Source: Acidobacteriota bacterium
Lineage (GTDB): Bacteria > Acidobacteriota > Terriglobia > Bryobacterales > Bryobacteraceae
Direction: 5' to 3'
Assembly (NCBI GenBank): GCA_029776225.1
Contig: JAKOTR010000053.1
Coordinates: forward strand, 124,001-188,000
DNA length: 64,000 nucleotides
The notes below the pieces were generated by a model. It worked only from the letters and a program-made list of their open reading frames with translations. It did no database searches and was not told where the DNA came from. The translations under genes were made by a program, and so were the position numbers. Below, one piece after another: positions 1 through 64,000 of the stretch (its first letter is position 1; each line of letters begins with the position of its first letter).

Positions 1-668
1 ATGCGGCTGCTGTCATACCGGCCGCTGGAAGCCAGCGCGATGTGCTCCTTCTTGCTGCCGAGTTCCTGTCCGGCGATGACGGTGGCGTACTTCGCGATGT
101 CGTGCTCCTGCCATTCGCGAATCAGCGCCTCGCCGGGGGTCGCCGAGCAAACCAGGATGTCGGCCCACTCGGAGATTTTTTCGAGGCTCTCGCGCACGAA
201 CGGGAAGGGCGGCACGTCGTGCACGATGTCGGCGATCGTCGCGTTCACCGCCTCGCTCCACTTCAGCGCCTGGGTGAGAACGGGGTCGCCCGTCTTCTGC
301 ACCTCGGCCTTCAGCGTGGGGTTGCCCAGCTTGGTCTCGCGCGCGATCCAGTCGCGGATCGGCTGCGCCACCGGGATGTTCACGTGGCGGCGCTGCACGT
401 CCGGCCATTCCTTCAACAGGTCGAAGACCATGATGAGAGCGGGGAACCGGTTGATGCCGCGCCACTTGGAATAGAGGTTGACGAACTCCGCCGCCGCGCG
501 CGCGTACTTGGATACCGGCTGAAGATCCCAGTACTTGATGATGTTCGGGATAAAGCACTCTTTGTGCTTGATTTCCATCGTGTCGAACGCGCAGCCGTCG
601 GAATCGATGGCCACAAGGAAATCGTGCTTCTTTTGAAAATTCTTCAAAGGGGCTTGGGGATCAGACAT
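1..668 (-). CDS. HAD-family hydrolase (C-terminus beyond window edge)
   Basis: The reading frame starts at 668 and runs off the window at base 1, so at least 222 residues are visible. Near the N-terminus AIDSDGCAFDTME contains a DxD pair (residues 22 and 24) that fits HAD motif I, and ILVCSATPGEA further on fits motif II (a small hydroxyl residue after a beta strand). HAD phosphatases use the first Asp as nucleophile. The start has TAGGAG 5 nt upstream, and that site overlaps the stop region of the phosphofructokinase gene, so the two are probably translationally coupled. It is last of three in the gnd-pfp operon, which suggests a sugar-phosphate or related phosphoester substrate, but the substrate cannot be read from the sequence. 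Confidence 0.75.
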   Translation of the reverse strand, partial: MSDPQAPLKNFQKKHDFLVAIDSDGCAFDTMEIKHKECFIPNIIKYWDLQPVSKYARAAAEFVNLYSKWRGINRFPALIMVFDLLKEWPDVQRRHVNIPVAQPIRDWIARETKLGNPTLKAEVQKTGDPVLTQALKWSEAVNATIADIVHDVPPFPFVRESLEKISEWADILVCSATPGEALIREWQEHDIAKYATVIAGQELGSKKEHIALASSGRYDSSR

Positions 669-676
669 GAATGCTC

Positions 677-1984
677 CTATGCTTTAACCGGCTCCGTGCG
701 GTGCGCCTGGGGCACGTATTCCGGCAGTTTCTTCTCCGCAAAAATCTTTTCGAAGCGCGTGTAGCGCTGTACGCCGTTGACGACCGGCACGCTCACCCAG
801 TCCTCGCCGATCAGCGGGCGGGCGTAGCGCACGAAGTCGTCGGTAACGTCGATGCGGTTCGGCGCGATCCACTCCTTCGGGAACTTGCGCTCGGAGTTGG
901 CCACGACCTCCAGCGGGACCTTGTCGTAATCGACGTTGTAAATCAGTCCCGGGCGGCGCAGCAGCGTGGACATGTAACCCGAACCGTGCTCCACCGCGAT
1001 CACGACCGCGTTCTGGCCGATCTTGTATGCCTCGTCCAGGTCGACGGTGGAAGCGTAGATCATGGCGTTGCGCTGATCGGTGCCGGAGATCTGGCCGCGA
1101 GCCGCGCCGCGCGCCTTGATCCCCACGCGGTTCAGGTGGTTCACCACGATCTGCTCGGCCGTCCACATGCTCGAGGAGAACGTGGTGTGTCCAAAGGCGT
1201 CCTTCAGCTCGCCGATGTCGCCCACGTCGAAGCCCTCGCTGATGACAACCATGCAGCGGCCGCTCCGCTTGAGTTCATCGTTCACCAAGTCGGTCAGCTC
1301 GGCGAGGCTGAGGCCCGATTCGCGCATGTAGATCTGAAGCGGCATCTCGCGGTTCGGATCGGCGAGGCGGGCGGCGGCGGGTATGAATCCGATCTTCCGG
1401 CCCATGGCCTGCATCACCAGCACGGGATCGGAAGGCGAGGAGCCCATGTTCTCCTCGTTGGCGTTCTGGACGTAGTACGCCCAGTAGCGCGCCACGCTGC
1501 CGTAGCCCGGGGTGTGGTCGATGAGCTTGAACTCGGAGTCGCCCACGTCGTTGTCGATGGTCTTCGCGACGCCGGTGGCGACGAGGTCGAGCCCGCGCTC
1601 GTGGGCGAGTTTGGCCACCTTGTTGGCGGTGTCCATCGAATCGTTGCCGCCGATGTAGAAGAAATAGCCGACCTGGTGGGCTTTGAACACCTCGACGATG
1701 CGTTCGTAATCCTCGGTCTGCTTGTCCTTCAGCTTGTAGCGGCAGGTGCCGATGGAACCGGCCGCCGGCGTGGTGCGCAGCAGCTTGATTTCCTCGTCGC
1801 ACTGGGCGGAGAGGTCGAGCAGTTCCTCGCGCAGCACGCCTTCGATGCCGTGCCAGCCGCCGTAGATCTTGCCGAACTTGTCCGGAAACTCGCGGCAGGT
1901 CTCGATGATCCCCCGCAGCGAATTGTTGATCACCACTGAGGGACCACCGGACTGCGCTACAACCACATTCTTGTTCACTGCCAT
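677..1984 (-). CDS. pfp: Diphosphate-dependent 6-phosphofructokinase
   Basis: 435 residues of the phosphofructokinase superfamily. The N-terminal loop AQSGGPS (10-16), GGNDS (112-116) and KTIDND (141-146) are visible. The Asn-Asp pair in GGNDS and the Lys before TIDND are the pattern of PPi-using enzymes, whereas ATP-PFKs carry Gly and GTIDND. It interconverts fructose 6-phosphate and fructose 1,6-bisphosphate with pyrophosphate, reversibly, in the cytoplasm. The start has GAGGAG 8 nt upstream. It sits 12 bp after gnd and 8 bp before the HAD gene, so the three look like one operon linking glycolysis and the pentose phosphate pathway. Phosphoryl donor is inferred from motifs only. Confidence 0.93.
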   Translation of the reverse strand: MAVNKNVVVAQSGGPSVVINNSLRGIIETCREFPDKFGKIYGGWHGIEGVLREELLDLSAQCDEEIKLLRTTPAAGSIGTCRYKLKDKQTEDYERIVEVFKAHQVGYFFYIGGNDSMDTANKVAKLAHERGLDLVATGVAKTIDNDVGDSEFKLIDHTPGYGSVARYWAYYVQNANEENMGSSPSDPVLVMQAMGRKIGFIPAAARLADPNREMPLQIYMRESGLSLAELTDLVNDELKRSGRCMVVISEGFDVGDIGELKDAFGHTTFSSSMWTAEQIVVNHLNRVGIKARGAARGQISGTDQRNAMIYASTVDLDEAYKIGQNAVVIAVEHGSGYMSTLLRRPGLIYNVDYDKVPLEVVANSERKFPKEWIAPNRIDVTDDFVRYARPLIGEDWVSVPVVNGVQRYTRFEKIFAEKKLPEYVPQAHRTEPVKA

Positions 1985-1996
1985 GCCGTTAACTCC

Positions 1997-3409
1997 TCAA
2001 GCCAGCCACTCGGTGTGGAACATCTGACCGCGCGGCTTGTCGATGCGCTCATACTTGTGCGCGCCGAAATAGTCCCGCTGCGCCTGAAGCAGATTCGCGG
2101 GCATGCGCTCGCGGCGGTACGCGTCGATGTAGCCCAGCGAGGCGGCAAAGCCGAGCACCGGGACGCCGAACTCCATCGCCTTCGCCACAACCGCGCGCAG
2201 GCAGCCTTCCAGCTCGTTGACGATCGGGCTGAACCGCTTGTCGATCATCAAGTTTGCCAGGTCCGGGTTCTCCGCGAACGCCTGCTTGATCGGATCGAGC
2301 AGCTTCGCGCGGATGATGCAGCCGCCCTTCCACGTGCGGGCGATCTCGGAGAAGTGCAGATTGTAGTCGTACTCCTTGGACGCCTCGCGCATCAGCGAGA
2401 AGCCCTGTGCGTAGCAGGTGATGATGGCCAGCCGCAGCGCCTTGCGAAGCGTCTCGATGAACTCGTCCCTGTTGCCTTCGAATTTCGGTGCGGGGCCGGT
2501 CAGGATCTTCGACGCGACCACGCGCTCGTCCTTCATGCCGGAAAGAATGCGGCCTTCGAGCGCGGCGTTGATCGTCGGAATCGCGATTCCGAGATCGAGC
2601 GCGTTCTGCGAGGTCCACTTGCCCGTTCCCTTCTGGCCGGCTTTGTCGAGGATCACGTCGACGATCGGTTTCCCGGTCTCGGGATCAATGTGCTTGAGCA
2701 CCGCCGCGGTGATCTCGATCAGGTAGGAGTTCATCTCCGTCTCGTTCCACGCGGCGAAGATCTCATGCATCTGCGGGGCAGAGAGGCCGAGTACCGACTT
2801 CATGATGTCGTAGGCTTCCGAGAGAAGCTCCATGATGCCGTACTCGATGCCGTTGTGGACCATCTTGACGTAGTGGCCCGCGCCGCCTTTGCCGATGTAG
2901 GCGCAGCAGGGGCCGTCTTCCGTTTTGGCGGCGATGGCGGTGAGGATGGGCTCCACCTTGCGGTATGCTTCCTCGGGTCCGCCCGGCATAATGGCGGGCC
3001 CCCGCAGAGCACCCTCTTCGCCTCCGCTCACGCCCGTGCCAATGTAGTGGATTCCGGTGGGCTCAAGCTCCTTGCCGCGCCGGTCCGTGTCCTGGAAAAA
3101 GGAATTGCCGCCGTCGATCAGCACGTCGCCCGGCTGCAGATGCGGTTTGAGGTCTTGTATCACGGCGTCCACCGGCTTGCCCGCGGGCACCATCATCAGA
3201 ATGCGGCGGGGGGTCTCCAGCGACTCGGCCAGTTCCTTGATGGACTTGACGGTCGTCATGTTCTTGCCCGCCCATTTGCGCGCGGCAGCCTTGGCCTGTT
3301 CCTCGTTGAGGTCGAATCCGGCCACCGAGAAGCCTTTGCTTTCAATATTAAGGGCGAGATTCTGGCCCATTACTCCAAGCCCGATTACGCCGAAGTTGTA
3401 CTGGCTCAT
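1997..3409 (-). CDS. gnd: 6-phosphogluconate dehydrogenase, decarboxylating
   Basis: 470 residues from the Met of MSQYNFGVIGLGVMG; a longer frame exists upstream, but only this start has an AGGGAG site about 6 nt before it. The nucleotide-binding loop GLGVMG is at residues 10-15. The family substrate motif KMVHNGIEYG and the C-terminal-domain stretch KGTGKWT are intact. The enzyme oxidises 6-phosphogluconate to ribulose 5-phosphate with release of CO2, normally with NADP. Length matches the long (about 470-residue) dimeric class. It is the first gene of the gnd-pfp-HAD operon. A TATGCT hexamer on the minus strand at 3501-3496 is a weak candidate -10 box. Confidence 0.95.
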   Translation of the reverse strand: MSQYNFGVIGLGVMGQNLALNIESKGFSVAGFDLNEEQAKAAARKWAGKNMTTVKSIKELAESLETPRRILMMVPAGKPVDAVIQDLKPHLQPGDVLIDGGNSFFQDTDRRGKELEPTGIHYIGTGVSGGEEGALRGPAIMPGGPEEAYRKVEPILTAIAAKTEDGPCCAYIGKGGAGHYVKMVHNGIEYGIMELLSEAYDIMKSVLGLSAPQMHEIFAAWNETEMNSYLIEITAAVLKHIDPETGKPIVDVILDKAGQKGTGKWTSQNALDLGIAIPTINAALEGRILSGMKDERVVASKILTGPAPKFEGNRDEFIETLRKALRLAIITCYAQGFSLMREASKEYDYNLHFSEIARTWKGGCIIRAKLLDPIKQAFAENPDLANLMIDKRFSPIVNELEGCLRAVVAKAMEFGVPVLGFAASLGYIDAYRRERMPANLLQAQRDYFGAHKYERIDKPRGQMFHTEWLA

Positions 3410-3565
3410 GTTTATCTCCCTATTAATTAGCGTGGCGCCGCGCGGCCCCGGCCCGCGGGGAAAAGGGCGGGCTGGGGTGCGCTCCCGAATCACACAGCAT
3501 AACAGATGAACGGGCGCGCCGAACCCCGTAAATGGGCATCAAAAACAGCGGCAAAGCGCCGCGCC

Positions 3566-4462
3566 CTACGTAAGTTCGTATCCCTTGCAGGCGATCTGCG
3601 CCCAGAGGATCTCCGAACTCCTGCCGTGGAAGGAGAAGATCTGTCGAACGACTTCGCACACCTGCTCGAAGCCCTTCTCGTAGAAAACGAGAATCGAAGG
3701 TCCGGCGCCGCTCAGCACGCAACCGAGCAACCCGGGCGCGCGCAGCTTGAGCACCTCCTTGAGACCCGGTATGAGCGGGGCGCGGTAGGATTGGTGAAAC
3801 CGGTCCTCGAGCGCGGTCGGGAACGCGCTCAGGTTTCCCGTAGCCAGCGCCGCCATCAGCAGCGCGGCCCGCTGCACGTTGAAGATGGCGTCTTCCCGGC
3901 TATAGGAATCCGGCAGGACCGCCCGCGCCTTCGTCGTCGGCAGGTCGAAATCCGGCACCACCACCGCGACTCCAAGCTGCGGCGGCGGATCCACCCGCAC
4001 GGCGCGCGCCGCTCCGCCGGCGTCAATCGCGCTGGCGGTGATGGAGCCCAGCACGCAGGCCGCAACGTTGTCCGGGTGCCCTTCGATCCGCGCGGCTTCA
4101 TCGAGGATCCGCAGCGGCTTCCAGCCCAGGCCGAGCAGGCTGTTGGCCATCACCACACCCGCGGTTAGCGCCGCGGCGCTCGATCCCAGGCCCTTGCCGA
4201 TGGGGATACCGTTATCGATTTCGAGTTCAACCGGATCGAGCCGCTCGCCCACGTCCGCCGCCACCCGCTGCGCGGTCTGCCAGATCAGGTTGTCTTCGCC
4301 CGTCGGGATGCACTCGGTTTCGCGGCCCGACACCCTGATCTGAAGCTTTTCCGCCCGGCGGAACCGGCACTCCAAATACACGTTCAGCGCCATGCCGAGA
4401 GCGTCGAAACCGGGGCCCAAATTGGCGCTCGAGGCGGGGACTCTAATCCTTGCCCAACTCAT
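3566..4462 (-). CDS. thrB: Homoserine kinase
   Basis: 298 residues, GHMP kinase family. The N-terminal SSANLGPGFDALGMAL and the phosphate-binding loop IPIGKGLGSSAAAL (about 87-99) are characteristic of ThrB; GAGPSILVFYEKGF near the end matches the third GHMP motif. It phosphorylates L-homoserine on the way to threonine. I took the Met at 4462 because homology begins there, although the frame stays open upstream into the neighbouring gene. It follows the Gfo/Idh gene by 16 bp on the same strand and may be co-transcribed, though no functional link is evident. Confidence 0.93.
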   Translation of the reverse strand: MSWARIRVPASSANLGPGFDALGMALNVYLECRFRRAEKLQIRVSGRETECIPTGEDNLIWQTAQRVAADVGERLDPVELEIDNGIPIGKGLGSSAAALTAGVVMANSLLGLGWKPLRILDEAARIEGHPDNVAACVLGSITASAIDAGGAARAVRVDPPPQLGVAVVVPDFDLPTTKARAVLPDSYSREDAIFNVQRAALLMAALATGNLSAFPTALEDRFHQSYRAPLIPGLKEVLKLRAPGLLGCVLSGAGPSILVFYEKGFEQVCEVVRQIFSFHGRSSEILWAQIACKGYELT

Positions 4463-4478
4463 GCGCGAGGAATTCCCT

Positions 4479-5492
4479 TCAGCAAAGGACAACCTTGGCG
4501 CCTTCGCGGCAGGAACGGTAGATCGAGAGCACGATTTCCAGGGCCTGGCAGCCCTCCTCGCCGGATACCAGCGGCTTCCGCCCGGTCCGGATCGCTTCGC
4601 CGAAATCCAGGAACTGGCGTTCAAACGGCGCGAGCGAGATCGCCATCGGATCGGACGAACCGGACATCACTTCTTTTTCGACCGGGGCGGGCTCGCCCGA
4701 ATCGTTCTCCACGTCCCAGGACGTCAGCTTATCGCCCGAGATGATCGCGGCGCCCTTGGTGCCGTGTATCTCGACGCGCTCGGTGTAGCCCGGCCACATC
4801 GCGGTGGAAGCCTGAATGACACCGGTCGCTCCATTGGCGTACTTCATCACGGCGCAGATAACATCCTCGGACTGGATCTTGTGGAGCGCTCCGAGCTGCC
4901 AGTAGCCGAACAGCTCCTTTACCGGGCCGATCAGCCAGCGCAGGATATCGACCTGGTGAATCGCCTGGTTGATCAGCGCGCCGCCGCCCTCGACTTCCCA
5001 ACTGCCTTTGATGGGCCGCGAGTAGTATTCGGGGGGACGATACCACTTCACGTAGGCGTCGGCCTGAAGAATCTTCCCTAACCTGCCGGCGCGGATGGCC
5101 CGGTCGAGGAACTGGCAGGAGTCGTCGAAGCGGTGCTGGCTCACGACGCCGAGAACGATCCCGGCCTCGCGCGCGATCTTCACCATTTCGCGCGCGGTCT
5201 CCAGGTCCGTCGAGATCGGCTTTTGCACCTGGATGTGCTTCTTGTACTGCGCGCACAGGCGGAGCGGCTGAAGCCGGAAGTCGGGAAACGTGCAGACATC
5301 GACGAAATCCACCCGCGGATGCCGGCAGACTTCCTCGTAGCTCGGCACAAACTCCGCGCCGTACTTGGCGGCAAACGCGCGCCCGGCGGTCTCGTTTATG
5401 TCCGTGCAAACCGTAACCTCGTAGCCGATGTTCTTGTAAGCCTGGGCGTGCTTGTGCGAGATCGCGCCCGTTCCGATGATTCCAACGCGCAA
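4479..5492 (-). CDS. Gfo/Idh/MocA-family oxidoreductase
   Basis: 337 residues. The N-terminus MRVGIIGTGAISHKHAQAY is a Rossmann fold with a GxGxxx loop, and IQVQKPISTD (around residue 93) is the variant of the EKP motif whose Lys helps catalysis in this family. The central domain with GGALINQAIHQVDILRWLIG contains the conserved His of the family signature. These enzymes use NAD(P) to oxidise or reduce sugar or inositol-type substrates; the exact substrate is unknown. The start codon is TTG with GGGAGG about 11 nt upstream. Downstream thrB starts 16 bp after its stop. Confidence 0.88.
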   Translation of the reverse strand: MRVGIIGTGAISHKHAQAYKNIGYEVTVCTDINETAGRAFAAKYGAEFVPSYEEVCRHPRVDFVDVCTFPDFRLQPLRLCAQYKKHIQVQKPISTDLETAREMVKIAREAGIVLGVVSQHRFDDSCQFLDRAIRAGRLGKILQADAYVKWYRPPEYYSRPIKGSWEVEGGGALINQAIHQVDILRWLIGPVKELFGYWQLGALHKIQSEDVICAVMKYANGATGVIQASTAMWPGYTERVEIHGTKGAAIISGDKLTSWDVENDSGEPAPVEKEVMSGSSDPMAISLAPFERQFLDFGEAIRTGRKPLVSGEEGCQALEIVLSIYRSCREGAKVVLC

Positions 5493-5555
5493 GTGTCTTA
5501 ATTCCTCCCGAAGCTCGCAGTATACCAGCGCTCGTCCCGGCAGTGGGCGGGCCGC

Positions 5556-6194
5556 TCAGCGAATCTTATAGCTCACGGTCATCCCGTCGTTCTTCTCCAT
5601 GGACGCCCGGATTGTGACCGTATCGTAGTTCGGGCTGGTTTGCACGTACTCCAGGTAATCCGCCATCGCCTGGGCGTGGACGATCGTGTTATCGGCGACC
5701 ACCACCGCGCCCTTCTTCAGCTTCGGCTCGATCGCCTTGAGATACCTCAGGTAGTCGCTCTTGTTCGCGTCGATGAAGAGGAAGTCCACTTCTCCGTCGA
5801 AGGCCGGAAGCAGCTCCAGCGCATCTCCCTCCAGGACGGTGACGGTCTTCTCCAATCCGACCTTTGCCAGATTCTCCCTGGCCTCGCGCGCCCGGCGCGG
5901 ATCGATTTCCATCGAGTACAGGTGGCCGCCGGTCCGCTCGAAGGCGATGCCGAGATTGATGGCGCCGAACCCGCTGGCCGCCCCGACTTCGATGCCGCGT
6001 TTCGCGCCGCTGCTTTCCGCGAGTATGCGCAGCATCATCGCGTCGCCCGGAGTTGTGTTCAGCGACGTCCGCCGGAATTTCTCCAAAAACTCCTTGCGGA
6101 ACTCTTCGCTTTTTCTGGAGGAATTCTGCGCGAATGCAATCGAGAGCAGCGCGGCTGCGGACATGAATCCGGCGGACATGAGTAATCGCATCAC
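5556..6194 (-). CDS. O-methyltransferase-like protein with signal peptide
   Basis: 212 residues. Residues 1-23 form a hydrophobic leader ending in SIAFAQNSS, which looks like a cleavable signal peptide. The rest is a class I SAM-dependent methyltransferase of the caffeoyl-CoA/catechol O-methyltransferase type: GIEVGAASGFGAINLG is the SAM loop and FLFIDANKSDY is the conserved metal/catalytic-region motif. An AGGAG lies 7 nt before the GTG at 6194; the ATG at 6191 is an alternative start. A methyltransferase sent out of the cytoplasm is odd because SAM is cytoplasmic. A second such case is at 32330-32881. Confidence 0.82.
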   Translation of the reverse strand: MMRLLMSAGFMSAAALLSIAFAQNSSRKSEEFRKEFLEKFRRTSLNTTPGDAMMLRILAESSGAKRGIEVGAASGFGAINLGIAFERTGGHLYSMEIDPRRAREARENLAKVGLEKTVTVLEGDALELLPAFDGEVDFLFIDANKSDYLRYLKAIEPKLKKGAVVVADNTIVHAQAMADYLEYVQTSPNYDTVTIRASMEKNDGMTVSYKIR

Positions 6195-6290
6195 CTGGGT
6201 TCTCCTTAGTGGGTTCTTTTGAATATATCCTGTTTCTTAGTGCCCCGGTTGACGGCCGGGAGCGCGGCGGGTAGCATCGGGTTTTTGAAT

Positions 6291-6316
6291 GCGAAAGCAC
6301 GATTTTTTGCTTTCGC
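6291..6316. repeat. Inverted repeat (9-bp perfect stem)
   Basis: In the gap between the divergent genes starting at 6194 and 6468, GCGAAAGCA (6291-6299) pairs perfectly with TGCTTTCGC (6308-6316) around an 8-base T-rich loop. A second short inverted repeat, CTCCCC/GGGGAG, is at 6356-6371. Neither is followed by a T-run in the right place for a clean terminator. No gene is supported in 6195-6467. Confidence 0.5.
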
Positions 6317-6467
6317 GGGCGGCCGAAAAGACTGCGCCGCTCCGGCCTGAAGGCACTCCCCGGGCGGGGAGGGCGGCATCGGTCTGAAGGTTGGCCGAAC
6401 CGTGGCGTTGTGGGGCGCCGTGGGTATTCCGGGCGCGGCCGGATATTTCGAAAATCGAGGGAGCGAG

Positions 6468-7010
6468 ATGGCGAATCAGGTTCAACGGCGTACGTTTATG
6501 GGAGCGGCGGCTTTGTCAGCCATGAGCCCGGCCCAGGTGTATGCGGCCCGGACGAAAAAGCCGATGACGCTGGCGATCGGCTCGGATCATGCGGGCTTCC
6601 CGATGAAGGGCCCGGTGATTCAAATCCTCAAATCCTGGGGACACACGGTGAAGGACTGCGGCTCCTTCACGCCGGATCCGGTCGACTTCCCCGACATCGC
6701 GGCCGCCGTATGCAACGAGGTGAAAAGCGGGCGGGCGCAGCGCGGGATCATGGTGTGCGGCACCGGGGTCGGCGCCTGCATCGCAGCCAACAAGGTGACC
6801 GGAATCCGCGCCGCGCTGTGCCACGACGTCTACTCGGCGCACCAGTGCGTCGAGCACGACGACGTCAATGTGCTCTGCATGGGCGCCTGGATTATCGGCA
6901 TCAAGCTGGCCGAGGAGATTCTGGCGGCCTATCTCAACGCGGAGTTCAGCACCGACGAGGACTTCCGGAGACGGGTCCGCAAACTCGGCGAAATGGAGCG
7001 GCAGCGCTGA
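6468..7010 (+). CDS. RpiB/LacA/LacB-family isomerase with Tat-type signal
   Basis: 180 residues. The start at 6468 follows GGGAGCG; an upstream in-frame Met at 6402 lacks such support. QRRTFMGAAALSAM (6-19) is a twin-arginine-like leader. The mature part is RpiB-like: GSDHAG (39-44), the active-site Cys97 in VCGTGVGACIAANK, and His130 in VEHDDVNVLCMGAW. RpiB enzymes interconvert ribose 5-phosphate and ribulose 5-phosphate (or related sugars) in the cytoplasm, so a Tat signal is unexpected. All catalytic positions are kept, so it is probably an active isomerase. The actual substrate and location are unknown. sixA follows 80 bp downstream. Confidence 0.85.
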   Translation: MANQVQRRTFMGAAALSAMSPAQVYAARTKKPMTLAIGSDHAGFPMKGPVIQILKSWGHTVKDCGSFTPDPVDFPDIAAAVCNEVKSGRAQRGIMVCGTGVGACIAANKVTGIRAALCHDVYSAHQCVEHDDVNVLCMGAWIIGIKLAEEILAAYLNAEFSTDEDFRRRVRKLGEMERQR

Positions 7011-7090
7011 GCACCTCCGCGCGAGGACGGTTGCCTGAAGAGCGGCCTGAGCGATCCGCGGCGCCATCTCGCGCAGGCCGGGGCGCATTG

Positions 7091-7588
7091 ATGGAGCTGT
7101 ATTTCCTGCGCCATGGAAGCGCCGAGGCCAGGCGGCCCAGCCTCCCCGATTCCAGACGCCGGCTCACCGAAAAAGGCAAGCTCAAGCTGCGCGTGATTCT
7201 CGGCGCCGCGCGCGCCGCCAAGGTGAGGCCGGCCCTGATTCTGACGAGCCCCTACGTCAGGGCGGTCGAAACCGCGGAACTGGCTGCGTCCATCCTCGGA
7301 TGCACGTGTCCTCCCCTTCCCACCGAAGCGCTGCTTCCCGGGGCCTCGCCGCAGGCGCTCTGGGAGGAAATTCGCTCTCACGCGGACTCTCGCTCGATCC
7401 TCATCTCCGGCCACGAACCCATGTTGTCCCGCGCCGCGAGCTACATCCTCGGCGCATCCTGGACGCTGGTGGAGATCAAGAAGGGCGCCCTGCTGTGCCT
7501 GGAGGCGGATCCCACTCACGAGCGGCCCCGCGGCATCCTTCGCTGGCTGTTCACTTACAACCTGGCGGCCGCCCGGCAGCGAGGATAG
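7091..7588 (+). CDS. sixA: SixA-type phosphohistidine phosphatase
   Basis: 165 residues of the histidine phosphatase superfamily. MELYFLRHGSAE carries the RHG signature with the nucleophilic His; SPYVRAVETAE holds the second Arg, and ISGHEPML the second catalytic His. The short length and the RHGxAE start are the SixA subgroup, which removes phosphate from His of phosphotransfer proteins. A TTG three bases upstream could serve as an alternative start. It ends just before a terminator shared in position with the convergent receptor gene. Confidence 0.85.
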   Translation: MELYFLRHGSAEARRPSLPDSRRRLTEKGKLKLRVILGAARAAKVRPALILTSPYVRAVETAELAASILGCTCPPLPTEALLPGASPQALWEEIRSHADSRSILISGHEPMLSRAASYILGASWTLVEIKKGALLCLEADPTHERPRGILRWLFTYNLAAARQRG

Positions 7589-7592
7589 GGAC

Positions 7593-7639
7593 AAAAAAGC
7601 GGGCTTCGCTCCCGGCCAAGGACCGGAAGCGAGGCCCGC
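7593..7639 (-). terminator. Rho-independent terminator for the receptor gene
   Basis: GCGGGCTTCGCTCCCGG (7599-7615) and CCGGAAGCGAGGCCCGC (7623-7639) form a 17-bp stem with two mismatches and a 7-base loop. Read on the minus strand it is followed by six T (7598-7593). It lies directly after the stop of the minus-strand receptor gene. Confidence 0.82.
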
Positions 7640-7660
7640 CGAAGCGTCAGGAACGAAGCG

Positions 7661-10600
7661 TTACCACTCGAACCGCATGTGCAGTTGCACTTCGCGCGGC
7701 GTAGCGGCATCGAACTTCGAGTTCAGGTCCAGCACGCTGTAAATGCCGCCGGCACCAGCATTCGAGATGTTGGTGTCGGGGTTGCCCCAGTTCGGGTGGT
7801 TCAGCGTGTTGCGGGCGAGCACTTCAAACCGCAGCCGGGCGCGCTCCTTGATGGGGAACTCCTTGGCGAGGGAGTTGTGCATCACGCGAACGCCGGGCCC
7901 AATGAGAATGCCGCGCCCCGCGTTGCCGTAACGGCCGATCGGCGGCGCCGCGAATTTTGTCTTGTCAAACCACAGGTACTGGTTCGGGTTGTCCACCGTG
8001 AAATCGCCCAGAACATCGGGGCGGATGGTCACGTTGGGACGCGTGGAGCTGGTGGTGTAACGGGTACCGGTCGGGTCGGGACCCGTCCACATGACCGTCA
8101 GCGGACGCCCGCTCTCCAGCGCCACAATCGAGGACAGCCGCCAGCCGCCGAGAATACCGTTCACGAGCCAGTGCGCATCGCTCATGAACTTGCGGCCTCG
8201 TCCGACCGGGATCTCCCAAACCGCGTTGGCCGAGTAGCGCAGCTTGGCCTGGCGGTCATGCCGCGCCTTCTCCCGCAGACGGTTCGTCGGATCTTCGGGA
8301 GTGGTTTCGTCGGTCATGTCGTTGGCCCAGGTAAAGTAGGTCTGATAATACAGACCGCCCCTGGACTTACGCGTAGCCTGAATGGTCAGAGCGTGATACT
8401 GATGCCCCGCCCCGTTCTCGGTCCGGCTGATGTCCGGATAAAGCGGGAAGGGCCTGGGCTTCTCGATGAACAGCCGGTCATCCGCGACGGGGCGGTTGAT
8501 CGGCAGGGAGTACGTGTTGTGGCGGGTGCCGTTGGCGTTGTACGCGATCATGAAACCCGTATCCCAGCGCTGATGTTCGATGGCGAACGAGTACTGGATT
8601 ACACGGGGGATCCGTATATCGCCTGCGATGGAGCCCGGAATGCTGACCGTCGAAGGCCCTCCGCTGCCGGTGCTCGGATAGACCACCGGCCAGATGAGGG
8701 GGTTGTCCTGCGGGTTGGTGTAGGACGGCTCACTGATGATAAACGGCACCACGGCGCCGGTGGACACTCCCGGGGGCGCGGTGTTGTACGCCAGGCCGAA
8801 ACCGCCGCGGAACACCGTGTTGTTGTCCCATGGACGGTAGGCGAAGCCCAGGCGCGGCTGCCAGTTGTTGAGGTCCGACCTGACCAGAGTGTTGGCCGGA
8901 TACCCGGCAGCGCTGGCGCCGATAACGTCAATGTAACCGGTGGGCATCAGCGGGCTAACCTTGCTGAGCGCCGCATCGGGAACCACGATTTTTCCCGTTT
9001 TCTCGTCAAAGGCGGCCAGGAAGTTGTTTTGCTCCGTCCAGGGCAGCACCGCATCCCACCGCAGGCCGAGGGTCAACGTCAATTTCGGTGTCGGCCGGAA
9101 GGTGTCCTGGAAGAAGAAACCGTGATTCCAGCGGACCCGGTTCACTTGCGTCGCCGGGAACGCACGGGTCATGGTCGTGGGTATGCCCAGCAGGAAGTCG
9201 GCGTAGTCCAAGCCGCTGAAATTGCCGCTGAAGACGAAGTCGCCGTACAGCGCCGTGCTCTGGCGCCTTTCCTGCATCAGGTAGCGGCTGCTCGACCAGC
9301 CGAACTTCATGTCGTGCCTGCCGCGGAACCAGCTTACTGTGTCGCTGAACGAATGCACATAGTGCTGGTCGCACGGATTGCACTCCGCCGGGCTGTTCAC
9401 GCTGGCCACACCGCTCCTTTGGAAGCTGACTCTGGGCAGCCCGTTGATTTCACCGATATCGGGCGCCAGTCCGATGAAACCTAGTTGCTGGACAACCTCG
9501 TAGCCTTTCCAGGCGGAAGTCTGCGGGTACCGCTGAGAGGTCAACCCGTAACGGAACTCATTGAGGAGCGTGGGACGGATGGTATAAGTGTGCGCCCCCG
9601 TTACGGCATCCATATTGCGCTGGTGTATGCGCTTGGGCGTCAGTTCGCGGAAAGCCGTTTCCGGCTGGTTGAAGTTCCACCGGACCGACGTCAGGCGGCC
9701 GTACAAGAATTGTTTGTCGGAGATCCGGTGGTCAATGCGCTCGGACATCGTCGGCTGTTTCACGAACGGGAAGCCCGGATACGTCCGGAGATAAGTCGGG
9801 CTGCCGGGTATCAACGTGTCCGGGTCGCCGTAATTCTGATCCGGGATCAACATGTCCTGGTACATCTTTGCCACGGGGTTAATCCGCGACGCGGGAATCA
9901 CGTTACCCGCAAACGGCGCGTTGTTGTTCAAGGGATCCCTGATCACGCCTGTATAGGTTGAGAAGTCCCCCTGCCGCCAGCGGTTCAGCGGTACCACCCG
10001 CTGTACGGTGAACGGCGAGGTTGGGCCGGTAGCGATTTCCAGGTTCCAGAAGAAGAAGGTTCGGTTCCTTCCTTCGTAAACCTTCGGAAGATATATGGGA
10101 CCGCCGGCGCCGAACACCCACTGATACCCCCAGCCCTTGTTCTTGGTCAGGCTGAACGGGTTGCGGCTGTTCAGATCGTTGTTGCTGTAGTACACGGCCG
10201 CGTTGCCGTGGAACTCGTTGGTGCCGGAACGGCTGATCAGGGTGAGGGCGCCCATGGTCTGCGACTCCGCGTTGGCCTGCGCCACGTCGACCCGCATCTC
10301 CTGCACCAGTTCCGTGCGGTCCATCATCGGCCCTAGCGGCGAACCCCACGCGCCGGATAGCGTGGTGCCGTCCATGGTGGCTTCGGCCTGGAGTTCGCCC
10401 GCGCCCGCCAGGCGCAGGTTCCATCCGCCGGTGCGCTCAAACTGCGGGGTGAGCGTGAAGTAGTCCCACGCGCGGCGCAGCGTGAGCGGCAGCGCGCGCA
10501 TTACTTCACGGCTCCGCGTATCCACGATGCGGGCCGACTCGGTTTCAATCAGCGTGGCCCCGGCCGTGACCTCAACGATTGTCGACGAGGAGGCCAATGC

Positions 10601-10927
10601 CAGGTTAGCGTCGACGCGCCGGATGTCCCGGGCCGAGAGCACTACGTTTTCCGCTTTAAACTCCTGAAAACCCGCGGCCCTGACGACGACCGTATAGGTG
10701 CCTTCCAGGATGTTGGCCAGCGTGTACTGGCCCGCTTCGTTGCTCGTAGTAGTGTATTTGTAGTTTCTCTCGATTTGGGTTGCCTCGATGGTGGCGCCCA
10801 CCACAACTGCTCCGGTGGGATCCTGGACAACCCCGGTGATTGTGGCAAAGGTGCTTTGGCCGTGTAGTGAGCTTGCAAAAAAGCAACACAACGTGGCCAA
10901 GGCAAGGCAGATACCTCTCATGCGCAT
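7661..10927 (-). CDS. Oar-like TonB-dependent receptor with carboxypeptidase-regulatory domain
   Basis: 1088 residues. A signal peptide (about 1-23, ending SLHGQ) is followed by a carboxypeptidase-regulatory-like fold (ITGVVQDPTGAVVVGA to about residue 105), then a plug-like region and a long outer-membrane beta-barrel. The protein ends in LHMRFEW, an aromatic terminal residue typical of barrels targeted to the BAM machinery. Segments such as ALTLISRSGTNEFHGNAAVY and TYTIRPTLLNEFRYGL are typical of the large Acidobacteriota receptor family. These receptors are thought to bind and import large substrates, perhaps glycans or peptides; the ligand here is unknown. It is monocistronic, with its own promoter (11055-11027) and terminator. 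Confidence 0.88.
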   Translation of the reverse strand: MRMRGICLALATLCCFFASSLHGQSTFATITGVVQDPTGAVVVGATIEATQIERNYKYTTTSNEAGQYTLANILEGTYTVVVRAAGFQEFKAENVVLSARDIRRVDANLALASSSTIVEVTAGATLIETESARIVDTRSREVMRALPLTLRRAWDYFTLTPQFERTGGWNLRLAGAGELQAEATMDGTTLSGAWGSPLGPMMDRTELVQEMRVDVAQANAESQTMGALTLISRSGTNEFHGNAAVYYSNNDLNSRNPFSLTKNKGWGYQWVFGAGGPIYLPKVYEGRNRTFFFWNLEIATGPTSPFTVQRVVPLNRWRQGDFSTYTGVIRDPLNNNAPFAGNVIPASRINPVAKMYQDMLIPDQNYGDPDTLIPGSPTYLRTYPGFPFVKQPTMSERIDHRISDKQFLYGRLTSVRWNFNQPETAFRELTPKRIHQRNMDAVTGAHTYTIRPTLLNEFRYGLTSQRYPQTSAWKGYEVVQQLGFIGLAPDIGEINGLPRVSFQRSGVASVNSPAECNPCDQHYVHSFSDTVSWFRGRHDMKFGWSSSRYLMQERRQSTALYGDFVFSGNFSGLDYADFLLGIPTTMTRAFPATQVNRVRWNHGFFFQDTFRPTPKLTLTLGLRWDAVLPWTEQNNFLAAFDEKTGKIVVPDAALSKVSPLMPTGYIDVIGASAAGYPANTLVRSDLNNWQPRLGFAYRPWDNNTVFRGGFGLAYNTAPPGVSTGAVVPFIISEPSYTNPQDNPLIWPVVYPSTGSGGPSTVSIPGSIAGDIRIPRVIQYSFAIEHQRWDTGFMIAYNANGTRHNTYSLPINRPVADDRLFIEKPRPFPLYPDISRTENGAGHQYHALTIQATRKSRGGLYYQTYFTWANDMTDETTPEDPTNRLREKARHDRQAKLRYSANAVWEIPVGRGRKFMSDAHWLVNGILGGWRLSSIVALESGRPLTVMWTGPDPTGTRYTTSSTRPNVTIRPDVLGDFTVDNPNQYLWFDKTKFAAPPIGRYGNAGRGILIGPGVRVMHNSLAKEFPIKERARLRFEVLARNTLNHPNWGNPDTNISNAGAGGIYSVLDLNSKFDAATPREVQLHMRFEW

Positions 10928-11026
10928 TCACTCCTTCCTGATTTCTGCTCCTTGAGAGTTCAGGTCTTCTTTTCCATTGCGGTCAAAACAGACCCCTTAC
11001 TTCACCCGCCAACAGATTTCGTTTTA

Positions 11027-11055
11027 ATTAAATTTAAAATCTGTTTCCTTGTCAA
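11027..11055 (-). promoter_or_regulatory. Sigma-70-type promoter for the receptor gene
   Basis: On the minus strand TTGACA (11055-11050), a 17-bp spacer and TTTAAT (11032-11027) match the consensus closely in an AT-rich stretch. The predicted start near 11020 would give a leader of about 90 nt before the ATG at 10927. Confidence 0.7.
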
Positions 11056-11075
11056 GACTTTCTTTTTGGGTCAGT

Positions 11076-11088
11076 TAACAACTTGTTA
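11076..11088. promoter_or_regulatory. Palindrome between divergent promoters (possible operator)
   Basis: TAACAA-C-TTGTTA is a perfect 6-1-6 inverted repeat lying about 20 bp upstream of the minus-strand -35 box and just before the plus-strand TTGACC box. Position and symmetry fit a regulator-binding site, but no regulator is identified. Confidence 0.35.
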
Positions 11089-11094
11089 TCGTTT

Positions 11095-11121
11095 TTGACC
11101 TGTGTTAATACTCGTTACACT
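11095..11121 (+). promoter_or_regulatory. Candidate plus-strand promoter in a 451-bp gap
   Basis: TTGACC (11095-11100) and TACACT (11116-11121) are separated by 15 bp. The nearest plus-strand gene starts at 11379, so the leader would be about 250 nt. The gap 10928-11378 holds this box, the palindrome and the reverse promoter; I see no gene in it. Confidence 0.4.
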
Positions 11122-11378
11122 CGCCTGTTGTCGATGCTGCCTATGCCCTGCCCAATGCTGCCGTCAGAGGAGCATATAGACCCCTGACCAGCCTCATCTA
11201 CCGGCTTACCCGAGAGCTTACGTTAACTTTTGATTACATTCGACACGAAAGTTGCGACAGCTCCGGGGATTTCTCCTTGCAGTTTGCGCCTCTGAAACCC
11301 CGGAAAAGCCGGATAAGCCGCCGCGCAAGACGCGTGACAGATCCGCCGCTGCGGAGTGCGTTGCCTTACAATGCCTGC

Positions 11379-11630
11379 ATGCTACTGGAAGAAGGGATGG
11401 TCTATCGCGCCGGAACGGCGGCCGGGCACAGGATCACGTTCACGGTAATCGATGCCGGCGGGAACGGCGTATGGCCAACGGTCGATCTCAAAGCGCCCGA
11501 CGGCATGGAACCGAACGTCTGGCTGAATACCGGCCAGCTTTTGTGGATCAGCGCGGAGGCACAGCAAGCGCCGATCCTGGAGGCGGCTGAGCGGGCGCTG
11601 CTGGAGACACCGGTCGAGGCGCCCGAATGA
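11379..11630 (+). CDS. Small hypothetical protein
   Basis: 83 residues if it begins at MLLEEGMVYRAG; the frame is open further upstream to 11277, but the earlier part is Arg-rich and does not look like protein. No domain is recognised. It has no signal peptide or membrane segment. TACAAT ends exactly 6 nt before the ATG and there is no Shine-Dalgarno, so the mRNA may be leaderless. Its TGA overlaps the ATG of the next gene (ATGA), so the two are translationally coupled and are probably functionally linked. Confidence 0.6.
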   Translation: MLLEEGMVYRAGTAAGHRITFTVIDAGGNGVWPTVDLKAPDGMEPNVWLNTGQLLWISAEAQQAPILEAAERALLETPVEAPE

Positions 11631-12376
11631 TGGGGAGAATCGACGAGCTCATGCGCGCGGTGGCGCGCGAGTCCGGCGGCGAGGTTTTCCATGCCGGACT
11701 GGTGGAGGGCCTGCCCGAGCCGGCGCGGCGCTATTTGTTGCACGCCATCCGGCCCGGCGCGCGGATCGCGGGATCCGTGAGGCTCCGCATTAAGGCCCGG
11801 ATGCGGCTCTCTCCGAAGGCCCGCTGGATGCCCGTCGACAGCACCGAGACGATCGGCCGGGAGCTGGGCTTTGTCTGGAAAGCTTCGGTGGGCAGGCTGC
11901 TGCGCATCAGCGGATTCGACCGCTATTCGAACGGCGCCGGCGAGATGAGATGGAAGCTGCTGGGGCTGATCCCGGTCGTGACGGCGTCGGGACCGGACGT
12001 CACGCGGTCCGCGCGAGGCCGCTTCGCCGCCGAGCTGGTCCTGCTGCCGGATGCGCTGCTGCCGCAGTGGGGCGTTGCGTGGACGGCGGAGGGCAGCGAT
12101 GGTGCGTGCGCCACGGTCGAGGTGGGCGGCGAGCGCATCGATTTGCACCTTAAGGTCGGCGCGGATGGGCGTTTGAAAAAACTGGAGATGCTCCGGTGGG
12201 GAGACTACGGCCTGCCGAAGGGCAGGTGGGCGCACATCCCCTACGCGGTCGCTTTCTCCAGCGAGCGCGAGTTTGACGGCCACACGATCCCGGACCGTTT
12301 CACAGTGGCATGGGAGGGCGCTTCCGGACATTTCGATTATTTTCATGGGGAAGTTCACTCCGCCACATATTGTTAG
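11627..12376 (+). CDS. Conserved hypothetical protein, DUF6544-like
   Basis: 249 residues. RYLLHAIRPGARIAGSVRL followed by a region rich in Arg and Trp, then RELGFVWKASV, resembles the DUF6544 family as I remember it; this is not certain. No signal peptide or catalytic motif is obvious. It overlaps the preceding gene by 4 bp. A second Met follows at once (MM), so the exact start may be 11630. Its last codons form the first copy of a tandem repeat that continues into the intergenic region, including two further copies of a similar C-terminal peptide, each with its own stop. Confidence 0.65.
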   Translation: MMGRIDELMRAVARESGGEVFHAGLVEGLPEPARRYLLHAIRPGARIAGSVRLRIKARMRLSPKARWMPVDSTETIGRELGFVWKASVGRLLRISGFDRYSNGAGEMRWKLLGLIPVVTASGPDVTRSARGRFAAELVLLPDALLPQWGVAWTAEGSDGACATVEVGGERIDLHLKVGADGRLKKLEMLRWGDYGLPKGRWAHIPYAVAFSSEREFDGHTIPDRFTVAWEGASGHFDYFHGEVHSATYC

Positions 12377-12571
12377 GAGGCGGCTTGCCGATTCCTCAGC
12401 CGAGCCAGATCGTCGAGTGTTTTCAGGGAAAGTCCGTTCCGCCGCATTCCGCTGAAAGGCAGCTTGCCGGGTCGTGCGCCGCGCTAGAGTCGTCGAGCAT
12501 CTCCAGGCCGAAATCCGCTCCGCTGCGTTTCGCTAAAAAGCGGCTTGCCGGCCCGCAAGTCGAGCTAAAAT
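12340..12571 (+). repeat. Imperfect tandem repeat, units of 79 and 81 bp
   Basis: The core GC(G/A)GCTTGCCG begins at 12380, 12459 and 12540. Each core is preceded by about 40 related bases (12340, 12419, 12500) that encode in the same relative frame the peptides GEVHSATYC, GKVRSAAFR and AEIRSAAFR, ending in TAG (12374), TGA (12453) and TAA (12534). Each core is followed 15 bp later by a hexamer: CAGATC, TAGAGT and TAAAAT. The first unit includes the 3' end of the DUF6544-like gene; the last ends at the start of the next gene. Confidence 0.75.
12545..12571 (+). promoter_or_regulatory. Candidate promoter giving a leaderless mRNA
   Basis: TTGCCG (12545-12550), 15 bp, then TAAAAT (12566-12571). 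The predicted transcription start, about 7 nt after the -10 box, coincides with the GTG start codon at 12578, and no Shine-Dalgarno is present. Two weaker copies of the same arrangement occur at 12385-12411 and 12464-12490 in the tandem repeat. Confidence 0.5.
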
Positions 12572-12577
12572 CGTCGC

Positions 12578-14557
12578 GTGACCAGGCGCGGATTTCTCCA
12601 GCTCTTGCCCGCCGGCGCGGCGCTCTCCGCTCCCGCCCCGGCCATTACCAGGGTTGATGTCTTCCCCGTCTCCTATCCGGTGGCTGGGCGTTTCAAGTTC
12701 CTGGGCAGCCAGCGCTACGCCGTTTTCGTGAAGATCACATGCGAGAGCGGAGCGGCCGGGTGGGGCCAGAGTGTCCCGCTTCCCACCTGGAGCTACGAGA
12801 CCCCCGAGTCGGTGGCGACGACACTGGAAAAATACCTGGCGCCGGTCCTCATAGGCCGCAATCCGTTCGATATCGCCGGGGCGCACCAGGCGATGAACCG
12901 CGCGATCGCGCCCTCGTTTTCCACGGGGATGCCGATCGCCAAGGCGGGCGTCGACCTGGCGCTTCACGATCTGGCCGGGCGCCTGCGCGGGCAAAGCGCC
13001 GCGGCGCTCTGGGGCCGCAAACCGCTCGACCGTATCCCGCTAAGCTGGACCGTGAACCCGTCCTCACTGGATGCAATCGAATCGCTCGTCGAGGAGGGGC
13101 GCAAGCGCGGCTACTCCCACTTCAACGTCAAGGTCGCGCCCGATCCGAAATTCGATGTCGAGCTTTGCCGCCGGGTGCGGAAGCTGGCGCCGAACGCCTT
13201 CCTGTGGGCCGACGCCAACGGCGGTTACGACCTGGAGACCGCGCTGGCCGTGGCGCCGAAGCTGGCCGATATCGGGGTGAACGTTCTGGAGCAGCCGCTT
13301 CCCGCGAACCGTCTCACCGGTTACCGCGATCTGAAGAAGCAGGGGGCGCTGCCGATTCTGATGGACGAGGGCGTAGTGTCGTCCGTTGATCTGGCGGAGT
13401 TCATCCGTCTCGGCCTGCTTGACGGCGTGGCGATGAAGCCGGCGCGCACCGGCGGGCTGTGGGAGGCGCGGCTTCAGGTGGAAATGCTGGAGCGCGAAAA
13501 TCTGATGTTCCTCGGCAGCGGGCTGACGGATCCCGATACCTCGCTGGCCGCATCGCTTCAGCTCTATTGCGCCTACCATCTGAAATACCCTGCCGCGCTG
13601 AACGGGCCGCAGTTCCTGGAGGGCACGTTCCTGCGAACGCCCATCGAGGTGAAGGACGGGGCGGCGCTGCTGCCCGCGGGTTTGGGCCTGGGGGTCGAAG
13701 TGGATGAGGAGCGGGTTGCGAGCGCGCGGCCCCGGCAGGCGCGGTCTGCATCGCGCCGGTTCACGATCGAGGATGTCCAGGGCTCCGCGCTGCGTTTGAG
13801 CGAGGGCGGCGCGCCGGTGCTGGTCTACAACTATGGGATGCAGCTCAAGGAGGGCGTCCCCGAGCGCTACCGTCGCTCGAGCTACGTCCATCCGCTGTAC
13901 ACGCCGGGCGGCACGATCATCACGGATGATTTCCCGGCCGACCACTATCACCACCGGGGGCTCTCCTGGATGTGGCCGCGCGTGATCGCCGGCGGCCAGA
14001 CGTACAACCTGTGGGAAATCACCGAAGGCGGAATCCGCCAGAGATTCGTGCGCTGGCTGGCGCGGGAGACCAGCGCAGCGGGAGCGCGCATTGCAGTGGA
14101 GAACGCCTGGGAGGTGGGCAGCCGCCCGCTGGTGAGGGAGACCGTGGAGCTGGCGGTGCATCCGGCCGAGGAGAACCTCCGCCGGCTCGATCTTACCCTG
14201 ACGCTGGAAGCTCTTGACGAACCGGTGGCTATCGGCGGCACGCTGGACCTGAATAAAGGGTACGGCGGGCTCTGCCTGCGCTTTGCGCCGCGGGAGAACA
14301 CGGTGATCCGGACCGAGGCCGGCCGCGAACCGCGCGACACAGACATGGTTCCGCACCCCTGGGCCGAACTGGAGGGCACGTTTGCCGGCCGCCGGGCGCG
14401 CGCCCGGATCGAAATCGACCCCGGCAACCCCGGGTTTCCGAACGGGTGGTGCCTGCGCCACTACGGCTTTCTGGGCGTGAATTTTCCCGGCCTGGAATTG
14501 TATACGCTGCTCCCCGGGAAACCGTTGAAGATGCGGTACCGAATTGTCGTGAGCTGA
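12578..14557 (+). CDS. Enolase-superfamily enzyme fused to a DUF6807 (PmoA-like) domain
   Basis: 659 residues from a GTG start. MTRRGFLQLLPAGAAL is a Tat-type leader. Residues about 22-385 are an enolase-superfamily (muconate lactonizing/mandelate racemase) fold: metal ligands Asp212 (WADANGG), Glu238 (LEQPL) and Asp263 (MDEGV), with Lys287 (AMKPARTGG) on the sixth strand. On the second strand the usual KxK is N183-V-K185, so one Lys is replaced. Residues about 395-659 look like DUF6807, with DHYHHRGLSWMWP near 455 and a final KMRYRIVVS. DUF6807 is found with sugar-degrading genes. The two parts are normally separate genes. Role is likely sugar-acid or related catabolism, possibly periplasmic. 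Confidence 0.82.
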   Translation: MTRRGFLQLLPAGAALSAPAPAITRVDVFPVSYPVAGRFKFLGSQRYAVFVKITCESGAAGWGQSVPLPTWSYETPESVATTLEKYLAPVLIGRNPFDIAGAHQAMNRAIAPSFSTGMPIAKAGVDLALHDLAGRLRGQSAAALWGRKPLDRIPLSWTVNPSSLDAIESLVEEGRKRGYSHFNVKVAPDPKFDVELCRRVRKLAPNAFLWADANGGYDLETALAVAPKLADIGVNVLEQPLPANRLTGYRDLKKQGALPILMDEGVVSSVDLAEFIRLGLLDGVAMKPARTGGLWEARLQVEMLERENLMFLGSGLTDPDTSLAASLQLYCAYHLKYPAALNGPQFLEGTFLRTPIEVKDGAALLPAGLGLGVEVDEERVASARPRQARSASRRFTIEDVQGSALRLSEGGAPVLVYNYGMQLKEGVPERYRRSSYVHPLYTPGGTIITDDFPADHYHHRGLSWMWPRVIAGGQTYNLWEITEGGIRQRFVRWLARETSAAGARIAVENAWEVGSRPLVRETVELAVHPAEENLRRLDLTLTLEALDEPVAIGGTLDLNKGYGGLCLRFAPRENTVIRTEAGREPRDTDMVPHPWAELEGTFAGRRARARIEIDPGNPGFPNGWCLRHYGFLGVNFPGLELYTLLPGKPLKMRYRIVVS

Positions 14558-14582
14558 GCGCGCGCGTGCTAGCATGGTTATT

Positions 14583-14687
14583 CCAGGCTCCGGGCTCCGT
14601 GCAACGGGCAGCCGCAAACCCCGCCAGGTCCGGAAGGAAGCAACGGTAGCGGTGTAGTTCGTGTGCCGCGGATCACCTGGGGCCTGG
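14583..14687 (+). ncRNA. ffs: Bacterial small signal recognition particle RNA (4.5S)
   Basis: The apical loop signature GCCAGGTCCGGAAGGAAGCA is exact. The ends CCAGGC (14583) and GCCTGG (to 14687) pair, and the sides form the expected long hairpin of about 105 nt. A TAGCAT hexamer at 14570-14575 places a transcription start at about 14582. The RNA binds Ffh and targets nascent membrane proteins to the translocon. It lies 24 bp upstream of dnaX, a common arrangement. Confidence 0.95.
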
Positions 14688-14711
14688 TAAGGATTCCGGC
14701 TTCCCTTTTCC

Positions 14712-16346
14712 ATGTATCAGGTCTTCGCAAGAAAGTACCGGCCGCAGGCTTTCTCCGAGTTGGTGAACCAGGAGCACGTCCGCACCACGCTGGAGAACGC
14801 CATTGCGCAAAATCGCATCGCGCACGGGTACATCTTCTCCGGCCAGCGGGGCACGGGGAAGACGACGGTGGCCCGTATCCTCGCCCGCTGTTTGAATTGC
14901 GTTGAGGGGCCGACCAACACGCCCTGCGGAACGTGCGCGAGCTGCCGGGAAGTCGCCGCAGGCAACGCGCCGGACGTGATCGAGATCGACGCGGCGTCCA
15001 ACCGCGGCATCAACGAGATGCGCGAGCTGCGCGAGAATGTGCGCTACCGCCCCGCGCGCGACCGATACAAGGTTTTCATCATCGACGAAGCGCACCAGAT
15101 CACCAGCGAAGCGTTCAACGCCCTGTTGAAAACGCTCGAGGAGCCGCCGGAGTGGGTCGTTTTCGTGCTGTGCACCACCGAGGCGCACAAGATTCCCGCA
15201 ACGATCGCCTCGCGCTGCCAGCACTTCAGCTTCCGCTCGGTGGGCTTCGATGAGATCGCGGCCCACATGCGCTGGATCTGCGAGCAAGAAGGAATTCAGG
15301 CCGACGACGAGGCGCTTGCCGTGCTGGCGCAGGTAGGCGAAGGCAGTGTTCGCGACTCGCTTTCCGCGCTGGACCAGGCCATCGCCTGCTGCGGGACAGT
15401 GCTTAAAGCGGAGGACGTCCGAGCGCTGCTCGGCGCTTACTCGCTGGATACGCTCGCGCAGATTACTCAGGCACTGGCGGACCGCGATTCCGCGCGCATG
15501 CTCGACATCGTGGACAACCTGGTGCGCAACGGCCGGCATTTGCAGCATTTCGTGCGCGAGCTGGCGCGCTATTTCCGCAACCTGCTGGTGATCAAGATCG
15601 CGGGCGACAACCCGCGGCTGGTGCCCGCCTCGGACCAGGAGCGCGAGCGGCTTGCATCCATCGCGGCCTCCTTTTCCGAGCAGGATTTGACGCGCTACCT
15701 CCAGCTCACCATGGACCTGTTCCGCGATTTGCAGTTCTCCTGGAACCCGAGGCTACATACCGAACTTGGGCTGGTGAGGCTGGTGGAAGCGGGCAAGCTG
15801 CTGCCGATCGAAGAGGCGCTGGCGAGCGTTGGCAACGCCGCGCCGCCTGCTCCGCCTGCGCCCCCGGCGCCGAAAGCCGGGCGATCCACGGGTCCTTCCG
15901 CGCGGCACGAGGCGCAGGCGCAACCCGCAGCTCAGGTGCAGCCCGAGGCTCAGGTTGAGAAGCCCGCGCCGGCGCCCGGCGGATTGCAGCAGCGGCTTGT
16001 AGCGGCCTTACGCGAACTCGGCATGGCGTTCACCGCCGACGCCGTCGAGCAGTCGGCGATGGTGGAAGCGGCGGGAGAGCTCCGGTTCACTACCCCGCCG
16101 AACTTGATGCTGGCAATGCAGTCCGCCGATATTCAGAAGGGGCTCGAACACCTCAAGGCCGGAAGATGGAAGATCAAGGTCGCGCCCGGGAACGCCGGCA
16201 CGGCAAAACCGGAACCGCGGCCGGAGGCGCAGCCCGCCGGCGACGACGAAACCATGCGCCGCGCCCTCGCACACCCGGAGGTGCAGCGGTTCCGCGAGCT
16301 GTTCCCGGATTCCGAGGTACGCGTGGTGCGCAACCTCAAAATTTAG
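14712..16346 (+). CDS. dnaX: DNA polymerase III subunit gamma/tau
   Basis: 544 residues. The AAA+ clamp-loader core has Walker A GQRGTGKTT, a zinc site of four Cys spaced C-x8-C-x2-C-x2-C after ARCLNC, Walker B FIIDEAHQ and the sensor region CTTEAHKIPATIASRC. A Pro/Ala-rich linker (about 370-430) precedes a C-terminal tail that ends RVVRNLKI. It loads the beta clamp during replication. No good Shine-Dalgarno precedes the ATG, and it may be read from the SRP RNA transcript. It begins the dnaX-ebfC-recR block. I saw no obvious slippery A-run for a gamma/tau frameshift. Confidence 0.95.
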   Translation: MYQVFARKYRPQAFSELVNQEHVRTTLENAIAQNRIAHGYIFSGQRGTGKTTVARILARCLNCVEGPTNTPCGTCASCREVAAGNAPDVIEIDAASNRGINEMRELRENVRYRPARDRYKVFIIDEAHQITSEAFNALLKTLEEPPEWVVFVLCTTEAHKIPATIASRCQHFSFRSVGFDEIAAHMRWICEQEGIQADDEALAVLAQVGEGSVRDSLSALDQAIACCGTVLKAEDVRALLGAYSLDTLAQITQALADRDSARMLDIVDNLVRNGRHLQHFVRELARYFRNLLVIKIAGDNPRLVPASDQERERLASIAASFSEQDLTRYLQLTMDLFRDLQFSWNPRLHTELGLVRLVEAGKLLPIEEALASVGNAAPPAPPAPPAPKAGRSTGPSARHEAQAQPAAQVQPEAQVEKPAPAPGGLQQRLVAALRELGMAFTADAVEQSAMVEAAGELRFTTPPNLMLAMQSADIQKGLEHLKAGRWKIKVAPGNAGTAKPEPRPEAQPAGDDETMRRALAHPEVQRFRELFPDSEVRVVRNLKI

Positions 16347-16380
16347 TGATACCCTGCCAAGGGGGATGAAAGGATTCACT

Positions 16381-16689
16381 ATGAGAATTCCCGGTAACAT
16401 GCAAGCCATGATGAAGCAGGCCCAGCAGATGCAGGAGAAGCTGCAGCAGGAGATCGCGCAGATCCGCGTCGAAGCCTCGGCCGGCGGAGGCATGGTCACG
16501 GTCAAGATGGACGGTCAGAAAAACGTCCTGGGGGTCAAGATCGACCCCGAAGTGGCAGGCGACGTGGAGATGCTTCAGGACATGGTGATGGCCGCGTTCA
16601 ACGAAGCATCGAAGAAGGTGGACGAGGAATCGCGGCAGAAGATGAGCGGAATGCTGGGCGGTCTGGGGCTGCCTCCGGGACTGTTCTAG
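16381..16689 (+). CDS. ebfC: YbaB/EbfC nucleoid-associated protein
   Basis: 102 residues from MRIPGNMQAMMKQAQQMQ; the in-frame ATG at 16366 is less likely because AAAGGA lies 7 nt before 16381. The helical N-terminus rich in Met and Gln, the central GGGMVTVKMDGQ and the Gly/Leu-rich C-terminal tail are the family hallmarks. EbfC binds DNA as a dimer and often works near RecR. It lies between dnaX and recR with gaps of 34 and 3 bp, so it is almost certainly co-transcribed with them. Confidence 0.93.
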   Translation: MRIPGNMQAMMKQAQQMQEKLQQEIAQIRVEASAGGGMVTVKMDGQKNVLGVKIDPEVAGDVEMLQDMVMAAFNEASKKVDEESRQKMSGMLGGLGLPPGLF

Positions 16690-16692
16690 CCT

Positions 16693-17292
16693 ATGCCGGA
16701 GTACGCCGAGCCGCTTGCCCGCCTCATCCGGGAATTCAAGCGCCTGCCGGGCATCGGCCAGAAATCGGCCCAGCGGATCGCTTTTCACGTGCTGCGCGCG
16801 CCGCGCGAGGACGCCGAGCAACTGGCGCAGGCGGTTCTGGACGTCAAAGACAAGCTCGGCCTGTGCCAGCTCTGCAACAACATCAGCGACAGCGAGCTGT
16901 GCCCGTATTGCAGCAACCCGAACCGCGACCGCTCGGTGATTTGCGTGGTGGAAGAACCGCACAACATTGCGCCGATAGAGAGCACGGGCCAGTTCAGCGG
17001 CCTCTACCACGTGCTGCATGGCGCTATCTCGCCGCTCAAGGGCATCGGTCCCGAGCAGCTTCGCATCAAGAACCTGATCGAGCGGCTCCAGTCGGGTGAG
17101 GTGCAAGAGCTGATCCTGGCGACCAACCCGACGGTGGAAGGCGAGGCCACCGCCGCTTACCTTTCCAAGCTGATCAAGCCGCTCGGGCTGAAGGTCACGC
17201 GCATCGCGATGGGCATTCCGGTCGGCAGCGACCTGGAGTTTGCCGACGAAGTTACGCTGACGAAATCCCTCGAAAACCGCCGGGAAATGTAA
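16693..17292 (+). CDS. recR: Recombination mediator RecR
   Basis: 199 residues, the usual length. The helix-hairpin-helix [17 protein letters not shown] is near residue 18, the zinc site [16 protein letters not shown] near 57-72, and the Toprim domain begins with [17 protein letters not shown]. The C-terminal [16 protein letters not shown] is conserved. RecR acts with RecO (and RecF) to load RecA on gapped DNA. It starts 3 bp after the ebfC stop. Confidence 0.96.
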
Positions 17293-17301
17293 GGCGGGCC
17301 G

Positions 17302-18612
17302 TCACCGCTTGATCGCGAGCTGGCCCTGCCGGGCGTAATCGATCGCCTCGGCGAGGATCCGCGCGGACTCCTGGGGCGCGTGGAAGCCCATAGAGTTTTC
17401 GGCGTTCACGAAATCGACCCGCCACTGCGCTTTGCGATGGAACTTGAGCGCCTCGGCGAGCTGCTGGTCTTTGGCCCCGGCGGCGCGCGCGGCTTTTATG
17501 TCGTCGAGCAGCGCGATCAGGGCGTCCTCGGCACGATCGAGCAGGGCGGCGTGGCGCTCCTGAATCGCTTCCGCGCGGGCCTTCATTTCAGCGGCTGAAA
17601 CCGGATGGCAGGTGAGGCAGGCGCGCTCGACGTTCAGCAGTGGGCTGCGCACGTGGTGGTCGCTGATCTTGACCGCGCCTTGCCGCATGTAAGGCATATG
17701 GCAGTCCGCGCAGGCCACTCCGCTGCGCGCGTGAATTCCCTGGCTGAACGTCTCAAATTCGGGGTGCTGGGCCTTGAGCACGGGCGCGCCGGTTTCCTCG
17801 TGCTGCCAGTCGCTGAAAGCGATGCGGTCGTAGTAGGCCTCGATTTGTTCCACCTTCAGGCCTTCGGCCCAGGGATAGGTCACCAGCTTCTTTTCGCCCG
17901 CGAAGTAATATTCCACGTGGCACTGGCCGCAGACATACGTGCGCATCTCCTGGCGGGTGGCCATGGTGTTCGGATCGTAGTTGTCGATGCCCTGGGATTT
18001 CTTCAGCGCCTTGATGCCGGCCAGGAAGCCCGGACGGGTCACGCGGAGGTCCATCGTCTTCGGGTCGTGGCAGTCGATGCAGGCGACCGGGTGCTCGACC
18101 AGCTTGCGAGCTTCGCGGAATGGCATGGCGCAGATCAGCTCGAATCCCTTGAGCACGTCGCCGCCGCCCGCCCTGCGGTAGGCGGGAATGACCGAAGCGT
18201 GGCACTGGAGGCAACTGCCGGGCTGCGGCCGTTCCCTGGTGCGCGCCGTTTCGTCCTGGTCCTGCAGCGAATAAGCGTGGCCGCGCTCCTCCTTGTATTC
18301 CAGGGCGAAGGCGTAGCCGGCGAAGATGCGTTTGAGGCGCGGATCGCGGTCCAGGCGCGAGTAGGGCTCGCTGCCGCCGAACCTGGTGGGCGTCATCTCG
18401 GCGGTGCGCTTGAAACTGTCGTATTGACGGGGGAAGTTCCTGCCCCAGACTGCGGGATCCACCGTATCCTCGGTGAGCCTGACTACTTCCACGTAGCGCT
18501 CGCGCGCCTCCTGCTTGCGCTCACTGATGTTCATCAGCAGCATCGCCGCCGCGAAAGCCGCGCCGGCGGCGGCAGCGCCAATCAGAATGTAAATCCGGGG
18601 TTTTGCACTCAT
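17302..18612 (-). CDS. nrfA: Ammonia-forming cytochrome c nitrite reductase
   Basis: 436 residues from 18612, chosen because AAGGA lies 9 nt upstream; 18633 is an alternative. A membrane segment or signal (about 5-27) leads to five haem sites in order: CLQCH, CIDCH, CGQCH, CADCH and CLTCH. The first, catalytic, haem site is CxxCH, not the CxxCK of enteric NrfA. Candidate active-site residues are the Arg in LRVTRPGF, the Tyr after CGQCHVEYYF and the His in GIHARSGVACADCH. It reduces nitrite to ammonium with six electrons in the periplasm. It follows nrfH by 4 bp. Confidence 0.93.
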   Translation of the reverse strand: MSAKPRIYILIGAAAAGAAFAAAMLLMNISERKQEARERYVEVVRLTEDTVDPAVWGRNFPRQYDSFKRTAEMTPTRFGGSEPYSRLDRDPRLKRIFAGYAFALEYKEERGHAYSLQDQDETARTRERPQPGSCLQCHASVIPAYRRAGGGDVLKGFELICAMPFREARKLVEHPVACIDCHDPKTMDLRVTRPGFLAGIKALKKSQGIDNYDPNTMATRQEMRTYVCGQCHVEYYFAGEKKLVTYPWAEGLKVEQIEAYYDRIAFSDWQHEETGAPVLKAQHPEFETFSQGIHARSGVACADCHMPYMRQGAVKISDHHVRSPLLNVERACLTCHPVSAAEMKARAEAIQERHAALLDRAEDALIALLDDIKAARAAGAKDQQLAEALKFHRKAQWRVDFVNAENSMGFHAPQESARILAEAIDYARQGQLAIKR

Positions 18613-18616
18613 AGGG

Positions 18617-19060
18617 TTAAATCCTTGCGCCATGCCCTACGCGATAGTGGCAGCGCACGCAATCCTCCGATGGCATCTGGGCAACCATTTCCTGGTGGCA
18701 CCGCTGGCAGTTCCGCCGCAGTTTTTCTGCGTTTGCGGGGCGGATCCGGATCGGGTCCGGAAAGTTTTGGAGCGTGAACCGCAGCGAATGATTCCAGCCG
18801 TTCTCGGCTTTGGCCAGATACTTCGGCACGAAGGGATGGGGCGTGTGGCAGTCGTTGCACGTCGCCGCGGTATGGTGGCTGGCCCGCTGCCAGGAGTCGA
18901 AGTTTTCGGCCATCACGTGGCAGTTGGCGCAGGCCGCCGGGTCGTTGCTGAAGTAGGCAAAGCCGCGCGCGTAGACGAATGTGTAGGCGCCCAATCCGAG
19001 GGCCACACCGGCCAGCGCGCTCACAGCGGCAGGAATTCCAGATAAACGCATCCAAATCAT
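18617..19060 (-). CDS. nrfH: Cytochrome c nitrite reductase small subunit
   Basis: 147 residues of the NapC/NirT family. One N-terminal membrane anchor (about 8-30) is followed by four CxxCH sites: CANCH, CNDCH, CQRCH and CVRCH. NrfH takes electrons from menaquinol and passes them to NrfA. It lies directly upstream of nrfA in the same operon. Together they support respiratory nitrite ammonification or nitrite detoxification. No nitrate reductase is in this window. Confidence 0.92.
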   Translation of the reverse strand: MIWMRLSGIPAAVSALAGVALGLGAYTFVYARGFAYFSNDPAACANCHVMAENFDSWQRASHHTAATCNDCHTPHPFVPKYLAKAENGWNHSLRFTLQNFPDPIRIRPANAEKLRRNCQRCHQEMVAQMPSEDCVRCHYRVGHGARI

Positions 19061-19082
19061 TGTAAACGTTCGCAGAAAATTT

Positions 19083-20088
<1,006 letters not shown>

Positions 20089-20112
20089 TCTCCGGAAGCG
20101 TCTTAGAATAGA

Positions 20113-20140
20113 GAAGCGGGCGGGTTCTTCCGCCTGCTTC
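20113..20140 (+). repeat. Strong hairpin just before the SET gene start
   Basis: GAAGCGGGCGG (20113-20123) pairs with CCGCCTGCTTC (20130-20140) over 11 bp with one G-U and a 6-base loop. It ends 4 bases before the ATG at 20145 and has no T-run. It could end mdh transcription weakly or mask the start of the SET gene, which has no visible Shine-Dalgarno. Confidence 0.6.
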
Positions 20141-20144
20141 CCGA

Positions 20145-20606
20145 ATGACAGCCAACGTAGTTGATGTAGTTATTGTTCCCAGAATAGATGAACGGTATGC
20201 CTGCTACCGCCTGGAAGTCAGGCCGTCCCCGATCCATCGTTGGGGCGTATTTGCCCTCGAACCGATCCCGCCCCGCCGCAAGGTGATCGAGTATACCGGC
20301 GAAAAGATCAGCCGCCGGGAAATCAAGCGGCGTTCCCAGCGGGAGCTGGTCTATCTTTTCGAACTGAACAGTTACTGGTGCGTGGATGGGGCCGTGGGCG
20401 GCAGCGGCGCCGAACTTATTAACCATTCCTGCGATCCCAACCTCTACTCGATGGTGATGAAGGGCCACGTGATCTACATGAGCCGGCGCGCCATCAGTCC
20501 GGGAGAAGAACTCACCGTAGATTACCGTTTCGACAAGAAAATGGAGCGCGTCCCCTGCACCTGCGGTTCCCCGAAATGCCGGGGGACCATCAACCTCCTG
20601 CGCTAA
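20145..20606 (+). CDS. SET-domain protein (putative lysine methyltransferase)
   Basis: 153 residues, nearly all SET domain. Visible motifs are HRWGVFALEPI, VIEYTGEKIS, the pseudoknot motif AELINHSCDPN, EELTVDYRF and a post-SET-like CTCGSPKCRGTI with three Cys. The catalytic Tyr is in DYRF. This is the eukaryotic-type protein lysine methyltransferase fold, found in scattered bacteria. The target protein is unknown. It lies 56 bp after mdh on the same strand and is separated from it by a strong hairpin. All key motifs are kept, so it should be active. Confidence 0.88.
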   Translation: MTANVVDVVIVPRIDERYACYRLEVRPSPIHRWGVFALEPIPPRRKVIEYTGEKISRREIKRRSQRELVYLFELNSYWCVDGAVGGSGAELINHSCDPNLYSMVMKGHVIYMSRRAISPGEELTVDYRFDKKMERVPCTCGSPKCRGTINLLR

Positions 20607-20634
20607 CGAACCGCTTTGTCAGGCAGGACTCCCG

Positions 20635-20662
20635 GGAACTTACTAACTCCCGTGGTGTCTAA
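20635..20662 (+). promoter_or_regulatory. ECF sigma (sigma-E-like) promoter
   Basis: GGAACTT (20635-20641), 15 bp, then GTCTAA (20657-20662) equals the sigma-E consensus known from E. coli. It is followed by GAGAGGAGG and the ATG at 20686. This suggests envelope-stress control of the TonB-like gene. Confidence 0.6.
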
Positions 20663-20685
20663 GTAAGCGAGAGAGGAGGCCGGAG

Positions 20686-21452
20686 ATGTTCGAGCAGAGC
20701 ATCATCGCAGGCGCTCCGAAGAAGCGCCGGATTTGGACAGTCTGCCTGGCGGTCGTGGGCCAGGCAGCCGCGATCGGCGCCGCGGTTCTCATTCCGCTGA
20801 TCGTGTTCGATCAACTGCCGGCGGCGAGGCTCAAGCCTCTGCTGGCCGCGCCCGAACCGCCCCGGGGGAGACCGAAGGTGGAACCCGGCGGTGTGAAGCA
20901 TGTGAAAGTGGCCGACGTGCAATGGCAGATCCGAAAGGGCCAGCTCGTTGAGCCGGCCAGCATGCCTCCGCGCGCCAGGATGATCGTCGACCCCGCTCCA
21001 CCACAGTATTTCGGTGATGGCACCGGCCCCGGCATCGTGGGTGGCATCGAGGGGCTCGGTTTGAGGACGGACAGTGTGGTCGGCAGCGTTCTGACCAGCA
21101 CGCTTAAGGCGGTGGAGCCTCCGCCGCCGGCGCCCGTTGTGACGCCCGCGAAGGCCAAGCCGGAGCGTATCACGCTGGGAGGCAATGTTGTTGAGGCCAA
21201 GCTGATCGACCGCGTTGTCCCTCGCTACCCTGCCCTCGCGCGGCAAACCCGAATCGAGGGCGCGGTCCGGCTCCGGGCTGTGATCCACGTGAGGGAAGAA
21301 TTCAGGAGATCAGCCTGATCGAGGGCCATCCGCTGCTAGTCCCGGCGGCCGTTGAAGCGGTGCGGCAGTGGCGGTACCGCCCGACGCTGCTGAACGGCGA
21401 CCCCGTCGAGGTCGAGACCGAAATCACCGTGTTTTTCAATCTCGCCCGTTAG
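20686..21452 (+). pseudogene. Energy transducer TonB-like protein, frameshifted
   Basis: The first frame runs to 21318: a cytoplasmic start, one membrane segment (about 18-44) and a Pro-rich periplasmic linker, then the TonB C-terminal domain beginning VPRYPALARQTRIEGAVRLR. It then breaks near 21285-21300. The rest of the domain continues in another frame (from about 21300) as EISLIEGHPLLVPAAVEA and VRQWRYRPTLLNGDPVE, ending in FFNLAR and TAG at 21452. One missing base explains the break. Intact, it would be about 255 residues and energise outer-membrane receptors. It could be a real mutation or an assembly error. Its end overlaps the convergent S41 gene by 17 bp. Confidence 0.8.
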
Positions 21453-22932
21453 TGTGGACCGGGCCCGGCCCGCTTGCCATTTTTTCGAGCGCGGTGAGGA
21501 TGACGGGGTCGCGCTGCGCCTCTACTTCGTCGCCGCGCTCGACTCCCAATGACAGGTTGAACAGTTCCGTCTTCAGACGGTTTGTGATCCATTCACGCTC
21601 GGAAGACCACTCGGCGACGCCGGGCCGTATCTTGCGTTCCGAGAGATACACCTGGAACTCGTCGAGCACCTGCGGGGAGACTTCAAAGTTTTCGTCCACG
21701 GGGCCGTTGCGGCGGGTGTACTCGGTGGCAAAGGACGTGAAGGCGCCCGTCCCATCGAGCACCATGCGAAACCGCGACATCGGCTGCGGGTAGACCTCGT
21801 AGTCGGGCCGGATGCCGCCGCCTCCCTGCACAATCCGCCCCGAGTCGGTGCGGAACTCTTTCTGCTCGCCGAGCCGCATGGCAATGTGCGAACTCTGGAT
21901 CTGACTGCCTTCGAGCGGCCGCTGGATCGAGCGCCCGCTGGGGGTGAAATAGTAGGCCGTCGTCAACGCCAGCCCGGTTCCTTCCGAGAGCGGAAAGACG
22001 CTTTCGACGAGCCCTTTGCCATAACTCGGCTCGCCGACGACAATGGCGCGGTCATGATCCTGCAGGGCGCCCGCGACGATTTCGGCCGCGCTGGCCGTTC
22101 TCCCGTTGACCAGCACAGCCATCGGGAACTCGTATGGGGAAGCGGTTGCGGGCACCTTTTCCTCGGTGGACTGCACCGCCCGTCCCCGCACGGTCAGCAG
22201 AACCTGGTCCGGCTTCAGGAACAGCGACGCCGTCTCGAGGGCGGCCGCCAGCAACCCGCCTGGATTGTTCCTTAAATCGAGGACGAGGCCGCTCAACTTT
22301 CTTCCGCCGAGCTTCTCAATGGCATCGCGAATTTGTTTGCCCGTTTCCGCGTCGAAGCTCGAGACGCGGAGATAACCGATGCCGGGCCGCAGGAAGAAAG
22401 CGCGCTCGACGCTGGGCGACTGCATCTCCTCCGGCGTGAGCGTGAAGGTAAGCAGCCGCGCGTTGCCGGGCCGGCGCACGTCGATTCTGGCCTCCTTCTG
22501 CCGCGTCTGGCTGAGCAGTCCGATCAACTGCTCGATGTCAAGCCGGGCGAGGCCGATGCCGTTGATCGCAACGATTTCGTCGCCCGGGCCGATGCCGGAT
22601 TTCGCCGCCGGAGTCCCGGGGAGGACCTGGAGGACGATCACGCGCCCGGGCAGCACGGAGACCACGCTGCCAAAGCCCTTTTGGGTGGATTCCTGGAGTT
22701 TCTTGAGCTGGTCGAATTGCTCGGGATCGAAGAATACGGAGTGCGGGTCCAGGCGGCGCAACATACCGGGGATCGCGCCGCCGTAGATAGCCTGTTCGGG
22801 ATTGACGGGGTCGGCTGCCTCGCGCTCCACGGCCGAATACACCCGCATGAATGTCTTCACCTGCTCAGCGAGGTCGCTGGCCGGGGCGGGCTGAGCGAGA
22901 AGAAGAAATACTGCGGGAATACAGGACAACAT
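21436..22932 (-). CDS. S41-family C-terminal processing peptidase
   Basis: 498 residues. A signal peptide (about 1-18, ending PAPAS) is followed by an N-terminal helical region and a PDZ domain (about 90-165; PGDEIVAINGIGL). Then comes the S41 core: GLVLDLRNNPGGLL, the nucleophile Ser in VNGRTASAAEIVAGAL and the Lys in GEPSYGKGLVE. It is a periplasmic serine protease of the CtpA/Prc type that cleaves near protein C-termini. The C-terminal region after about 330 is less conserved. It converges on the TonB-like gene. Confidence 0.9.
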   Translation of the reverse strand: MLSCIPAVFLLLAQPAPASDLAEQVKTFMRVYSAVEREAADPVNPEQAIYGGAIPGMLRRLDPHSVFFDPEQFDQLKKLQESTQKGFGSVVSVLPGRVIVLQVLPGTPAAKSGIGPGDEIVAINGIGLARLDIEQLIGLLSQTRQKEARIDVRRPGNARLLTFTLTPEEMQSPSVERAFFLRPGIGYLRVSSFDAETGKQIRDAIEKLGGRKLSGLVLDLRNNPGGLLAAALETASLFLKPDQVLLTVRGRAVQSTEEKVPATASPYEFPMAVLVNGRTASAAEIVAGALQDHDRAIVVGEPSYGKGLVESVFPLSEGTGLALTTAYYFTPSGRSIQRPLEGSQIQSSHIAMRLGEQKEFRTDSGRIVQGGGGIRPDYEVYPQPMSRFRMVLDGTGAFTSFATEYTRRNGPVDENFEVSPQVLDEFQVYLSERKIRPGVAEWSSEREWITNRLKTELFNLSLGVERGDEVEAQRDPVILTALEKMASGPGPVHTNGRD

Positions 22933-23106
22933 TACCCGTATTCCAGTTTACTTTATGCACCGGCGCGCAGCCCGAAACCGGGAGGGCATTCACAATAACC
23001 CGGAGAATTTATCGGCTTTATTTTTAATGAGATGGGACTTGGGACGCGCGGCCGCGTGAAATGCCTGTGCCTACACTTTGGGCGTGAGAAAAGTGAGAAG
23101 GCCGAG

Positions 23107-25191
23107 ATGAAGAGAATCCTATTGGCGATATGCGTACTCACAGCCGGCGCGGCCAGTCCCGCGGGCGCCCAAACGCGAGTCGATTTACGGACACAGGGCA
23201 AGAACGTTGATTTTTCCGCGGCCGCCTCGACGAGACCGGTCCGGACGGGAACGGCGCTGCCGTCATCCTGCGCGGTGGGGGAGATGTTTTTCAAGACCGA
23301 CGCGACGCCGGGGCAGAATCTCTACGCCTGCACGGCGCAGAACGTGTGGACGCTGCAGAGCGGCGCCGGGGGGACCGGTGGGGCCAGCGGGATGCCTCCG
23401 GTGTCCGGCCAGGCGGGCAAAGTGCTCTCGAATGACGGGACGGCGCCGGAGTGGCGCAGCATGGGCGGAGACGTGAGCGGAGCGCCGGAAGCGCTGACGG
23501 TGACCGGAATCCAGGGGAGACCGGTGAGCAGCACGGCGCCCGCGGGCGGGCAGGTGTTGGCGTGGAACGAGACGGCGGGGCAGTGGGAGCCGGCAACCGC
23601 AGCGGCCGCGGGCGGAGCGAACTACTCGCAGGCGTTCGCGTCCGCGACGAGCGTCATCATGCCGGGCGCGTCGCACGGGCTGGGCACGGCGAACGTGATC
23701 GTCGACTGCTACGACAGCGGGACGCCGAGCCGGCGGTTGGAAGCCGATTCGATCACGGTGGACCCGGCGACGTTCGACATCACGGTGACATTCGCCAGTC
23801 CGCAGAGCGGGCGGTGCGTGGTGAACGGGTCGGGCGGAGCGTTCGCTGCGCAGACGACCGCGAGCAACGTTTTCGCCAGCGGCACGACGCAGACATTCCA
23901 GGGCGCCCTGGTGGCGTCCGGCGCCGACCGCACCGCCCCGGCCAAAGCGGGCACCACGTTGCCTGCCAGCTGTACCCCCGGGGACCAGTTCTTCAAGACC
24001 AACGCCACCGCGGGACAAAATCTGTTCTTCTGCACGGCGCCAAATACCTGGACCCAGATGAGCGGCGGCGGAGGCGGGGGAACGGGAGGAGCCGTGTGGA
24101 GCGTCTTCGGCCGCACGGGCGACGTCGACGCGCAGGTTGGGGATTACTCGTTCTCGCAGATCGCGGGCATGGTAGTGAACGCTCAGATCGCTCCCGGGAT
24201 CGATGCCACGAAGATCGGGGACGGGTCGGTGAACAACACGAAGCTGAGCTACCTGGCGAACGTGACCTCGGACGTGCAGGCGCAACTGGACGGGAAAGCA
24301 GCGGCGGGGCACACGCATAGCCTGGGAGGAGACCTGAGCGGCAATCCCGGGAGCGCCACCGTAACAGGGCTGCAATCGCGGCGGGTTTCGAGCGCCGCGC
24401 CGGCGGACGGCCAGGTGCTGGTGTGGAGTTCGGCGGCGAACGAATGGCGGCCGGGCGCAGGCGGAGCGGGCGGAGGCGCGGGGATGGCGGCGCAGCTCGG
24501 CGATCTGGCGGTGGTGCAAAGCTCGCCGACGGTGCTGACCATTGGCGCGAACTGCTCGCCGGCGACTCCCTGCAACGTGAGCTTCGGCAACGTGGTGTAC
24601 TCGTTCACGACCAGTTGCACGGCGACGATCAGCGGGGGATCGGGAACAGCCTACGTTTACGTCACCAACGGCGGCGCGGTGGCCGTGGGACACAATGCAA
24701 CGGTGAAGACATCGCAGGGGTGCCTGGCGCAGCAGGGCGTGACGGCGTTTCCGGCGGAGTCGGTCCCGCTCTATATCTGGACGGCGACAAACGGCACATG
24801 GGATGCGGACGGCGGCCGGGACGTGCGCGGCTGGCTGAGCAATAAAGGCATTGCAGCCGGGACGGGGATAGCGACGGTCGAATCGGGCGGGCGGACGACG
24901 GTGAGCGTCGATTCGGCCCTGGTGCCGATGTACATCACGGGAACCGCGCAGCTCAATTTTCCGGAAATCCAGCACGGCAGATGCGCTTCCGACATGACGT
25001 TCACGCTGCCAGGCGCGGCAGTGAACGACGCAGTTGCGCCGGGGTGGCCCGAAGCATTCGAGCCGGGACTGCTCGGGATGATGCGCGTGAGCGCGCCGAA
25101 CACGATTTCCGTGCGGGTGTGCAACTTCTCAGGGGCGACGGTGGATCCGATCAATGCTACGTTCCGCGCGACGGTGGTGCGTAGTTTTTGA
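23107..25191 (+). CDS. Secreted repeat protein resembling phage tail fibres
   Basis: 694 residues from MKRILLAICVLTAGAASPAGA, a signal peptide; the frame is open upstream to 23032. The body has two kinds of repeat. One is LPSSCAVGEMFFKTDATPGQ followed by NLYACTAQNVWT, repeated near 24000 as LPASCTPGDQFFKTNATAGQ. The other is GGDVSGAPEALTVTGIQGRP followed by VSSTAPAGGQVLAWN, repeated near 24330. Between them VFGRTGDVDAQVGDYSFSQI and LDGKAAAGHTHSLGGDLSG are typical of tail-fibre shafts and tips. Gly/Ala/Thr content is high. No phage genes are nearby. It is likely a surface or secreted adhesin-like protein. The 3' end overlaps the ligase gene by 35 bp. Confidence 0.7.
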   Translation: MKRILLAICVLTAGAASPAGAQTRVDLRTQGKNVDFSAAASTRPVRTGTALPSSCAVGEMFFKTDATPGQNLYACTAQNVWTLQSGAGGTGGASGMPPVSGQAGKVLSNDGTAPEWRSMGGDVSGAPEALTVTGIQGRPVSSTAPAGGQVLAWNETAGQWEPATAAAAGGANYSQAFASATSVIMPGASHGLGTANVIVDCYDSGTPSRRLEADSITVDPATFDITVTFASPQSGRCVVNGSGGAFAAQTTASNVFASGTTQTFQGALVASGADRTAPAKAGTTLPASCTPGDQFFKTNATAGQNLFFCTAPNTWTQMSGGGGGGTGGAVWSVFGRTGDVDAQVGDYSFSQIAGMVVNAQIAPGIDATKIGDGSVNNTKLSYLANVTSDVQAQLDGKAAAGHTHSLGGDLSGNPGSATVTGLQSRRVSSAAPADGQVLVWSSAANEWRPGAGGAGGGAGMAAQLGDLAVVQSSPTVLTIGANCSPATPCNVSFGNVVYSFTTSCTATISGGSGTAYVYVTNGGAVAVGHNATVKTSQGCLAQQGVTAFPAESVPLYIWTATNGTWDADGGRDVRGWLSNKGIAAGTGIATVESGGRTTVSVDSALVPMYITGTAQLNFPEIQHGRCASDMTFTLPGAAVNDAVAPGWPEAFEPGLLGMMRVSAPNTISVRVCNFSGATVDPINATFRATVVRSF

Positions 25192-26791
25192 GGGGCGCCG
25201 TTGAGGCTTCATAGAGCGCCTTGACGCGGTCGAGCGTGTCGATTTCGGCGGGAGTCTTATCGCGGCGCCAGCGGACGATGCGGGGAAATCGCATGGCGTA
25301 GCCGCTCTTGTGGCGCGTGCTCTTCTGGATGCCGTCGAAGGCGACTTCCAGCACGATTTCCGGCCGCACAAGGAGCACGGGGCCGTAGCGGCCGATCACG
25401 GAGGCACGGAGCAGGCGGGTCAACTCGCGGATTTCCTCGTCGGTGAGGCCGGAATAAGCCTTGCCGACGTTGAGGAACTCGTCTCCGGCGCGGACCGCGA
25501 AGGTGTAATCCGAAAGGACGGTGGCGCGCTTGCCGTGCCCCTGCTCGGCGGCGGTGATCACGACGTCGAGCGTCGCGTAAGGCTGCTTCCACTTCACCCA
25601 CTGACCACTGCGCCGCCCGGATTCATAGAGGCTGCCGCGGCGCTTGAGCACGAGGCCCTCGTTGCCGCGGGCACGGGCGGCGTCGAACAGCTCGGCGATA
25701 TCGGCAACGCTGTGGGCGCGATACTGCGGCGAGAGCAGCAGCGGCTCCGGACGGCCGTTCAAAACGTCTTCGAGCAGTGCGCGGCGCTCTTCCAGCGGGC
25801 GGTCAAACAGCAGGCCGTCGCGGTAGAGAATGTCGTAGGCGATAAAGACTACCGGGATTTCAAACGGCAGAAACAGCGGCACCACCTTGCGCGCGAGCCG
25901 CTGTTGGAGAACGTTGAAGTGAAGCGCGCGGCCCTCCTGCCAGGCCACGATCTCCCCATCCAGCAGGCCGCTGCCCGGCAGCTCGCTTAAGGCGCTTTCG
26001 ATTTCGGGGAAAGCGGAGGTCGCCTCGGCGAGCCCGCGGGTAAAGATGGCCACCTTCCCATTGCTGTAATGCGCCTGAGCGCGAATCCCATCATACTTAT
26101 CCTCAATTACCCAGTTTTCCGGGTCCTCGATTTCTCCCAGCGAATCTATAGGCTTGGCCAGCATGAAACCCATGGGGTGGAACAGGCGCGCCTCGATGGC
26201 TTCGAGGCGGCCTTCGCGCGCGGCCAGGGCGACGCGGGCGAGGTCGCCCGAACGGTTGTGGGCGTCGCGCACGGCTTCGCGCCCCGCGCCGGTTGCAAGC
26301 GCCACGGCTTCCTCCAGCATTTTGGCCTGAAGCCCGATGCGCAGCTCTCCGGTGATCACCTTGACGAAGTACTTGATCGTGAGAGGGCGGCAGCGGGCGA
26401 AACAGCCGTGCAGGATTTCGAATTTTTCCGCCTGGCGCCGGGCCGATGAGAGGCTCATGTAAATGGACTCCGCTTCGGCCAACGGCAGGGGCTCGTTCCT
26501 GGTGTGGCCGGTGAGCAGGAGCGCGAGGCCTTCGCCGAGATCGCCGACTTCGCGCAGGCAAGTGCGCGTGATCTCCAGGTCCCATTGGAAGACGGCGCGC
26601 GCGGCGTCCACCAGTGCCGCATAGCCGACGGCGGGACGGGCTCCGGCAAACGGGTTCCCGGAAAGAAACCGCACGGCGCGAGCGAGGTCGGGGCTGGAGA
26701 GCGTTTTCAGGTATTCCGCGATCAGATTGACCTTGCGCAGGCGGCTGTTGTTTGCAGCGACGCGTTCGCAGACGGCGGCCAGGGTGTCCAT
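25157..26791 (-). CDS. ATP-dependent DNA ligase
   Basis: 544 residues. An N-terminal DNA-binding domain (about 1-200) leads to the adenylation domain with Lys232 in EDKYDGIRAQAH (motif I), SGLLDGEIVAW (motif III region), EGLVLKRRGSLYESGRRSGQ (motif IV) and WVKWKQ (motif V), then an OB-fold to about 515. It seals nicks using ATP. The layout matches the archaeal-like bacterial LigB/LigC-type enzymes. It overlaps the exonuclease gene by one base (TAATG), a known repair pairing. Confidence 0.92.
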   Translation of the reverse strand: MDTLAAVCERVAANNSRLRKVNLIAEYLKTLSSPDLARAVRFLSGNPFAGARPAVGYAALVDAARAVFQWDLEITRTCLREVGDLGEGLALLLTGHTRNEPLPLAEAESIYMSLSSARRQAEKFEILHGCFARCRPLTIKYFVKVITGELRIGLQAKMLEEAVALATGAGREAVRDAHNRSGDLARVALAAREGRLEAIEARLFHPMGFMLAKPIDSLGEIEDPENWVIEDKYDGIRAQAHYSNGKVAIFTRGLAEATSAFPEIESALSELPGSGLLDGEIVAWQEGRALHFNVLQQRLARKVVPLFLPFEIPVVFIAYDILYRDGLLFDRPLEERRALLEDVLNGRPEPLLLSPQYRAHSVADIAELFDAARARGNEGLVLKRRGSLYESGRRSGQWVKWKQPYATLDVVITAAEQGHGKRATVLSDYTFAVRAGDEFLNVGKAYSGLTDEEIRELTRLLRASVIGRYGPVLLVRPEIVLEVAFDGIQKSTRHKSGYAMRFPRIVRWRRDKTPAEIDTLDRVKALYEASTAPLKNYAPPSRGT

Positions 26792-27783
26792 TACTCGTCT
26801 GCCTCGCGAATGGCGGCGGCGCGGCCGAAGGGCGCGGTCTGCGCGCGGGCCTTCCAGCCGCGGCTGTTGAGAATGCGCGCGAATGGCTCCGCGTAGCCGT
26901 GGACGATGTCGATCTCGCGCGGGGCGGCGGCCTCGACGAACGAGAGCAGTTCGTTGAAATCAGCGTGGTCCGAATAGGGGATGAGCTCCTCGGCGCCAGC
27001 GCGGGCGCGCGCGTTGTCGAGGGCCGCCCAGCCGGAGACATAGGCGGTGCGGAAGTTGCGCCCGCTGGCTTCGATCCGGCGGCGGAAACCATGCACGGCG
27101 ACGAGCGCCTTGCCGTTCAGAGTGTCCAGGCTTTCGTATGGCGTCCACCCGGGGAAACCGGTTCCGCGGCTTTCATAAAGCGGAAGGAACCGCGCCACCG
27201 CACCGTGCACGGCGGTGGGAATGCCGGCCTCGCAGAGCACGTGCAGCACCTCCTGCCCCCGGCCGAGCGGGTGGACGAGGAACACGGGAGTCAGGTTCCA
27301 ATCGAAGCATTCACGAGCGAAGGCGCAGATCCGTTCGCGCGCCTCCTCGCGCGAGAGGAAGTGAAAGATGGGCAGGCCGAAGGTGGATTCCATGATGAGG
27401 CGGTCGCAGGGGACCGTGACGGCTTGAGGCCCGAGCAGCGGCGTCCGGAGTTTGAAATCGCCCGTGTAAACGATGCGTTCGCCTTCGAACTCGATGAGAA
27501 GCTGGGCGGCGCCGGGTATGTGGCCTGCCGGGAACGGAGTGAGCCGCGCGCCACGAAATTCGAGCGATTCGCCGAAGGCGAGCGCCCGCAGGTTTTCCGC
27601 CTCGGGAAAGCGGATGGCGTAAGCCTCGAGAGTTTCCGGCGTGGCGATGGCTGTGCGGTGGAGGGCGCGCGCGTGATCGCCATGCGCGTGAGAGATCCAC
27701 GCGGCATCGCGCTGCTCCGCCGGATCGAGCCAGAGGCCGATGGCGGGCAGGTAAATTCCCGCAGGCGTGAATTCGATGCGCAC
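26791..27783 (-). CDS. Ligase-associated DNA exonuclease (metallo-beta-lactamase fold)
   Basis: 330 residues. SHAHGDHARAL is the HxHxDH metal site; FPAGHIPGAAQLLI, YTGDFKLR and YSDHADFNELLSFV supply further metal ligands and the beta-CASP-type His. The family processes DNA or RNA ends and is nearly always found beside an ATP-dependent DNA ligase, often with an Lhr-like helicase and a metallophosphoesterase. Here only the ligase partner is present. Its stop overlaps the ligase start by one base, so translation is coupled. Confidence 0.9.
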   Translation of the reverse strand: MRIEFTPAGIYLPAIGLWLDPAEQRDAAWISHAHGDHARALHRTAIATPETLEAYAIRFPEAENLRALAFGESLEFRGARLTPFPAGHIPGAAQLLIEFEGERIVYTGDFKLRTPLLGPQAVTVPCDRLIMESTFGLPIFHFLSREEARERICAFARECFDWNLTPVFLVHPLGRGQEVLHVLCEAGIPTAVHGAVARFLPLYESRGTGFPGWTPYESLDTLNGKALVAVHGFRRRIEASGRNFRTAYVSGWAALDNARARAGAEELIPYSDHADFNELLSFVEAAAPREIDIVHGYAEPFARILNSRGWKARAQTAPFGRAAAIREADE

Positions 27784-27875
27784 GTTCGCTTACATTTTCG
27801 CGTAAGGCGGGGCCGCCATTTCTGGTGGGGCAGACACGCCGGCATCGCCGACAATAGGAGCAGGAGGGGGACAGT

Positions 27876-28778
27876 ATGAAGATCGGATTCATCGGGCTTG
27901 GCCTCATGGGCATGCCCATGGCCCGCAACCTGCTTCGCTCAGGGCACGAAGTAACGGCGTACAACCGCACACGCGGGCGGGCCGAAGAGCTGGCGAAAGA
28001 AGGCGCACGCGTTGCGGATTCGCCGGCGCAGGCGGCCACCGGAGCCGAGGTGCTGGTGACAATGCTGGCCGACGACCGGGCTGTGCGGGAAGCGGTGCTC
28101 GAAGGCGAGCGGGCGGCCATCGCATCGCTGGGACGGGAAGCGATTCATATCTCGTGCAGCACGATTTCCGTCGAGATGTCGAAAGAACTGGAGCGGCGGC
28201 ATGGGGAGCGCGGGCAGGGCTACGTCGCCGCGCCGGTGTTCGGGAGGCCGGAAGCCGCGGCCGCGAGAAAGTTGCTGTTCATCGCCGCCGGGGAGCCTTC
28301 GCAAATCGAGTGTTGCCGCCCGGTGATGGATGCGCTGGGCAGGGGCGTTTCGATAATCGGTGAACAGCCGTGGCAGGCCAACCTGGTAAAGATCGCGGTT
28401 AACTTTGTGCTTGCCGGAATGCTGGAAACGGTAGGCGAGAGCTACGCGTTAGTCGAGAAGCACAGAGTCGATGCGCGAAAGTTTCTCGAGGTGCTTAATG
28501 GGACGATCCATTCCCCGGTGATCGAGAGCTATGGCAAGATCATTTCCGAGCGAGGGTATGAACCGGCGGGATTTTCGCTGCGCCTGGGACTGAAAGATAC
28601 CGAGCTGGCGCTGGAGGCGGCCAAGTCCTCCGCATCGCCGCTTCCGCTGGCCGGCATCCTGCGGGACCATTTTCTTCAGGCGCTGGCGTACGGGCACGGC
28701 GATCTGGATTGGGCCGCCGTCGCGGAAATCTCGCGCATCAACGCGAATGTCGTGCGTACTCTCAAGGCGGGAGGATAG
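27876..28778 (+). CDS. NAD(P)-dependent beta-hydroxyacid dehydrogenase
   Basis: 300 residues of the 3-hydroxyisobutyrate dehydrogenase family. MKIGFIGLGLMGMPMARNLL is the nucleotide-binding loop; ISCSTISVEMSKELERRHG and the catalytic Lys in ANLVKIAVNFVLAG are intact. After the second strand the residues are YNRTRGRAEEL, where Asn-Arg-Thr suggests NADP, as in glyoxylate/succinic semialdehyde reductases. Substrate is not certain. GGAGGGG precedes the ATG. The Smr gene follows 6 bp downstream. Confidence 0.9.
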   Translation: MKIGFIGLGLMGMPMARNLLRSGHEVTAYNRTRGRAEELAKEGARVADSPAQAATGAEVLVTMLADDRAVREAVLEGERAAIASLGREAIHISCSTISVEMSKELERRHGERGQGYVAAPVFGRPEAAAARKLLFIAAGEPSQIECCRPVMDALGRGVSIIGEQPWQANLVKIAVNFVLAGMLETVGESYALVEKHRVDARKFLEVLNGTIHSPVIESYGKIISERGYEPAGFSLRLGLKDTELALEAAKSSASPLPLAGILRDHFLQALAYGHGDLDWAAVAEISRINANVVRTLKAGG

Positions 28779-28784
28779 AGTAAG

Positions 28785-29060
28785 TTGGACGAAGCTGAAG
28801 AGCCGCTCCGGATTCCGATTACCGACGTCTTTGACTTACACAGCGTGCCGCCGCGCGACGTAAAGGCGGTTGTAGAAGCCTATCTGGAGGAAGCCCACCG
28901 GCTGGGTTTTAAGGCGCTGCGTATCATTCACGGGCGCGGGATCGGAGTACAGAGGGAAATAGTGCGGGCGGTACTGGCCCGCACTCCCTTTGTTCTTTCT
29001 TACGGTGATGCCCCACCCGAAGCAGGCGGCTGGGGAGCTACTGTAGTCACCCTGCGCTGA
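28785..29060 (+). CDS. Small Smr-domain protein
   Basis: 91 residues from a TTG start with GGGAGG about 8 nt upstream. It has the Smr signatures DLHSVPPRDVKAVVEAYLEE, RIIHGRGIGVQREIVRAV and a terminal GGWGATVVTL. Stand-alone Smr domains bind or nick nucleic acids and in ribosome rescue cut mRNA near collided ribosomes. It lacks the MutS2 portion. It is probably in an operon with the dehydrogenase just upstream, although no shared function is clear. Confidence 0.88.
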   Translation: MDEAEEPLRIPITDVFDLHSVPPRDVKAVVEAYLEEAHRLGFKALRIIHGRGIGVQREIVRAVLARTPFVLSYGDAPPEAGGWGATVVTLR

Positions 29061-29063
29061 AGG

Positions 29064-29228
29064 TCAGCTCTTTTTCGAAGTCACGGCGAAAAACGGCTCC
29101 AGCTTATGCTGGACGTTTTTGCTGCCGCATTCCGGGCACTTTGCCTCGCCTCTCTCCAGTTCGGCAAAACTCAGAGTGAGCGTGAACTCCTTCTTGCAGT
29201 CCTGACAAACGAATGAGTACAGAGGCAT
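29064..29228 (-). CDS. FmdB-type zinc-ribbon protein
   Basis: 54 residues. MPLYSFVCQDCKKEF holds one CxxC and EAKCPECGSKNVQHKLE the second, together a zinc ribbon of the FmdB/CxxC_CXXC_SSSS type. A perfect AGGAGG lies 6 nt before the ATG. These small proteins are thought to regulate or assist other genes, but their role is not settled. It is convergent with the Smr gene and divergent from yjbQ, 48 bp away. Confidence 0.85.
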   Translation of the reverse strand: MPLYSFVCQDCKKEFTLTLSFAELERGEAKCPECGSKNVQHKLEPFFAVTSKKS

Positions 29229-29276
29229 GGGACACCTCCTTGGAAATACTTCGTTTCGGTTATTATCATACGCAAG

Positions 29277-29696
29277 ATGGCATCTTTTGCAAAGTCATTC
29301 CGGGTATCTACGAGAGGGCGGTGCGACGTGCTGGATATTACGCCGCAGGTCAGCCGGATTGTGGGAGAAAGCGGGATCCGGTGCGGGATCGTGAACGTGG
29401 CGGGCCGCGGCTCAACGCTTGGCATCAGCACGATCGAGTACGAGCCGGGGGCGATCGCGGACCTTGCGCGGGCGCTGGAACGAATCGCGCCGATGAACCT
29501 CGAGTACGCGCACAACGCGCGCTGGGGAGACGACAACGGCTACGCGCACCTGCGCAGCGCCTTGATGGGCACGAGCAAGAGCTTCCCCGTGCGCGACGGC
29601 GCGCCGTACCTGGGGACGTGGCAGCAAATCATTCTTTGCGATTTCGACAGCGGCCCGCGTGAGCGCGAGGTGACGGTGACCGTCGTCGGCGACTGA
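29277..29696 (+). CDS. yjbQ: YjbQ family protein (secondary thiamine-phosphate synthase)
   Basis: 139 residues of the UPF0047 family. GIVNVAGRGSTLGISTIEYE and the conserved NGYAHLRSALMGTSKSFPV with its His are visible, as is GTWQQIILCDFDSGPRERE. Some members have weak thiamine-phosphate synthase activity; the true role is unclear. TATTAT at 29261-29266 lies 10 nt before the ATG and TTGGAA is 15 bp further up, so the leader is very short. No Shine-Dalgarno is visible. Confidence 0.9.
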   Translation: MASFAKSFRVSTRGRCDVLDITPQVSRIVGESGIRCGIVNVAGRGSTLGISTIEYEPGAIADLARALERIAPMNLEYAHNARWGDDNGYAHLRSALMGTSKSFPVRDGAPYLGTWQQIILCDFDSGPREREVTVTVVGD

Positions 29697-29746
29697 CTTG
29701 CCCTTCCAGCACAGGCGCGGTTAGATGGATGCAGGAGGGGTATCCA

Positions 29747-30178
29747 ATGGCCGATGTACGTCTGGAGGCGCTGAAGTTGAAATACCAGCCGGTGTTCGAG
29801 GAGATCGAACGGCGGCAGGTGCGGTTGCAGAACGTCCACATCGAAGGCGGCAAGCTGCTGATCCGCGGTGTGGCGCCTTCGCAGGAAGCGAAGAACCGCG
29901 TCTGGGACGCGATCAAGGCCGTGGATCCGCAGTACGGCGATTTGACCGCGGATATCACGGTGGCAGCCCAGGCGGAGCCAGCGCGGGCGCAGGCGGCGGG
30001 GGCAACCGCTCCGCAGCCGGTGGTCCATACGGTCCAGCCGGGGGACACTCTGTCCAAGATCGCACGCACGTATTACGGCGACGCGAGCCAGTACACAAGG
30101 ATTTTCGAAGCCAACCGGGACAAGCTGTCCAGCCCTGACGTAATCCGGCCGGGACAGAAACTGGTGATCCCGCAATAG
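29747..30178 (+). CDS. BON and LysM domain protein
   Basis: 143 residues from 29747 (GGAGGGG 5 nt upstream); an in-frame ATG at 29729 is less likely. Residues about 10-78 form a BON-like fold (VHIEGGKLLIRGVAPSQEA), and 95-143 a LysM domain (HTVQPGDTLSKIARTYYGD to IRPGQKLVIPQ). This is the YgaU/Kbp arrangement: a small cytoplasmic protein that binds potassium in E. coli. No signal peptide is seen, which agrees with that family and not with a cell-wall binder. Confidence 0.85.
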   Translation: MADVRLEALKLKYQPVFEEIERRQVRLQNVHIEGGKLLIRGVAPSQEAKNRVWDAIKAVDPQYGDLTADITVAAQAEPARAQAAGATAPQPVVHTVQPGDTLSKIARTYYGDASQYTRIFEANRDKLSSPDVIRPGQKLVIPQ

Positions 30179-30244
30179 GCGGCAGGAAAAGATCCAGGGC
30201 CGCAGGCCCGCGCTGCTCGCGGATTCGCACGCGAAGATTTTGCA

Positions 30245-30273
30245 TTTCAGAGTGTAAGTTCCGGGTGTATACT
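30245..30273 (+). promoter_or_regulatory. Promoter of the DUF362 gene
   Basis: TTTCAG (30245-30250), a 17-bp spacer and TATACT (30268-30273) lie 32 bp before the ATG at 30306. Confidence 0.5.
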
Positions 30274-30305
30274 TGCGCCGGAAGACCTGGAAAAGGAGCC
30301 GGCAC

Positions 30306-31685
30306 ATGCATCGAAGATGCTTTTTGAAATCGTTGGCCGCAACTCCGGCTGCATGCCTGGCCCATCTCCCCCTGATGAGCGAGGAGGCGTTCGCGCAGCA
30401 GCGGGGCGATGCGGCGCAGCCCGAACCGTTCAAGCCCAGCGAGGGCGCCAATAACCCGATCGGGGAAAGCACGGCGATTCACCCCGGCAGAGTGGTCTGG
30501 GCCCGGGATCCGGAGGCGACCAGTTGGGACGGCTCGACCGGGCGCTGGTGGGACGACGCGCACACCGATCAGAGAGCCGTAAACCGCATGATCTCCTGGC
30601 TTCTTCAGCAGGGGACCGGCATGAAAAACGACAAGCAGGCCTGGGACGCCCTGTTCCGCCACTTCAACCAGACCCACAGGCTGGGCAATGCGGGCTACCG
30701 CCGCGGCGAGAAGATCGCCATCAAGATCAACTGCAACCAGGACCGGTCGCCGGAGTGGGGTGTGCCGCCGCAGAGTCCGGCGGGCCGGCGTCCCAGACCG
30801 CCGCAGAATGGTTTGCCCAGCCCGCACGTCGTCCTCGGGCTGCTTGCGCAACTCATCGAGGTGGCCGGCGTGCCGGGCGAAGACATCGTCGTCTATGAAG
30901 TAGCGTCGGGGCGCAACATCGGCGGGCCGATCGTGGAGAGGGTCAGAGCGAACCCGGACCGCAACTTCCAGCGGGTCCGCTTCGTGGTGAATAACGACCA
31001 GGGGCTCGGCGGAAGGATCGCGCCTATGCCGGACAAGAACAACCCGATTCATTTCTCCGGGCCGGAGATGCCGGTTGCGTATCTGCCGCAGCAGGTCACC
31101 GAGGCGAAGTACATGATCAACGTGGCGCTGCTCCGGCCTCACGGGATGGCCGGCGTGACGCTGATCGGGAAAAACCACTTCGGCTCTCTGTACTTCCCCG
31201 AGCAGGGCTGGACGCCCGTGCCGCTGCATCCCTACGTTTCGCGGAACCAGGCAATGGGCTCGTACAACGCCCTTGTGGACTTGATGGCGCACCGGCACCT
31301 GGGAGGCAAGACGTTCCTCTACATGCTGGACGGTCTGTACACGGCCGAACACAACGAAGGCAACGTGTTCCGGTTCGCTTCCTTCGGCGAGCAGTGGGCG
31401 TCGAGCCTGTTACTGTCGCAGGATCCGGTGGCGCTCGATTCGGTTGGGTTGGATATTTTGAGCGCCGAGCCCAAGGCGACTCAGGTGCGGGGCAACGCGG
31501 ACAATTACCTACACGAAGCGGCGCTGGTGGGCAAGCCGCAATCCGGCACTCGTTACGATCCCGCCAAGACGGGCTCGCCGCCGGCCAGCCTGGGCGTTCA
31601 CGAGCATTGGAACAACGCCACCGAGAAGAAATATTCGCGCAACCTGGGGAGAAAGGTGGGCATCGAACTGATCGCTTCGGTTTGA
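30306..31685 (+). CDS. Exported DUF362-domain protein
   Basis: 459 residues from 30306, with AAAAGGAGCC upstream. MHRRCFLKSLAATPAACLAH is a Tat-like leader (RRCFLK). The DUF362 fold is suggested by KIAIKINCNQ, EDIVVYEVASGRNIGGPIVE and KYMINVALLRPHGMAGVTLI followed by GKNHFGSL. No Fe-S Cys cluster motif is seen, unlike some DUF362 ferredoxin fusions. Its function is unknown; the domain occurs in Acidobacteriota and Planctomycetota secreted proteins. Confidence 0.8.
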   Translation: MHRRCFLKSLAATPAACLAHLPLMSEEAFAQQRGDAAQPEPFKPSEGANNPIGESTAIHPGRVVWARDPEATSWDGSTGRWWDDAHTDQRAVNRMISWLLQQGTGMKNDKQAWDALFRHFNQTHRLGNAGYRRGEKIAIKINCNQDRSPEWGVPPQSPAGRRPRPPQNGLPSPHVVLGLLAQLIEVAGVPGEDIVVYEVASGRNIGGPIVERVRANPDRNFQRVRFVVNNDQGLGGRIAPMPDKNNPIHFSGPEMPVAYLPQQVTEAKYMINVALLRPHGMAGVTLIGKNHFGSLYFPEQGWTPVPLHPYVSRNQAMGSYNALVDLMAHRHLGGKTFLYMLDGLYTAEHNEGNVFRFASFGEQWASSLLLSQDPVALDSVGLDILSAEPKATQVRGNADNYLHEAALVGKPQSGTRYDPAKTGSPPASLGVHEHWNNATEKKYSRNLGRKVGIELIASV

Positions 31686-31750
31686 GGCGGTGAGGACCGA
31701 ACCTGAAGGCGTGCGGAGGGAAGCTGGTTGACAGATCAGAGGAGAATCTC

Positions 31751-32284
31751 ATGCACATGAGGAGGGTTTTCAAGCTGGCGGCAGTTGCGGCAATCAGCTC
31801 CGCGCTTGCCATCGCACAGGGACAGGGAAGGCAACTTGGGGCGGCTAAGGGGAAAGGTTTCGGCGGCTTCGGCGGCTTTGGCCTTGGCGCACCCCAGCTC
31901 GAAAGACTGGCCGAGTTTCTGAACCTGACCGACCAGCAATTGGAGCAAGCGCGGGCGATATGGGAAACCGCCCGGGCCGAAGAAGATCAACTCGAGACAG
32001 AGGCCGGGAAAATCCGGCAGCAGATTCAGGAGTTGATTAAGGCTCCGACCGCCGAGTTCGACTCCCAAATTCAGGCTCTGCTTACGGCGTATGCCGAGGC
32101 CGAGGCTCAGGAACTCGCTATCAAGGCTCGGGCGATGAACCGCTTCTGGAACCTCCTGACGCCGGAGCAGCAGCAGAAGGCGAGCGAGCTGGAGAAGCTC
32201 CTCAAGCCTCCCGCAGGGAACTCAGGCAAGCAGAAAGAAAACAAGGAGAAAGAGAACAAGGGGAAGGGGCCGCGCAAAGACTGA
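31751..32284 (+). CDS. Spy/CpxP-like periplasmic protein (LTxxQ type)
   Basis: 177 residues. A signal peptide (about 1-23, ending LAIAQGQ) is followed by a Gly-rich stretch and an all-helical domain with two LTxxQ-like motifs, LNLTDQQLEQA and NLLTPEQQQKA, the marks of Spy/CpxP proteins. Spy is an ATP-independent periplasmic chaperone and CpxP a stress regulator. The C-terminus is a highly charged Lys/Glu/Asn tail (KENKEKENKGKG). AGAGGAGAA precedes the start. It lies 65 bp after the DUF362 gene. Confidence 0.75.
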   Translation: MHMRRVFKLAAVAAISSALAIAQGQGRQLGAAKGKGFGGFGGFGLGAPQLERLAEFLNLTDQQLEQARAIWETARAEEDQLETEAGKIRQQIQELIKAPTAEFDSQIQALLTAYAEAEAQELAIKARAMNRFWNLLTPEQQQKASELEKLLKPPAGNSGKQKENKEKENKGKGPRKD

Positions 32285-32329
32285 CGGCGGCTGAGGGCCG
32301 GCGGCGCAGCGCGCGCCACCGGGCTGCCG

Positions 32330-32881
32330 TTAACGTGCCTGCGCCTGCTTGGGCGGTATGATCCAGAGATAGATCTTGTCGCCCTGGACAGTGATCTCCT
32401 TTTCCGGCTTCCAATCGCCCATGTCGTGGCTGTGGGAGACGACGCGCGTGCCGGGCTTCAACTCCTGGAGCAGTTTGGGACGTAGTTTCAGGTTGACCCA
32501 GGGCCACAGGTAAAGCATGACGACGGTTGCGTCATCGATTTTGGCCTCGAACAGGTCCTCGTTGCGGAAGGTCACCAGCCGCTCGACACCAGCCTTGCGG
32601 GCGTTCTCCTTCGACTCTTTGATTCTCACGGGGTCGATGTCGATGCCGACGCCGCGGGCCCCGAATTTCCGCGCCGCCTCGATGACGATCCGGCCGTCGC
32701 CGCAACCCAGATCGTAGACGACATCGTCCTTGCGGACGCCGGCGAGGTTCAGCATGGCGTCCACGATTTCGGGTTCGGAGGGCTCCCAGTGGACGTCCGG
32801 CGCGCGCAGGGGTTTTTGTTGCGCGGGAACGGCCGGAGCCAGCAGGGTGATGGCGAGGATAGCAGGTAAAATCCGCAGCAT
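32330..32881 (-). CDS. SAM-dependent methyltransferase with signal peptide
   Basis: 183 residues. Residues 1-21 are a hydrophobic leader ending AVPAQQ. Then come VVYDLGCGDGRIVIEAARKF (SAM motif I), GVGIDIDPVRIKESKENARK (motif II) and VVMLYLWPWVNLKLRPKLLQ. This is a class I methyltransferase close to those annotated as exported in Acidobacteriota. The leader would place it where SAM is absent, so it may be anchored facing inward or the leader may be a membrane anchor. It is convergent with the Spy-like gene. Substrate unknown. Confidence 0.78.
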   Translation of the reverse strand: MLRILPAILAITLLAPAVPAQQKPLRAPDVHWEPSEPEIVDAMLNLAGVRKDDVVYDLGCGDGRIVIEAARKFGARGVGIDIDPVRIKESKENARKAGVERLVTFRNEDLFEAKIDDATVVMLYLWPWVNLKLRPKLLQELKPGTRVVSHSHDMGDWKPEKEITVQGDKIYLWIIPPKQAQAR

Positions 32882-33258
32882 ACGAAGGCCAATTGTACAT
32901 CAGGGCGAGGAGGGAGATGTGGCGGGAGCGAGGAAGTGAGGCCGGGAAGAGGGGGCAAGAGTGAAGAGGGGAGTTGGGTCTGTATGGGTGCGTTGAGCCG
33001 CCATACTGTAGCACTGACTTCATGCGGCTCAAGCTTAATGGCGAGATCTGGCGTCGCGCATTAGGAGGGGCGGACGACACGTATCTCTGGAAGCCGCACA
33101 GCACTAGCGTCGCCTGGTTCCAATTACCGGCAGGCAACAGAGGCCTCAACGACGATATGGCGAATGGCGCCAATGCTTCGGGCGGCCGAATCGAAATATT
33201 CTCCGTTCGCCCCCTCTCACTCCCACTGGCCGAGGCAACAGCTCGCGAGAGAACGCAC
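32882..33258. other. AT-richer non-coding stretch
   Basis: This 377-bp gap begins an AT-richer patch that runs to about 34330. An open frame crosses it from 32974 into the next gene, but the upstream part shows no recognisable protein features. I see no tRNA, integrase, transposon end or direct-repeat boundary. Confidence 0.4.
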
Positions 33259-34004
33259 ATGCCCGTGCTTGTGAGTGGTCTCAAGGTTAATCACAATGTC
33301 TGTGCGGATCCCTGTGCTCTTTGTCGCCAAGAAAAGCGACTAGTGGAATCACACATCATTCCAGAATTTATGTACGCGAATGTTTACGATTCGCTGCACG
33401 CCTATGACATTATTTCCACCGCGCCCTCGAATCGCAGACAACGCCGGAGAAAAGGTATCTATGAATTACTGCTGTGTAGTGATTGCGAAGCTGAGATCAG
33501 CCGCTATGAAGACTACGCCACCAAGGTGTTTAATGGTGGAACGGAGTTGCACATATCGCACGGTCCGGATTGCAAGTTGTAGCGAACATCAACTATCGTG
33601 CCTTCATGCTCTTCCAGCTTTCTGTCCTCTGGCGCTGCGGAGTGTCGCGTCGGCCAGAATTCAAGGAGACGCAACTTGGTCCGCACGCTGACAAGATACG
33701 ACGAATGCTTGTGGAAGGCGATCCGGGCAATTCGCACGAGTACGGTTGCATTGTTGTCCTACCGTCCCTCCTTCAGATCACCCGTCGACTGGTCTATCCG
33801 CCCGAGCCAGTGACGTGTGAAGGTCACCGATGCTACCGTGCCTCGATGGGAGGACTTTGGTGGATCTACGTTGTTTCTGCCCACTCGGCTGCATTTCCGC
33901 ACCGAGACCTGTTTCTTTCTGAGACTGGTGTTCTGCAGGTCATGAAGGAAGGCCGCCACACTACTCAATTCTTGATCAATTTGGGCCAACACTTAAATAT
34001 GTGA
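33259..34004 (+). pseudogene. HNH-like zinc-binding protein, frameshifted
   Basis: Part one (to 33582) has CALCRQEKRLVESHIIPEFM and LLCSDCEAEISRYEDYATKV: two Cys pairs and an SHIIP His, as in HNH-type zinc-binding proteins. Part two (from about 33570, another frame) goes on with NYRAFMLFQLSVLWRCGVSR, FKETQLGPHADKIRRMLVEG and ends LGQHLNM at 34004. One missing base near 33575-33582 (in TTGTAG) joins them into a protein of about 248 residues. The start is uncertain: 33259 fits best, but the first frame is open to 32974. Base composition is lower in GC than the neighbours, a sign of transfer. Function unknown; defence or nuclease activity is a guess. Confidence 0.6.
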
Positions 34005-34359
34005 CAAATGTGCTCATCCGATAAGGCGGTGACATACAAGTTATTATTTGATAAAACCAAGTCAGAGCACTTTCCGCGGCACTTAATGCTGCGCGCGATC
34101 GATGACGATTGTGGTAGTCCTGCTGGTGGTATTGTTTGCGGTTACGGTTTGACCGCCGACTGGACCAGCGATCGAGAACCCAAACTACCCACGAGATGTC
34201 GCTCGCTCCTAGCAGCTCGATCAGAGGCCCTGAAGGCCTGTCCGGTGCCCCCATTTCAGGAGCCCGGGGGCTGGGAACGCGAACACGGCCAGCAAGCATC
34301 CGGCCTGATGCTGGCCGGGCGAGGGTTATGTTAGACTCGCGCAGAGGTTCACGTCACAC
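34005..34359. other. Non-coding gap with a hairpin
   Basis: No gene is supported in these 355 bp. CCGGCC-TGATGCT-GGCCGG at 34300-34318 can fold into a hairpin, and GCATC/GATGC gives an overlapping alternative. TAGACT at 34332-34337 is a weak -10 box for the gene at 34360. Confidence 0.4.
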
Positions 34360-35193
34360 ATGAGGACTCTGATATTCATTGCGCTGGCGGCGGGCCTGGC
34401 GGCGCAACAGCCTCCGGCCGCTTCGAAGCCCAAGCCGCCGCGCCAAGAGATGGTTGGAGACGATATTCGCGGGTACTCGGACACCCCGCAGATTCCGGGG
34501 CAGAAGTGGAAGGTTCACGACATGGAGCGCCCTCGCCCGGTCAAGGTCACACCCCCTCCCTTCGTGAGCGTCCCGCCGCCCTCCGACGCAATCGTGCTGT
34601 TTGATGGAAAAGACCTTTCGCAGTGGGTCACGCGCGGCCGCGGCGGCGTGACGGAGCCTAAGTGGAAGGTGGAGAACGGCTACATCGAAATCGTTCCGCG
34701 CACCGGGCGGCTGGTCACCAAAGAGAAATTCGGCGACTGCCAGCTTCACATCGAGTGGATGATCCCAAAGGAAGCCAGAGGCACGGGCCAGAATATCGGG
34801 AACAGCGGCGTGGAGCTGATGACGCGCTACGAAATCCAGGTGCTCGAGTCGCACACAAACCTCACCTACGCCGACGGCGGCGCTGGGGCAATTTACGGCG
34901 TGTGGCCGCCGCTGGTGAACCCGGCGCGTCCGCAAGGCGAGTGGAACTCCTACGACATCATCTTCGAAGCGCCGAGGTTCGAGGGGGATAAAGTGGTGAA
35001 GCCGGCGTACGCGACCGTGTTCTTCAACGGCGTGCTGGTGCATCACCGCCGCCCGTTCCTGGGCACGACCGTCTGGAGGCGCGTACCGGAGTACAGGCCT
35101 CACCCGGCCGAGGAGCCGCTGAGCCTGCAAGACCACAACCAGCCGGTCCGCTTCCGCAACATCTGGATCCGCAGGCTGACCCTACCCGATTAA
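34360..35193 (+). CDS. DUF1080 (3-keto-disaccharide hydrolase) domain protein
   Basis: 277 residues. A short signal peptide (1-15, ending LAAQQ) and a Pro-rich linker are followed by AIVLFDGKDLSQWVTRGRGG, IGNSGVELMTRYEIQVLES and a C-terminal RFRNIWIRRLT, the DUF1080 signature of a concanavalin-like beta-sandwich. The family includes enzymes acting on 3-keto-glycosides and is very common in Acidobacteriota and Planctomycetota. It is secreted or periplasmic. No operon partner is adjacent; DedA converges from the other strand. Confidence 0.88.
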   Translation: MRTLIFIALAAGLAAQQPPAASKPKPPRQEMVGDDIRGYSDTPQIPGQKWKVHDMERPRPVKVTPPPFVSVPPPSDAIVLFDGKDLSQWVTRGRGGVTEPKWKVENGYIEIVPRTGRLVTKEKFGDCQLHIEWMIPKEARGTGQNIGNSGVELMTRYEIQVLESHTNLTYADGGAGAIYGVWPPLVNPARPQGEWNSYDIIFEAPRFEGDKVVKPAYATVFFNGVLVHHRRPFLGTTVWRRVPEYRPHPAEEPLSLQDHNQPVRFRNIWIRRLTLPD

Positions 35194-35221
35194 GCCACAG
35201 GACCGCGTGTGGGCCGCGGCG

Positions 35222-35899
35222 TCAGTCGCCCGATTCGGCGGCTGGCGTTGCGGCGGCCCGCCGGCGGCGGGCTTTCAGCGCTTCCACGCCGATGGGAACA
35301 AGGGAAAGCGCGATGATTCCCAGAACCACCTTGTCAAAATTCTGGCGCGCGAAAGGAACGCTGCCAAGCAGCACGCCGGCCGTGGTTATGCCGCAGACCC
35401 ATAAGGTCACACCGGTGACGCTGAAGGCCAGGAAGCGCAGATAGTTCATCCCCGAAACGCCGGCCAGAAACGGCGCGAAGGTGCGAATGATCGGGATGAA
35501 CTTGGCGTAGACGATGGTCTTGCCCCCGTGCTTCTCGTAGAACGCCTTCGAACGCAGCAGGTGCTCGCGCCGGAAAAAGCGCGAGTCGGGCCGGTTGAAA
35601 ATGTGCTGGCCGGTGCGGCGCCCCAGATAATACCCGGTGCTGTCGCCGGCGATACCCGCCGCCATCAGCAGCGGGATCACAATGTAGATGTTGAGTTGCG
35701 CGGCTCCGGCCACTACTCCCACGGTGAAGAGGAAGGAATCTCCCGGCAGAAAGAATCCCGTCAGCAGCCCCGTTTCGGCATAGATGATGCCGACCAGAAG
35801 CGCATAGCCGAGCCAGCCGGTGAAAACTGTCGTGAGAAGCTCAATCAGCTTCTCCGGAGTCGTCAGGGTGCGCAGAAACTCTACGAGCGCATGGAACAT
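35222..35899 (-). CDS. DedA-family membrane protein
   Basis: 225 residues with about five hydrophobic segments. ETGLLTGFFLPGDSFLFTVG, GDSTGYYLGRRTG and the re-entrant-loop motif FIPIIRTFAPFLAGVSGM (with the conserved Arg) are DedA/SNARE-associated (VTT) hallmarks. DedA proteins are undecaprenyl-phosphate or phospholipid flippase-like transporters needed for envelope integrity. The C-terminus ends in a cluster of Arg then Ala. It is downstream of the PpiD-like gene on the same strand with a 30-bp gap. Confidence 0.9.
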   Translation of the reverse strand: MFHALVEFLRTLTTPEKLIELLTTVFTGWLGYALLVGIIYAETGLLTGFFLPGDSFLFTVGVVAGAAQLNIYIVIPLLMAAGIAGDSTGYYLGRRTGQHIFNRPDSRFFRREHLLRSKAFYEKHGGKTIVYAKFIPIIRTFAPFLAGVSGMNYLRFLAFSVTGVTLWVCGITTAGVLLGSVPFARQNFDKVVLGIIALSLVPIGVEALKARRRRAAATPAAESGD

Positions 35900-35929
35900 G
35901 AGCGGTATCCGCGGGCGAACGGGTTCCGG

Positions 35930-37858
35930 CTAGCTGCGGTAGCCATCCAGAAGCCGGTTAATTACGTCCTGGTGGATTTTGATTTTTCCGCTGCGGATCA
36001 ACGCAGTCCGCAGGGAATCCTGGAATAGCTCGGTGCGCTCCCGAGCTTTTCTCGCTTTGATCTGGGCGATCAACTCCTCGCGGCTTTCGGCAAGCTTGCT
36101 CATATCGGCCGGGGTCTTGCTCTCGACTTTGCAGATGAACCGCTTGTCCTCAACCGTCACGGGACCGAAAATGCTGCCCACCGGCTGTTCGAAGGCCTGG
36201 TATACAGCCGCCGCCGAGCCGATTCCGTCGGCCGCGCCGGTACGGGTGAACTCCTGGGTGGTCTTGACCTGGAGCCCCAGAGCCTGCGCCAGCTTCCTCA
36301 GGTCGCCGTTAAACTCTTTCGCCTTGTTGGCGGCCTCCTGCGCCTTTTGAGTGACTAACACAACGAGCTTTTGGGAAACCAGCTCAGCGCGAATCTGATT
36401 CTCCACTTCGGAAAGCTCGGCGTCGCGCGCCGGAAAGATCTCGGTCACCGTGGCTACGGCGAGCTTGTTGCCGGGAGCTTCGAAGACCGGGGTCACGCCG
36501 CCCTTGGCAAGCGCCCTGATGGTGTCCTCGAAGTCCGGATTCACGCCGACTTCGGGAATCTGGTCGCCCGCTCCCGCCTTCTCGACGTGCACGTAGGTGA
36601 CTCCCAGCTCCTGGGCGATCTGTTGCGCCGCGCCGGGGCTCTTCAGCAGGCGGTCGCGCGACTCATCGGCCAGGCGCTGCATAGTCTCGAAGACGCGCTG
36701 TTTCTTGCGCTCCTGCGCCAGTTGCTCCTTCACCTCTTCGAACGGCCTCAGGCGCGCGTTTTCCTTCTCAAGCACCTGGATGATATGAAAACCGTACTCG
36801 GTCGTGATGACATCGCTCAGCTCGTTCGGCTTCAGCGAGAACGCGGTGGATTCGAAGTTGGGGACCGTCTGGCCGCGCACAATCCAGCCAAGGTCGCCGC
36901 CTCGGGTGGCCGAACCGGGGTCTTCAGAGTTCTTCGTGGCGAGCGCGGCGAAATCGGCGCCCGCTTTGAGCTGCTTCAGCAGTTCTTCCGCTTTGGCCTT
37001 GATCTGCGGGACCTGGTCCTTGGGGACATCCGTTGTCTTCAGGAGGATGTGACGCACCCGCACACGCTCGGGCGTCCGGTACTGGTCCTTGTTGGCTTCG
37101 TAAGCCTGGCGCAACTCCGGCTCGGGAATGGTGATGGTCTTGGCGATCTTCTCTTCGGAAACCACCACGAGATCGATCGAGCGCTTTTCGGGAATGCGGT
37201 ACTGCGCCTTCCGGGTCTCGTAGTACTGGCGGATTTCCGCCGGCGAGACGAACACCTCGGAACGGTACCGTTCGGGGTTGATCTCGACGTAGCTGAGCTT
37301 TACTTTTTCGTTCCTGCTCTTGTACTCGGCCTCGATTTCGGCCGGGGTGACCACCACGCTCTGCGCCACCAGGTCCTGGAGCTTCGAAACCATCATTTCC
37401 GAGCGGACATTCGCCTCAAACTCGGGAATGGTCATGTTCTGCTGGGCCAGCAGCGAAGCGTATGCCTCCTTGCCGACGAACTGCCCGCCTTGGAAGAGCT
37501 GGGGAACGAGGACCTGCAAGCCGCGCGCCAGTTCGTCCGGGGTGACGTTCAAGCCGAGCCTCTGCGCTTCGTAGGCCATCACCTGCTCGAGGATCATCGA
37601 GTCGATGAATTGGGGAACGAGGGCCGGCAACATTTCCCGAGGAACGGATTGCGCCCTCTGGGCCATGTTGATCCGCTGCTGTACATCGCGGGCAGTCAAC
37701 ACCCGCTCACCGATCTCGGCAACTATCTGTTCCTGTCGCGTGCCAATGGTGCCGAAACCAGGGATCAGGGTGACCACCATCGAAATGGCCACCAACATTA
37801 ACAGCGCGCCGAGCAGGTAACGAACAGCCTTGGCCCGGCTGCGAAAGAGATCAAACAT
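35930..37858 (-). CDS. PpiD/SurA-like peptidylprolyl isomerase
   Basis: 642 residues. One N-terminal membrane anchor (about 13-35) is followed by a SurA-N-like helical domain (about 45-200), then a parvulin domain (about 265-365) with VRVRHILLKTTDVP, GADFAALATKNSEDPG and RGGDLGWIVRGQTVPNFE, ending YGFHIIQVL. A less conserved second half (400-642) resembles the degenerate C-terminal part of PpiD. It should act as a periplasmic chaperone for outer-membrane proteins, which fits the abundance of TonB receptors here. Confidence 0.88.
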   Translation of the reverse strand: MFDLFRSRAKAVRYLLGALLMLVAISMVVTLIPGFGTIGTRQEQIVAEIGERVLTARDVQQRINMAQRAQSVPREMLPALVPQFIDSMILEQVMAYEAQRLGLNVTPDELARGLQVLVPQLFQGGQFVGKEAYASLLAQQNMTIPEFEANVRSEMMVSKLQDLVAQSVVVTPAEIEAEYKSRNEKVKLSYVEINPERYRSEVFVSPAEIRQYYETRKAQYRIPEKRSIDLVVVSEEKIAKTITIPEPELRQAYEANKDQYRTPERVRVRHILLKTTDVPKDQVPQIKAKAEELLKQLKAGADFAALATKNSEDPGSATRGGDLGWIVRGQTVPNFESTAFSLKPNELSDVITTEYGFHIIQVLEKENARLRPFEEVKEQLAQERKKQRVFETMQRLADESRDRLLKSPGAAQQIAQELGVTYVHVEKAGAGDQIPEVGVNPDFEDTIRALAKGGVTPVFEAPGNKLAVATVTEIFPARDAELSEVENQIRAELVSQKLVVLVTQKAQEAANKAKEFNGDLRKLAQALGLQVKTTQEFTRTGAADGIGSAAAVYQAFEQPVGSIFGPVTVEDKRFICKVESKTPADMSKLAESREELIAQIKARKARERTELFQDSLRTALIRSGKIKIHQDVINRLLDGYRS

Positions 37859-38040
37859 AGGATTAGCGTGCTCCTCGGGAAGACCGAAACTACATTATAG
37901 CGGAACTCCCTCGCCGGAGCGCCTCCACCGGTTGGGGGTACGAACATCCCGCACCCGGCCATCTATTTTGCGCTGCGCCGCTCCGTTTCGTTCGCTTTCT
38001 TGGCCTGGCGCCGCGACCCGGCGCCGCAGGAGTCCGCCAT

Positions 38041-38130
38041 TCAAGTGCTTATGCCCAGGCGCGGGAGCACCCACCGCATCAGGGCAAAGTAGGCGAGAAA
38101 GAAAACCAGAATCAGGATAAAGTCGGACAC
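38041..38130 (-). CDS. 29-residue membrane peptide coupled to DUF302
   Basis: A short frame read from GTG: MSDFILILVFFLAYFALMRW then VLPRLGIST. AAGGAG lies 5 nt before the GTG and overlaps the TAA of the upstream DUF302 gene, a strong translation signal. The peptide is one hydrophobic helix followed by a basic end. The pattern (helix, Arg-Trp, VLPRLG, Ser/Thr) looks familiar from small conserved membrane proteins, but I cannot name the family. Between it and the PpiD-like gene is about 180 bp with nothing else. Confidence 0.6.
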   Translation of the reverse strand: MSDFILILVFFLAYFALMRWVLPRLGIST

Positions 38131-38139
38131 CTTCGCTCC

Positions 38140-38547
38140 TTACGCCCCGATGGCGTCGATTGCGCGTTTCAGCAGTTCGTTTGCCTTTTCCGCCGTCGGA
38201 GCCAGCGCGGGGTTCCCGGTCACTTCCATCATCTTTGCCGCATCGACAGCCGCCGCCACCGTCCGGCCGCCTTCTTCGTAAACCACGACGTTGCAGGGCA
38301 ATAGCAGCCCGAGGTTCAACTCCTGCTGCAAGGCCTCGTATGCCAGGGGCGGGTTGCAGACTCCGAGAATCTTGTAGTTCCTGAATTCCACGCCGAGTTT
38401 CTCGCGCAGCTTTTCTTTGATGTCGATTTCGCAAAGCACGCCGAACCCCTGGGCCTTCAAAGCCTCGCGCGCGCGTTCCACAACCTCGTCGAATGGCATG
38501 TCGAGCGAACGGGCGTAGCCGTAAGCAAGCGTCTGGCTTCCAATCAT
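38140..38547 (-). CDS. DUF302-domain protein
   Basis: 135 residues from 38547, chosen because AGGAGG lies 7 nt upstream; the frame is open much further but that region is antisense to the sulfatase gene. FDEVVERAREALKAQGFGVL, DIKEKLREKLGVEFRNYKIL and GVCNPPLAYEALQQELNLGL are the DUF302 signature, including the Cys of the NP motif. LLPCNVVVYEEGGRTVAA completes it. Function unknown; the domain occurs with copper or sulfur-related genes elsewhere. The 29-residue peptide follows 9 bp downstream. Confidence 0.88.
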   Translation of the reverse strand: MIGSQTLAYGYARSLDMPFDEVVERAREALKAQGFGVLCEIDIKEKLREKLGVEFRNYKILGVCNPPLAYEALQQELNLGLLLPCNVVVYEEGGRTVAAAVDAAKMMEVTGNPALAPTAEKANELLKRAIDAIGA

Positions 38548-38658
38548 CACACTTCCTCCTTGCAAATAGGATGCGGGATCCCGATTTCGGTGACAAGGCC
38601 AGAGGGCGCAGTAGCGCTGGAACTGCCGCCCGGAAACGGATATCCTTCCTTGGTGGCT

Positions 38659-40107
38659 ATGGCGAGCAACTCCCGAAGAGACTTCCTCCGCAGCCTGGGC
38701 GCGGCTGCGGTAGTGCGCGGCGCGGCGGCGGAAAGACCCAACATCCTCTTTATCATGGCGGACGACCACGCTTCGCACGCCATCTCCGCCTACGGCAGCA
38801 GGATCAACCGCACACCGAACATCGACCGGATCGCGGCCGGCGGCGTCCGGCTGGACAACTGCTTCTGCACAAACTCGATCTGCACGCCCAGCCGGGCGGC
38901 GATTCTCACCGGCCAGTACAGCCACAAGAACGGCGTGTACACGCTGGCGGACCGCTTCGACGGCAGCCGGAACCACGTCGTTAAGGAATTGCGGAACGTC
39001 GGTTATCAGACCGCGATCATCGGCAAGTGGCACCTCCACACCGATCCGACCGGGTTCGATTACTGGAACATTCTGCCGGGCCAGGGGGCGTATTACAACC
39101 CGGTGTTCATCGACCGCAGGCAGCAGAAGCAGCACCAGGGTTACTGCACCGACCTCATCGGCGATTTCACGCTGGACTGGCTCAAGCAGCGCGACCGGAA
39201 AAAGCCCTTCTTCCTGCTTTGCCACCACAAAGCGCCGCACCGGCCATGGGAACCGGCCCCTAAGTACGCGCGCCTTTTCGAGAACCAGAACATTCCCGAG
39301 CCGGATAACCTCTACGATCGCTTGGAAGGCCGCGCCCGCTGCGTAGCGGCAGTGCAGATGAAAGTGGGCGAGCACAACACCAAGAGGGACCTGAAGGTGG
39401 ACCGCCCCGCGGGTCTCGAAGGCGACGCGCTGCGCAAGTGGGCGTATCAGTACTACATCAAGGACTACCTGCGCTGCATACAGAGCGTGGACGACACCGT
39501 CGGCCGCCTGCTCGACTATCTGGACGAGGAAGGGATCGCGCACAACACCCTGGTCATTTACACTTCGGACCAGGGCTTCTTCCTCGGCGACCACGGCCTT
39601 TACGATAAGCGGCTCATGTACGAGGAGTGCCTGCGCATGCCGTTTCTGGCCCGGTATCCCGCGGGTATCAAGGCGGGCACGGTGAACAGTGACATCATCC
39701 TCAACATCGACTTCGCGCCGCTGTTCCTCGACTATGCGGGGGTGAAGCCGCCGGCGGAAATGCAAGGCCGCAGCTTCCGCGCGAACCTGGAGGGCCGCAC
39801 GCCGGGCGACTGGCGCACGTCAATGTATTACCGCTACTGGATGCACAACGACAACGATCACCACGTTCCCGCCAACTACGGCGTGCGGACCAAACGGTAC
39901 AAGCTGATCTACTACTACGGGAAGCCGCTCGGGATGGCGGGCGCCAACGAACCCGCGACGCCGCCGGAGTGGGAGCTGTTCGATCTCGAGAAAGATCCGC
40001 GCGAGATGCGCAACGTGTACCACGACCCGGCATACGCCTCCGTGGTGAAAGAGCTGAAGGCCGAACTGGCGCGCTTGCAGAAAGAGTTCGGGGATACGCC
40101 CGCCTGA
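38659..40107 (+). CDS. Exported sulfatase
   Basis: 482 residues from 38659; the longer open frame to 38560 lacks support. MASNSRRDFLRSLGAAAVVR is a Tat leader. The metal site begins NILFIMADDHASHA, and CTPSRAAILTGQYS carries the Cys that is converted to formylglycine in type I sulfatases (CxPSR). IGKWHL, the DQGFFLGDHGLYDKR segment and KRYKLIYYYG follow in the usual order. It removes sulfate from a glycan or other ester in the periplasm. The anaerobic or FGE-type maturase is not in the window. It is convergent with the CocE gene. Confidence 0.92.
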   Translation: MASNSRRDFLRSLGAAAVVRGAAAERPNILFIMADDHASHAISAYGSRINRTPNIDRIAAGGVRLDNCFCTNSICTPSRAAILTGQYSHKNGVYTLADRFDGSRNHVVKELRNVGYQTAIIGKWHLHTDPTGFDYWNILPGQGAYYNPVFIDRRQQKQHQGYCTDLIGDFTLDWLKQRDRKKPFFLLCHHKAPHRPWEPAPKYARLFENQNIPEPDNLYDRLEGRARCVAAVQMKVGEHNTKRDLKVDRPAGLEGDALRKWAYQYYIKDYLRCIQSVDDTVGRLLDYLDEEGIAHNTLVIYTSDQGFFLGDHGLYDKRLMYEECLRMPFLARYPAGIKAGTVNSDIILNIDFAPLFLDYAGVKPPAEMQGRSFRANLEGRTPGDWRTSMYYRYWMHNDNDHHVPANYGVRTKRYKLIYYYGKPLGMAGANEPATPPEWELFDLEKDPREMRNVYHDPAYASVVKELKAELARLQKEFGDTPA

Positions 40108-40118
40108 CACCGCGGGCG

Positions 40119-41966
40119 TTATGGCAGCACATTCACGCGGATCGACGACAGGTACGGCTTCGCGCGATAGACCCGCTGGGTGGCCTTTCGAAAGTCGGCT
40201 GGAGCGGCGCGGTGGATATCCACGAACTGTTGCGGGTTGCGATCCACCAGCGGGAACCACGAGCTTTGAATGTGCACCATGATCCGGTGCCCGCTGCGGA
40301 AGGTATGGTACACAGCGGGCATGGTGAACTCGATGCGAGTGACCTCGCCGGGCTTAAACGGCTCAGGTTTTTCGAAGCTGTTGCGATACCTGCCGCGGAA
40401 AGGTTCGCCGCGCACGAGCTGCTGGTAGCCGCCCATGCGAACGGGCCCCTGGGGGTCGTTGTCGGGATAGTTGCCGGGGTAAACGTCGATCAGCTTAACG
40501 ACCCAGTCCGAATCGGTTCCGGTGGTGGAGACGTAGAGAATGGGCCGCAGCGGGCCCGCGATGGTCACGTCCTCCTCCAGCGGCTCGCTTTCATACACGA
40601 GCACGTCGGTGCGCGAGGAGGCGAAGCGCTGGTCCGCCACCATGTACTCGCGCGGCATGCGCGTGCTTTGCCATCCGATGAAAGGCACCGGTTTGGCGGG
40701 GTCGCTGATGTATTCGTCGAAGGAGGCCCGTGATTCAGCCGGCGGCTCGAAGGAGAGTTTGCCGCCCGCGTGCAGGTAAAGAGGTTTTTCAACGGCTTCC
40801 TTGGGTGGCCAGGCATCGCACCGCCGCCACTGGTTGCGGCCCGTTTCGAAAACATAGGCCTCGGGCAGATCCAGTTCGCCCTTGTCGTTCAGGTAGTGAT
40901 TGAAGAACGGAAGCTCGATTTTCTCCCGGTAATAAAGCGACGTTTTCTGCCCAAAGCGCACGTCGCCCAGCGCGTCGCCGTCGGAGCGGGCCCATCCGCC
41001 GTGAAACCACGGCCCCATCACGAGCGTGTTGTGCAGGCCGGGATTGCGGCGTTCGATCGATTCGTAAACGGCCAGCGCGCCGTAAAGGTCCTCGGCGTCA
41101 AACCAGCCGCCAACAGTCATCATCGCGGGCTTGATTCTTTCCAGGTGCGGCAGGACGTTGCGGGACTTCCAGAACTCGTCGTACGTGTCGTGGCGCAGCA
41201 ATTCTTCCCAGAAGGGCACCCGCCCGTTGAAGTGGCGGGAGGTGATGGCGGCAAGCGGCCCCGAGCGGAGGAAGAAATCGTAGCCGTCCGGAGTGCCGTA
41301 ATCGAAGTCTTGCCAGCCGGCGGTGTTGGTGAACGCGGTCAGGAAGTAGAAGGCGTGCAGCAGGAAAAACGCGCCGTTATGACGCCAGTCGTCCCCGATG
41401 AACCAGTCCGCGATGGGCGCCTGCGGCGAACAGGCCTTAAGCGCGGGATGCGCATCCAGCGCGCCCATCACCGTATAAAAGCCCGGGTAGGAAATGCCCC
41501 ACATCCCCACGCGCCCGTTGTGGTTGGGCACGCGCTTCAGCAGCCACTCGATGGAATCGTAGGCGTCCGTGCTCTCGTCGATATCGCCGGGACCGCGCTT
41601 CACCGGCAGGTAGGGACGGGCATGGACGAACTCGCCTTCCGATTGCACCCGGCCGCGCACGTCCTGGTACACGAAGATGTAGCCCTCGCGCGCGAAGGCT
41701 TCGGAAGGACCGAGGCTGGACCTGTAGTTGTCCACGCCGTAAGGGGCGACGCTGTAGGGCGTCCGCGTGAACATGATCGGGTACTTGCGCGAGCCGTCCT
41801 TCGGAACATAGACGGAGGTAAAGAGGCGCTTGCCGTCGCGCATAGGCACGCGGAACTCGTATTTCGTGTAGTGCGCCTTGATGTACTCGAGTCCCTGCGC
41901 GTGCAGCGTGATGAGGCAGGCCGCCAGGGCAAGGACCAGCCTCGCAGTAAGGGATGCAAGTCCCAT
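40119..41966 (-). CDS. CocE/NonD-family hydrolase
   Basis: 615 residues. Signal peptide 1-23 (ending TLHAQ). The alpha/beta hydrolase core has the nucleophile Ser in GMWGISYPGFYTVMGALDA; Asp and His lie later (GGWFDAEDLYG and SGHRIMVHIQSSWFP). The C-terminal jelly-roll domain (about 380-600) is typical of X-prolyl dipeptidyl-peptidase/cocaine-esterase enzymes. It probably cleaves a peptide, amide or ester in the periplasm. It is the last gene of the co-oriented block from the sigma factor at 49488, 39 bp after the GH2 gene. Confidence 0.9.
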   Translation of the reverse strand: MGLASLTARLVLALAACLITLHAQGLEYIKAHYTKYEFRVPMRDGKRLFTSVYVPKDGSRKYPIMFTRTPYSVAPYGVDNYRSSLGPSEAFAREGYIFVYQDVRGRVQSEGEFVHARPYLPVKRGPGDIDESTDAYDSIEWLLKRVPNHNGRVGMWGISYPGFYTVMGALDAHPALKACSPQAPIADWFIGDDWRHNGAFFLLHAFYFLTAFTNTAGWQDFDYGTPDGYDFFLRSGPLAAITSRHFNGRVPFWEELLRHDTYDEFWKSRNVLPHLERIKPAMMTVGGWFDAEDLYGALAVYESIERRNPGLHNTLVMGPWFHGGWARSDGDALGDVRFGQKTSLYYREKIELPFFNHYLNDKGELDLPEAYVFETGRNQWRRCDAWPPKEAVEKPLYLHAGGKLSFEPPAESRASFDEYISDPAKPVPFIGWQSTRMPREYMVADQRFASSRTDVLVYESEPLEEDVTIAGPLRPILYVSTTGTDSDWVVKLIDVYPGNYPDNDPQGPVRMGGYQQLVRGEPFRGRYRNSFEKPEPFKPGEVTRIEFTMPAVYHTFRSGHRIMVHIQSSWFPLVDRNPQQFVDIHRAAPADFRKATQRVYRAKPYLSSIRVNVLP

Positions 41967-42005
41967 GAAGAGTAGAATACTGAGTTCCGGCCTTCCTGAT
42001 TTGGC

Positions 42006-44192
42006 TTACTTCGCCTTGGCCGCCTCAGCGGCGACAACGTTGAGCCGGCGTCGGCAGACGGTGGCCTCATCGGCTCTTTTGTGATCCGCAGAAGCGATTG
42101 CCTTTAGCATGTACTTCCCAGGAGTGGAGGGAAGCACCAGGGGGATATCGTAAATCTGCTGCCCGTTCGGCGGCACATAAAGAGGAATCTCCTCACGCGC
42201 CACTTCCTTGCCGCCGGCCGCTTCCACTACCAGGGCGAGTTTGCCCCTTGCCGCGCGGTATTCGTCGTTGATCACGATGATCCGGAAGTTTCGCCGCGAG
42301 CCGGCCTTCACCGACCGCTGGAAGAAATTCACGTAAACGCCGAGCGGATTGAAGGCGTGCGGCATATAGTCCGCGAAATGGGGTTCCAGCTCCAGGGTTT
42401 TTACGTCGCGGAAATTATCGGAGGTGAAGGCGCCGGGAAAACTTGCCGTAAGAAAAGTGAAATACAGGACGCCCGCCATGTTGCGGTGAGCCCGCCAGTA
42501 CTCCGTAATGGCGGCGAGCGAGTAGGCGTACTCCTCGAAGCGCTGTTGCGGTGTGGCGTCTTTCCCGAGGGCGGACGCGTAGACTTTCTCGGTGAGCGTG
42601 GTGGGCGTGCCGTCGCGATTGAGCCACAGCCACTCGTACTCGTTGATGATCTGGGCGTGCCCCTGAACTCTGGCCCCCGTGACTGCGCCGCCGCCCCTTT
42701 CGAGCTGCGTCAGATCCAGCCGCGAGCTGGTGAGATAGGGGTGCTGCTCGACCGGGTCGTCGGGTCCCGCGGGCGGGCTCCAGCCGTTTTCCCAGGGCCG
42801 GTTGGAGAGGTCGAGGTGGCGCACACTCGGGATGATTTTTTCCGCGAAGATGGGCGAAACGGTTTCGTTTTGCGCGTCCCAGATCACGACGCTGGGGTGA
42901 TTCCAGTTGTCGCGCATCCATTCGGCGTACTGCTTGACGACCTCGGCCGTATCCCACTCGTCGTGATAGGTCCAGATGAAGAACTCGTTCTGGATGAGCA
43001 GGCCCGCCTCGTCGGCAATGTCGAGCCAGAAGTCGGGCACCGGGCCGATGCAGAAGCGGAAACTGTTCCAGTGGAAGCGCTTCGGGAGTTCCACCAGCAG
43101 CTTCCGCACCCACTCCTCGCGCCAGGGGAGGTCGCCGCAGTCGGGGTCCTCAAAGAAGCGGTGGAGCGTGATGTTGGAGCCGCGCATGAAATAAACCTGG
43201 CCGTTCAGGTAGGCGCGCTTGGTGGCGCTGTCGAAGCGGAACTCGCGCATGCCAAAGCGCGTCAGCACATGGTCGCCGCCGGTGTTCGTCTCCAGTTGAT
43301 AGAGGAAAGGATTTTCGGGAGACCAGAGGACGGCTCCGGGGATCTTGATGGTCTGGGTCCAGGTTTTTTCCTCCCCGGCATCGAGGCTCACGACCGGCAT
43401 GCGGCTTTCGGCGACGATTTGCTGCTCCTTCCACGTGCGCACCCGCTGGATCAGTTCGAACAGGGCGGGCTTCGCGCCGTAGTTCCTGATGACGGTCTGC
43501 ACCACGATCTCCGACGAGCCGATGCGTGGCGCCACCTGCACGGTGCGGATCACCGGATTGTCGGAGAGCAACACGGAGACGCTGTCGTAGATGCCGGGCG
43601 TCCATTTCAGCTTTTCCAGATCGGTGCCGGCGGGGACGGTGACGGGCAAAACGGCCGGGTGAGCGCCGATGCGCACGACCAAGCGGTTCTCGCCGGTCCA
43701 ATTGATGGCCGGGGTCAGGTCGAAGTAGCCGGCGGTGAAGCACCCCAGGTGCTCGCCGATCTTTTTGCCGTTCAGCCAAACCGCCGTGCCGAACTGAGCT
43801 TTGTTGACCTTGAGGATGGCGATCTGTTTCCGTTCCGGCACGCGGAAGCTGGTGCGGTACCAGAAGTAGTTCCGCTTCTGCCTTGGGATCCCCACGGGGT
43901 GGGCTAGCGCTTCCGGTGTCGCCGGTCTCTTTACGAACGGATGGCGCAGCGATTCGCGGCTGTCGAACAGGTCCACATCCGGAAACGGCGGACGGGCGAG
44001 GTTGGCAAGGCCAGGCACCGGTCCGCGATGGCGGAACGCCGTGGGCATGTCGTCCGCGCCAATGCTCTCATCCACCTCCCACGTGCCGTCGAGGGAAACA
44101 ATCACGCGGCCGCTCGCAGCCGGCGCCGGAAACACAGCCAGGGTGGCGGCGGCCAGCAGCAGGAAATAGCGGCAAAACCCAAAACCAGCCAT
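42006..44192 (-). CDS. Glycoside hydrolase family 2 protein
   Basis: 728 residues from the ATG at 44192, with AAAGGAG 5 nt upstream; a GTG two codons earlier is an alternative. Signal peptide (about 1-27). Sugar-binding domain with FWYRTSFRVPE and WLNGKKIGEHLGCFTAGYFD, then an immunoglobulin-like domain, then a TIM barrel with YFMRGSNITLHRF, WNHPSVVIWDAQNET (Glu after Asn = acid/base) and INEYEWLW as the likely nucleophile strand. These are GH2 features; the exact specificity (galactosidase, mannosidase or other) is unknown. It lies 67 bp after the receptor gene, in the same direction. Confidence 0.85.
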   Translation of the reverse strand: MAGFGFCRYFLLLAAATLAVFPAPAASGRVIVSLDGTWEVDESIGADDMPTAFRHRGPVPGLANLARPPFPDVDLFDSRESLRHPFVKRPATPEALAHPVGIPRQKRNYFWYRTSFRVPERKQIAILKVNKAQFGTAVWLNGKKIGEHLGCFTAGYFDLTPAINWTGENRLVVRIGAHPAVLPVTVPAGTDLEKLKWTPGIYDSVSVLLSDNPVIRTVQVAPRIGSSEIVVQTVIRNYGAKPALFELIQRVRTWKEQQIVAESRMPVVSLDAGEEKTWTQTIKIPGAVLWSPENPFLYQLETNTGGDHVLTRFGMREFRFDSATKRAYLNGQVYFMRGSNITLHRFFEDPDCGDLPWREEWVRKLLVELPKRFHWNSFRFCIGPVPDFWLDIADEAGLLIQNEFFIWTYHDEWDTAEVVKQYAEWMRDNWNHPSVVIWDAQNETVSPIFAEKIIPSVRHLDLSNRPWENGWSPPAGPDDPVEQHPYLTSSRLDLTQLERGGGAVTGARVQGHAQIINEYEWLWLNRDGTPTTLTEKVYASALGKDATPQQRFEEYAYSLAAITEYWRAHRNMAGVLYFTFLTASFPGAFTSDNFRDVKTLELEPHFADYMPHAFNPLGVYVNFFQRSVKAGSRRNFRIIVINDEYRAARGKLALVVEAAGGKEVAREEIPLYVPPNGQQIYDIPLVLPSTPGKYMLKAIASADHKRADEATVCRRRLNVVAAEAAKAK

Positions 44193-44259
44193 GAACACTC
44201 CTTTCAGCCGAACAGCGGAATTTGGAATTTTTTCATCCTAACACTAGCGGGGGACGACG

Positions 44260-47200
44260 TCAGAACTCGAAGCGCAGACCCAGTTGAAGGGAGCGCGGCC
44301 CGCCCACCTGGAGCGCGGGGGCGAGGCCGCTGCTGGGGGTCCCGCTGCCGAGCATCAGGTTGAGCATGGAGGCCGGCCTGCCGAACAGGGGGCTGATGAG
44401 GAAACGCACCGGATCGCCGAAGTTGGGGTGATTCAGCGCGTTGAACGCTTCGAGGCGGAACTGAACGGCCGCGCGCTCGGAAAGTTGGAACTGGCGCCGC
44501 AGAGCGAGATCGAGCTGGTGCATGCCGAATCCGCCGATGGTGTTGCGGCCGAGGTTGCCCTGAACCAGGTCGCCGGGAGCCGAGAATGCGGCCTGGTTGA
44601 GCCGTGCGCCACCGGGCGCGTTGGGGTCGGCGATCCACACGGGCACGCCCGGGTTGAGGTCTGGCCGCACCACGTTGCTCATGTTGAGCCCGAAGGCATC
44701 GGGCCGCGTCAGCACGTCGATGGGGAAGCCTGTGCGGGCGCGAAACATGCCGTGGAGCGTCCAGCCGCGCGCAAGTCTGAACCGGGATTGCGGGAAATCG
44801 TAAGCGAACGCCGCGGCAAGCGAGTGGCGCACGTCGAAGTTCGAGGAGCCGCGGTCGCCTCTCGCACTGAAGCCCGGATGCACCAGGAGCAACGCCGAAC
44901 TCCAGGAGACGGTATCGATGGAATGCGACCAGGTATAGGACACGATGCCCTGCAATCCGCGGGCTGCCTTCCGCCGGTACTGCAACTGAAGCGCGTTGTA
45001 ATCGGACGAGCCGTGATTGGTGGCCACGGCGACCTCGACCGCCGCGATGTCCGGCCGCAGGTACACTTCGCGTCGCAGCAGCGCCCGTCCGGCCGAACCA
45101 AGATAGGAGACTGACGCTGCGCTCCCGCCGCTGAAGCCGTGTTCCAGGGTGACGTTCCACTCCACCGAGTAGGGCAGGCGCAGGCCGGGAGCAACGCCGT
45201 ATTGAATCAACACCGGCATCATGGACACCGAGCGCGCGGCGTAGGGCATTCCGAATGACATGCGCAGGCTGTTGAACGGAGCGCCATTGACCGCATCGGC
45301 CTGAGCGCTGAAGCCCGCGTCGTAATAGACGCCCGCTCCGGCGCGCAGCACCGTGCGGCCTTCCGCCGTCAACCCGTAAGCGATACCCAGCCTTGGTCCG
45401 AAATTCGCATAGCCCATCCGCCAGAGCGAGGCGCCCCGCCCCGGCACTTCGATGGCGTCGTGCGCGGTGGTGTCAGGACCGGCGGAACTCCGCACCGAGG
45501 GCGACGACGGGTTCAGTTCCCACCGCGAACCGTAAGTGACGGTGAGCCGCGGCCGCACGCGCCAGGTGTCCTGAACGAAGAACGATATGTTGCGCACGGC
45601 GGTCGAGACGCGGTCGGCTTCCGAGAATACCAGGAGCATGTCGCGATTCGCCGCCAGGTCGGCGAGGCTCTCGAATGTGACGCTGACGCTGTACGGCGGC
45701 CCTCCGCGGTGCAGCCGCAGGCGGCGGTAATCGCCTCCGAAACGGAACTGGTGCGGGCCCCGGTTCAGCGAGAACGTATTGACAACGTTGATTTGCCGCT
45801 CGCTGTTTCTGCCGGTTGCGCCAGTAATCAGCTGCCCGATGCCGGAGACCGTGAGCTGGTAGAACGATTTTTCGGGCGGCACCGCCACCGGCAGCGGAAG
45901 CCGCGAAAGATCCAACGGCACTGCCCCGCCCTCGTTGGTCGTCACCCATTCGCCGTCCACGGTGGTGTTCGTCGTGTTCACCCGCAGTTCGTTGATGAGC
46001 GACGGGGCGATCACGGCAGTCATTCCGGCGGTGATGCTTTCCGAAAGGAACACGGAGTGGTTGATCTGTGCGTAACCCGAGTCGGTTTCCGAGGGCGTCC
46101 GGCTGTAGCGAGCGAATACGTTGAGGCGCGGGCTGAAAGAATGATCGAGCCGGAAGCTGCCGGTGTCAAGCCGCGAAGGCCGCCATGCGGAGGCAGTGAG
46201 TTCCGCGAGCCCGTCGCCCAGGCTGCGTCCGTTAGGTTCGGGAAACGCGCGCAGAATCGGCTGTACGGCAGCGGGCGCCTGAAGCCGCAAGTCGTGCGAG
46301 GGCACCGGCGCGCTCCAGGTGAGCGGCTGCTTCAGGCGGAGCCCCTCGTAGGAGGCGAAGAAGAACGTGCGGTTGCGGCGCAGCGGCCCGCCGAGCACGC
46401 CTCCGAAATTGTTGTAGCGGAGAACACCCCGGCGCAGCCCGGCGGCATTGGCGAACCAGTCGTTGGCGGCGAGCGCCTCGTGGCGCAGGCTTTCGAATGC
46501 CGCACCGTGAAATTCGTTGGTGCCGGACCGGCTCGTGACGATCACCTGCGCCCCCGGCAGCCGGCCGAACTCCGGGGCAAAGCTCGAAGTGGCGATGCGG
46601 AATTCCTCAAGCGCCTCGATCGAGATCAGGTTGTGCGTGCTGCCCAGCGCCGTCATGCCGGGCAGCGAACCGCTGCTGAACTGCGCGGGAATCCCGGTGC
46701 CGCTGACGCCTGTGTTGGCGCTGATGCCGTCGAGGGTGAAGTAATTCGCGTTGGCGCGCTGGCCGTTGGCCGTGAACTGCCCAGCCTCGCCCGAAGTGGC
46801 AGGCGTCACCAGCACCCCGGGCGTCAGTTCGAGCAGCCCGACCAGGTTGCGGCCGTCCTGCGGCAGCGCCTCGATCATCTTGCGCCCCATCACCATCCCG
46901 ACCGAGCCGTCGTCGAGGTTCACCGGCGCGGGACCGCCGTCCACCGTGATCTCCTGCTCGGTGGGGCCCACTTGCAGCACGAAATCCACCTGCGCGGTCT
47001 GGGCGACTTCGAGCCGCAGGCCGAGGCGGACGATGGTCTGAAACCCCTCCTTGCGCACGGTCAGCTTGTATGTACCGGGCTGGAGCGAAGCGATGATGTA
47101 GACGCCCTCGTCGTTGGAGCGGCAGGTGCGGCGGATGCCCGTGGCCTGGTTCATCGCCGTGACAACGGCGCCGGGCACCACGGCCTCCGAAGAATCTCTG

Positions 47201-47280
47201 ATGACTCCGAAAACCTGGGCGAAATCCTGGGCTTTGAGTCCCGCCGACAGCAGAAGCAGGAGACTCGCCAGGACCCGCAT
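44260..47280 (-). CDS. Oar-like TonB-dependent receptor with carboxypeptidase-regulatory domain
   Basis: 1006 residues. Signal peptide 1-17 (ending LKAQ), regulatory-like fold (about 20-100; FGVIRDSSEAVVPGAVVTAM), plug region with MIEALPQDGRNLVGLLELTP and YFTLDGISANTG (about 135-190), then SRSGTNEFHGAAFE and a long beta barrel ending LGLRFEF with a terminal Phe. It lies one base inside the anti-sigma gene's stop (TAATG), so the two are translationally coupled. A receptor paired with its own sigma/anti-sigma genes suggests ligand-induced expression, as in FecA/SusC systems, but no N-terminal signalling (STN) domain is seen. Confidence 0.88.
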   Translation of the reverse strand: MRVLASLLLLLSAGLKAQDFAQVFGVIRDSSEAVVPGAVVTAMNQATGIRRTCRSNDEGVYIIASLQPGTYKLTVRKEGFQTIVRLGLRLEVAQTAQVDFVLQVGPTEQEITVDGGPAPVNLDDGSVGMVMGRKMIEALPQDGRNLVGLLELTPGVLVTPATSGEAGQFTANGQRANANYFTLDGISANTGVSGTGIPAQFSSGSLPGMTALGSTHNLISIEALEEFRIATSSFAPEFGRLPGAQVIVTSRSGTNEFHGAAFESLRHEALAANDWFANAAGLRRGVLRYNNFGGVLGGPLRRNRTFFFASYEGLRLKQPLTWSAPVPSHDLRLQAPAAVQPILRAFPEPNGRSLGDGLAELTASAWRPSRLDTGSFRLDHSFSPRLNVFARYSRTPSETDSGYAQINHSVFLSESITAGMTAVIAPSLINELRVNTTNTTVDGEWVTTNEGGAVPLDLSRLPLPVAVPPEKSFYQLTVSGIGQLITGATGRNSERQINVVNTFSLNRGPHQFRFGGDYRRLRLHRGGPPYSVSVTFESLADLAANRDMLLVFSEADRVSTAVRNISFFVQDTWRVRPRLTVTYGSRWELNPSSPSVRSSAGPDTTAHDAIEVPGRGASLWRMGYANFGPRLGIAYGLTAEGRTVLRAGAGVYYDAGFSAQADAVNGAPFNSLRMSFGMPYAARSVSMMPVLIQYGVAPGLRLPYSVEWNVTLEHGFSGGSAASVSYLGSAGRALLRREVYLRPDIAAVEVAVATNHGSSDYNALQLQYRRKAARGLQGIVSYTWSHSIDTVSWSSALLLVHPGFSARGDRGSSNFDVRHSLAAAFAYDFPQSRFRLARGWTLHGMFRARTGFPIDVLTRPDAFGLNMSNVVRPDLNPGVPVWIADPNAPGGARLNQAAFSAPGDLVQGNLGRNTIGGFGMHQLDLALRRQFQLSERAAVQFRLEAFNALNHPNFGDPVRFLISPLFGRPASMLNLMLGSGTPSSGLAPALQVGGPRSLQLGLRFEF

Positions 47281-48929
47281 TACGGCTGCCCTTCTTCGGC
47301 GCCCCCGTAAGCGTTCCGGTAGGCCGCGGAGAGCGCCTGAAGACGGCTCAGAGCGGCTGCAAGCTGTTGCGGAACCTGGGCGGGCGGCAGATCAGTGTTT
47401 GCGCCGGCAAGCAGGACGCTAATCAGATGGTCAGCTTGCTGGGCTGCAGCAAGGACCTGCCCGGTTGCTTCCTGCCAGCTTCCCGCCAGCGTCTCGTGCT
47501 GCGCCGGGGCGGCGGCAGCGCCAAGGGCCGCGAGCGCCGGACCCATCATTCCGGCCAGTTCGGAGATGGAGGCAGCCAGCGCCCGCGCGTGCCCGCCGCG
47601 CAGCGCCGCGAGCAGATCCAGGTCGCTCTTCGAGAGCCGGGCCTCTTCGGAAGCCGGAAAGCGCCGGGCGAGATTCTCGAGTGCGTGAGCGCGGGCGATC
47701 GCGGCGTCGCTCAGATCGAGCGCTCGGTTACTGAACTCCTCGAAGGCGAGTTGCCCGCCCACGGCGTTCTGAATTGCGGCCGCATGCGCCGGCGGGGAGA
47801 CGGCCACGGACAGGGCCGCGCCCGCGCCGCTTTCCTCTGGGCTCATGGGGCGCGGTTCCTGGAATCGCAGGCGCACCTGGGGCACGTGGGCGAGCGAGGC
47901 CCTCAACTGCTCCTGCCTCGCGGGGTCGATGCCGGTGCCGGTGACGAAGATTCCGTCCGGGCGGCGGGTGAGCTCGATCGGCTCTCCGAGGTCGGCGCCG
48001 ATCCGGTGAAGCGCCGCGAGGGCCTGCAATTCTTCGCTCGGCCCCGGCGCGGCCGGCGGTGCAGATGGCACAGGCTCGGGCGCCGCGGGAGGAGTGGCGC
48101 GCGCGATCTCATGGGCCGGCGCGGGCGGTTCGGGATCGGGCGCGGCGGCTTCGGTGATCTCCACGTAGTCGCTGTCGCGGAACTGAAAGGTGCCTTTGAC
48201 CGGGGTGAAATCGCGGGCGCGGAGCGTGATGGTGGCTTCCGCGAGGGCGCCGGCCGGGGTGGTGGTGCGTATCCGGTACAGGCTGGCGCCGCCGTCGCGC
48301 ACATTCTCCACCTCGTCGCGCTTTTCAGGAAGCTGATCGCGCCAGGAGGCGTAGGAACGCGCACTCAACGGGGCTTCCCAACTGTAGTTCGCCGAGGCAA
48401 AAAGCGCGCTCAGCGAGTCCTCACTCGCTCCGGCTTCGCGGGCGTAGACAGCGGGCCGGGTGAACGAGCGCGACCGCGTCCGCACCCGGATGTGCCGCGG
48501 GCCGCTGAAGGAGCTTTCCGAAGCAACGGCTTTCTGAAGCAGCTCCGCCGCGCTGGCTGAAGGAGTCATCCCGAAGCGGTAATACGCCAGGCAGGCCAGC
48601 AGGACGGCGGCTGCGGCGGAAATCCACCAGCGCGGAGCGTTCGCCGGCCGCATCCTCGCCCCAGCGGGCGCCTGCGCGCGGTCTTCCGCTTCCATCCGGC
48701 TGCGCAGATCGGCCCAGGGCCTCGGCGGCGGGGGCAGTTCGCTCTTGAGCGCTTCGTGGTACCGCACGTAGTCGCCGATCCCTTTTTGTAACTCCTCCAA
48801 CTGCGTGCGGCAGCTCCAGCACGCTTCCAGATGGCTGCGCACGGCCGCCGCCTTCCGCGACGGCAACTCGCCGTCCGCGAAACGCAGCAACTCGCCGCCG
48901 TCAGGATGGGGCGCATGGAATCTAGTCAC
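47280..48929 (-). CDS. Large zinc-finger anti-sigma factor
   Basis: 549 residues, far longer than a usual anti-sigma factor. The N-terminal zinc-binding anti-sigma domain is at about 1-55, with HLEACWSC giving H-x3-C-x2-C. One membrane segment (about 101-118; WISAAAAVLLACLAYYRF) follows. The periplasmic part begins SASAAELLQKAVASESSFSG and carries SYASWRDQLPEKRDEVEN, which recalls an RseB/lipoprotein-binding sensor; a Pro-rich stretch near 270-295 and an Ala-rich helical tail follow. It overlaps the sigma gene by 8 bp and the receptor gene by one. Sensor function of the long tail is inferred. Confidence 0.82.
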   Translation of the reverse strand: MTRFHAPHPDGGELLRFADGELPSRKAAAVRSHLEACWSCRTQLEELQKGIGDYVRYHEALKSELPPPPRPWADLRSRMEAEDRAQAPAGARMRPANAPRWWISAAAAVLLACLAYYRFGMTPSASAAELLQKAVASESSFSGPRHIRVRTRSRSFTRPAVYAREAGASEDSLSALFASANYSWEAPLSARSYASWRDQLPEKRDEVENVRDGGASLYRIRTTTPAGALAEATITLRARDFTPVKGTFQFRDSDYVEITEAAAPDPEPPAPAHEIARATPPAAPEPVPSAPPAAPGPSEELQALAALHRIGADLGEPIELTRRPDGIFVTGTGIDPARQEQLRASLAHVPQVRLRFQEPRPMSPEESGAGAALSVAVSPPAHAAAIQNAVGGQLAFEEFSNRALDLSDAAIARAHALENLARRFPASEEARLSKSDLDLLAALRGGHARALAASISELAGMMGPALAALGAAAAPAQHETLAGSWQEATGQVLAAAQQADHLISVLLAGANTDLPPAQVPQQLAAALSRLQALSAAYRNAYGGAEEGQP

Positions 48930-49488
48930 TGCTCGCCCTCCTTAATCTTGTGATCGCGCGGCGAAGGAACTCGCCGACCGTTGATGTGCCCACCCCGAGC
49001 ACCTCGGCGATCTCCTGGTAGCGGAGCCCCTCGGCGCGCAGGAAAAGGCAGATCTTCTGCTGCTCCGAGAGGTTTGCGACCGCGTTCCGCAACCGCGCCA
49101 TTTTTTCGCGCTCGATCAGCGCCTGCTCCGGGTTCCTGCCCGGAGCGGGAATGGAGCACTCCATCTCCGGCTCAAAGGGCAGACCGCTCTCCTGGCGCGC
49201 CCGGACGTTGAGCCCGAGGTTGTGAGCCACGCGGAATACCCAGGCCCGCGTGTTCCGGATCGCTTCGCCCTTCTTCAAAGCGACGTAAAGCCGCAGGAAG
49301 ATTTCCTGCGTGGTGTCCTGCGCCTGCGGAGGATGCAGGCCAAGCGTCAACAGGTAGCGGTAGACATCCTCGCGGGCTTCGATATACAAGCGCTCGGTTT
49401 CTTCTTGAAGCGGGTTCGCAGCGCCCTCCAAACCAAGGCTTTTTAAGGTCAGCTCTCCGATCCCGCTGTGCGCCGCCGATTCTGCCAT
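48922..49488 (-). CDS. ECF-family RNA polymerase sigma factor
   Basis: 188 residues. Region 2 has DTTQEIFLRLYVALKKGEAI and NTRAWVFRVAHNLGLN; region 4 has LSEQQKICLFLRAEGLRYQE and IAEVLGVGTSTVGEFLRRAI, an HTH. No region 3 is present, as expected for an ECF sigma. It should direct transcription of its own operon when released from the anti-sigma factor. It starts the block sigma, anti-sigma, TonB receptor, GH2, CocE. I found no clear copy of its target promoter in front of it. Confidence 0.92.
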   Translation of the reverse strand: MAESAAHSGIGELTLKSLGLEGAANPLQEETERLYIEAREDVYRYLLTLGLHPPQAQDTTQEIFLRLYVALKKGEAIRNTRAWVFRVAHNLGLNVRARQESGLPFEPEMECSIPAPGRNPEQALIEREKMARLRNAVANLSEQQKICLFLRAEGLRYQEIAEVLGVGTSTVGEFLRRAITRLRRASSD

Positions 49489-49948
49489 CGCCGTTGATAA
49501 TCTACTGCGTTCCTGGGTATAGCCTGGCCGCCCGGGACAAGCCAGGCATACACTCCGGCCTCCGTTTTCTTCTAAGACAGCCGGAAGACAATTTTAACGA
49601 CACAAAGCACTTCCTCGACACGCAACCCGGTGATTTGCAGGTGCTTGCCCAATGACGGCAGTTTCCCGGTGCGGATTTGGAGTGAGGGTGTCGTCAAAAC
49701 GGCCGGTGGAGGGTCTTAGGGGCGTCAGTGTGAACCGCCGGAGACTTTGGTTTCGGCTGGCGCCTGGTATCCAGGAAGAGGAAAATGGACGCGGGCCTCT
49801 TCAGGTTGCAACGCCGCCGGGTGGGTGGCTTACCGGGCGCGCCGACGCCGGGTCTCAGCCCGAACGCTCGGGCGCGCCGCATCGGGGGTGGTCTTCTGTT
49901 CCTTCCTGCCGGCCTCCGATGCGGCTGTCTCTTCAACGCAACCGCTCT
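49489..49948. other. Non-coding gap with an inverted repeat
   Basis: This 460-bp stretch separates the sigma gene from the convergent end of the M14 gene. GCCTGGC (49522-49528) and GCCAGGC (49541-49547) form an inverted repeat around a CCCGGG-containing loop. Short open frames between 49650 and 49950 on both strands show no protein-like features. I see no gene here. Confidence 0.45.
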
Positions 49949-52513
49949 CTATTGCAGTAAGGCATTAAACAGCAGCTTGTAAGTGCCGTGGGTCTGGGCG
50001 CGGTGCTGGGCGCGGAACCCGATCATCACCACCCGCCCGCTCTTATACTGCGCCGCCACCATCGCAGCCTTCTTCGCCAGCACTTGCTCTCCCACCAGCC
50101 AGCCGCTTTCAAGCACGTCGCGATCGGCATACCGCGCGATCACTTCATAGCGTTCGTTGTGCTGGTTCGGGATGATTTCAAACACAGGGTTGCCGCTCAG
50201 GTACACCGCCAGGCCCTCGCGCGGCATCCCATAGGCCAGCGGGTGGGAGTTGTCGAACACCGTACGCAGCGTCGAGCCGGGGCACCAGAATTCCCGGGAA
50301 CTCCTTCCCGCCACCGCGTTGCGGACGCTCAGTTCCAGCTTGTCAATCGCGAACTGGCTCGCATTGCCGAGCGTCACCAGTGTCCCGCCCTTTTCGACAA
50401 ACGTCTTGATCGCGGCCACGCCCTCGTTGCCGATGCCGCTGCGATACTCGGGCGGCGTAGTTTCATCCTCACGCGATCCGCCGCTGCTCTCGCCGGTGAT
50501 CATCGCGGTTGAATCGTTCGGCAGGATGATCACGTCATAGGCGGCGTTCAAATTGCCTTTTTTGATTTCGGCGTCCCTCAACGTGGTGTAGGGGAAACCG
50601 AACTGCTCGAGCACCAGGCGCGTCCAACCCTCGTCCATGTTTCCGCCCCTGTAGCGCTGGTACATGGCGGTGCGCAGCCGCTTGACCGGGTGTGTGTTCC
50701 CGCCGGGGGGCTGCGCGAGCGCCTTGAAACTCACGCCCGTGCTCCGCGCGACTTCGTCGAGGCCCGCAGCCGTGCCCACAATGAAATCGCCGGGCTCCAG
50801 GCCCTCCGATGACTTGTCCACGCGGCGCAGCGCGATCCCCTTGTCGAGCAACATGTTCGCGGCGCGGAAGCTGTCGTTCAGTCTGCCGCTGAAGGCGTAC
50901 CCCGCGGCACGGCCCGGCTCCACGGACCCTGCCGGCTCAACCGGCGACGTCACCTTTCTCAACCCGGCCTCGACGATCTCCTCCAGCGGATCCACACGCA
51001 CGCCCATGAACTCGAACATGGTGTCGGTGGCCATGTCGTAGGGCCGTATCGGGGAACCGTCGCGGTTGCGCGTCCACTCGTTATCGGGGTAGAACGTGCG
51101 GCCGAGCAGATAGCGGATCACGCCCATTTTGGGCTGCGCGAGCGAGACCACCCAAGAGCCCGCCGGGTAGTTCATCCCGCCCGCGGTGGTGAACCCTTTA
51201 GGCGCCTGCATGATCTCGATGCCTTGGTCCAGCAGCTTGTTGACGAGTTTCACAGCGGTCAGCGGATCGTGCTGGGCGCTGGGGATGACGTAGCCGGCCG
51301 GCTTGCCCTCGGCGCCGCGCGCGGTCTGCCGCTTCGCTTTCAGGTAGGCGTTCCAGAGCACGGTCTCGCGGTTTCGCGCCGCCAGATCGAGCAGGGCCCA
51401 GGCGGACGTTTTTTGCCGGTCGATAATATCGCGCAGTCTCCACCAGCCGCCCGGCCAGGGATTCGGAAAGACGGTCTGGACCTCGTAGGAGGGAAGGTTG
51501 CGCGCGCCGCCGCGCAGTTGATCAGGGTGAATGAAGATCGGCGTCGCCAGCTTCGTCGTGGCCGATTCCGTCAGCATTCCCGCGATGTTGTGGAACGGCG
51601 TGATCCAGTGGAACCCGAAGTGTCCCCAGCCGGAGTACTGCGCCATATTCAGCACGCCCGACTGCCCCGCCTCCTCCGCTTTGTAGGCCATGTGCGCGCC
51701 GTACCAGCTCATTTCGCGCCAGACCAGCGGGTCGGCGTGGGGCCGGATCGGCTCGGCGTACGGCGGCAGATAGATTCGCGCCCCGTAGCTGCCCATGTGG
51801 TGATGATCGAGATAGGCCTGCGGCACCCAGTCGCGAAACAGGAGCTTCCCCACGTACTGCGATTCCACGAGGTTCATTTGAAACGCGTCGCGGTTGTTAT
51901 CGTGACCGGCGTACTTGTGATAGAGCCACGGAAGATTGGTCCCCTCGTACTCCGTGCCGAGCGTTTTCTGGTACCAATCGTAGACCATGATTGCGCCGTC
52001 GGGATTGAACGAAGGCACCATGATGAAAATCACGTTGTCGAGGATGCGGCGCGTGTCCTCGCCGTTGTCCGTAACCAGGTCCCAGGCGAGTTCGGGCGCC
52101 ATCTGCGTGCCGCCGATTTCGGTGGCGTGCAGGCTCATCGTCTGGCAGATGACCGCGCGGCCCTCCGCGACGAGTCTCTTGACCTCCTGTTCCGTGAGCC
52201 CGCGCGGATCGCTGATCTTCAGGTTGATTTGCCTGAAGTGCTCGAGCCTCGCGATGTTCGCCGGCGACGAGATGAAGACGAACAGGAACGGATTCCCCTC
52301 CGTGGACGGCCCGGCATTCACCACGGCGAGCTTGCCCCCGCTCTCCTTTTCGAGCAAGCGGAAATACTCCACGATTTTGTCCCAGCGCGCCATCTTGCGG
52401 TCGGCGCCGAGCCGAAACCCGAAAAACTTTTCGGGAGATGTCACGTGCGTCTGCGCCGGGGCCAGCAGGCAGGCAAGGGCAGCCAGCAGGAGTAAGTTGA
52501 GTCTGCGTCTCAT
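49949..52513 (-). CDS. M14-family zinc carboxypeptidase
   Basis: 854 residues from 52513; a longer frame to 52639 is unlikely because the signal peptide MRRRLNLLLLAALACLLAPA starts here. The zinc site HxxE is in SLHATEIGGTQM; MVPSFNPDGAIMVYDWYQK and HDNNRDAFQMN are further family motifs, and LDHHHMGSYGARIYLPP a possible third ligand region. The last 350 residues contain a GATase1-like/ThuA-type region (NAAYDVIILPNDS to ALAYGMPREGLAVY). Such exported M14 peptidases are common in Acidobacteriota. Likely periplasmic peptide degradation. It is divergent from the histidine kinase. Confidence 0.88.
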   Translation of the reverse strand: MRRRLNLLLLAALACLLAPAQTHVTSPEKFFGFRLGADRKMARWDKIVEYFRLLEKESGGKLAVVNAGPSTEGNPFLFVFISSPANIARLEHFRQINLKISDPRGLTEQEVKRLVAEGRAVICQTMSLHATEIGGTQMAPELAWDLVTDNGEDTRRILDNVIFIMVPSFNPDGAIMVYDWYQKTLGTEYEGTNLPWLYHKYAGHDNNRDAFQMNLVESQYVGKLLFRDWVPQAYLDHHHMGSYGARIYLPPYAEPIRPHADPLVWREMSWYGAHMAYKAEEAGQSGVLNMAQYSGWGHFGFHWITPFHNIAGMLTESATTKLATPIFIHPDQLRGGARNLPSYEVQTVFPNPWPGGWWRLRDIIDRQKTSAWALLDLAARNRETVLWNAYLKAKRQTARGAEGKPAGYVIPSAQHDPLTAVKLVNKLLDQGIEIMQAPKGFTTAGGMNYPAGSWVVSLAQPKMGVIRYLLGRTFYPDNEWTRNRDGSPIRPYDMATDTMFEFMGVRVDPLEEIVEAGLRKVTSPVEPAGSVEPGRAAGYAFSGRLNDSFRAANMLLDKGIALRRVDKSSEGLEPGDFIVGTAAGLDEVARSTGVSFKALAQPPGGNTHPVKRLRTAMYQRYRGGNMDEGWTRLVLEQFGFPYTTLRDAEIKKGNLNAAYDVIILPNDSTAMITGESSGGSREDETTPPEYRSGIGNEGVAAIKTFVEKGGTLVTLGNASQFAIDKLELSVRNAVAGRSSREFWCPGSTLRTVFDNSHPLAYGMPREGLAVYLSGNPVFEIIPNQHNERYEVIARYADRDVLESGWLVGEQVLAKKAAMVAAQYKSGRVVMIGFRAQHRAQTHGTYKLLFNALLQ

Positions 52514-52595
52514 GGCGGTCTCCGTGGTAGCAGGAGTGTAACACAGGCCGGAATGAGCGAGAGGCTGTTTGCCCGAGTTTCGGCGAGTCTGCGGC

Positions 52596-52622
52596 TTGAC
52601 TCCGGCACGCCGCGGGTAGGAT
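52596..52622 (+). promoter_or_regulatory. Candidate promoter of the kinase operon
   Basis: TTGACT (52596-52601), 15 bp, TAGGAT (52617-52622). The ATG is at 52657. The 15-bp spacing matches other boxes in this window (11095 and 12545). Confidence 0.45.
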
Positions 52623-52656
52623 AAACGAGTGTCGGGCAACGAAGCTGGGTCCTTTT

Positions 52657-55197
52657 ATGCGGGTTTTAAGAGAAACGCTCATCCGGGCCGGATTCGCGGT
52701 GGCCTTACTCATTCTGGCTGGAATCGGCGTAATTGCTTACCGCAGTCTGATCCGTGCGATTAGTACTTCGCACGCGGTTGAGCACAGCTACGAAATTATC
52801 GAGCAACTGAACGATCTCGCCACGAGTCTCGCCGACATGGAAAGCGCCGCGCGCGGTTTTGCCGCCTCGGGCGACGATACCTACCTGGAGCCGTACCACG
52901 CGGCGGCGGGCAAGGTCGGTCAAACGATCCGGAACCTGAGGCGCCTGACGGCGGATCACGCCGAACAGAAGCGCTTTATGGGCGCTCTTGAACCGCTCGT
53001 TGAAGAAAGACTGCGCCATCACCGCACGGTCATCGAGCTCAGACAATCCAGGGGCGCGAAAGGGGCGCTGCCCGAACTTTTCACCGGCCGCGGCCGGGAG
53101 CTGATGAATCAGATCCGGGCTGCGATCGACGATATGGAAACCGCCGAGCGCGGCGCGATTGGCCGGCGCATTGCCGATGCGCGCGCTAGCGCAAGGGCGT
53201 CCAGCGACGCTCTGCTGGTGGGGACGGCCTTGGGCGTCTCCGTGCTGCTGTTCGTCTTCTTTCACTTGAATCACCAGATCGCCCGGCACAGCCGTTCCGA
53301 AGCGAAGCTCATGCGGTCCAACCGCCTTTACGCCGTGCTCAGCGGGGCGAGCGAGGCGATCGTGCGTCTTCGCGACCGGGACAAGCTCCTCCACGAAGTG
53401 TGCCGCATTACCGTCGAGAGCGGCGGCCTGAAAATGGCCTGGGTGGGTTTCACAGACGCTCCCTGCCAGTGGACTCCGGTTGCCTCTTTCGGGGCCGGTG
53501 ACGACCTTGTCAGCCGCCCGTGCCTCAGGACAGAACACGAAGGGGAAAATCCCTGTCCGATGGGAATGGCGCTGCGCGAGGGCAGAAGCTTCGTTGCCAA
53601 CGATCTCGCCAGCGACCCGCGCGTGCTCCCCTGGCGGGACGAGGTTTTGCGCCGCGGCTTCCGCTGCGCCGCCGCTTTCCCCATTCGCTCGCGCGGCCGC
53701 ACGGCCGGCACGTTCGCGGTGTTCGGCGCCGAACCCGGCCTCATCGACGGCGATCACGTCTCGATTCTCAGCGAAGTCGCCACCGATATTTCTCTCGCTC
53801 TGGAACGAATGGATCAGGAGGCGCAGACCGCACAGCAGCGGGCTCTGGCCCGGTTCGCCGGCAGCGCCCTCGAGGGGGATGGTCCCGATGCGCTGCTCCA
53901 GCGCGCCGCCGCGGTGGCCGCCGAGGTCCTCAAAGCAGATTTCACTGCTGTCCTGGAACGCACCCCCGGCAGTCAGGACCTGGTGCTGCGCGCGGGCGCG
54001 GGATGGCCGCAAGAGCCTGCCGGCCGCTCGGCATTTGAAGCCGGCGCCAAATCGCAGGCAGGCTACACGCTGCTGAGAAAGGCCTCCGTGGCAGTTGAGG
54101 ATTTGAGCGACGAAACCCGTTTTTCCGGCGCCAGCCTGCTGCGCGATTGCGGCGCCGCCGGAGGCGTCACAGTCCTCGCCGGCGAGGCTTCGCAGCCGTT
54201 CGGCGTTCTGGGCGTTTTCTGGAAAACCCGCCGCCGGATCAGCGATAGCGAACTCGATTTCCTCGAATCGCTGGCCGGCCTGCTGGCCAAGGCCATCGAT
54301 AGGCGGCGGGCCGAAGAGATCTCGCTCAAGAAGGCCGAGGAGAAAATCCGCAAGCTGAACGAAGATTTCGAGCGGCGCGTAGCCAGGCGTACCGCCGAAC
54401 TCGCCGCGCTCAACGAAGAACTCGAAATGCGCAACCGGGAAGTGGAGCGGGCCAGCCGGCTGAAGAGCGAATTCGTCACCCGCATGAGCCACGAGCTACG
54501 CACGCCCATGAACGCCATCATCGGTTTCTCGGACCTGCTAATTGAGGAAACCGAAGGCCCCCTCAACCCGGTTCAGAAGAGTTTTGTCGAGCACATCCAG
54601 CGCGGCGCCAACCACCTTTTGGAGTTGATCAACGACGTGCTCGACCTCTCTAAGATCGAAGCCGGCCGTGTTGAACTCCGGTTCGAGGATTTTGAGCCCG
54701 CCGGCGCGCTGGCGGAGGTGCTTGCCGTGATCAGGCCGCTGGCCGAAGCCAAGCGGCTGGAGATTGAAAGCTCGGTCCCGGCAGAACTGGAGATATGCGC
54801 CGACCGCACCCGCTTCAAGCAGATCCTCTACAACCTGCTCAGCAATGCGGTGAAGTTCACGCCCGAGGGCGGCCGGGTGCGGGTCGATGCCGGCGCCGAA
54901 GGCGGCGATGTCTGGATTGCCGTCACCGACACCGGAGTCGGCATTCCGCCGGGAGAGCACCACGCCATCTTCGCGGAGTTCTACCAGGCAGGGACGACCA
55001 CCAGGGGGGTCAAGGAAGGCACTGGTCTCGGATTGTCCATCACGAAGAGGTTAGTGGAATTGCACGGCGGACAAATCGAGGTGCAGAGTGAATTGGGCAA
55101 GGGCAGCCGCTTTACGTTCACGCTGCCGGCAGCCGCAAGACCGGCAACCAGCAGAATCGCCTCCGAGGAGCGGAATGAAAAAGATTCTCGTGGTTGA
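52657..55197 (+). CDS. CHASE3-GAF-GAF sensor histidine kinase
   Basis: 846 residues. Membrane segment 1 (about 12-30), periplasmic CHASE3-like domain (35-185; [20 protein letters not shown]), membrane segment 2 (about 187-207), GAF 1 (about 220-390), GAF 2 (about 395-555), coiled coil, HisKA with His612 in [20 protein letters not shown], and HATPase_c with an N-box ([18 protein letters not shown]), DTGVGIP and [20 protein letters not shown]. It should autophosphorylate and pass phosphate to the receivers encoded next. It overlaps the following gene by 23 bp. The signal is unknown. Confidence 0.92.
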
Positions 55198-55549
55198 CGA
55201 CAACGACGCCAGCAGAGAATTGCTCCGCGCGGTTTTGAGAGATTCGGATCGTGAGATACTTGAAGCTTGCCGGGGGGACCAGGCGCTGGAGACTATCGCC
55301 GGCGAGAGGCCGGACCTGGTCCTGCTGGACATTGAATTGCCGGTGATGGACGGCTTCGCTGTGCTGCGCGCCTTGCGCGAGGATCCGCGGTTCGGCGCGC
55401 TGCCGGTGGTGGCCGTCACCGCGCACGCAATGCAGGGATCCGAGGAAATCGCGCTCCGGGCGGGTTTTACCGCTTACATCACCAAACCGATCCGCCCCGC
55501 GGACGTGCGCAGGCGCGTGGCCGAAATTCTGGACTCGAAAACGAAGTGA
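55175..55549 (+). CDS. Single-domain response regulator
   Basis: 124 residues, a receiver only. [20 protein letters not shown] has the acidic pair, Asp52 in [12 protein letters not shown] is the phosphorylation site and the Lys in [10 protein letters not shown] is present. It has no output domain, so it acts as a phosphorelay intermediate or by protein contact. GAGGAG precedes the ATG, which lies inside the kinase gene. The next gene begins at its end (its TGA is within GTGATCATG). Confidence 0.92.
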
Positions 55550-55551
55550 TC

Positions 55552-56919
55552 ATGGCCGACGGTTTCAGAGTCAGGCTAGTAGCCATCGATGACGACCCCG
55601 CCAGCCTCGCCTTGATTACGGCCGCGCTCAAAGCGGAACGCGACCTGGAGATCATCACCGCCACCGATCCCTCGACAGGCGTCGACCTCGTCTTGAGGCA
55701 CCGGCCTCAAGTCGCCCTGATCGACTTGATGATGCCGGGCATCGGCGGAATGGAATTGCTGGAGCGCATCGTCGAGGTTTCCCCGGATACCGACGTGATC
55801 CTCATCACCGGCCACTACTCACCCGAATCGGCCGTTGCCGCGATTCAAAAGGGCGCAAGCGACTACTGGACCAAGCCGCTTTCCGTAGCGCTGCTGCGCG
55901 AGCGGATCGGCAAGCTGATCGAGCAGTGCCGGCAGCATTACACGGCGTCGCTTCTGGACGGCGAAGTGCTCCGCGCCAATCAGTTCGAGGGCATTGTTGG
56001 CCGGAGCCCGCTCATGCTCGATGTCTTCCGGCGCATACGCCGCATCGCGCCGCACTACCGGACGGTACTTATTACGGGGGCAACCGGCACGGGCAAGGAG
56101 CTGGTCGCGGCGGCGCTCCACCGGCTCAGCCCGGTGGCGGAAAACCGGCTCGTGGTGTGCAACTGCTCGGCGGTGGTGGAAACGCTGTTCGAGAGCGAAC
56201 TGTTCGGCCATGTCCGTGGGGCCTTCACCGGCGCCGCCCAGGACAAGATGGGCCTGTTCGAGTACGCCAACGGCGGCACCGTCTTTCTCGATGAAATCGG
56301 CGACATGCCGCTGGACACGCAAAGCAAGCTGCTGCGCGTGATCGAAAACGGAGAGATCCAGCGCGTCGGTTCGCCGGCGGTGCGCCGCGTGGATCTCAGG
56401 ATCGTGGCCGCCACCAACCGCGACTTGCGCGAATTGATGGCGCAGAAGCGGTTCCGCGAAGACCTCTTTTACCGGCTCTCGACGGTGGAAATCAAACTGC
56501 CGCGCCTGTGCGAGCGGCCGGAAGATCTTCCGTTGCTGATCCGCCATTTCCTCGGGCAGTTCTCGACCGAGTACGGCAAGACGATCCGCGGCCTGACCCC
56601 GCGCGCGCAGCTCTTGCTGGCGCGCTACTCGTGGCCCGGCAACGTCCGAGAGCTGAAAAGCGTGCTCGGCAGCGCCTGCATGATGGCCAAGGGCGACATC
56701 ATCGATATCCACGACCTTCCCGAACACCTGCGGCGCGCGCCGGCCGAAGCTGCCGACGAGGATCTGCTGACGCTGGAAGAAGTCGAGCGCCGGCACGTGC
56801 GGCGCGTCCTTGAGCGCGTCGGCGGCAACAAAGCCAAGGCCGCCAAGATTCTTGGCATCAACCGCACCACCATCTACCGCATTCTGGGTGAAGAGAGCGC
56901 CGAGGCCGGCGCTTCCTAG
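55552..56919 (+). CDS. Sigma-54-dependent response regulator (NtrC family)
   Basis: 455 residues from the ATG at 55552; a GTG at 55546 is an alternative. Receiver domain with Asp58 in VALIDLMMPGIGG and Lys in DYWTKPLS. AAA+ domain with Walker A GATGTGKE, the sigma-54 contact loop GAFTGA intact in ELFGHVRGAFTGAAQ, Walker B GGTVFLDEIGDMP and the Arg-finger region. A Fis-type HTH near the C-terminus reads GGNKAKAAKILGINRTTIYR. It activates sigma-54 promoters; no -24/-12 target was found in the window. Third gene of the kinase operon. Confidence 0.94.
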   Translation: MADGFRVRLVAIDDDPASLALITAALKAERDLEIITATDPSTGVDLVLRHRPQVALIDLMMPGIGGMELLERIVEVSPDTDVILITGHYSPESAVAAIQKGASDYWTKPLSVALLRERIGKLIEQCRQHYTASLLDGEVLRANQFEGIVGRSPLMLDVFRRIRRIAPHYRTVLITGATGTGKELVAAALHRLSPVAENRLVVCNCSAVVETLFESELFGHVRGAFTGAAQDKMGLFEYANGGTVFLDEIGDMPLDTQSKLLRVIENGEIQRVGSPAVRRVDLRIVAATNRDLRELMAQKRFREDLFYRLSTVEIKLPRLCERPEDLPLLIRHFLGQFSTEYGKTIRGLTPRAQLLLARYSWPGNVRELKSVLGSACMMAKGDIIDIHDLPEHLRRAPAEAADEDLLTLEEVERRHVRRVLERVGGNKAKAAKILGINRTTIYRILGEESAEAGAS

Positions 56920-57566
56920 CGCGTTGCTTCAATAAACTTCAGAAACGCGGCGGCGATCTCGGCCGGCTTGGCCTTTTTGGCGAGGTCGTGGCCCGCGCCC
57001 TCGACGGCAAGCAGTTCGGTCCGTGCGGGAATCAGCGTCAAGGCATCGCGGATCTGCTCGATGGAGCCGAACGGGTCGCGCGTGCCATGCACGAACAGTG
57101 CGGGCGTTCGCAGCGCGGGGAAGTGCTCAGCGCGAAGAGCGGCGGGCCGTTGCGGCGCGTGCAGCGGATAGGAGAGGAGCAGCAGGGCATCGGCGAGGGC
57201 CGGGTCTTCGGACGCGGCGATGGTCGCCTGACGCCCTCCGTAGGACTGCCCGCCGAGAAACACGCGGCGCGGGGCGATCTTCCGAAGCGCGGCGACGGCG
57301 GCGCGCAGCCCTTCGCGGTCGCGGGGAGCGGCCGAAGAGGGCGGCGGCCCGGTGGGCCGCGACTGGCGGAACGGCAAGTCGCACCGCAGCACGGTTAATC
57401 CCATTCCGGCGAGGGTTTCCGCCAGACTGACCAGCAGCGGCGCATTGGCGTTCGACCCCGCGCCGTGGGTGATCACCAAACCGTCCCCCGACGATCCCCG
57501 GTGCAGAAAGCCCCGTACCGCCGCCCCTTTGCCCGAGTCTTCGAAAAAGGCTTCCACTACTCCCAA
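56916..57566 (-). CDS. Alpha/beta hydrolase of the KANL3/Tex30 type
   Basis: 216 residues. GLVITHGAGSNANAPLLVSL is the oxyanion region, FLGGQSYGGRQATIAASEDP has the nucleophile Ser, TPALFVHGTRDPFGS supplies the Asp and VEGAGHDLAKK the His. The order and length match the bacterial KANL3/Tex30-like dienelactone-hydrolase relatives. Substrate unknown, cytoplasmic. Its stop overlaps the end of the sigma-54 regulator by 4 bp on the opposite strand. Upstream lies the remnant of an ABC permease. Confidence 0.85.
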   Translation of the reverse strand: MGVVEAFFEDSGKGAAVRGFLHRGSSGDGLVITHGAGSNANAPLLVSLAETLAGMGLTVLRCDLPFRQSRPTGPPPSSAAPRDREGLRAAVAALRKIAPRRVFLGGQSYGGRQATIAASEDPALADALLLLSYPLHAPQRPAALRAEHFPALRTPALFVHGTRDPFGSIEQIRDALTLIPARTELLAVEGAGHDLAKKAKPAEIAAAFLKFIEATR

Positions 57567-57628
57567 CGTAGCGCAATCAGGGGATCCACTTTTGCTGCCC
57601 GCCGCACCGGGCTATACGCCGCCAGCAC
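57557..57628 (-). pseudogene. Remnant of a MacB/FtsX-type ABC permease C-terminus
   Basis: Read on the minus strand, 23 codons followed by TAG give VLAAYSPVRRAAKVDPLIAL then RWE. This is the conserved end of Acidobacteriota ABC permeases (usual form LAAYxPARRAxxVDPxxALRxE). Upstream of 57628 the homology stops and the sequence becomes unrelated. Only the tail of the gene survives, overlapping the start of the neighbouring hydrolase gene by 10 bp. Confidence 0.6.
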
Positions 57629-57658
57629 CGTTTCGGGCATTCCGGGGCGCTTCCCGGA

Positions 57659-58528
57659 TCAGAGCACCGTGCAGGCGGCGCCCAGGATTCCCACCTGCGC
57701 TCCGAGAGCTGCCGGCACAATCGGCGTCTCGGCGGCGAACTGGTTGATGCTGCGCTCCGGCGTGATCCGGCGCAGGCGCGAAAACAGCGGCTCGCCGATT
57801 TGAGCCACGCCGCCGCCGATCACGATGATATCCGGGTCGAGCAGGCTGATGGCGCTGCCGAGCCACGCGCCGAGCATCAGCGCGGTTTCGTCGAGCATCT
57901 CGATGGCCCGCGGATCGCCGCACGCCGCCGCGCGCCCCACTTCCTCGGGCGGCATTCCTGCCCGCCGGGCGATGGCCGGTCCCGAAGCCAGCGCCTCGAT
58001 GCAGCCGGGCAAGCCGCAGCCGCAGATCGAGCTGCTCCGGTAATCGATGGTCACGTGGCCGCCCTCGCCCGCCTGCCCGTTCTTACCATGATGAATTTTC
58101 CCGTCGAGAATGATGCCGGTGCCGATTCCGGTACTCACGGTGACGTAGAAAACCGTGGAATACCCGCGCGCGGCGCCGAACCGCCACTCGGCGAGTCCCG
58201 CCGCGTTCGCGTCGTTCTCCACACGGCAGGGGAGCTGGAATTCTTTCGAGATCTGCTCGGCGAGCGGGATGTTCACCCATCCGGGAAGATTCGGCGGGTT
58301 GATCACCACGCCCGTTTTCGGGTTCAGCGGGCCGGGAGCGCAGATGCCGATGGCCGTCACGCCGTCCCGCAGCAACTTGTCGATTACGCTCTTGAGTTGC
58401 GCGTAAGACGTCGCGTAGCCCTCGCAGGCGCGCGTCGGCACCACTGCCGTTTCGAGCACGCGCGCATCCGCATCCACAACTCCCGCGGCAATCTTCGTGC
58501 CGCCGATGTCAATTCCTAACACAGCCAT
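57659..58528 (-). CDS. ROK-family sugar kinase (probable glucokinase)
   Basis: 289 residues. GIDIGGTKIAAGVVDADA is the phosphate loop, VENDANAAGLAEWRFGAARG holds the catalytic Asp, STGIGTGIILDGK and AGEGGHVTI follow, and CGCGLPGCIEALASG is the ROK zinc site with the three Cys. It phosphorylates glucose or a related sugar. TATCGT lies 6 nt upstream of the ATG on the minus strand and no Shine-Dalgarno is seen, so it may be leaderless. Confidence 0.92.
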   Translation of the reverse strand: MAVLGIDIGGTKIAAGVVDADARVLETAVVPTRACEGYATSYAQLKSVIDKLLRDGVTAIGICAPGPLNPKTGVVINPPNLPGWVNIPLAEQISKEFQLPCRVENDANAAGLAEWRFGAARGYSTVFYVTVSTGIGTGIILDGKIHHGKNGQAGEGGHVTIDYRSSSICGCGLPGCIEALASGPAIARRAGMPPEEVGRAAACGDPRAIEMLDETALMLGAWLGSAISLLDPDIIVIGGGVAQIGEPLFSRLRRITPERSINQFAAETPIVPAALGAQVGILGAACTVL

Positions 58529-58589
58529 GGAGGTACGATATCATGGGACTAAAGGCATCGATGGTTGGAAACCATGCGCGGAGCCCGCG

Positions 58590-59576
58590 ATGGGGCTGAT
58601 TACAATCTCAGGCCAACCGGGCTGCCGGCACGAGGAAGCGGCGCGGCAGATTGCGCAGATCCTCGGCTTCGAACTTCTCACCGAATCGCGTCTTCAAAGC
58701 CTGATTGAAGAGGAGTACGGCGCGGAGCAGCCCATTCCGGATAAAGCGTACCCCGATGCCGTGCTGTCGATCGTAGCGCGCCTCGCCACCGAACGCCACC
58801 TGGTGATCTGCGCCACCGGCGCGGAACTGCTATTCAAGAGTTTTCCGGGCGTTTTGCGGGTTCAGGTAGTCGCTCCGGAGTCGCGGCGTCTGGGCACGCT
58901 CATGCTCGAGCATCGGATCAACCGGCCCGCAGCCCGTATTCTGCTTCGCGAACTCGAGCGCCGGCAAAAAGAGCTGCGCCTCAAAAAGTTCGGGAAAGCA
59001 ACAGCGCCGCCGCACCTCTTCGACGTGGTCTGCAACACCGAATGCCTCGAGATCGAGGGAGTGGCCGAGGTGGTCCGCGACGCCGTGAACGCGTGCGGGC
59101 TGGTCGAGCAAGGACTCCTGTCGGCAGCGGCCGAATCCCACATACAGTTCCAGGCGCGCCTCAACCTGTCGAAGTTCGGCATCTCCCCGCCCGCAAAGGT
59201 CAGCCTCAAGAAGCGGATTTTCGTCCATCCGAGCGAGGAGATCTTCGCCAATCTGCTGGATTTCTACCGCGTCGCCTGGGAATACGAGCCGCGCAGCTTT
59301 CCCATTCAGTGGGACAAGAACGGCCAGGTGACCGAAGCCTTCACTCCCGATTTCTATCTGCCCGAGTTCGACCTCTACGTCGAGCTGACCACGATGAAGC
59401 AGTCGCTGGTCACGAAGAAGAACCGCAAAGTAAAGTTGTTGCGGAGCCTCTACCCCGAGGTAAACATCCAGGTCTTCTACCAGAAGGATTTCGAGAACCT
59501 GATTTTTAAGTACGGGCTGGCGGACCGGCTTGCCGCGCAGCCGGCCGGCGGCGGGCAGGGGCAGCATACTAGATGA
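58590..59576 (+). CDS. Cytidylate-kinase-like/PD-(D/E)xK-like fusion, coupled to hpt
   Basis: 328 residues from 58590 (GGAG 6 nt upstream). Residues 1-170 resemble the cytidylate-kinase-like family: ITISGQPGCRHEEAARQIAQ starts the fold, but the P-loop Lys-Ser/Thr is missing. Residues about 205-305 look like a PD-(D/E)xK nuclease fold: Glu217/218, Asp254 in FTPDFYLPEFDLY, Glu265 in YVELTTMKQS and Lys276/277 in TKKNRKVK. The stop overlaps the ATG of hpt (ATGA). The role is unknown; link to purine salvage is inferred from coupling only. Confidence 0.72.
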   Translation: MGLITISGQPGCRHEEAARQIAQILGFELLTESRLQSLIEEEYGAEQPIPDKAYPDAVLSIVARLATERHLVICATGAELLFKSFPGVLRVQVVAPESRRLGTLMLEHRINRPAARILLRELERRQKELRLKKFGKATAPPHLFDVVCNTECLEIEGVAEVVRDAVNACGLVEQGLLSAAAESHIQFQARLNLSKFGISPPAKVSLKKRIFVHPSEEIFANLLDFYRVAWEYEPRSFPIQWDKNGQVTEAFTPDFYLPEFDLYVELTTMKQSLVTKKNRKVKLLRSLYPEVNIQVFYQKDFENLIFKYGLADRLAAQPAGGGQGQHTR

Positions 59577-60118
59577 ATAAGGCCGCTCCGGAAATCGAAA
59601 GAATTCTCTACACCGAGGAGCAGGTTTCGCAGCGCATCGCCGAAGTGGCCGCTGAAATCAGCGAGCGGTATCGGGGCCGTGAACTCAGGCTGATCGGCGT
59701 GCTGAAGGGTTCGGTCTTTTTTCTCACCGCCCTGGCGCGCAAGATCGAAGTTCCGGTAAAGATCGATTTCCTGTCTATTTCCAGCTTTTCCACCAAGCCG
59801 TCCGCGCCCGGCGTGGTGCGCATCGCCAAGGACCTCGACGACACGATCGAGGGCGAGGACGTCCTGCTCGTCGAGGACATTGTCGATACTGGGTTCACGG
59901 CGCGGTATTTGCTGCAAACGCTGGCGGCCCGCGGACCCAACACGCTGGCGCTCTGCACGCTGCTCGACCGGACCTCGCGCCGCATCGTGCAGATTCCCGT
60001 CGAGTTCCGCTGTTTCGAAATCCCGGACCGTTTCGTGATCGGCTGCGGTCTCGACTACAAGCAGCTCTACCGCAACCTCGGCTATATTGCGGTCATGAAG
60101 CCGGAACGAAACCACTGA
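59573..60118 (+). CDS. hpt: Hypoxanthine phosphoribosyltransferase
   Basis: 181 residues. The PRPP-binding motif VLLVEDIVDTGFTARYLLQ is intact, LIGVLKGSVFFLTALARKI is the N-terminal loop and FVIGCGLDYKQLYRNLGYIA the C-terminal purine-binding region. It converts hypoxanthine or guanine plus PRPP to IMP or GMP in purine salvage. It overlaps the fusion gene by 4 bp. A 156-bp gap after it contains a promoter for the next gene. Confidence 0.95.
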   Translation: MNKAAPEIERILYTEEQVSQRIAEVAAEISERYRGRELRLIGVLKGSVFFLTALARKIEVPVKIDFLSISSFSTKPSAPGVVRIAKDLDDTIEGEDVLLVEDIVDTGFTARYLLQTLAARGPNTLALCTLLDRTSRRIVQIPVEFRCFEIPDRFVIGCGLDYKQLYRNLGYIAVMKPERNH

Positions 60119-60214
60119 ATCCCTGTGCGAACACAAGTCTTTTGCACAAGTCGATCCGCCGCCCTCCGCTGCCGCCGACTCCGGCGTTGCCCCAGCGCCA
60201 GAGATTAACCCCCA

Positions 60215-60243
60215 TTGCCCGATCCGGCATACCGGGCTAAGAT
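60215..60243 (+). promoter_or_regulatory. Promoter of the receiver-like gene
   Basis: TTGCCC (60215-60220), 17 bp, TAAGAT (60238-60243); predicted start near 60250, ATG at 60275. Confidence 0.55.
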
Positions 60244-60274
60244 TGTCGAGGATCGCTACTGGGAGTCTGGCGGT

Positions 60275-60709
60275 ATGGAGCCCTTAGTTCTATTCATCTC
60301 TCCCAATTCCGCAGATGCCAAGATCCTCTCGGAGATGCTTGCGCCGACAGCACTCCGGCTGGACTATGCAGTCCGGATTGAGGAAGCTCGCAACAAGCTC
60401 GCGAATGGGCCGTACCGGGTAGTGGTTACGGAGGCCAAACTCCCGGACGGCGTATGGACGGACGTGATCGAACTCACGTACGAAATAGGGGTTTTTCCAG
60501 CAGTCATAGTGACCAGCTCTGCAGCCGACGATCTTTTCTGGGCGGAGGTGCTGAACCTCGGAGCCTACGACCTGCTTGCACAGCCGTTCGACGAGAAAGA
60601 GGTGAGGCGCATCCTCACCAACGCCTGTTCCCAGGTTGTGCCGAAACCGGTCCGCAAAGAGACTGCGAGACCCAGGTCGATCTCAGCCAAAATGTCGCCG
60701 AACGTGTGA
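60275..60709 (+). CDS. Degenerate receiver-domain protein
   Basis: 144 residues from 60275; the frame is open back to 60215 but that part overlaps the promoter. The fold reads as a CheY-like receiver: MEPLVLFISPNSADAKILSE, YRVVVTEAKLPDGVWTDVIE, FPAVIVTSSAADDLFWAEVL and LLAQPFDEKEVRRIL. The acidic pair is replaced by Ser/Asn, the phosphorylated Asp by Glu (in TEAKLPDG) and the conserved Lys by Gln (AQPF). It probably cannot be phosphorylated. A basic tail (KPVRKETARPRS) follows. No output domain. Confidence 0.75.
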   Translation: MEPLVLFISPNSADAKILSEMLAPTALRLDYAVRIEEARNKLANGPYRVVVTEAKLPDGVWTDVIELTYEIGVFPAVIVTSSAADDLFWAEVLNLGAYDLLAQPFDEKEVRRILTNACSQVVPKPVRKETARPRSISAKMSPNV

Positions 60710-60735
60710 GCGCGCTGATCGCGTGGGCGCGCGCT

Positions 60736-60741
60736 TATAAT
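60736..60741 (+). promoter_or_regulatory. Candidate -10 box upstream of murJ
   Basis: TATAAT at 60736-60741 in a GC-rich context, 140 bp before the murJ start; no clear -35 box. Confidence 0.35.
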
Positions 60742-60880
60742 GGTACTTTTCCATGGCCCACGCCACCGACCTCTCCGCCGCCGCATTCCGCGGCGCGGCC
60801 ATCGAAAACGCCACGGTAAGGTTCCTGCGGGGTGAACTCCGGCCAGGGCTTTCCGGCACTTTCCCATTTCTTCCAGGAGC

Positions 60881-62548
60881 ATGGACGTCCGCGCCGTGAG
60901 TGAGCCCGCGCCAGGCGCCCACGACGAAACCGCGGGCCACGAGCAGATCGTCCGCGCGGCCGGAGTGGTTTCGGCCGCTGTTCTGCTCAGCCGTCTGAGC
61001 GGCCTGCTGCGCGAGACCGTCATGGCGCACCTGTTCGGCGCCGGCCGCCTCTATGACGCCTTTTCGCTCGGCTTCCGGATCCCGAACCTCACGCGCGACT
61101 TGTTCGCAGAGGGTGCCCTCTCCTCCGCTTTCGTACCCACCTTCACCGAATACCTCTCGACGAAGAGCAAGCGCGAGGCTGCCGAGCTGTCGAATCTGGT
61201 CGGCACGGCGGTGATCCTGATTGTGGGCGCGCTTTGCGTGCTGGGCGCCGTGTTCAGCCCGTTTCTGGTGAGCTTGCTCGCTCCCGGCTGGGAAACAGCG
61301 GATCCGGAGAAGTTCGAGCTGGCCATCGCGCTGACCCGAATCATGTTCCCGTTCCTGCTGGTGGTGGCGCTGGCGGCGCAGGCGATGGGAGTGCTGAACG
61401 CGTGCGGCCAGTTCGCCGTGCCCGCGCTGGCTTCCACGTTCTTCAATATCGGTTCGGTTGCATTCGGAGTGGGACTCGGTTTCTGGCTCGGCCCGCATCT
61501 GGGCATCGATGCGATTACGGGAATGGCGTTCGGCGTTGTGCTGGGCGGCGTTTTGCAACTGCTCTGGCAGTTGCCCGCATTGTTCCGGCTCGGTTTCCGT
61601 TTCCGGCCCCGCCTGAACTGGTCGCATCCCGGCCTGGTGCGCATCATCCGGATGATGGGACCCGCCATCATCGGCAGCGCGGCCGTGCAGGTCAACGTGG
61701 TGGTCAACACCAACTTCGCTTCGACCATCGTCGATCCGCTGCGCGGCCTCGACGGACCGGTGAGCTGGCTTCAGTATGCTTTCCGCTTCATGCAGCTTCC
61801 GCTCGGGCTGTTCGGCGTGGCCATCGCCGCCGCCACGCTGCCTTCGATTTCGCGCAGCGCCGCGAACGGCAATATCGACGAGTTCAGGAGAACGCTTTCG
61901 CGGTCGCTCGGAACGGTTCTGCTGCTCACGGTTCCCTCTTCGATCGGCCTGGTCATTCTCGGGAATGCGATGATCGGGCTGATTTACCAGGGGCGCAAGT
62001 TCGAGGCTTATGACACGCACCAGACCGCGGTGGCGCTCTCCTACTACGCCATCGGGCTGGCCGGTTACGCGGCGGTGAAGGTGCTGGCGCCCGCATTCTA
62101 CGCGCTGGGAAGCGCGCGCATTCCGGCGCTGGTGAGCATCGCCTCCATTCTGATCAACTTCGTTGTGGCCTGGACGTTCACGCACAAGACGCAGCTCGGC
62201 CACGCGGGCCTGGCGCTGGCCACTTCGGGCGTTTCCCTGTTCGCCTCCGTGGCCCTGTTCTTGCTCATCCGGAAACGCATCGGCGGCGTACACGGCCGCG
62301 CGCTGCTGGCGAGCACGCTGAAGATCGGCGTCGCGGCGCTGGTGATGGGCGCGATTGTAGTGCTCTGCCGCGACGGGCTGCAGGGGTGGCTGGGCGTCAC
62401 GCGGTTCGCGCGGCTGGTGGAACTCGCCGTGTGTATCCCGCTGGGCGTAGCGGTGTTCGGCGGGCTGTGCCGCGCGTTTCGCGTAGCGGAACTCGAAATG
62501 GCGAGCAGGGCCGTGATTGCGCCTCTGGCGCGCTGGCGCGCGGGATAG
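60881..62548 (+). CDS. murJ: Lipid II flippase MurJ
   Basis: 555 residues with about 14 hydrophobic segments. The N-terminus SRLSGLLRETVMAHLFGAGR and FRIPNLTRDLFAEGALSSAF are the MurJ/MviN signature, including the conserved Arg residues of the central cavity. FRFMQLPLGLFGVAIAAATL and SRSLGTVLLLTVPSSIGLVI are further matches. It moves lipid II across the inner membrane for peptidoglycan synthesis. The start could be the GTG at 60896 because the GGAG before 60881 is only 1-2 nt away. Confidence 0.93.
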   Translation: MDVRAVSEPAPGAHDETAGHEQIVRAAGVVSAAVLLSRLSGLLRETVMAHLFGAGRLYDAFSLGFRIPNLTRDLFAEGALSSAFVPTFTEYLSTKSKREAAELSNLVGTAVILIVGALCVLGAVFSPFLVSLLAPGWETADPEKFELAIALTRIMFPFLLVVALAAQAMGVLNACGQFAVPALASTFFNIGSVAFGVGLGFWLGPHLGIDAITGMAFGVVLGGVLQLLWQLPALFRLGFRFRPRLNWSHPGLVRIIRMMGPAIIGSAAVQVNVVVNTNFASTIVDPLRGLDGPVSWLQYAFRFMQLPLGLFGVAIAAATLPSISRSAANGNIDEFRRTLSRSLGTVLLLTVPSSIGLVILGNAMIGLIYQGRKFEAYDTHQTAVALSYYAIGLAGYAAVKVLAPAFYALGSARIPALVSIASILINFVVAWTFTHKTQLGHAGLALATSGVSLFASVALFLLIRKRIGGVHGRALLASTLKIGVAALVMGAIVVLCRDGLQGWLGVTRFARLVELAVCIPLGVAVFGGLCRAFRVAELEMASRAVIAPLARWRAG

Positions 62549-62562
62549 GGCGTTTCCCCAAT

Positions 62563-62591
62563 TTGTGGCAGTAACACGCGTCGTTTACACT
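62563..62591 (+). promoter_or_regulatory. Promoter of the papain-fold-like gene
   Basis: TTGTGG (62563-62568), 17 bp, TACACT (62586-62591). About 100 nt separate it from the ATG at 62696. Confidence 0.5.
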
Positions 62592-62695
62592 GGTGTTCGG
62601 TGCGCCAGACAGGAGCCGCACATGCGGCCTTGCTTTGGGCACGCTGCCCGCCAGCTTCGGGCCAGGCGTGGCCCGAATCTGCGCACCGCACAGAC

Positions 62696-63688
62696 ATGAG
62701 GATCGGGATCTTATTGCTCGTCGCGCTTGCAAGTGCTGCGCGGATGACCGGGGATGTCGCGCTCCTGGTCAGCGAGCCGTATGGCAAGTTCGGTTTTTTC
62801 AACCCAACCGGGCACGCTTCGATTTATTTGTCCGGCGTGTGCGCGGAAACGCCCACAAAGCTCCGGCTTTGCGAGCCCGGAGAAACCGGCGTGGTCATCA
62901 GCCGCTACAACCGGATTGCGGGGCGCGACTGGATCGCGATGCCTTTGTTGCCTTATCTCTACGCGGTGGAGCGGCCGGAGGACGTGCCCGAATTCGCGAA
63001 TGCGGCGGTTGTCGCGCATCTGCGGGACAAGTACCGCCGCGCACGCCTCCGGGAGCTTGTTCCCGATGGTCCGGAGGGAGAAACTCCCAAGGGCGATTGG
63101 ACTCAACTGGCCGGGGCCGCCTATGACCGCAGCATCTACGGCTTCGCGATTTCAACCACGCGAGAGGACGATGAACGCCTGATCCGGCATCTCAACACGC
63201 AGAACAACGAAAGGCGGTTCAACCTTTTCTATCGCAACTGCGCCGACTTTGCGCGCGGCATCATCAATTTCTACTACCCAGGCGCACTCGGCCGGAATCT
63301 CGTCGCGGACGCTGGTATTTCCACGCCCAAGCACTCCGCCAAAGCGCTGGTGAAGTACGGCCGGCGCCGGCCCGAGCTGGGCCTCCGGCATTTCGTAATC
63401 CCACAGGTCCCGGGAATGCCCCGGAGCACCAAAGTGCGCGGTGTGAACGAGTCCCTTGTCCGGTCCAAGAAATACGTTGCGCCCTTGGTTGTGCTCCAAC
63501 CCTGGGTGGCAGCGACGGCGGGTGCCGCCTATCTGATCTCGGGCCGCTTCAATCCTTCCGGCCAGCCGCACGTGGTTTGTGAGCCGGCAACCCTGGCGGC
63601 CTGCTCTGCGAGCGCAGCTTCCGAACTCCGCGAAACCGCGCAGACCTCGACGGGTTTATCTAACTTGAGGCACGCGTCCGGAAACTGA
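62696..63688 (+). CDS. Exported protein with a permuted papain-like (NlpC/DUF4105-like) core
   Basis: 330 residues from 62696, where a signal peptide begins (MRIGILLLVALASAARM); the frame is open to 62600. A His in FNPTGHASIYLSGVC precedes a Cys in NLFYRNCADFARGIINFYYP. The order His then Cys is that of permuted papain-like (LRAT/NlpC-like) enzymes and of DUF4105 proteins. The tail (about 250-330) has a hydrophobic segment (VVLQPWVAATAGAAYLI) and no known motif. It could be a periplasmic amidase or acyltransferase; this is a guess from the two residues. Confidence 0.6.
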   Translation: MRIGILLLVALASAARMTGDVALLVSEPYGKFGFFNPTGHASIYLSGVCAETPTKLRLCEPGETGVVISRYNRIAGRDWIAMPLLPYLYAVERPEDVPEFANAAVVAHLRDKYRRARLRELVPDGPEGETPKGDWTQLAGAAYDRSIYGFAISTTREDDERLIRHLNTQNNERRFNLFYRNCADFARGIINFYYPGALGRNLVADAGISTPKHSAKALVKYGRRRPELGLRHFVIPQVPGMPRSTKVRGVNESLVRSKKYVAPLVVLQPWVAATAGAAYLISGRFNPSGQPHVVCEPATLAACSASAASELRETAQTSTGLSNLRHASGN

Positions 63689-63757
63689 GCCATCAAACCA
63701 GGCGCCCGGCGCGGCCGAAACGCGCGGGCCATCCGCCCCGTCTGATAGGCTAGTTAA

Positions 63758-64000
63758 GTGCCCGTGCGCGTCAAGGTCTTGTTTTTCGGCATGTTAAAGG
63801 ACATCGTCGGAGCCGCGGAGGACACGCTGGAGGTCGGCGACGGGGCCGCGGTCGGGCAGGTCTTCGAGCACTACGCCCGGCTGTATCCGAAGCTCGGAGA
63901 GATGCGGAAAAGCATCCTGCTGGCGCGCAACCAGGAGTTCTCGAGGGACACCGAGCCTCTTTCGGACGGCGACGAGGTCGCGCTGATGCCGCCGGTGAGC
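63758..64000 (+). CDS. MoaD/ThiS-family protein (truncated by window end)
   Basis: 81 residues from a GTG start are visible: VRVKVLFFGMLKDIVGAAED, then TEPLSDGDEVALMPPVS, which is the end region of the beta-grasp MoaD fold before the C-terminal Gly-Gly. MoaD is the small subunit of molybdopterin synthase. In related bacteria MoaD may be fused to MoaE, which could follow beyond the window. TAGGCT ends exactly 6 nt before the GTG and no Shine-Dalgarno is present, so the mRNA may be leaderless. Confidence 0.82.
   Translation, partial: MPVRVKVLFFGMLKDIVGAAEDTLEVGDGAAVGQVFEHYARLYPKLGEMRKSILLARNQEFSRDTEPLSDGDEVALMPPVS

Follow-up and report, generated by a model that had tools for sequence, protein, structure and literature searches.

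An ECF sigma factor, a membrane anti-sigma factor with a zf-HC2 domain and an Oar-class TonB-dependent receptor together form, as judged by sequence comparison, a conserved three-gene module of the Bryobacteraceae. We consider it probable, at roughly 60%, that this is an autoregulated envelope-signalling module, one that would probably control the display of proteins or glycans at the cell surface and not the import of glycans.

Results

Organization of the locus

The window, by which we mean the whole stretch of 64,000 nucleotides that was analysed, comes from a 5.18-Mb genome that is 98% complete. The first-pass annotation had described a block of five co-oriented genes, with overlaps at two of the junctions. 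All five minus-strand open reading frames were confirmed, with their families backed by Pfam and NCBIfam, and the coordinates of the reading frames likewise bear out both overlaps, 8 bp between the sigma and anti-sigma genes and 1 bp between the anti-sigma and receptor genes. Gaps of 61 bp and 39 bp separate the receptor gene from the GH2 gene and the GH2 gene from the CocE gene, respectively. The features are as follows:

49688-49719, plus strand: second, divergent copy of the predicted promoter, GTGTCGTCAAAACGGCCGGTGGAGGGTCTTAG, which faces a GT2 gene in most relatives
49572-49603, minus strand: promoter predicted for the sigma operon (ECF type), GTGTCGTTAAAATTGTCTTCCGGCTGTCTTAG; the sigma start codon follows 83 bp downstream
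48922-49488, minus strand: ECF sigma factor, 188 aa, with Sigma70_r2 at residues 37-99 and Sigma70_r4_2 at 132-182 (Pfam, NCBIfam)
47280-48929, minus strand: membrane anti-sigma factor, 549 aa (Pfam zf-HC2, AlphaFold2 folds, orthologs)
44260-47280, minus strand: Oar-class TonB-dependent receptor, 1006 aa (Pfam domains, TonB-box-like motif, orthologs)
42006-44198, minus strand: GH2-family glycoside hydrolase, 730 aa, with signal peptide (Pfam, NCBIfam; local to this species)
40119-41966, minus strand: CocE/NonD-type S15 hydrolase, 615 aa, with signal peptide (Pfam, NCBIfam; local to this species)

Convergent with the CocE gene lies a gene for a sulfatase with an SGSH_C domain (38560-40107, plus strand), and a SurA/PpiD-like peptidyl-prolyl isomerase with a SurA N-terminal domain is encoded about 2 kb from the CocE gene (35930-37858, minus strand). 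Upstream of the sigma gene are a gene for an M14 carboxypeptidase (49949-52639, minus strand) and, divergent from it, one for a CHASE3-GAF-GAF histidine kinase (52657-55197, plus strand).

The conserved unit

Relatives were sought with an alignment query, a single-protein query of contigs having returned none. We read the neighbourhoods of 40 anti-sigma loci and of 46 more from a second collection, the genomes of which are partly the same (about 85 loci). The named relatives belong to the Bryobacterales, Bryobacteraceae or Solibacteraceae of the Acidobacteriota, and on their evidence the host was assigned to the Bryobacterales and Bryobacteraceae. Full-length relatives of the anti-sigma factor (520-580 aa, 35-55% identity) occur in about one third of the 101 family genomes, sigma orthologs (41-68% identity) adjoin the anti-sigma gene in nearly all relatives, and the order sigma, anti-sigma, Oar-type receptor is seen in most of the approximately 85 loci. 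The overlap of the sigma and anti-sigma genes is 8 bp in most relatives and 4 bp in several; because the 8-bp overlap is found again so widely, it is conserved and not due to chance.

Both the anti-sigma factor and the receptor are present in 32 of the 101 family genomes, the anti-sigma factor only in 1, the receptor only in 5 and neither in 63 (Fisher p = 6e-20, an optimistic value because the table counts related genomes as independent). At the chosen cut-off, the receptor is thus found in 32 of the 33 genomes with the anti-sigma factor, and in the exception, G035, it is truncated at a contig end. Where no receptor gene adjoins the locus, a receptor ortholog is encoded elsewhere in the genomes checked. 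The distance matrices are similar (r = 0.88-0.93), which may reflect shared descent only.

The genes 3′ of the receptor gene vary between genomes, and no relative examined, the two congeners included, has GH2 or CocE adjacent to the trio. GH2 orthologs (55-60% identity) occur in five other genera, elsewhere in the genome and alone, and are absent from the two congeners; CocE orthologs occur in many genera, in other places, alone and never beside GH2 orthologs. A five-gene unit was rejected on this synteny, and the unit is therefore one of three genes. In this species, read-through from the operon may carry transcription into the GH2 and CocE genes that follow it, but the two are not members of the module.

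A promoter motif upstream of the sigma gene

The two-part motif GTGT[AC]GTTG-N15-16-GGTCTT[TA]G lies upstream of the sigma gene in most relatives. The dyad was present in up to 16 of 58 sigma upstream regions, as compared with a shuffled maximum of 4, and it is often doubled, back to back; a GT2 glycosyltransferase gene (at least 57% identity) is divergent from the sigma gene in 24 of 33 loci. A sigma-ward copy with no more than 2 mismatches was found in 20 of the 33 loci but in only 2.7% of random windows. The 13 loci that lack a recognisable sigma-ward copy include those of divergent paralogs and of both congeners, in which a gene for a Soli_cterm protein lies between the promoter and the sigma gene, so that the promoter stands in front of that upstream gene. 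A remnant of this gene between promoter and sigma gene in the window was considered but found no support in the alignment, which showed conservation of the promoter blocks only.

Both copies in the window match the search pattern with 0 mismatches, and the 5.18-Mb genome contains no other exact match. No obvious plus-strand gene lies behind the divergent copy (49688-49719) in the window. Counts of sigma-70 promoters and terminators within the five-gene block were indistinguishable from those in shuffled sequence.

The strict form of the motif was searched for in 60 genomes and was found in 23 of the 40 with the module or a related one and in 0 of the 20 others (p = 4e-6); the genus of the window departs from the strict form, with the genus-specific variant GTGTCGTYAAAAY...TGTCTTAG, and is not among the 23. 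Because the strict form is confined to module genomes among the 60, the motif is tied to the sigma factor. We infer, with good support, that the sigma factor recognises this promoter, and in recognising the copy upstream of its own gene it would autoregulate. The self-regulation suggested by the first-pass annotation thus gains a likely basis in the pair of conserved ECF-type promoters that immediately precedes the sigma gene.

Predicted targets

In the genomes of relatives, 19 strict sites were found at places other than the sigma promoter. Six of these precede genes for secreted proteins with a Soli_cterm domain (TIGR03437), as compared with 3 of about 640 background genes near the loci (p = 2e-8). 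Another 3 precede beta-propeller or HAF-repeat proteins, 6 precede proteins read from sequence as multi-pass membrane proteins, 2 precede small proteins read in the same way as beta-barrel-like, and 2 precede proteins without a family. Three of the six multi-pass proteins match PMT glycosyltransferases, one clearly and two below the curated cut-off. No glycoside hydrolases, general envelope-stress genes, or siderophore or iron genes were found among the predicted targets, which suggest an output concerned with the cell surface and its glycosylation. Soli_cterm proteins were noted behind a predicted ECF promoter at loci L186, L188, L193, L220, L221, L226, L229 and L234.

The search of the window's own genome, which was for exact matches to the pattern, yielded the operon as the sole target. 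For this species the prediction is limited to the operon, with GH2 and CocE possibly reached by read-through.

The anti-sigma factor

Along the anti-sigma factor are a zf-HC2 domain (residues 1-62), a transmembrane helix (about 100-121), a LolA/RseB-like domain (122-262), a proline-rich linker (263-296), a domain like BON or ring-building domains (297-358) and a helical bundle (382-541). The zf-HC2 domain matches RsiW and ChrR, and, as in the ZAS-type (zf-HC2) ECF anti-sigma factors, the zinc motif HxxxCxxC precedes a single membrane helix; H33, C37 and C40 are invariant in 33 orthologs. The periplasmic part, said in the first-pass annotation to be very long, does comprise about 430 residues and is multi-domain by its predicted fold. 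AlphaFold2 modelling on the 33 orthologs gave a pLDDT of 86, and of 92 for residues 286-549 alone.

In the predicted fold, residues 122-262 match a LolA-like protein of Bacteroides, 4mxt (VIA-align Z 12.8, rmsd 5.6, 131 residues), and RseB 2p4b (Z 10.2, rmsd 7.7, 131 residues), both rmsd values being high; other RseB and MucB entries gave Z 8.6-8.7 at 3.9-4.3 Å, among them RseB 3m4w (Z 8.6 at 3.9 Å over 120 residues). Residues 297-358 match BonA (Z 7.1) and YscD (Z 6.9 at 2.0 Å) with middling scores, and the model of this part appears to resemble a BON or ring-building domain, which is a weaker call than the LolA-like one. The helical bundle gave no specific fold match, only middling Z scores. 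A domain search of residues 120-549, as the first-pass annotation had proposed, had a divided outcome: no sequence homolog of the periplasmic part was found in PDB or Pfam, where matches did not extend beyond zf-HC2, whereas the predicted folds point to the LolA/RseB-like and BON-like domains. FecR is absent from the 33 orthologs, which have zf-HC2 as their sole common Pfam domain, and a remote kinship of fold may still exist; nor are there FecR- or STN-like structures among the fold matches, which does not prove their absence.

Eight of 11 divergent relatives lack exactly the LolA-like domain and keep everything else. The Oar gene adjoins in seven of these eight short forms, and the eighth lies at a contig end. 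Because the short relatives lose only the LolA-like domain and keep Oar, these data suggest that the BON-like and helical part is the core of the anti-sigma factor and the LolA-like part a cassette.

The Oar-class receptor

The receptor consists of a signal peptide, a CarboxypepD_reg domain (23-103), a TonB-box-like motif, a plug (a weak match, just below its cut-off) and a PF25183 barrel. The mature N-terminus leads directly into CarboxypepD_reg, and the TonB-box-like EITVDG just after this domain is conserved as ETITVEG in orthologs. The first-pass annotation had noted that the receptor lacks an STN domain, a point that stands: the Pfam scan found none in the receptor, and a whole-genome search found 0 (controls were positive in 4 of 14 genomes). 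It had further suggested that signal sensing might have moved from the receptor to the anti-sigma factor. Oar-class receptors, however, normally carry an N-terminal CarboxypepD_reg extension, not STN (PMC6434023). Because the whole genome is without STN and has more than 40 Oar-type (PF25183) genes in its 5.2 Mb, the absence of STN is the normal Oar architecture and general here, and is no demonstration of such a move. Another of these Oar-type genes is in the window (7661-10927, minus strand).

Unlinked receptor orthologs in six genomes were all without the module's promoter. The receptor need therefore not depend on the sigma factor, and strict dependence found no support.

Discussion

We propose that the zinc-finger (ZAS-type) anti-sigma factor holds the ECF sigma factor at the inner membrane and that the co-encoded Oar-class protein forms a barrel in the outer membrane. 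In relatives, the sigma factor would probably also drive the divergent GT2 gene and a few genes for Soli_cterm proteins, beta-propeller proteins and PMT-type membrane glycosyltransferases, so that the output would be the display of proteins or glycans at the cell surface. The anti-sigma factor might read the state or cargo of the Oar barrel through the BON-like and helical part, the portion common to all relatives; a lipid- or lipoprotein-type input might come in addition from the LolA/RseB-like domain, and regulated proteolysis might then free the sigma factor. The sensing mechanism, including any contact between receptor and anti-sigma factor, is hypothetical.

One could envision instead that the first-pass annotation was right in seeing a locus analogous to the polysaccharide utilization loci (PULs) of Bacteroidota, in which a glycan fragment enters through the receptor and is degraded in the periplasm by GH2 and the CocE esterase, the sigma pair inducing all five genes in the presence of the glycan. 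As in the SusC/SusD loci, an ECF/anti-sigma pair is encoded adjacent to a TonB-dependent receptor whose N-terminus is of the CarboxypepD_reg type, and in this species hydrolase genes follow the receptor gene. The five genes are co-oriented and nowhere more than 61 bp apart, both hydrolases have signal peptides, their catalytic motifs are apparently kept (NE and EYEW in GH2, GISYPG in CocE, by sequence reading), and terminator-like sites, no more frequent in the block than in shuffles, are missing from the receptor-GH2 and GH2-CocE gaps. The import-and-degradation account nevertheless finds no support beyond a possible local read-through. It rests on two passenger genes, which in every relative examined, congeners included, lie apart from the trio; moreover, the predicted regulon is one of glycosyltransferases and surface proteins, and, unlike Bacteroidota PULs, the locus has no SusD, its five genes being all of other families, no conserved hydrolases, and no STN or FecR. 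We regard it as distinctly improbable. Surface signalling of the FecI-FecR-FecA type (or FpvI/FpvR/FpvA, PupI/PupR/PupB) for iron or another chelate, with CarboxypepD_reg in place of STN, is hardly credible. The logic of gene order is the same, an ECF sigma factor, a membrane anti-sigma factor with a large periplasmic part and a co-encoded TonB-dependent receptor with a conserved TonB-box-like motif, and the periplasmic beta-rich lobe, linker and small alpha/beta lobe are loosely like the two-lobed part of PupR (PMC9249621). The module differs, however, in having no STN, in the receptor or, with positive controls run, in the whole genome, no FecR domain in the 33 orthologs, a zf-HC2 cytoplasmic domain, and another predicted regulon, without siderophore or iron genes.

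A further alternative, unlikely but deserving serious consideration, is envelope-stress signalling like that of RseA-RseB (MucA-MucB) in the sigma-E pathway, in which the fused LolA-like domain would sense mislocalised lipid or lipoprotein and Oar would be a mere output without a sensing role. The fold matches to LolA, RseB and MucB (Z up to 12.8 and 10.2), the link of such a periplasmic domain to a transmembrane anti-sigma factor, the kinship of zf-HC2 with RsiW and ChrR, and the retention of a single module per genome in many genera, its predicted targets being few, all speak for it. In the module, however, the LolA-like domain is fused in cis after the membrane helix, whereas the RseB-type sensor is a separate soluble protein; there are additional BON-like and helical domains, an Oar receptor in the ECF operon, and very few predicted promoters, with no general envelope-stress genes behind them. 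It is also precisely the LolA-like domain that eight relatives lack, seven of them with Oar adjoining, and the anti-sigma factor and receptor co-occur even when unlinked. 

Like the receptor, Oar of Myxococcus xanthus has a CarboxypepD_reg extension, plug, TonB box and barrel and no STN, and it is a TonB-dependent transporter required for secretion of the PopC protease, not for import (PMC6434023); import by the Bryobacteraceae receptor, which unlike M. xanthus Oar is linked to an ECF/anti-sigma pair, is therefore not to be assumed. A specific version of the proposed module, which we judge quite unlikely, is that Soli_cterm surface proteins are secreted or assembled at the surface through the Oar barrel, that the BON-like and helical domains read the occupancy of this channel, and that the sigma factor adjusts the production and glycosylation of surface proteins to export capacity. 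If this were true, the module would be an ECF switch coupled to export, whereas the known ones are coupled to import.

A literature search that covered few subscription papers found no description of the module, of an anti-sigma factor with a LolA domain or of TIGR03437. An ECF group number for the sigma factor may already exist; the full ECF re-classification was not among the literature found. The architecture is that of a receptor-linked ECF system without STN or FecR, and it links one of more than 40 Oar-type receptors with a sigma factor of its own, for which a promoter and a small regulon open to checking are predicted. The module thus provides a direct approach to the function of an Oar protein in Acidobacteriota, and a functional lead for the Soli_cterm domain. 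A second, divergent set is present in the same genome (L071, G000:C81:50000-68000, positions 2209-9866), with an ECF sigma factor (31% identity), a 589-aa zf-HC2 anti-sigma factor and an Oar gene nearby, which suggests that the pairing of a long anti-sigma factor with Oar recurs with paralogs.
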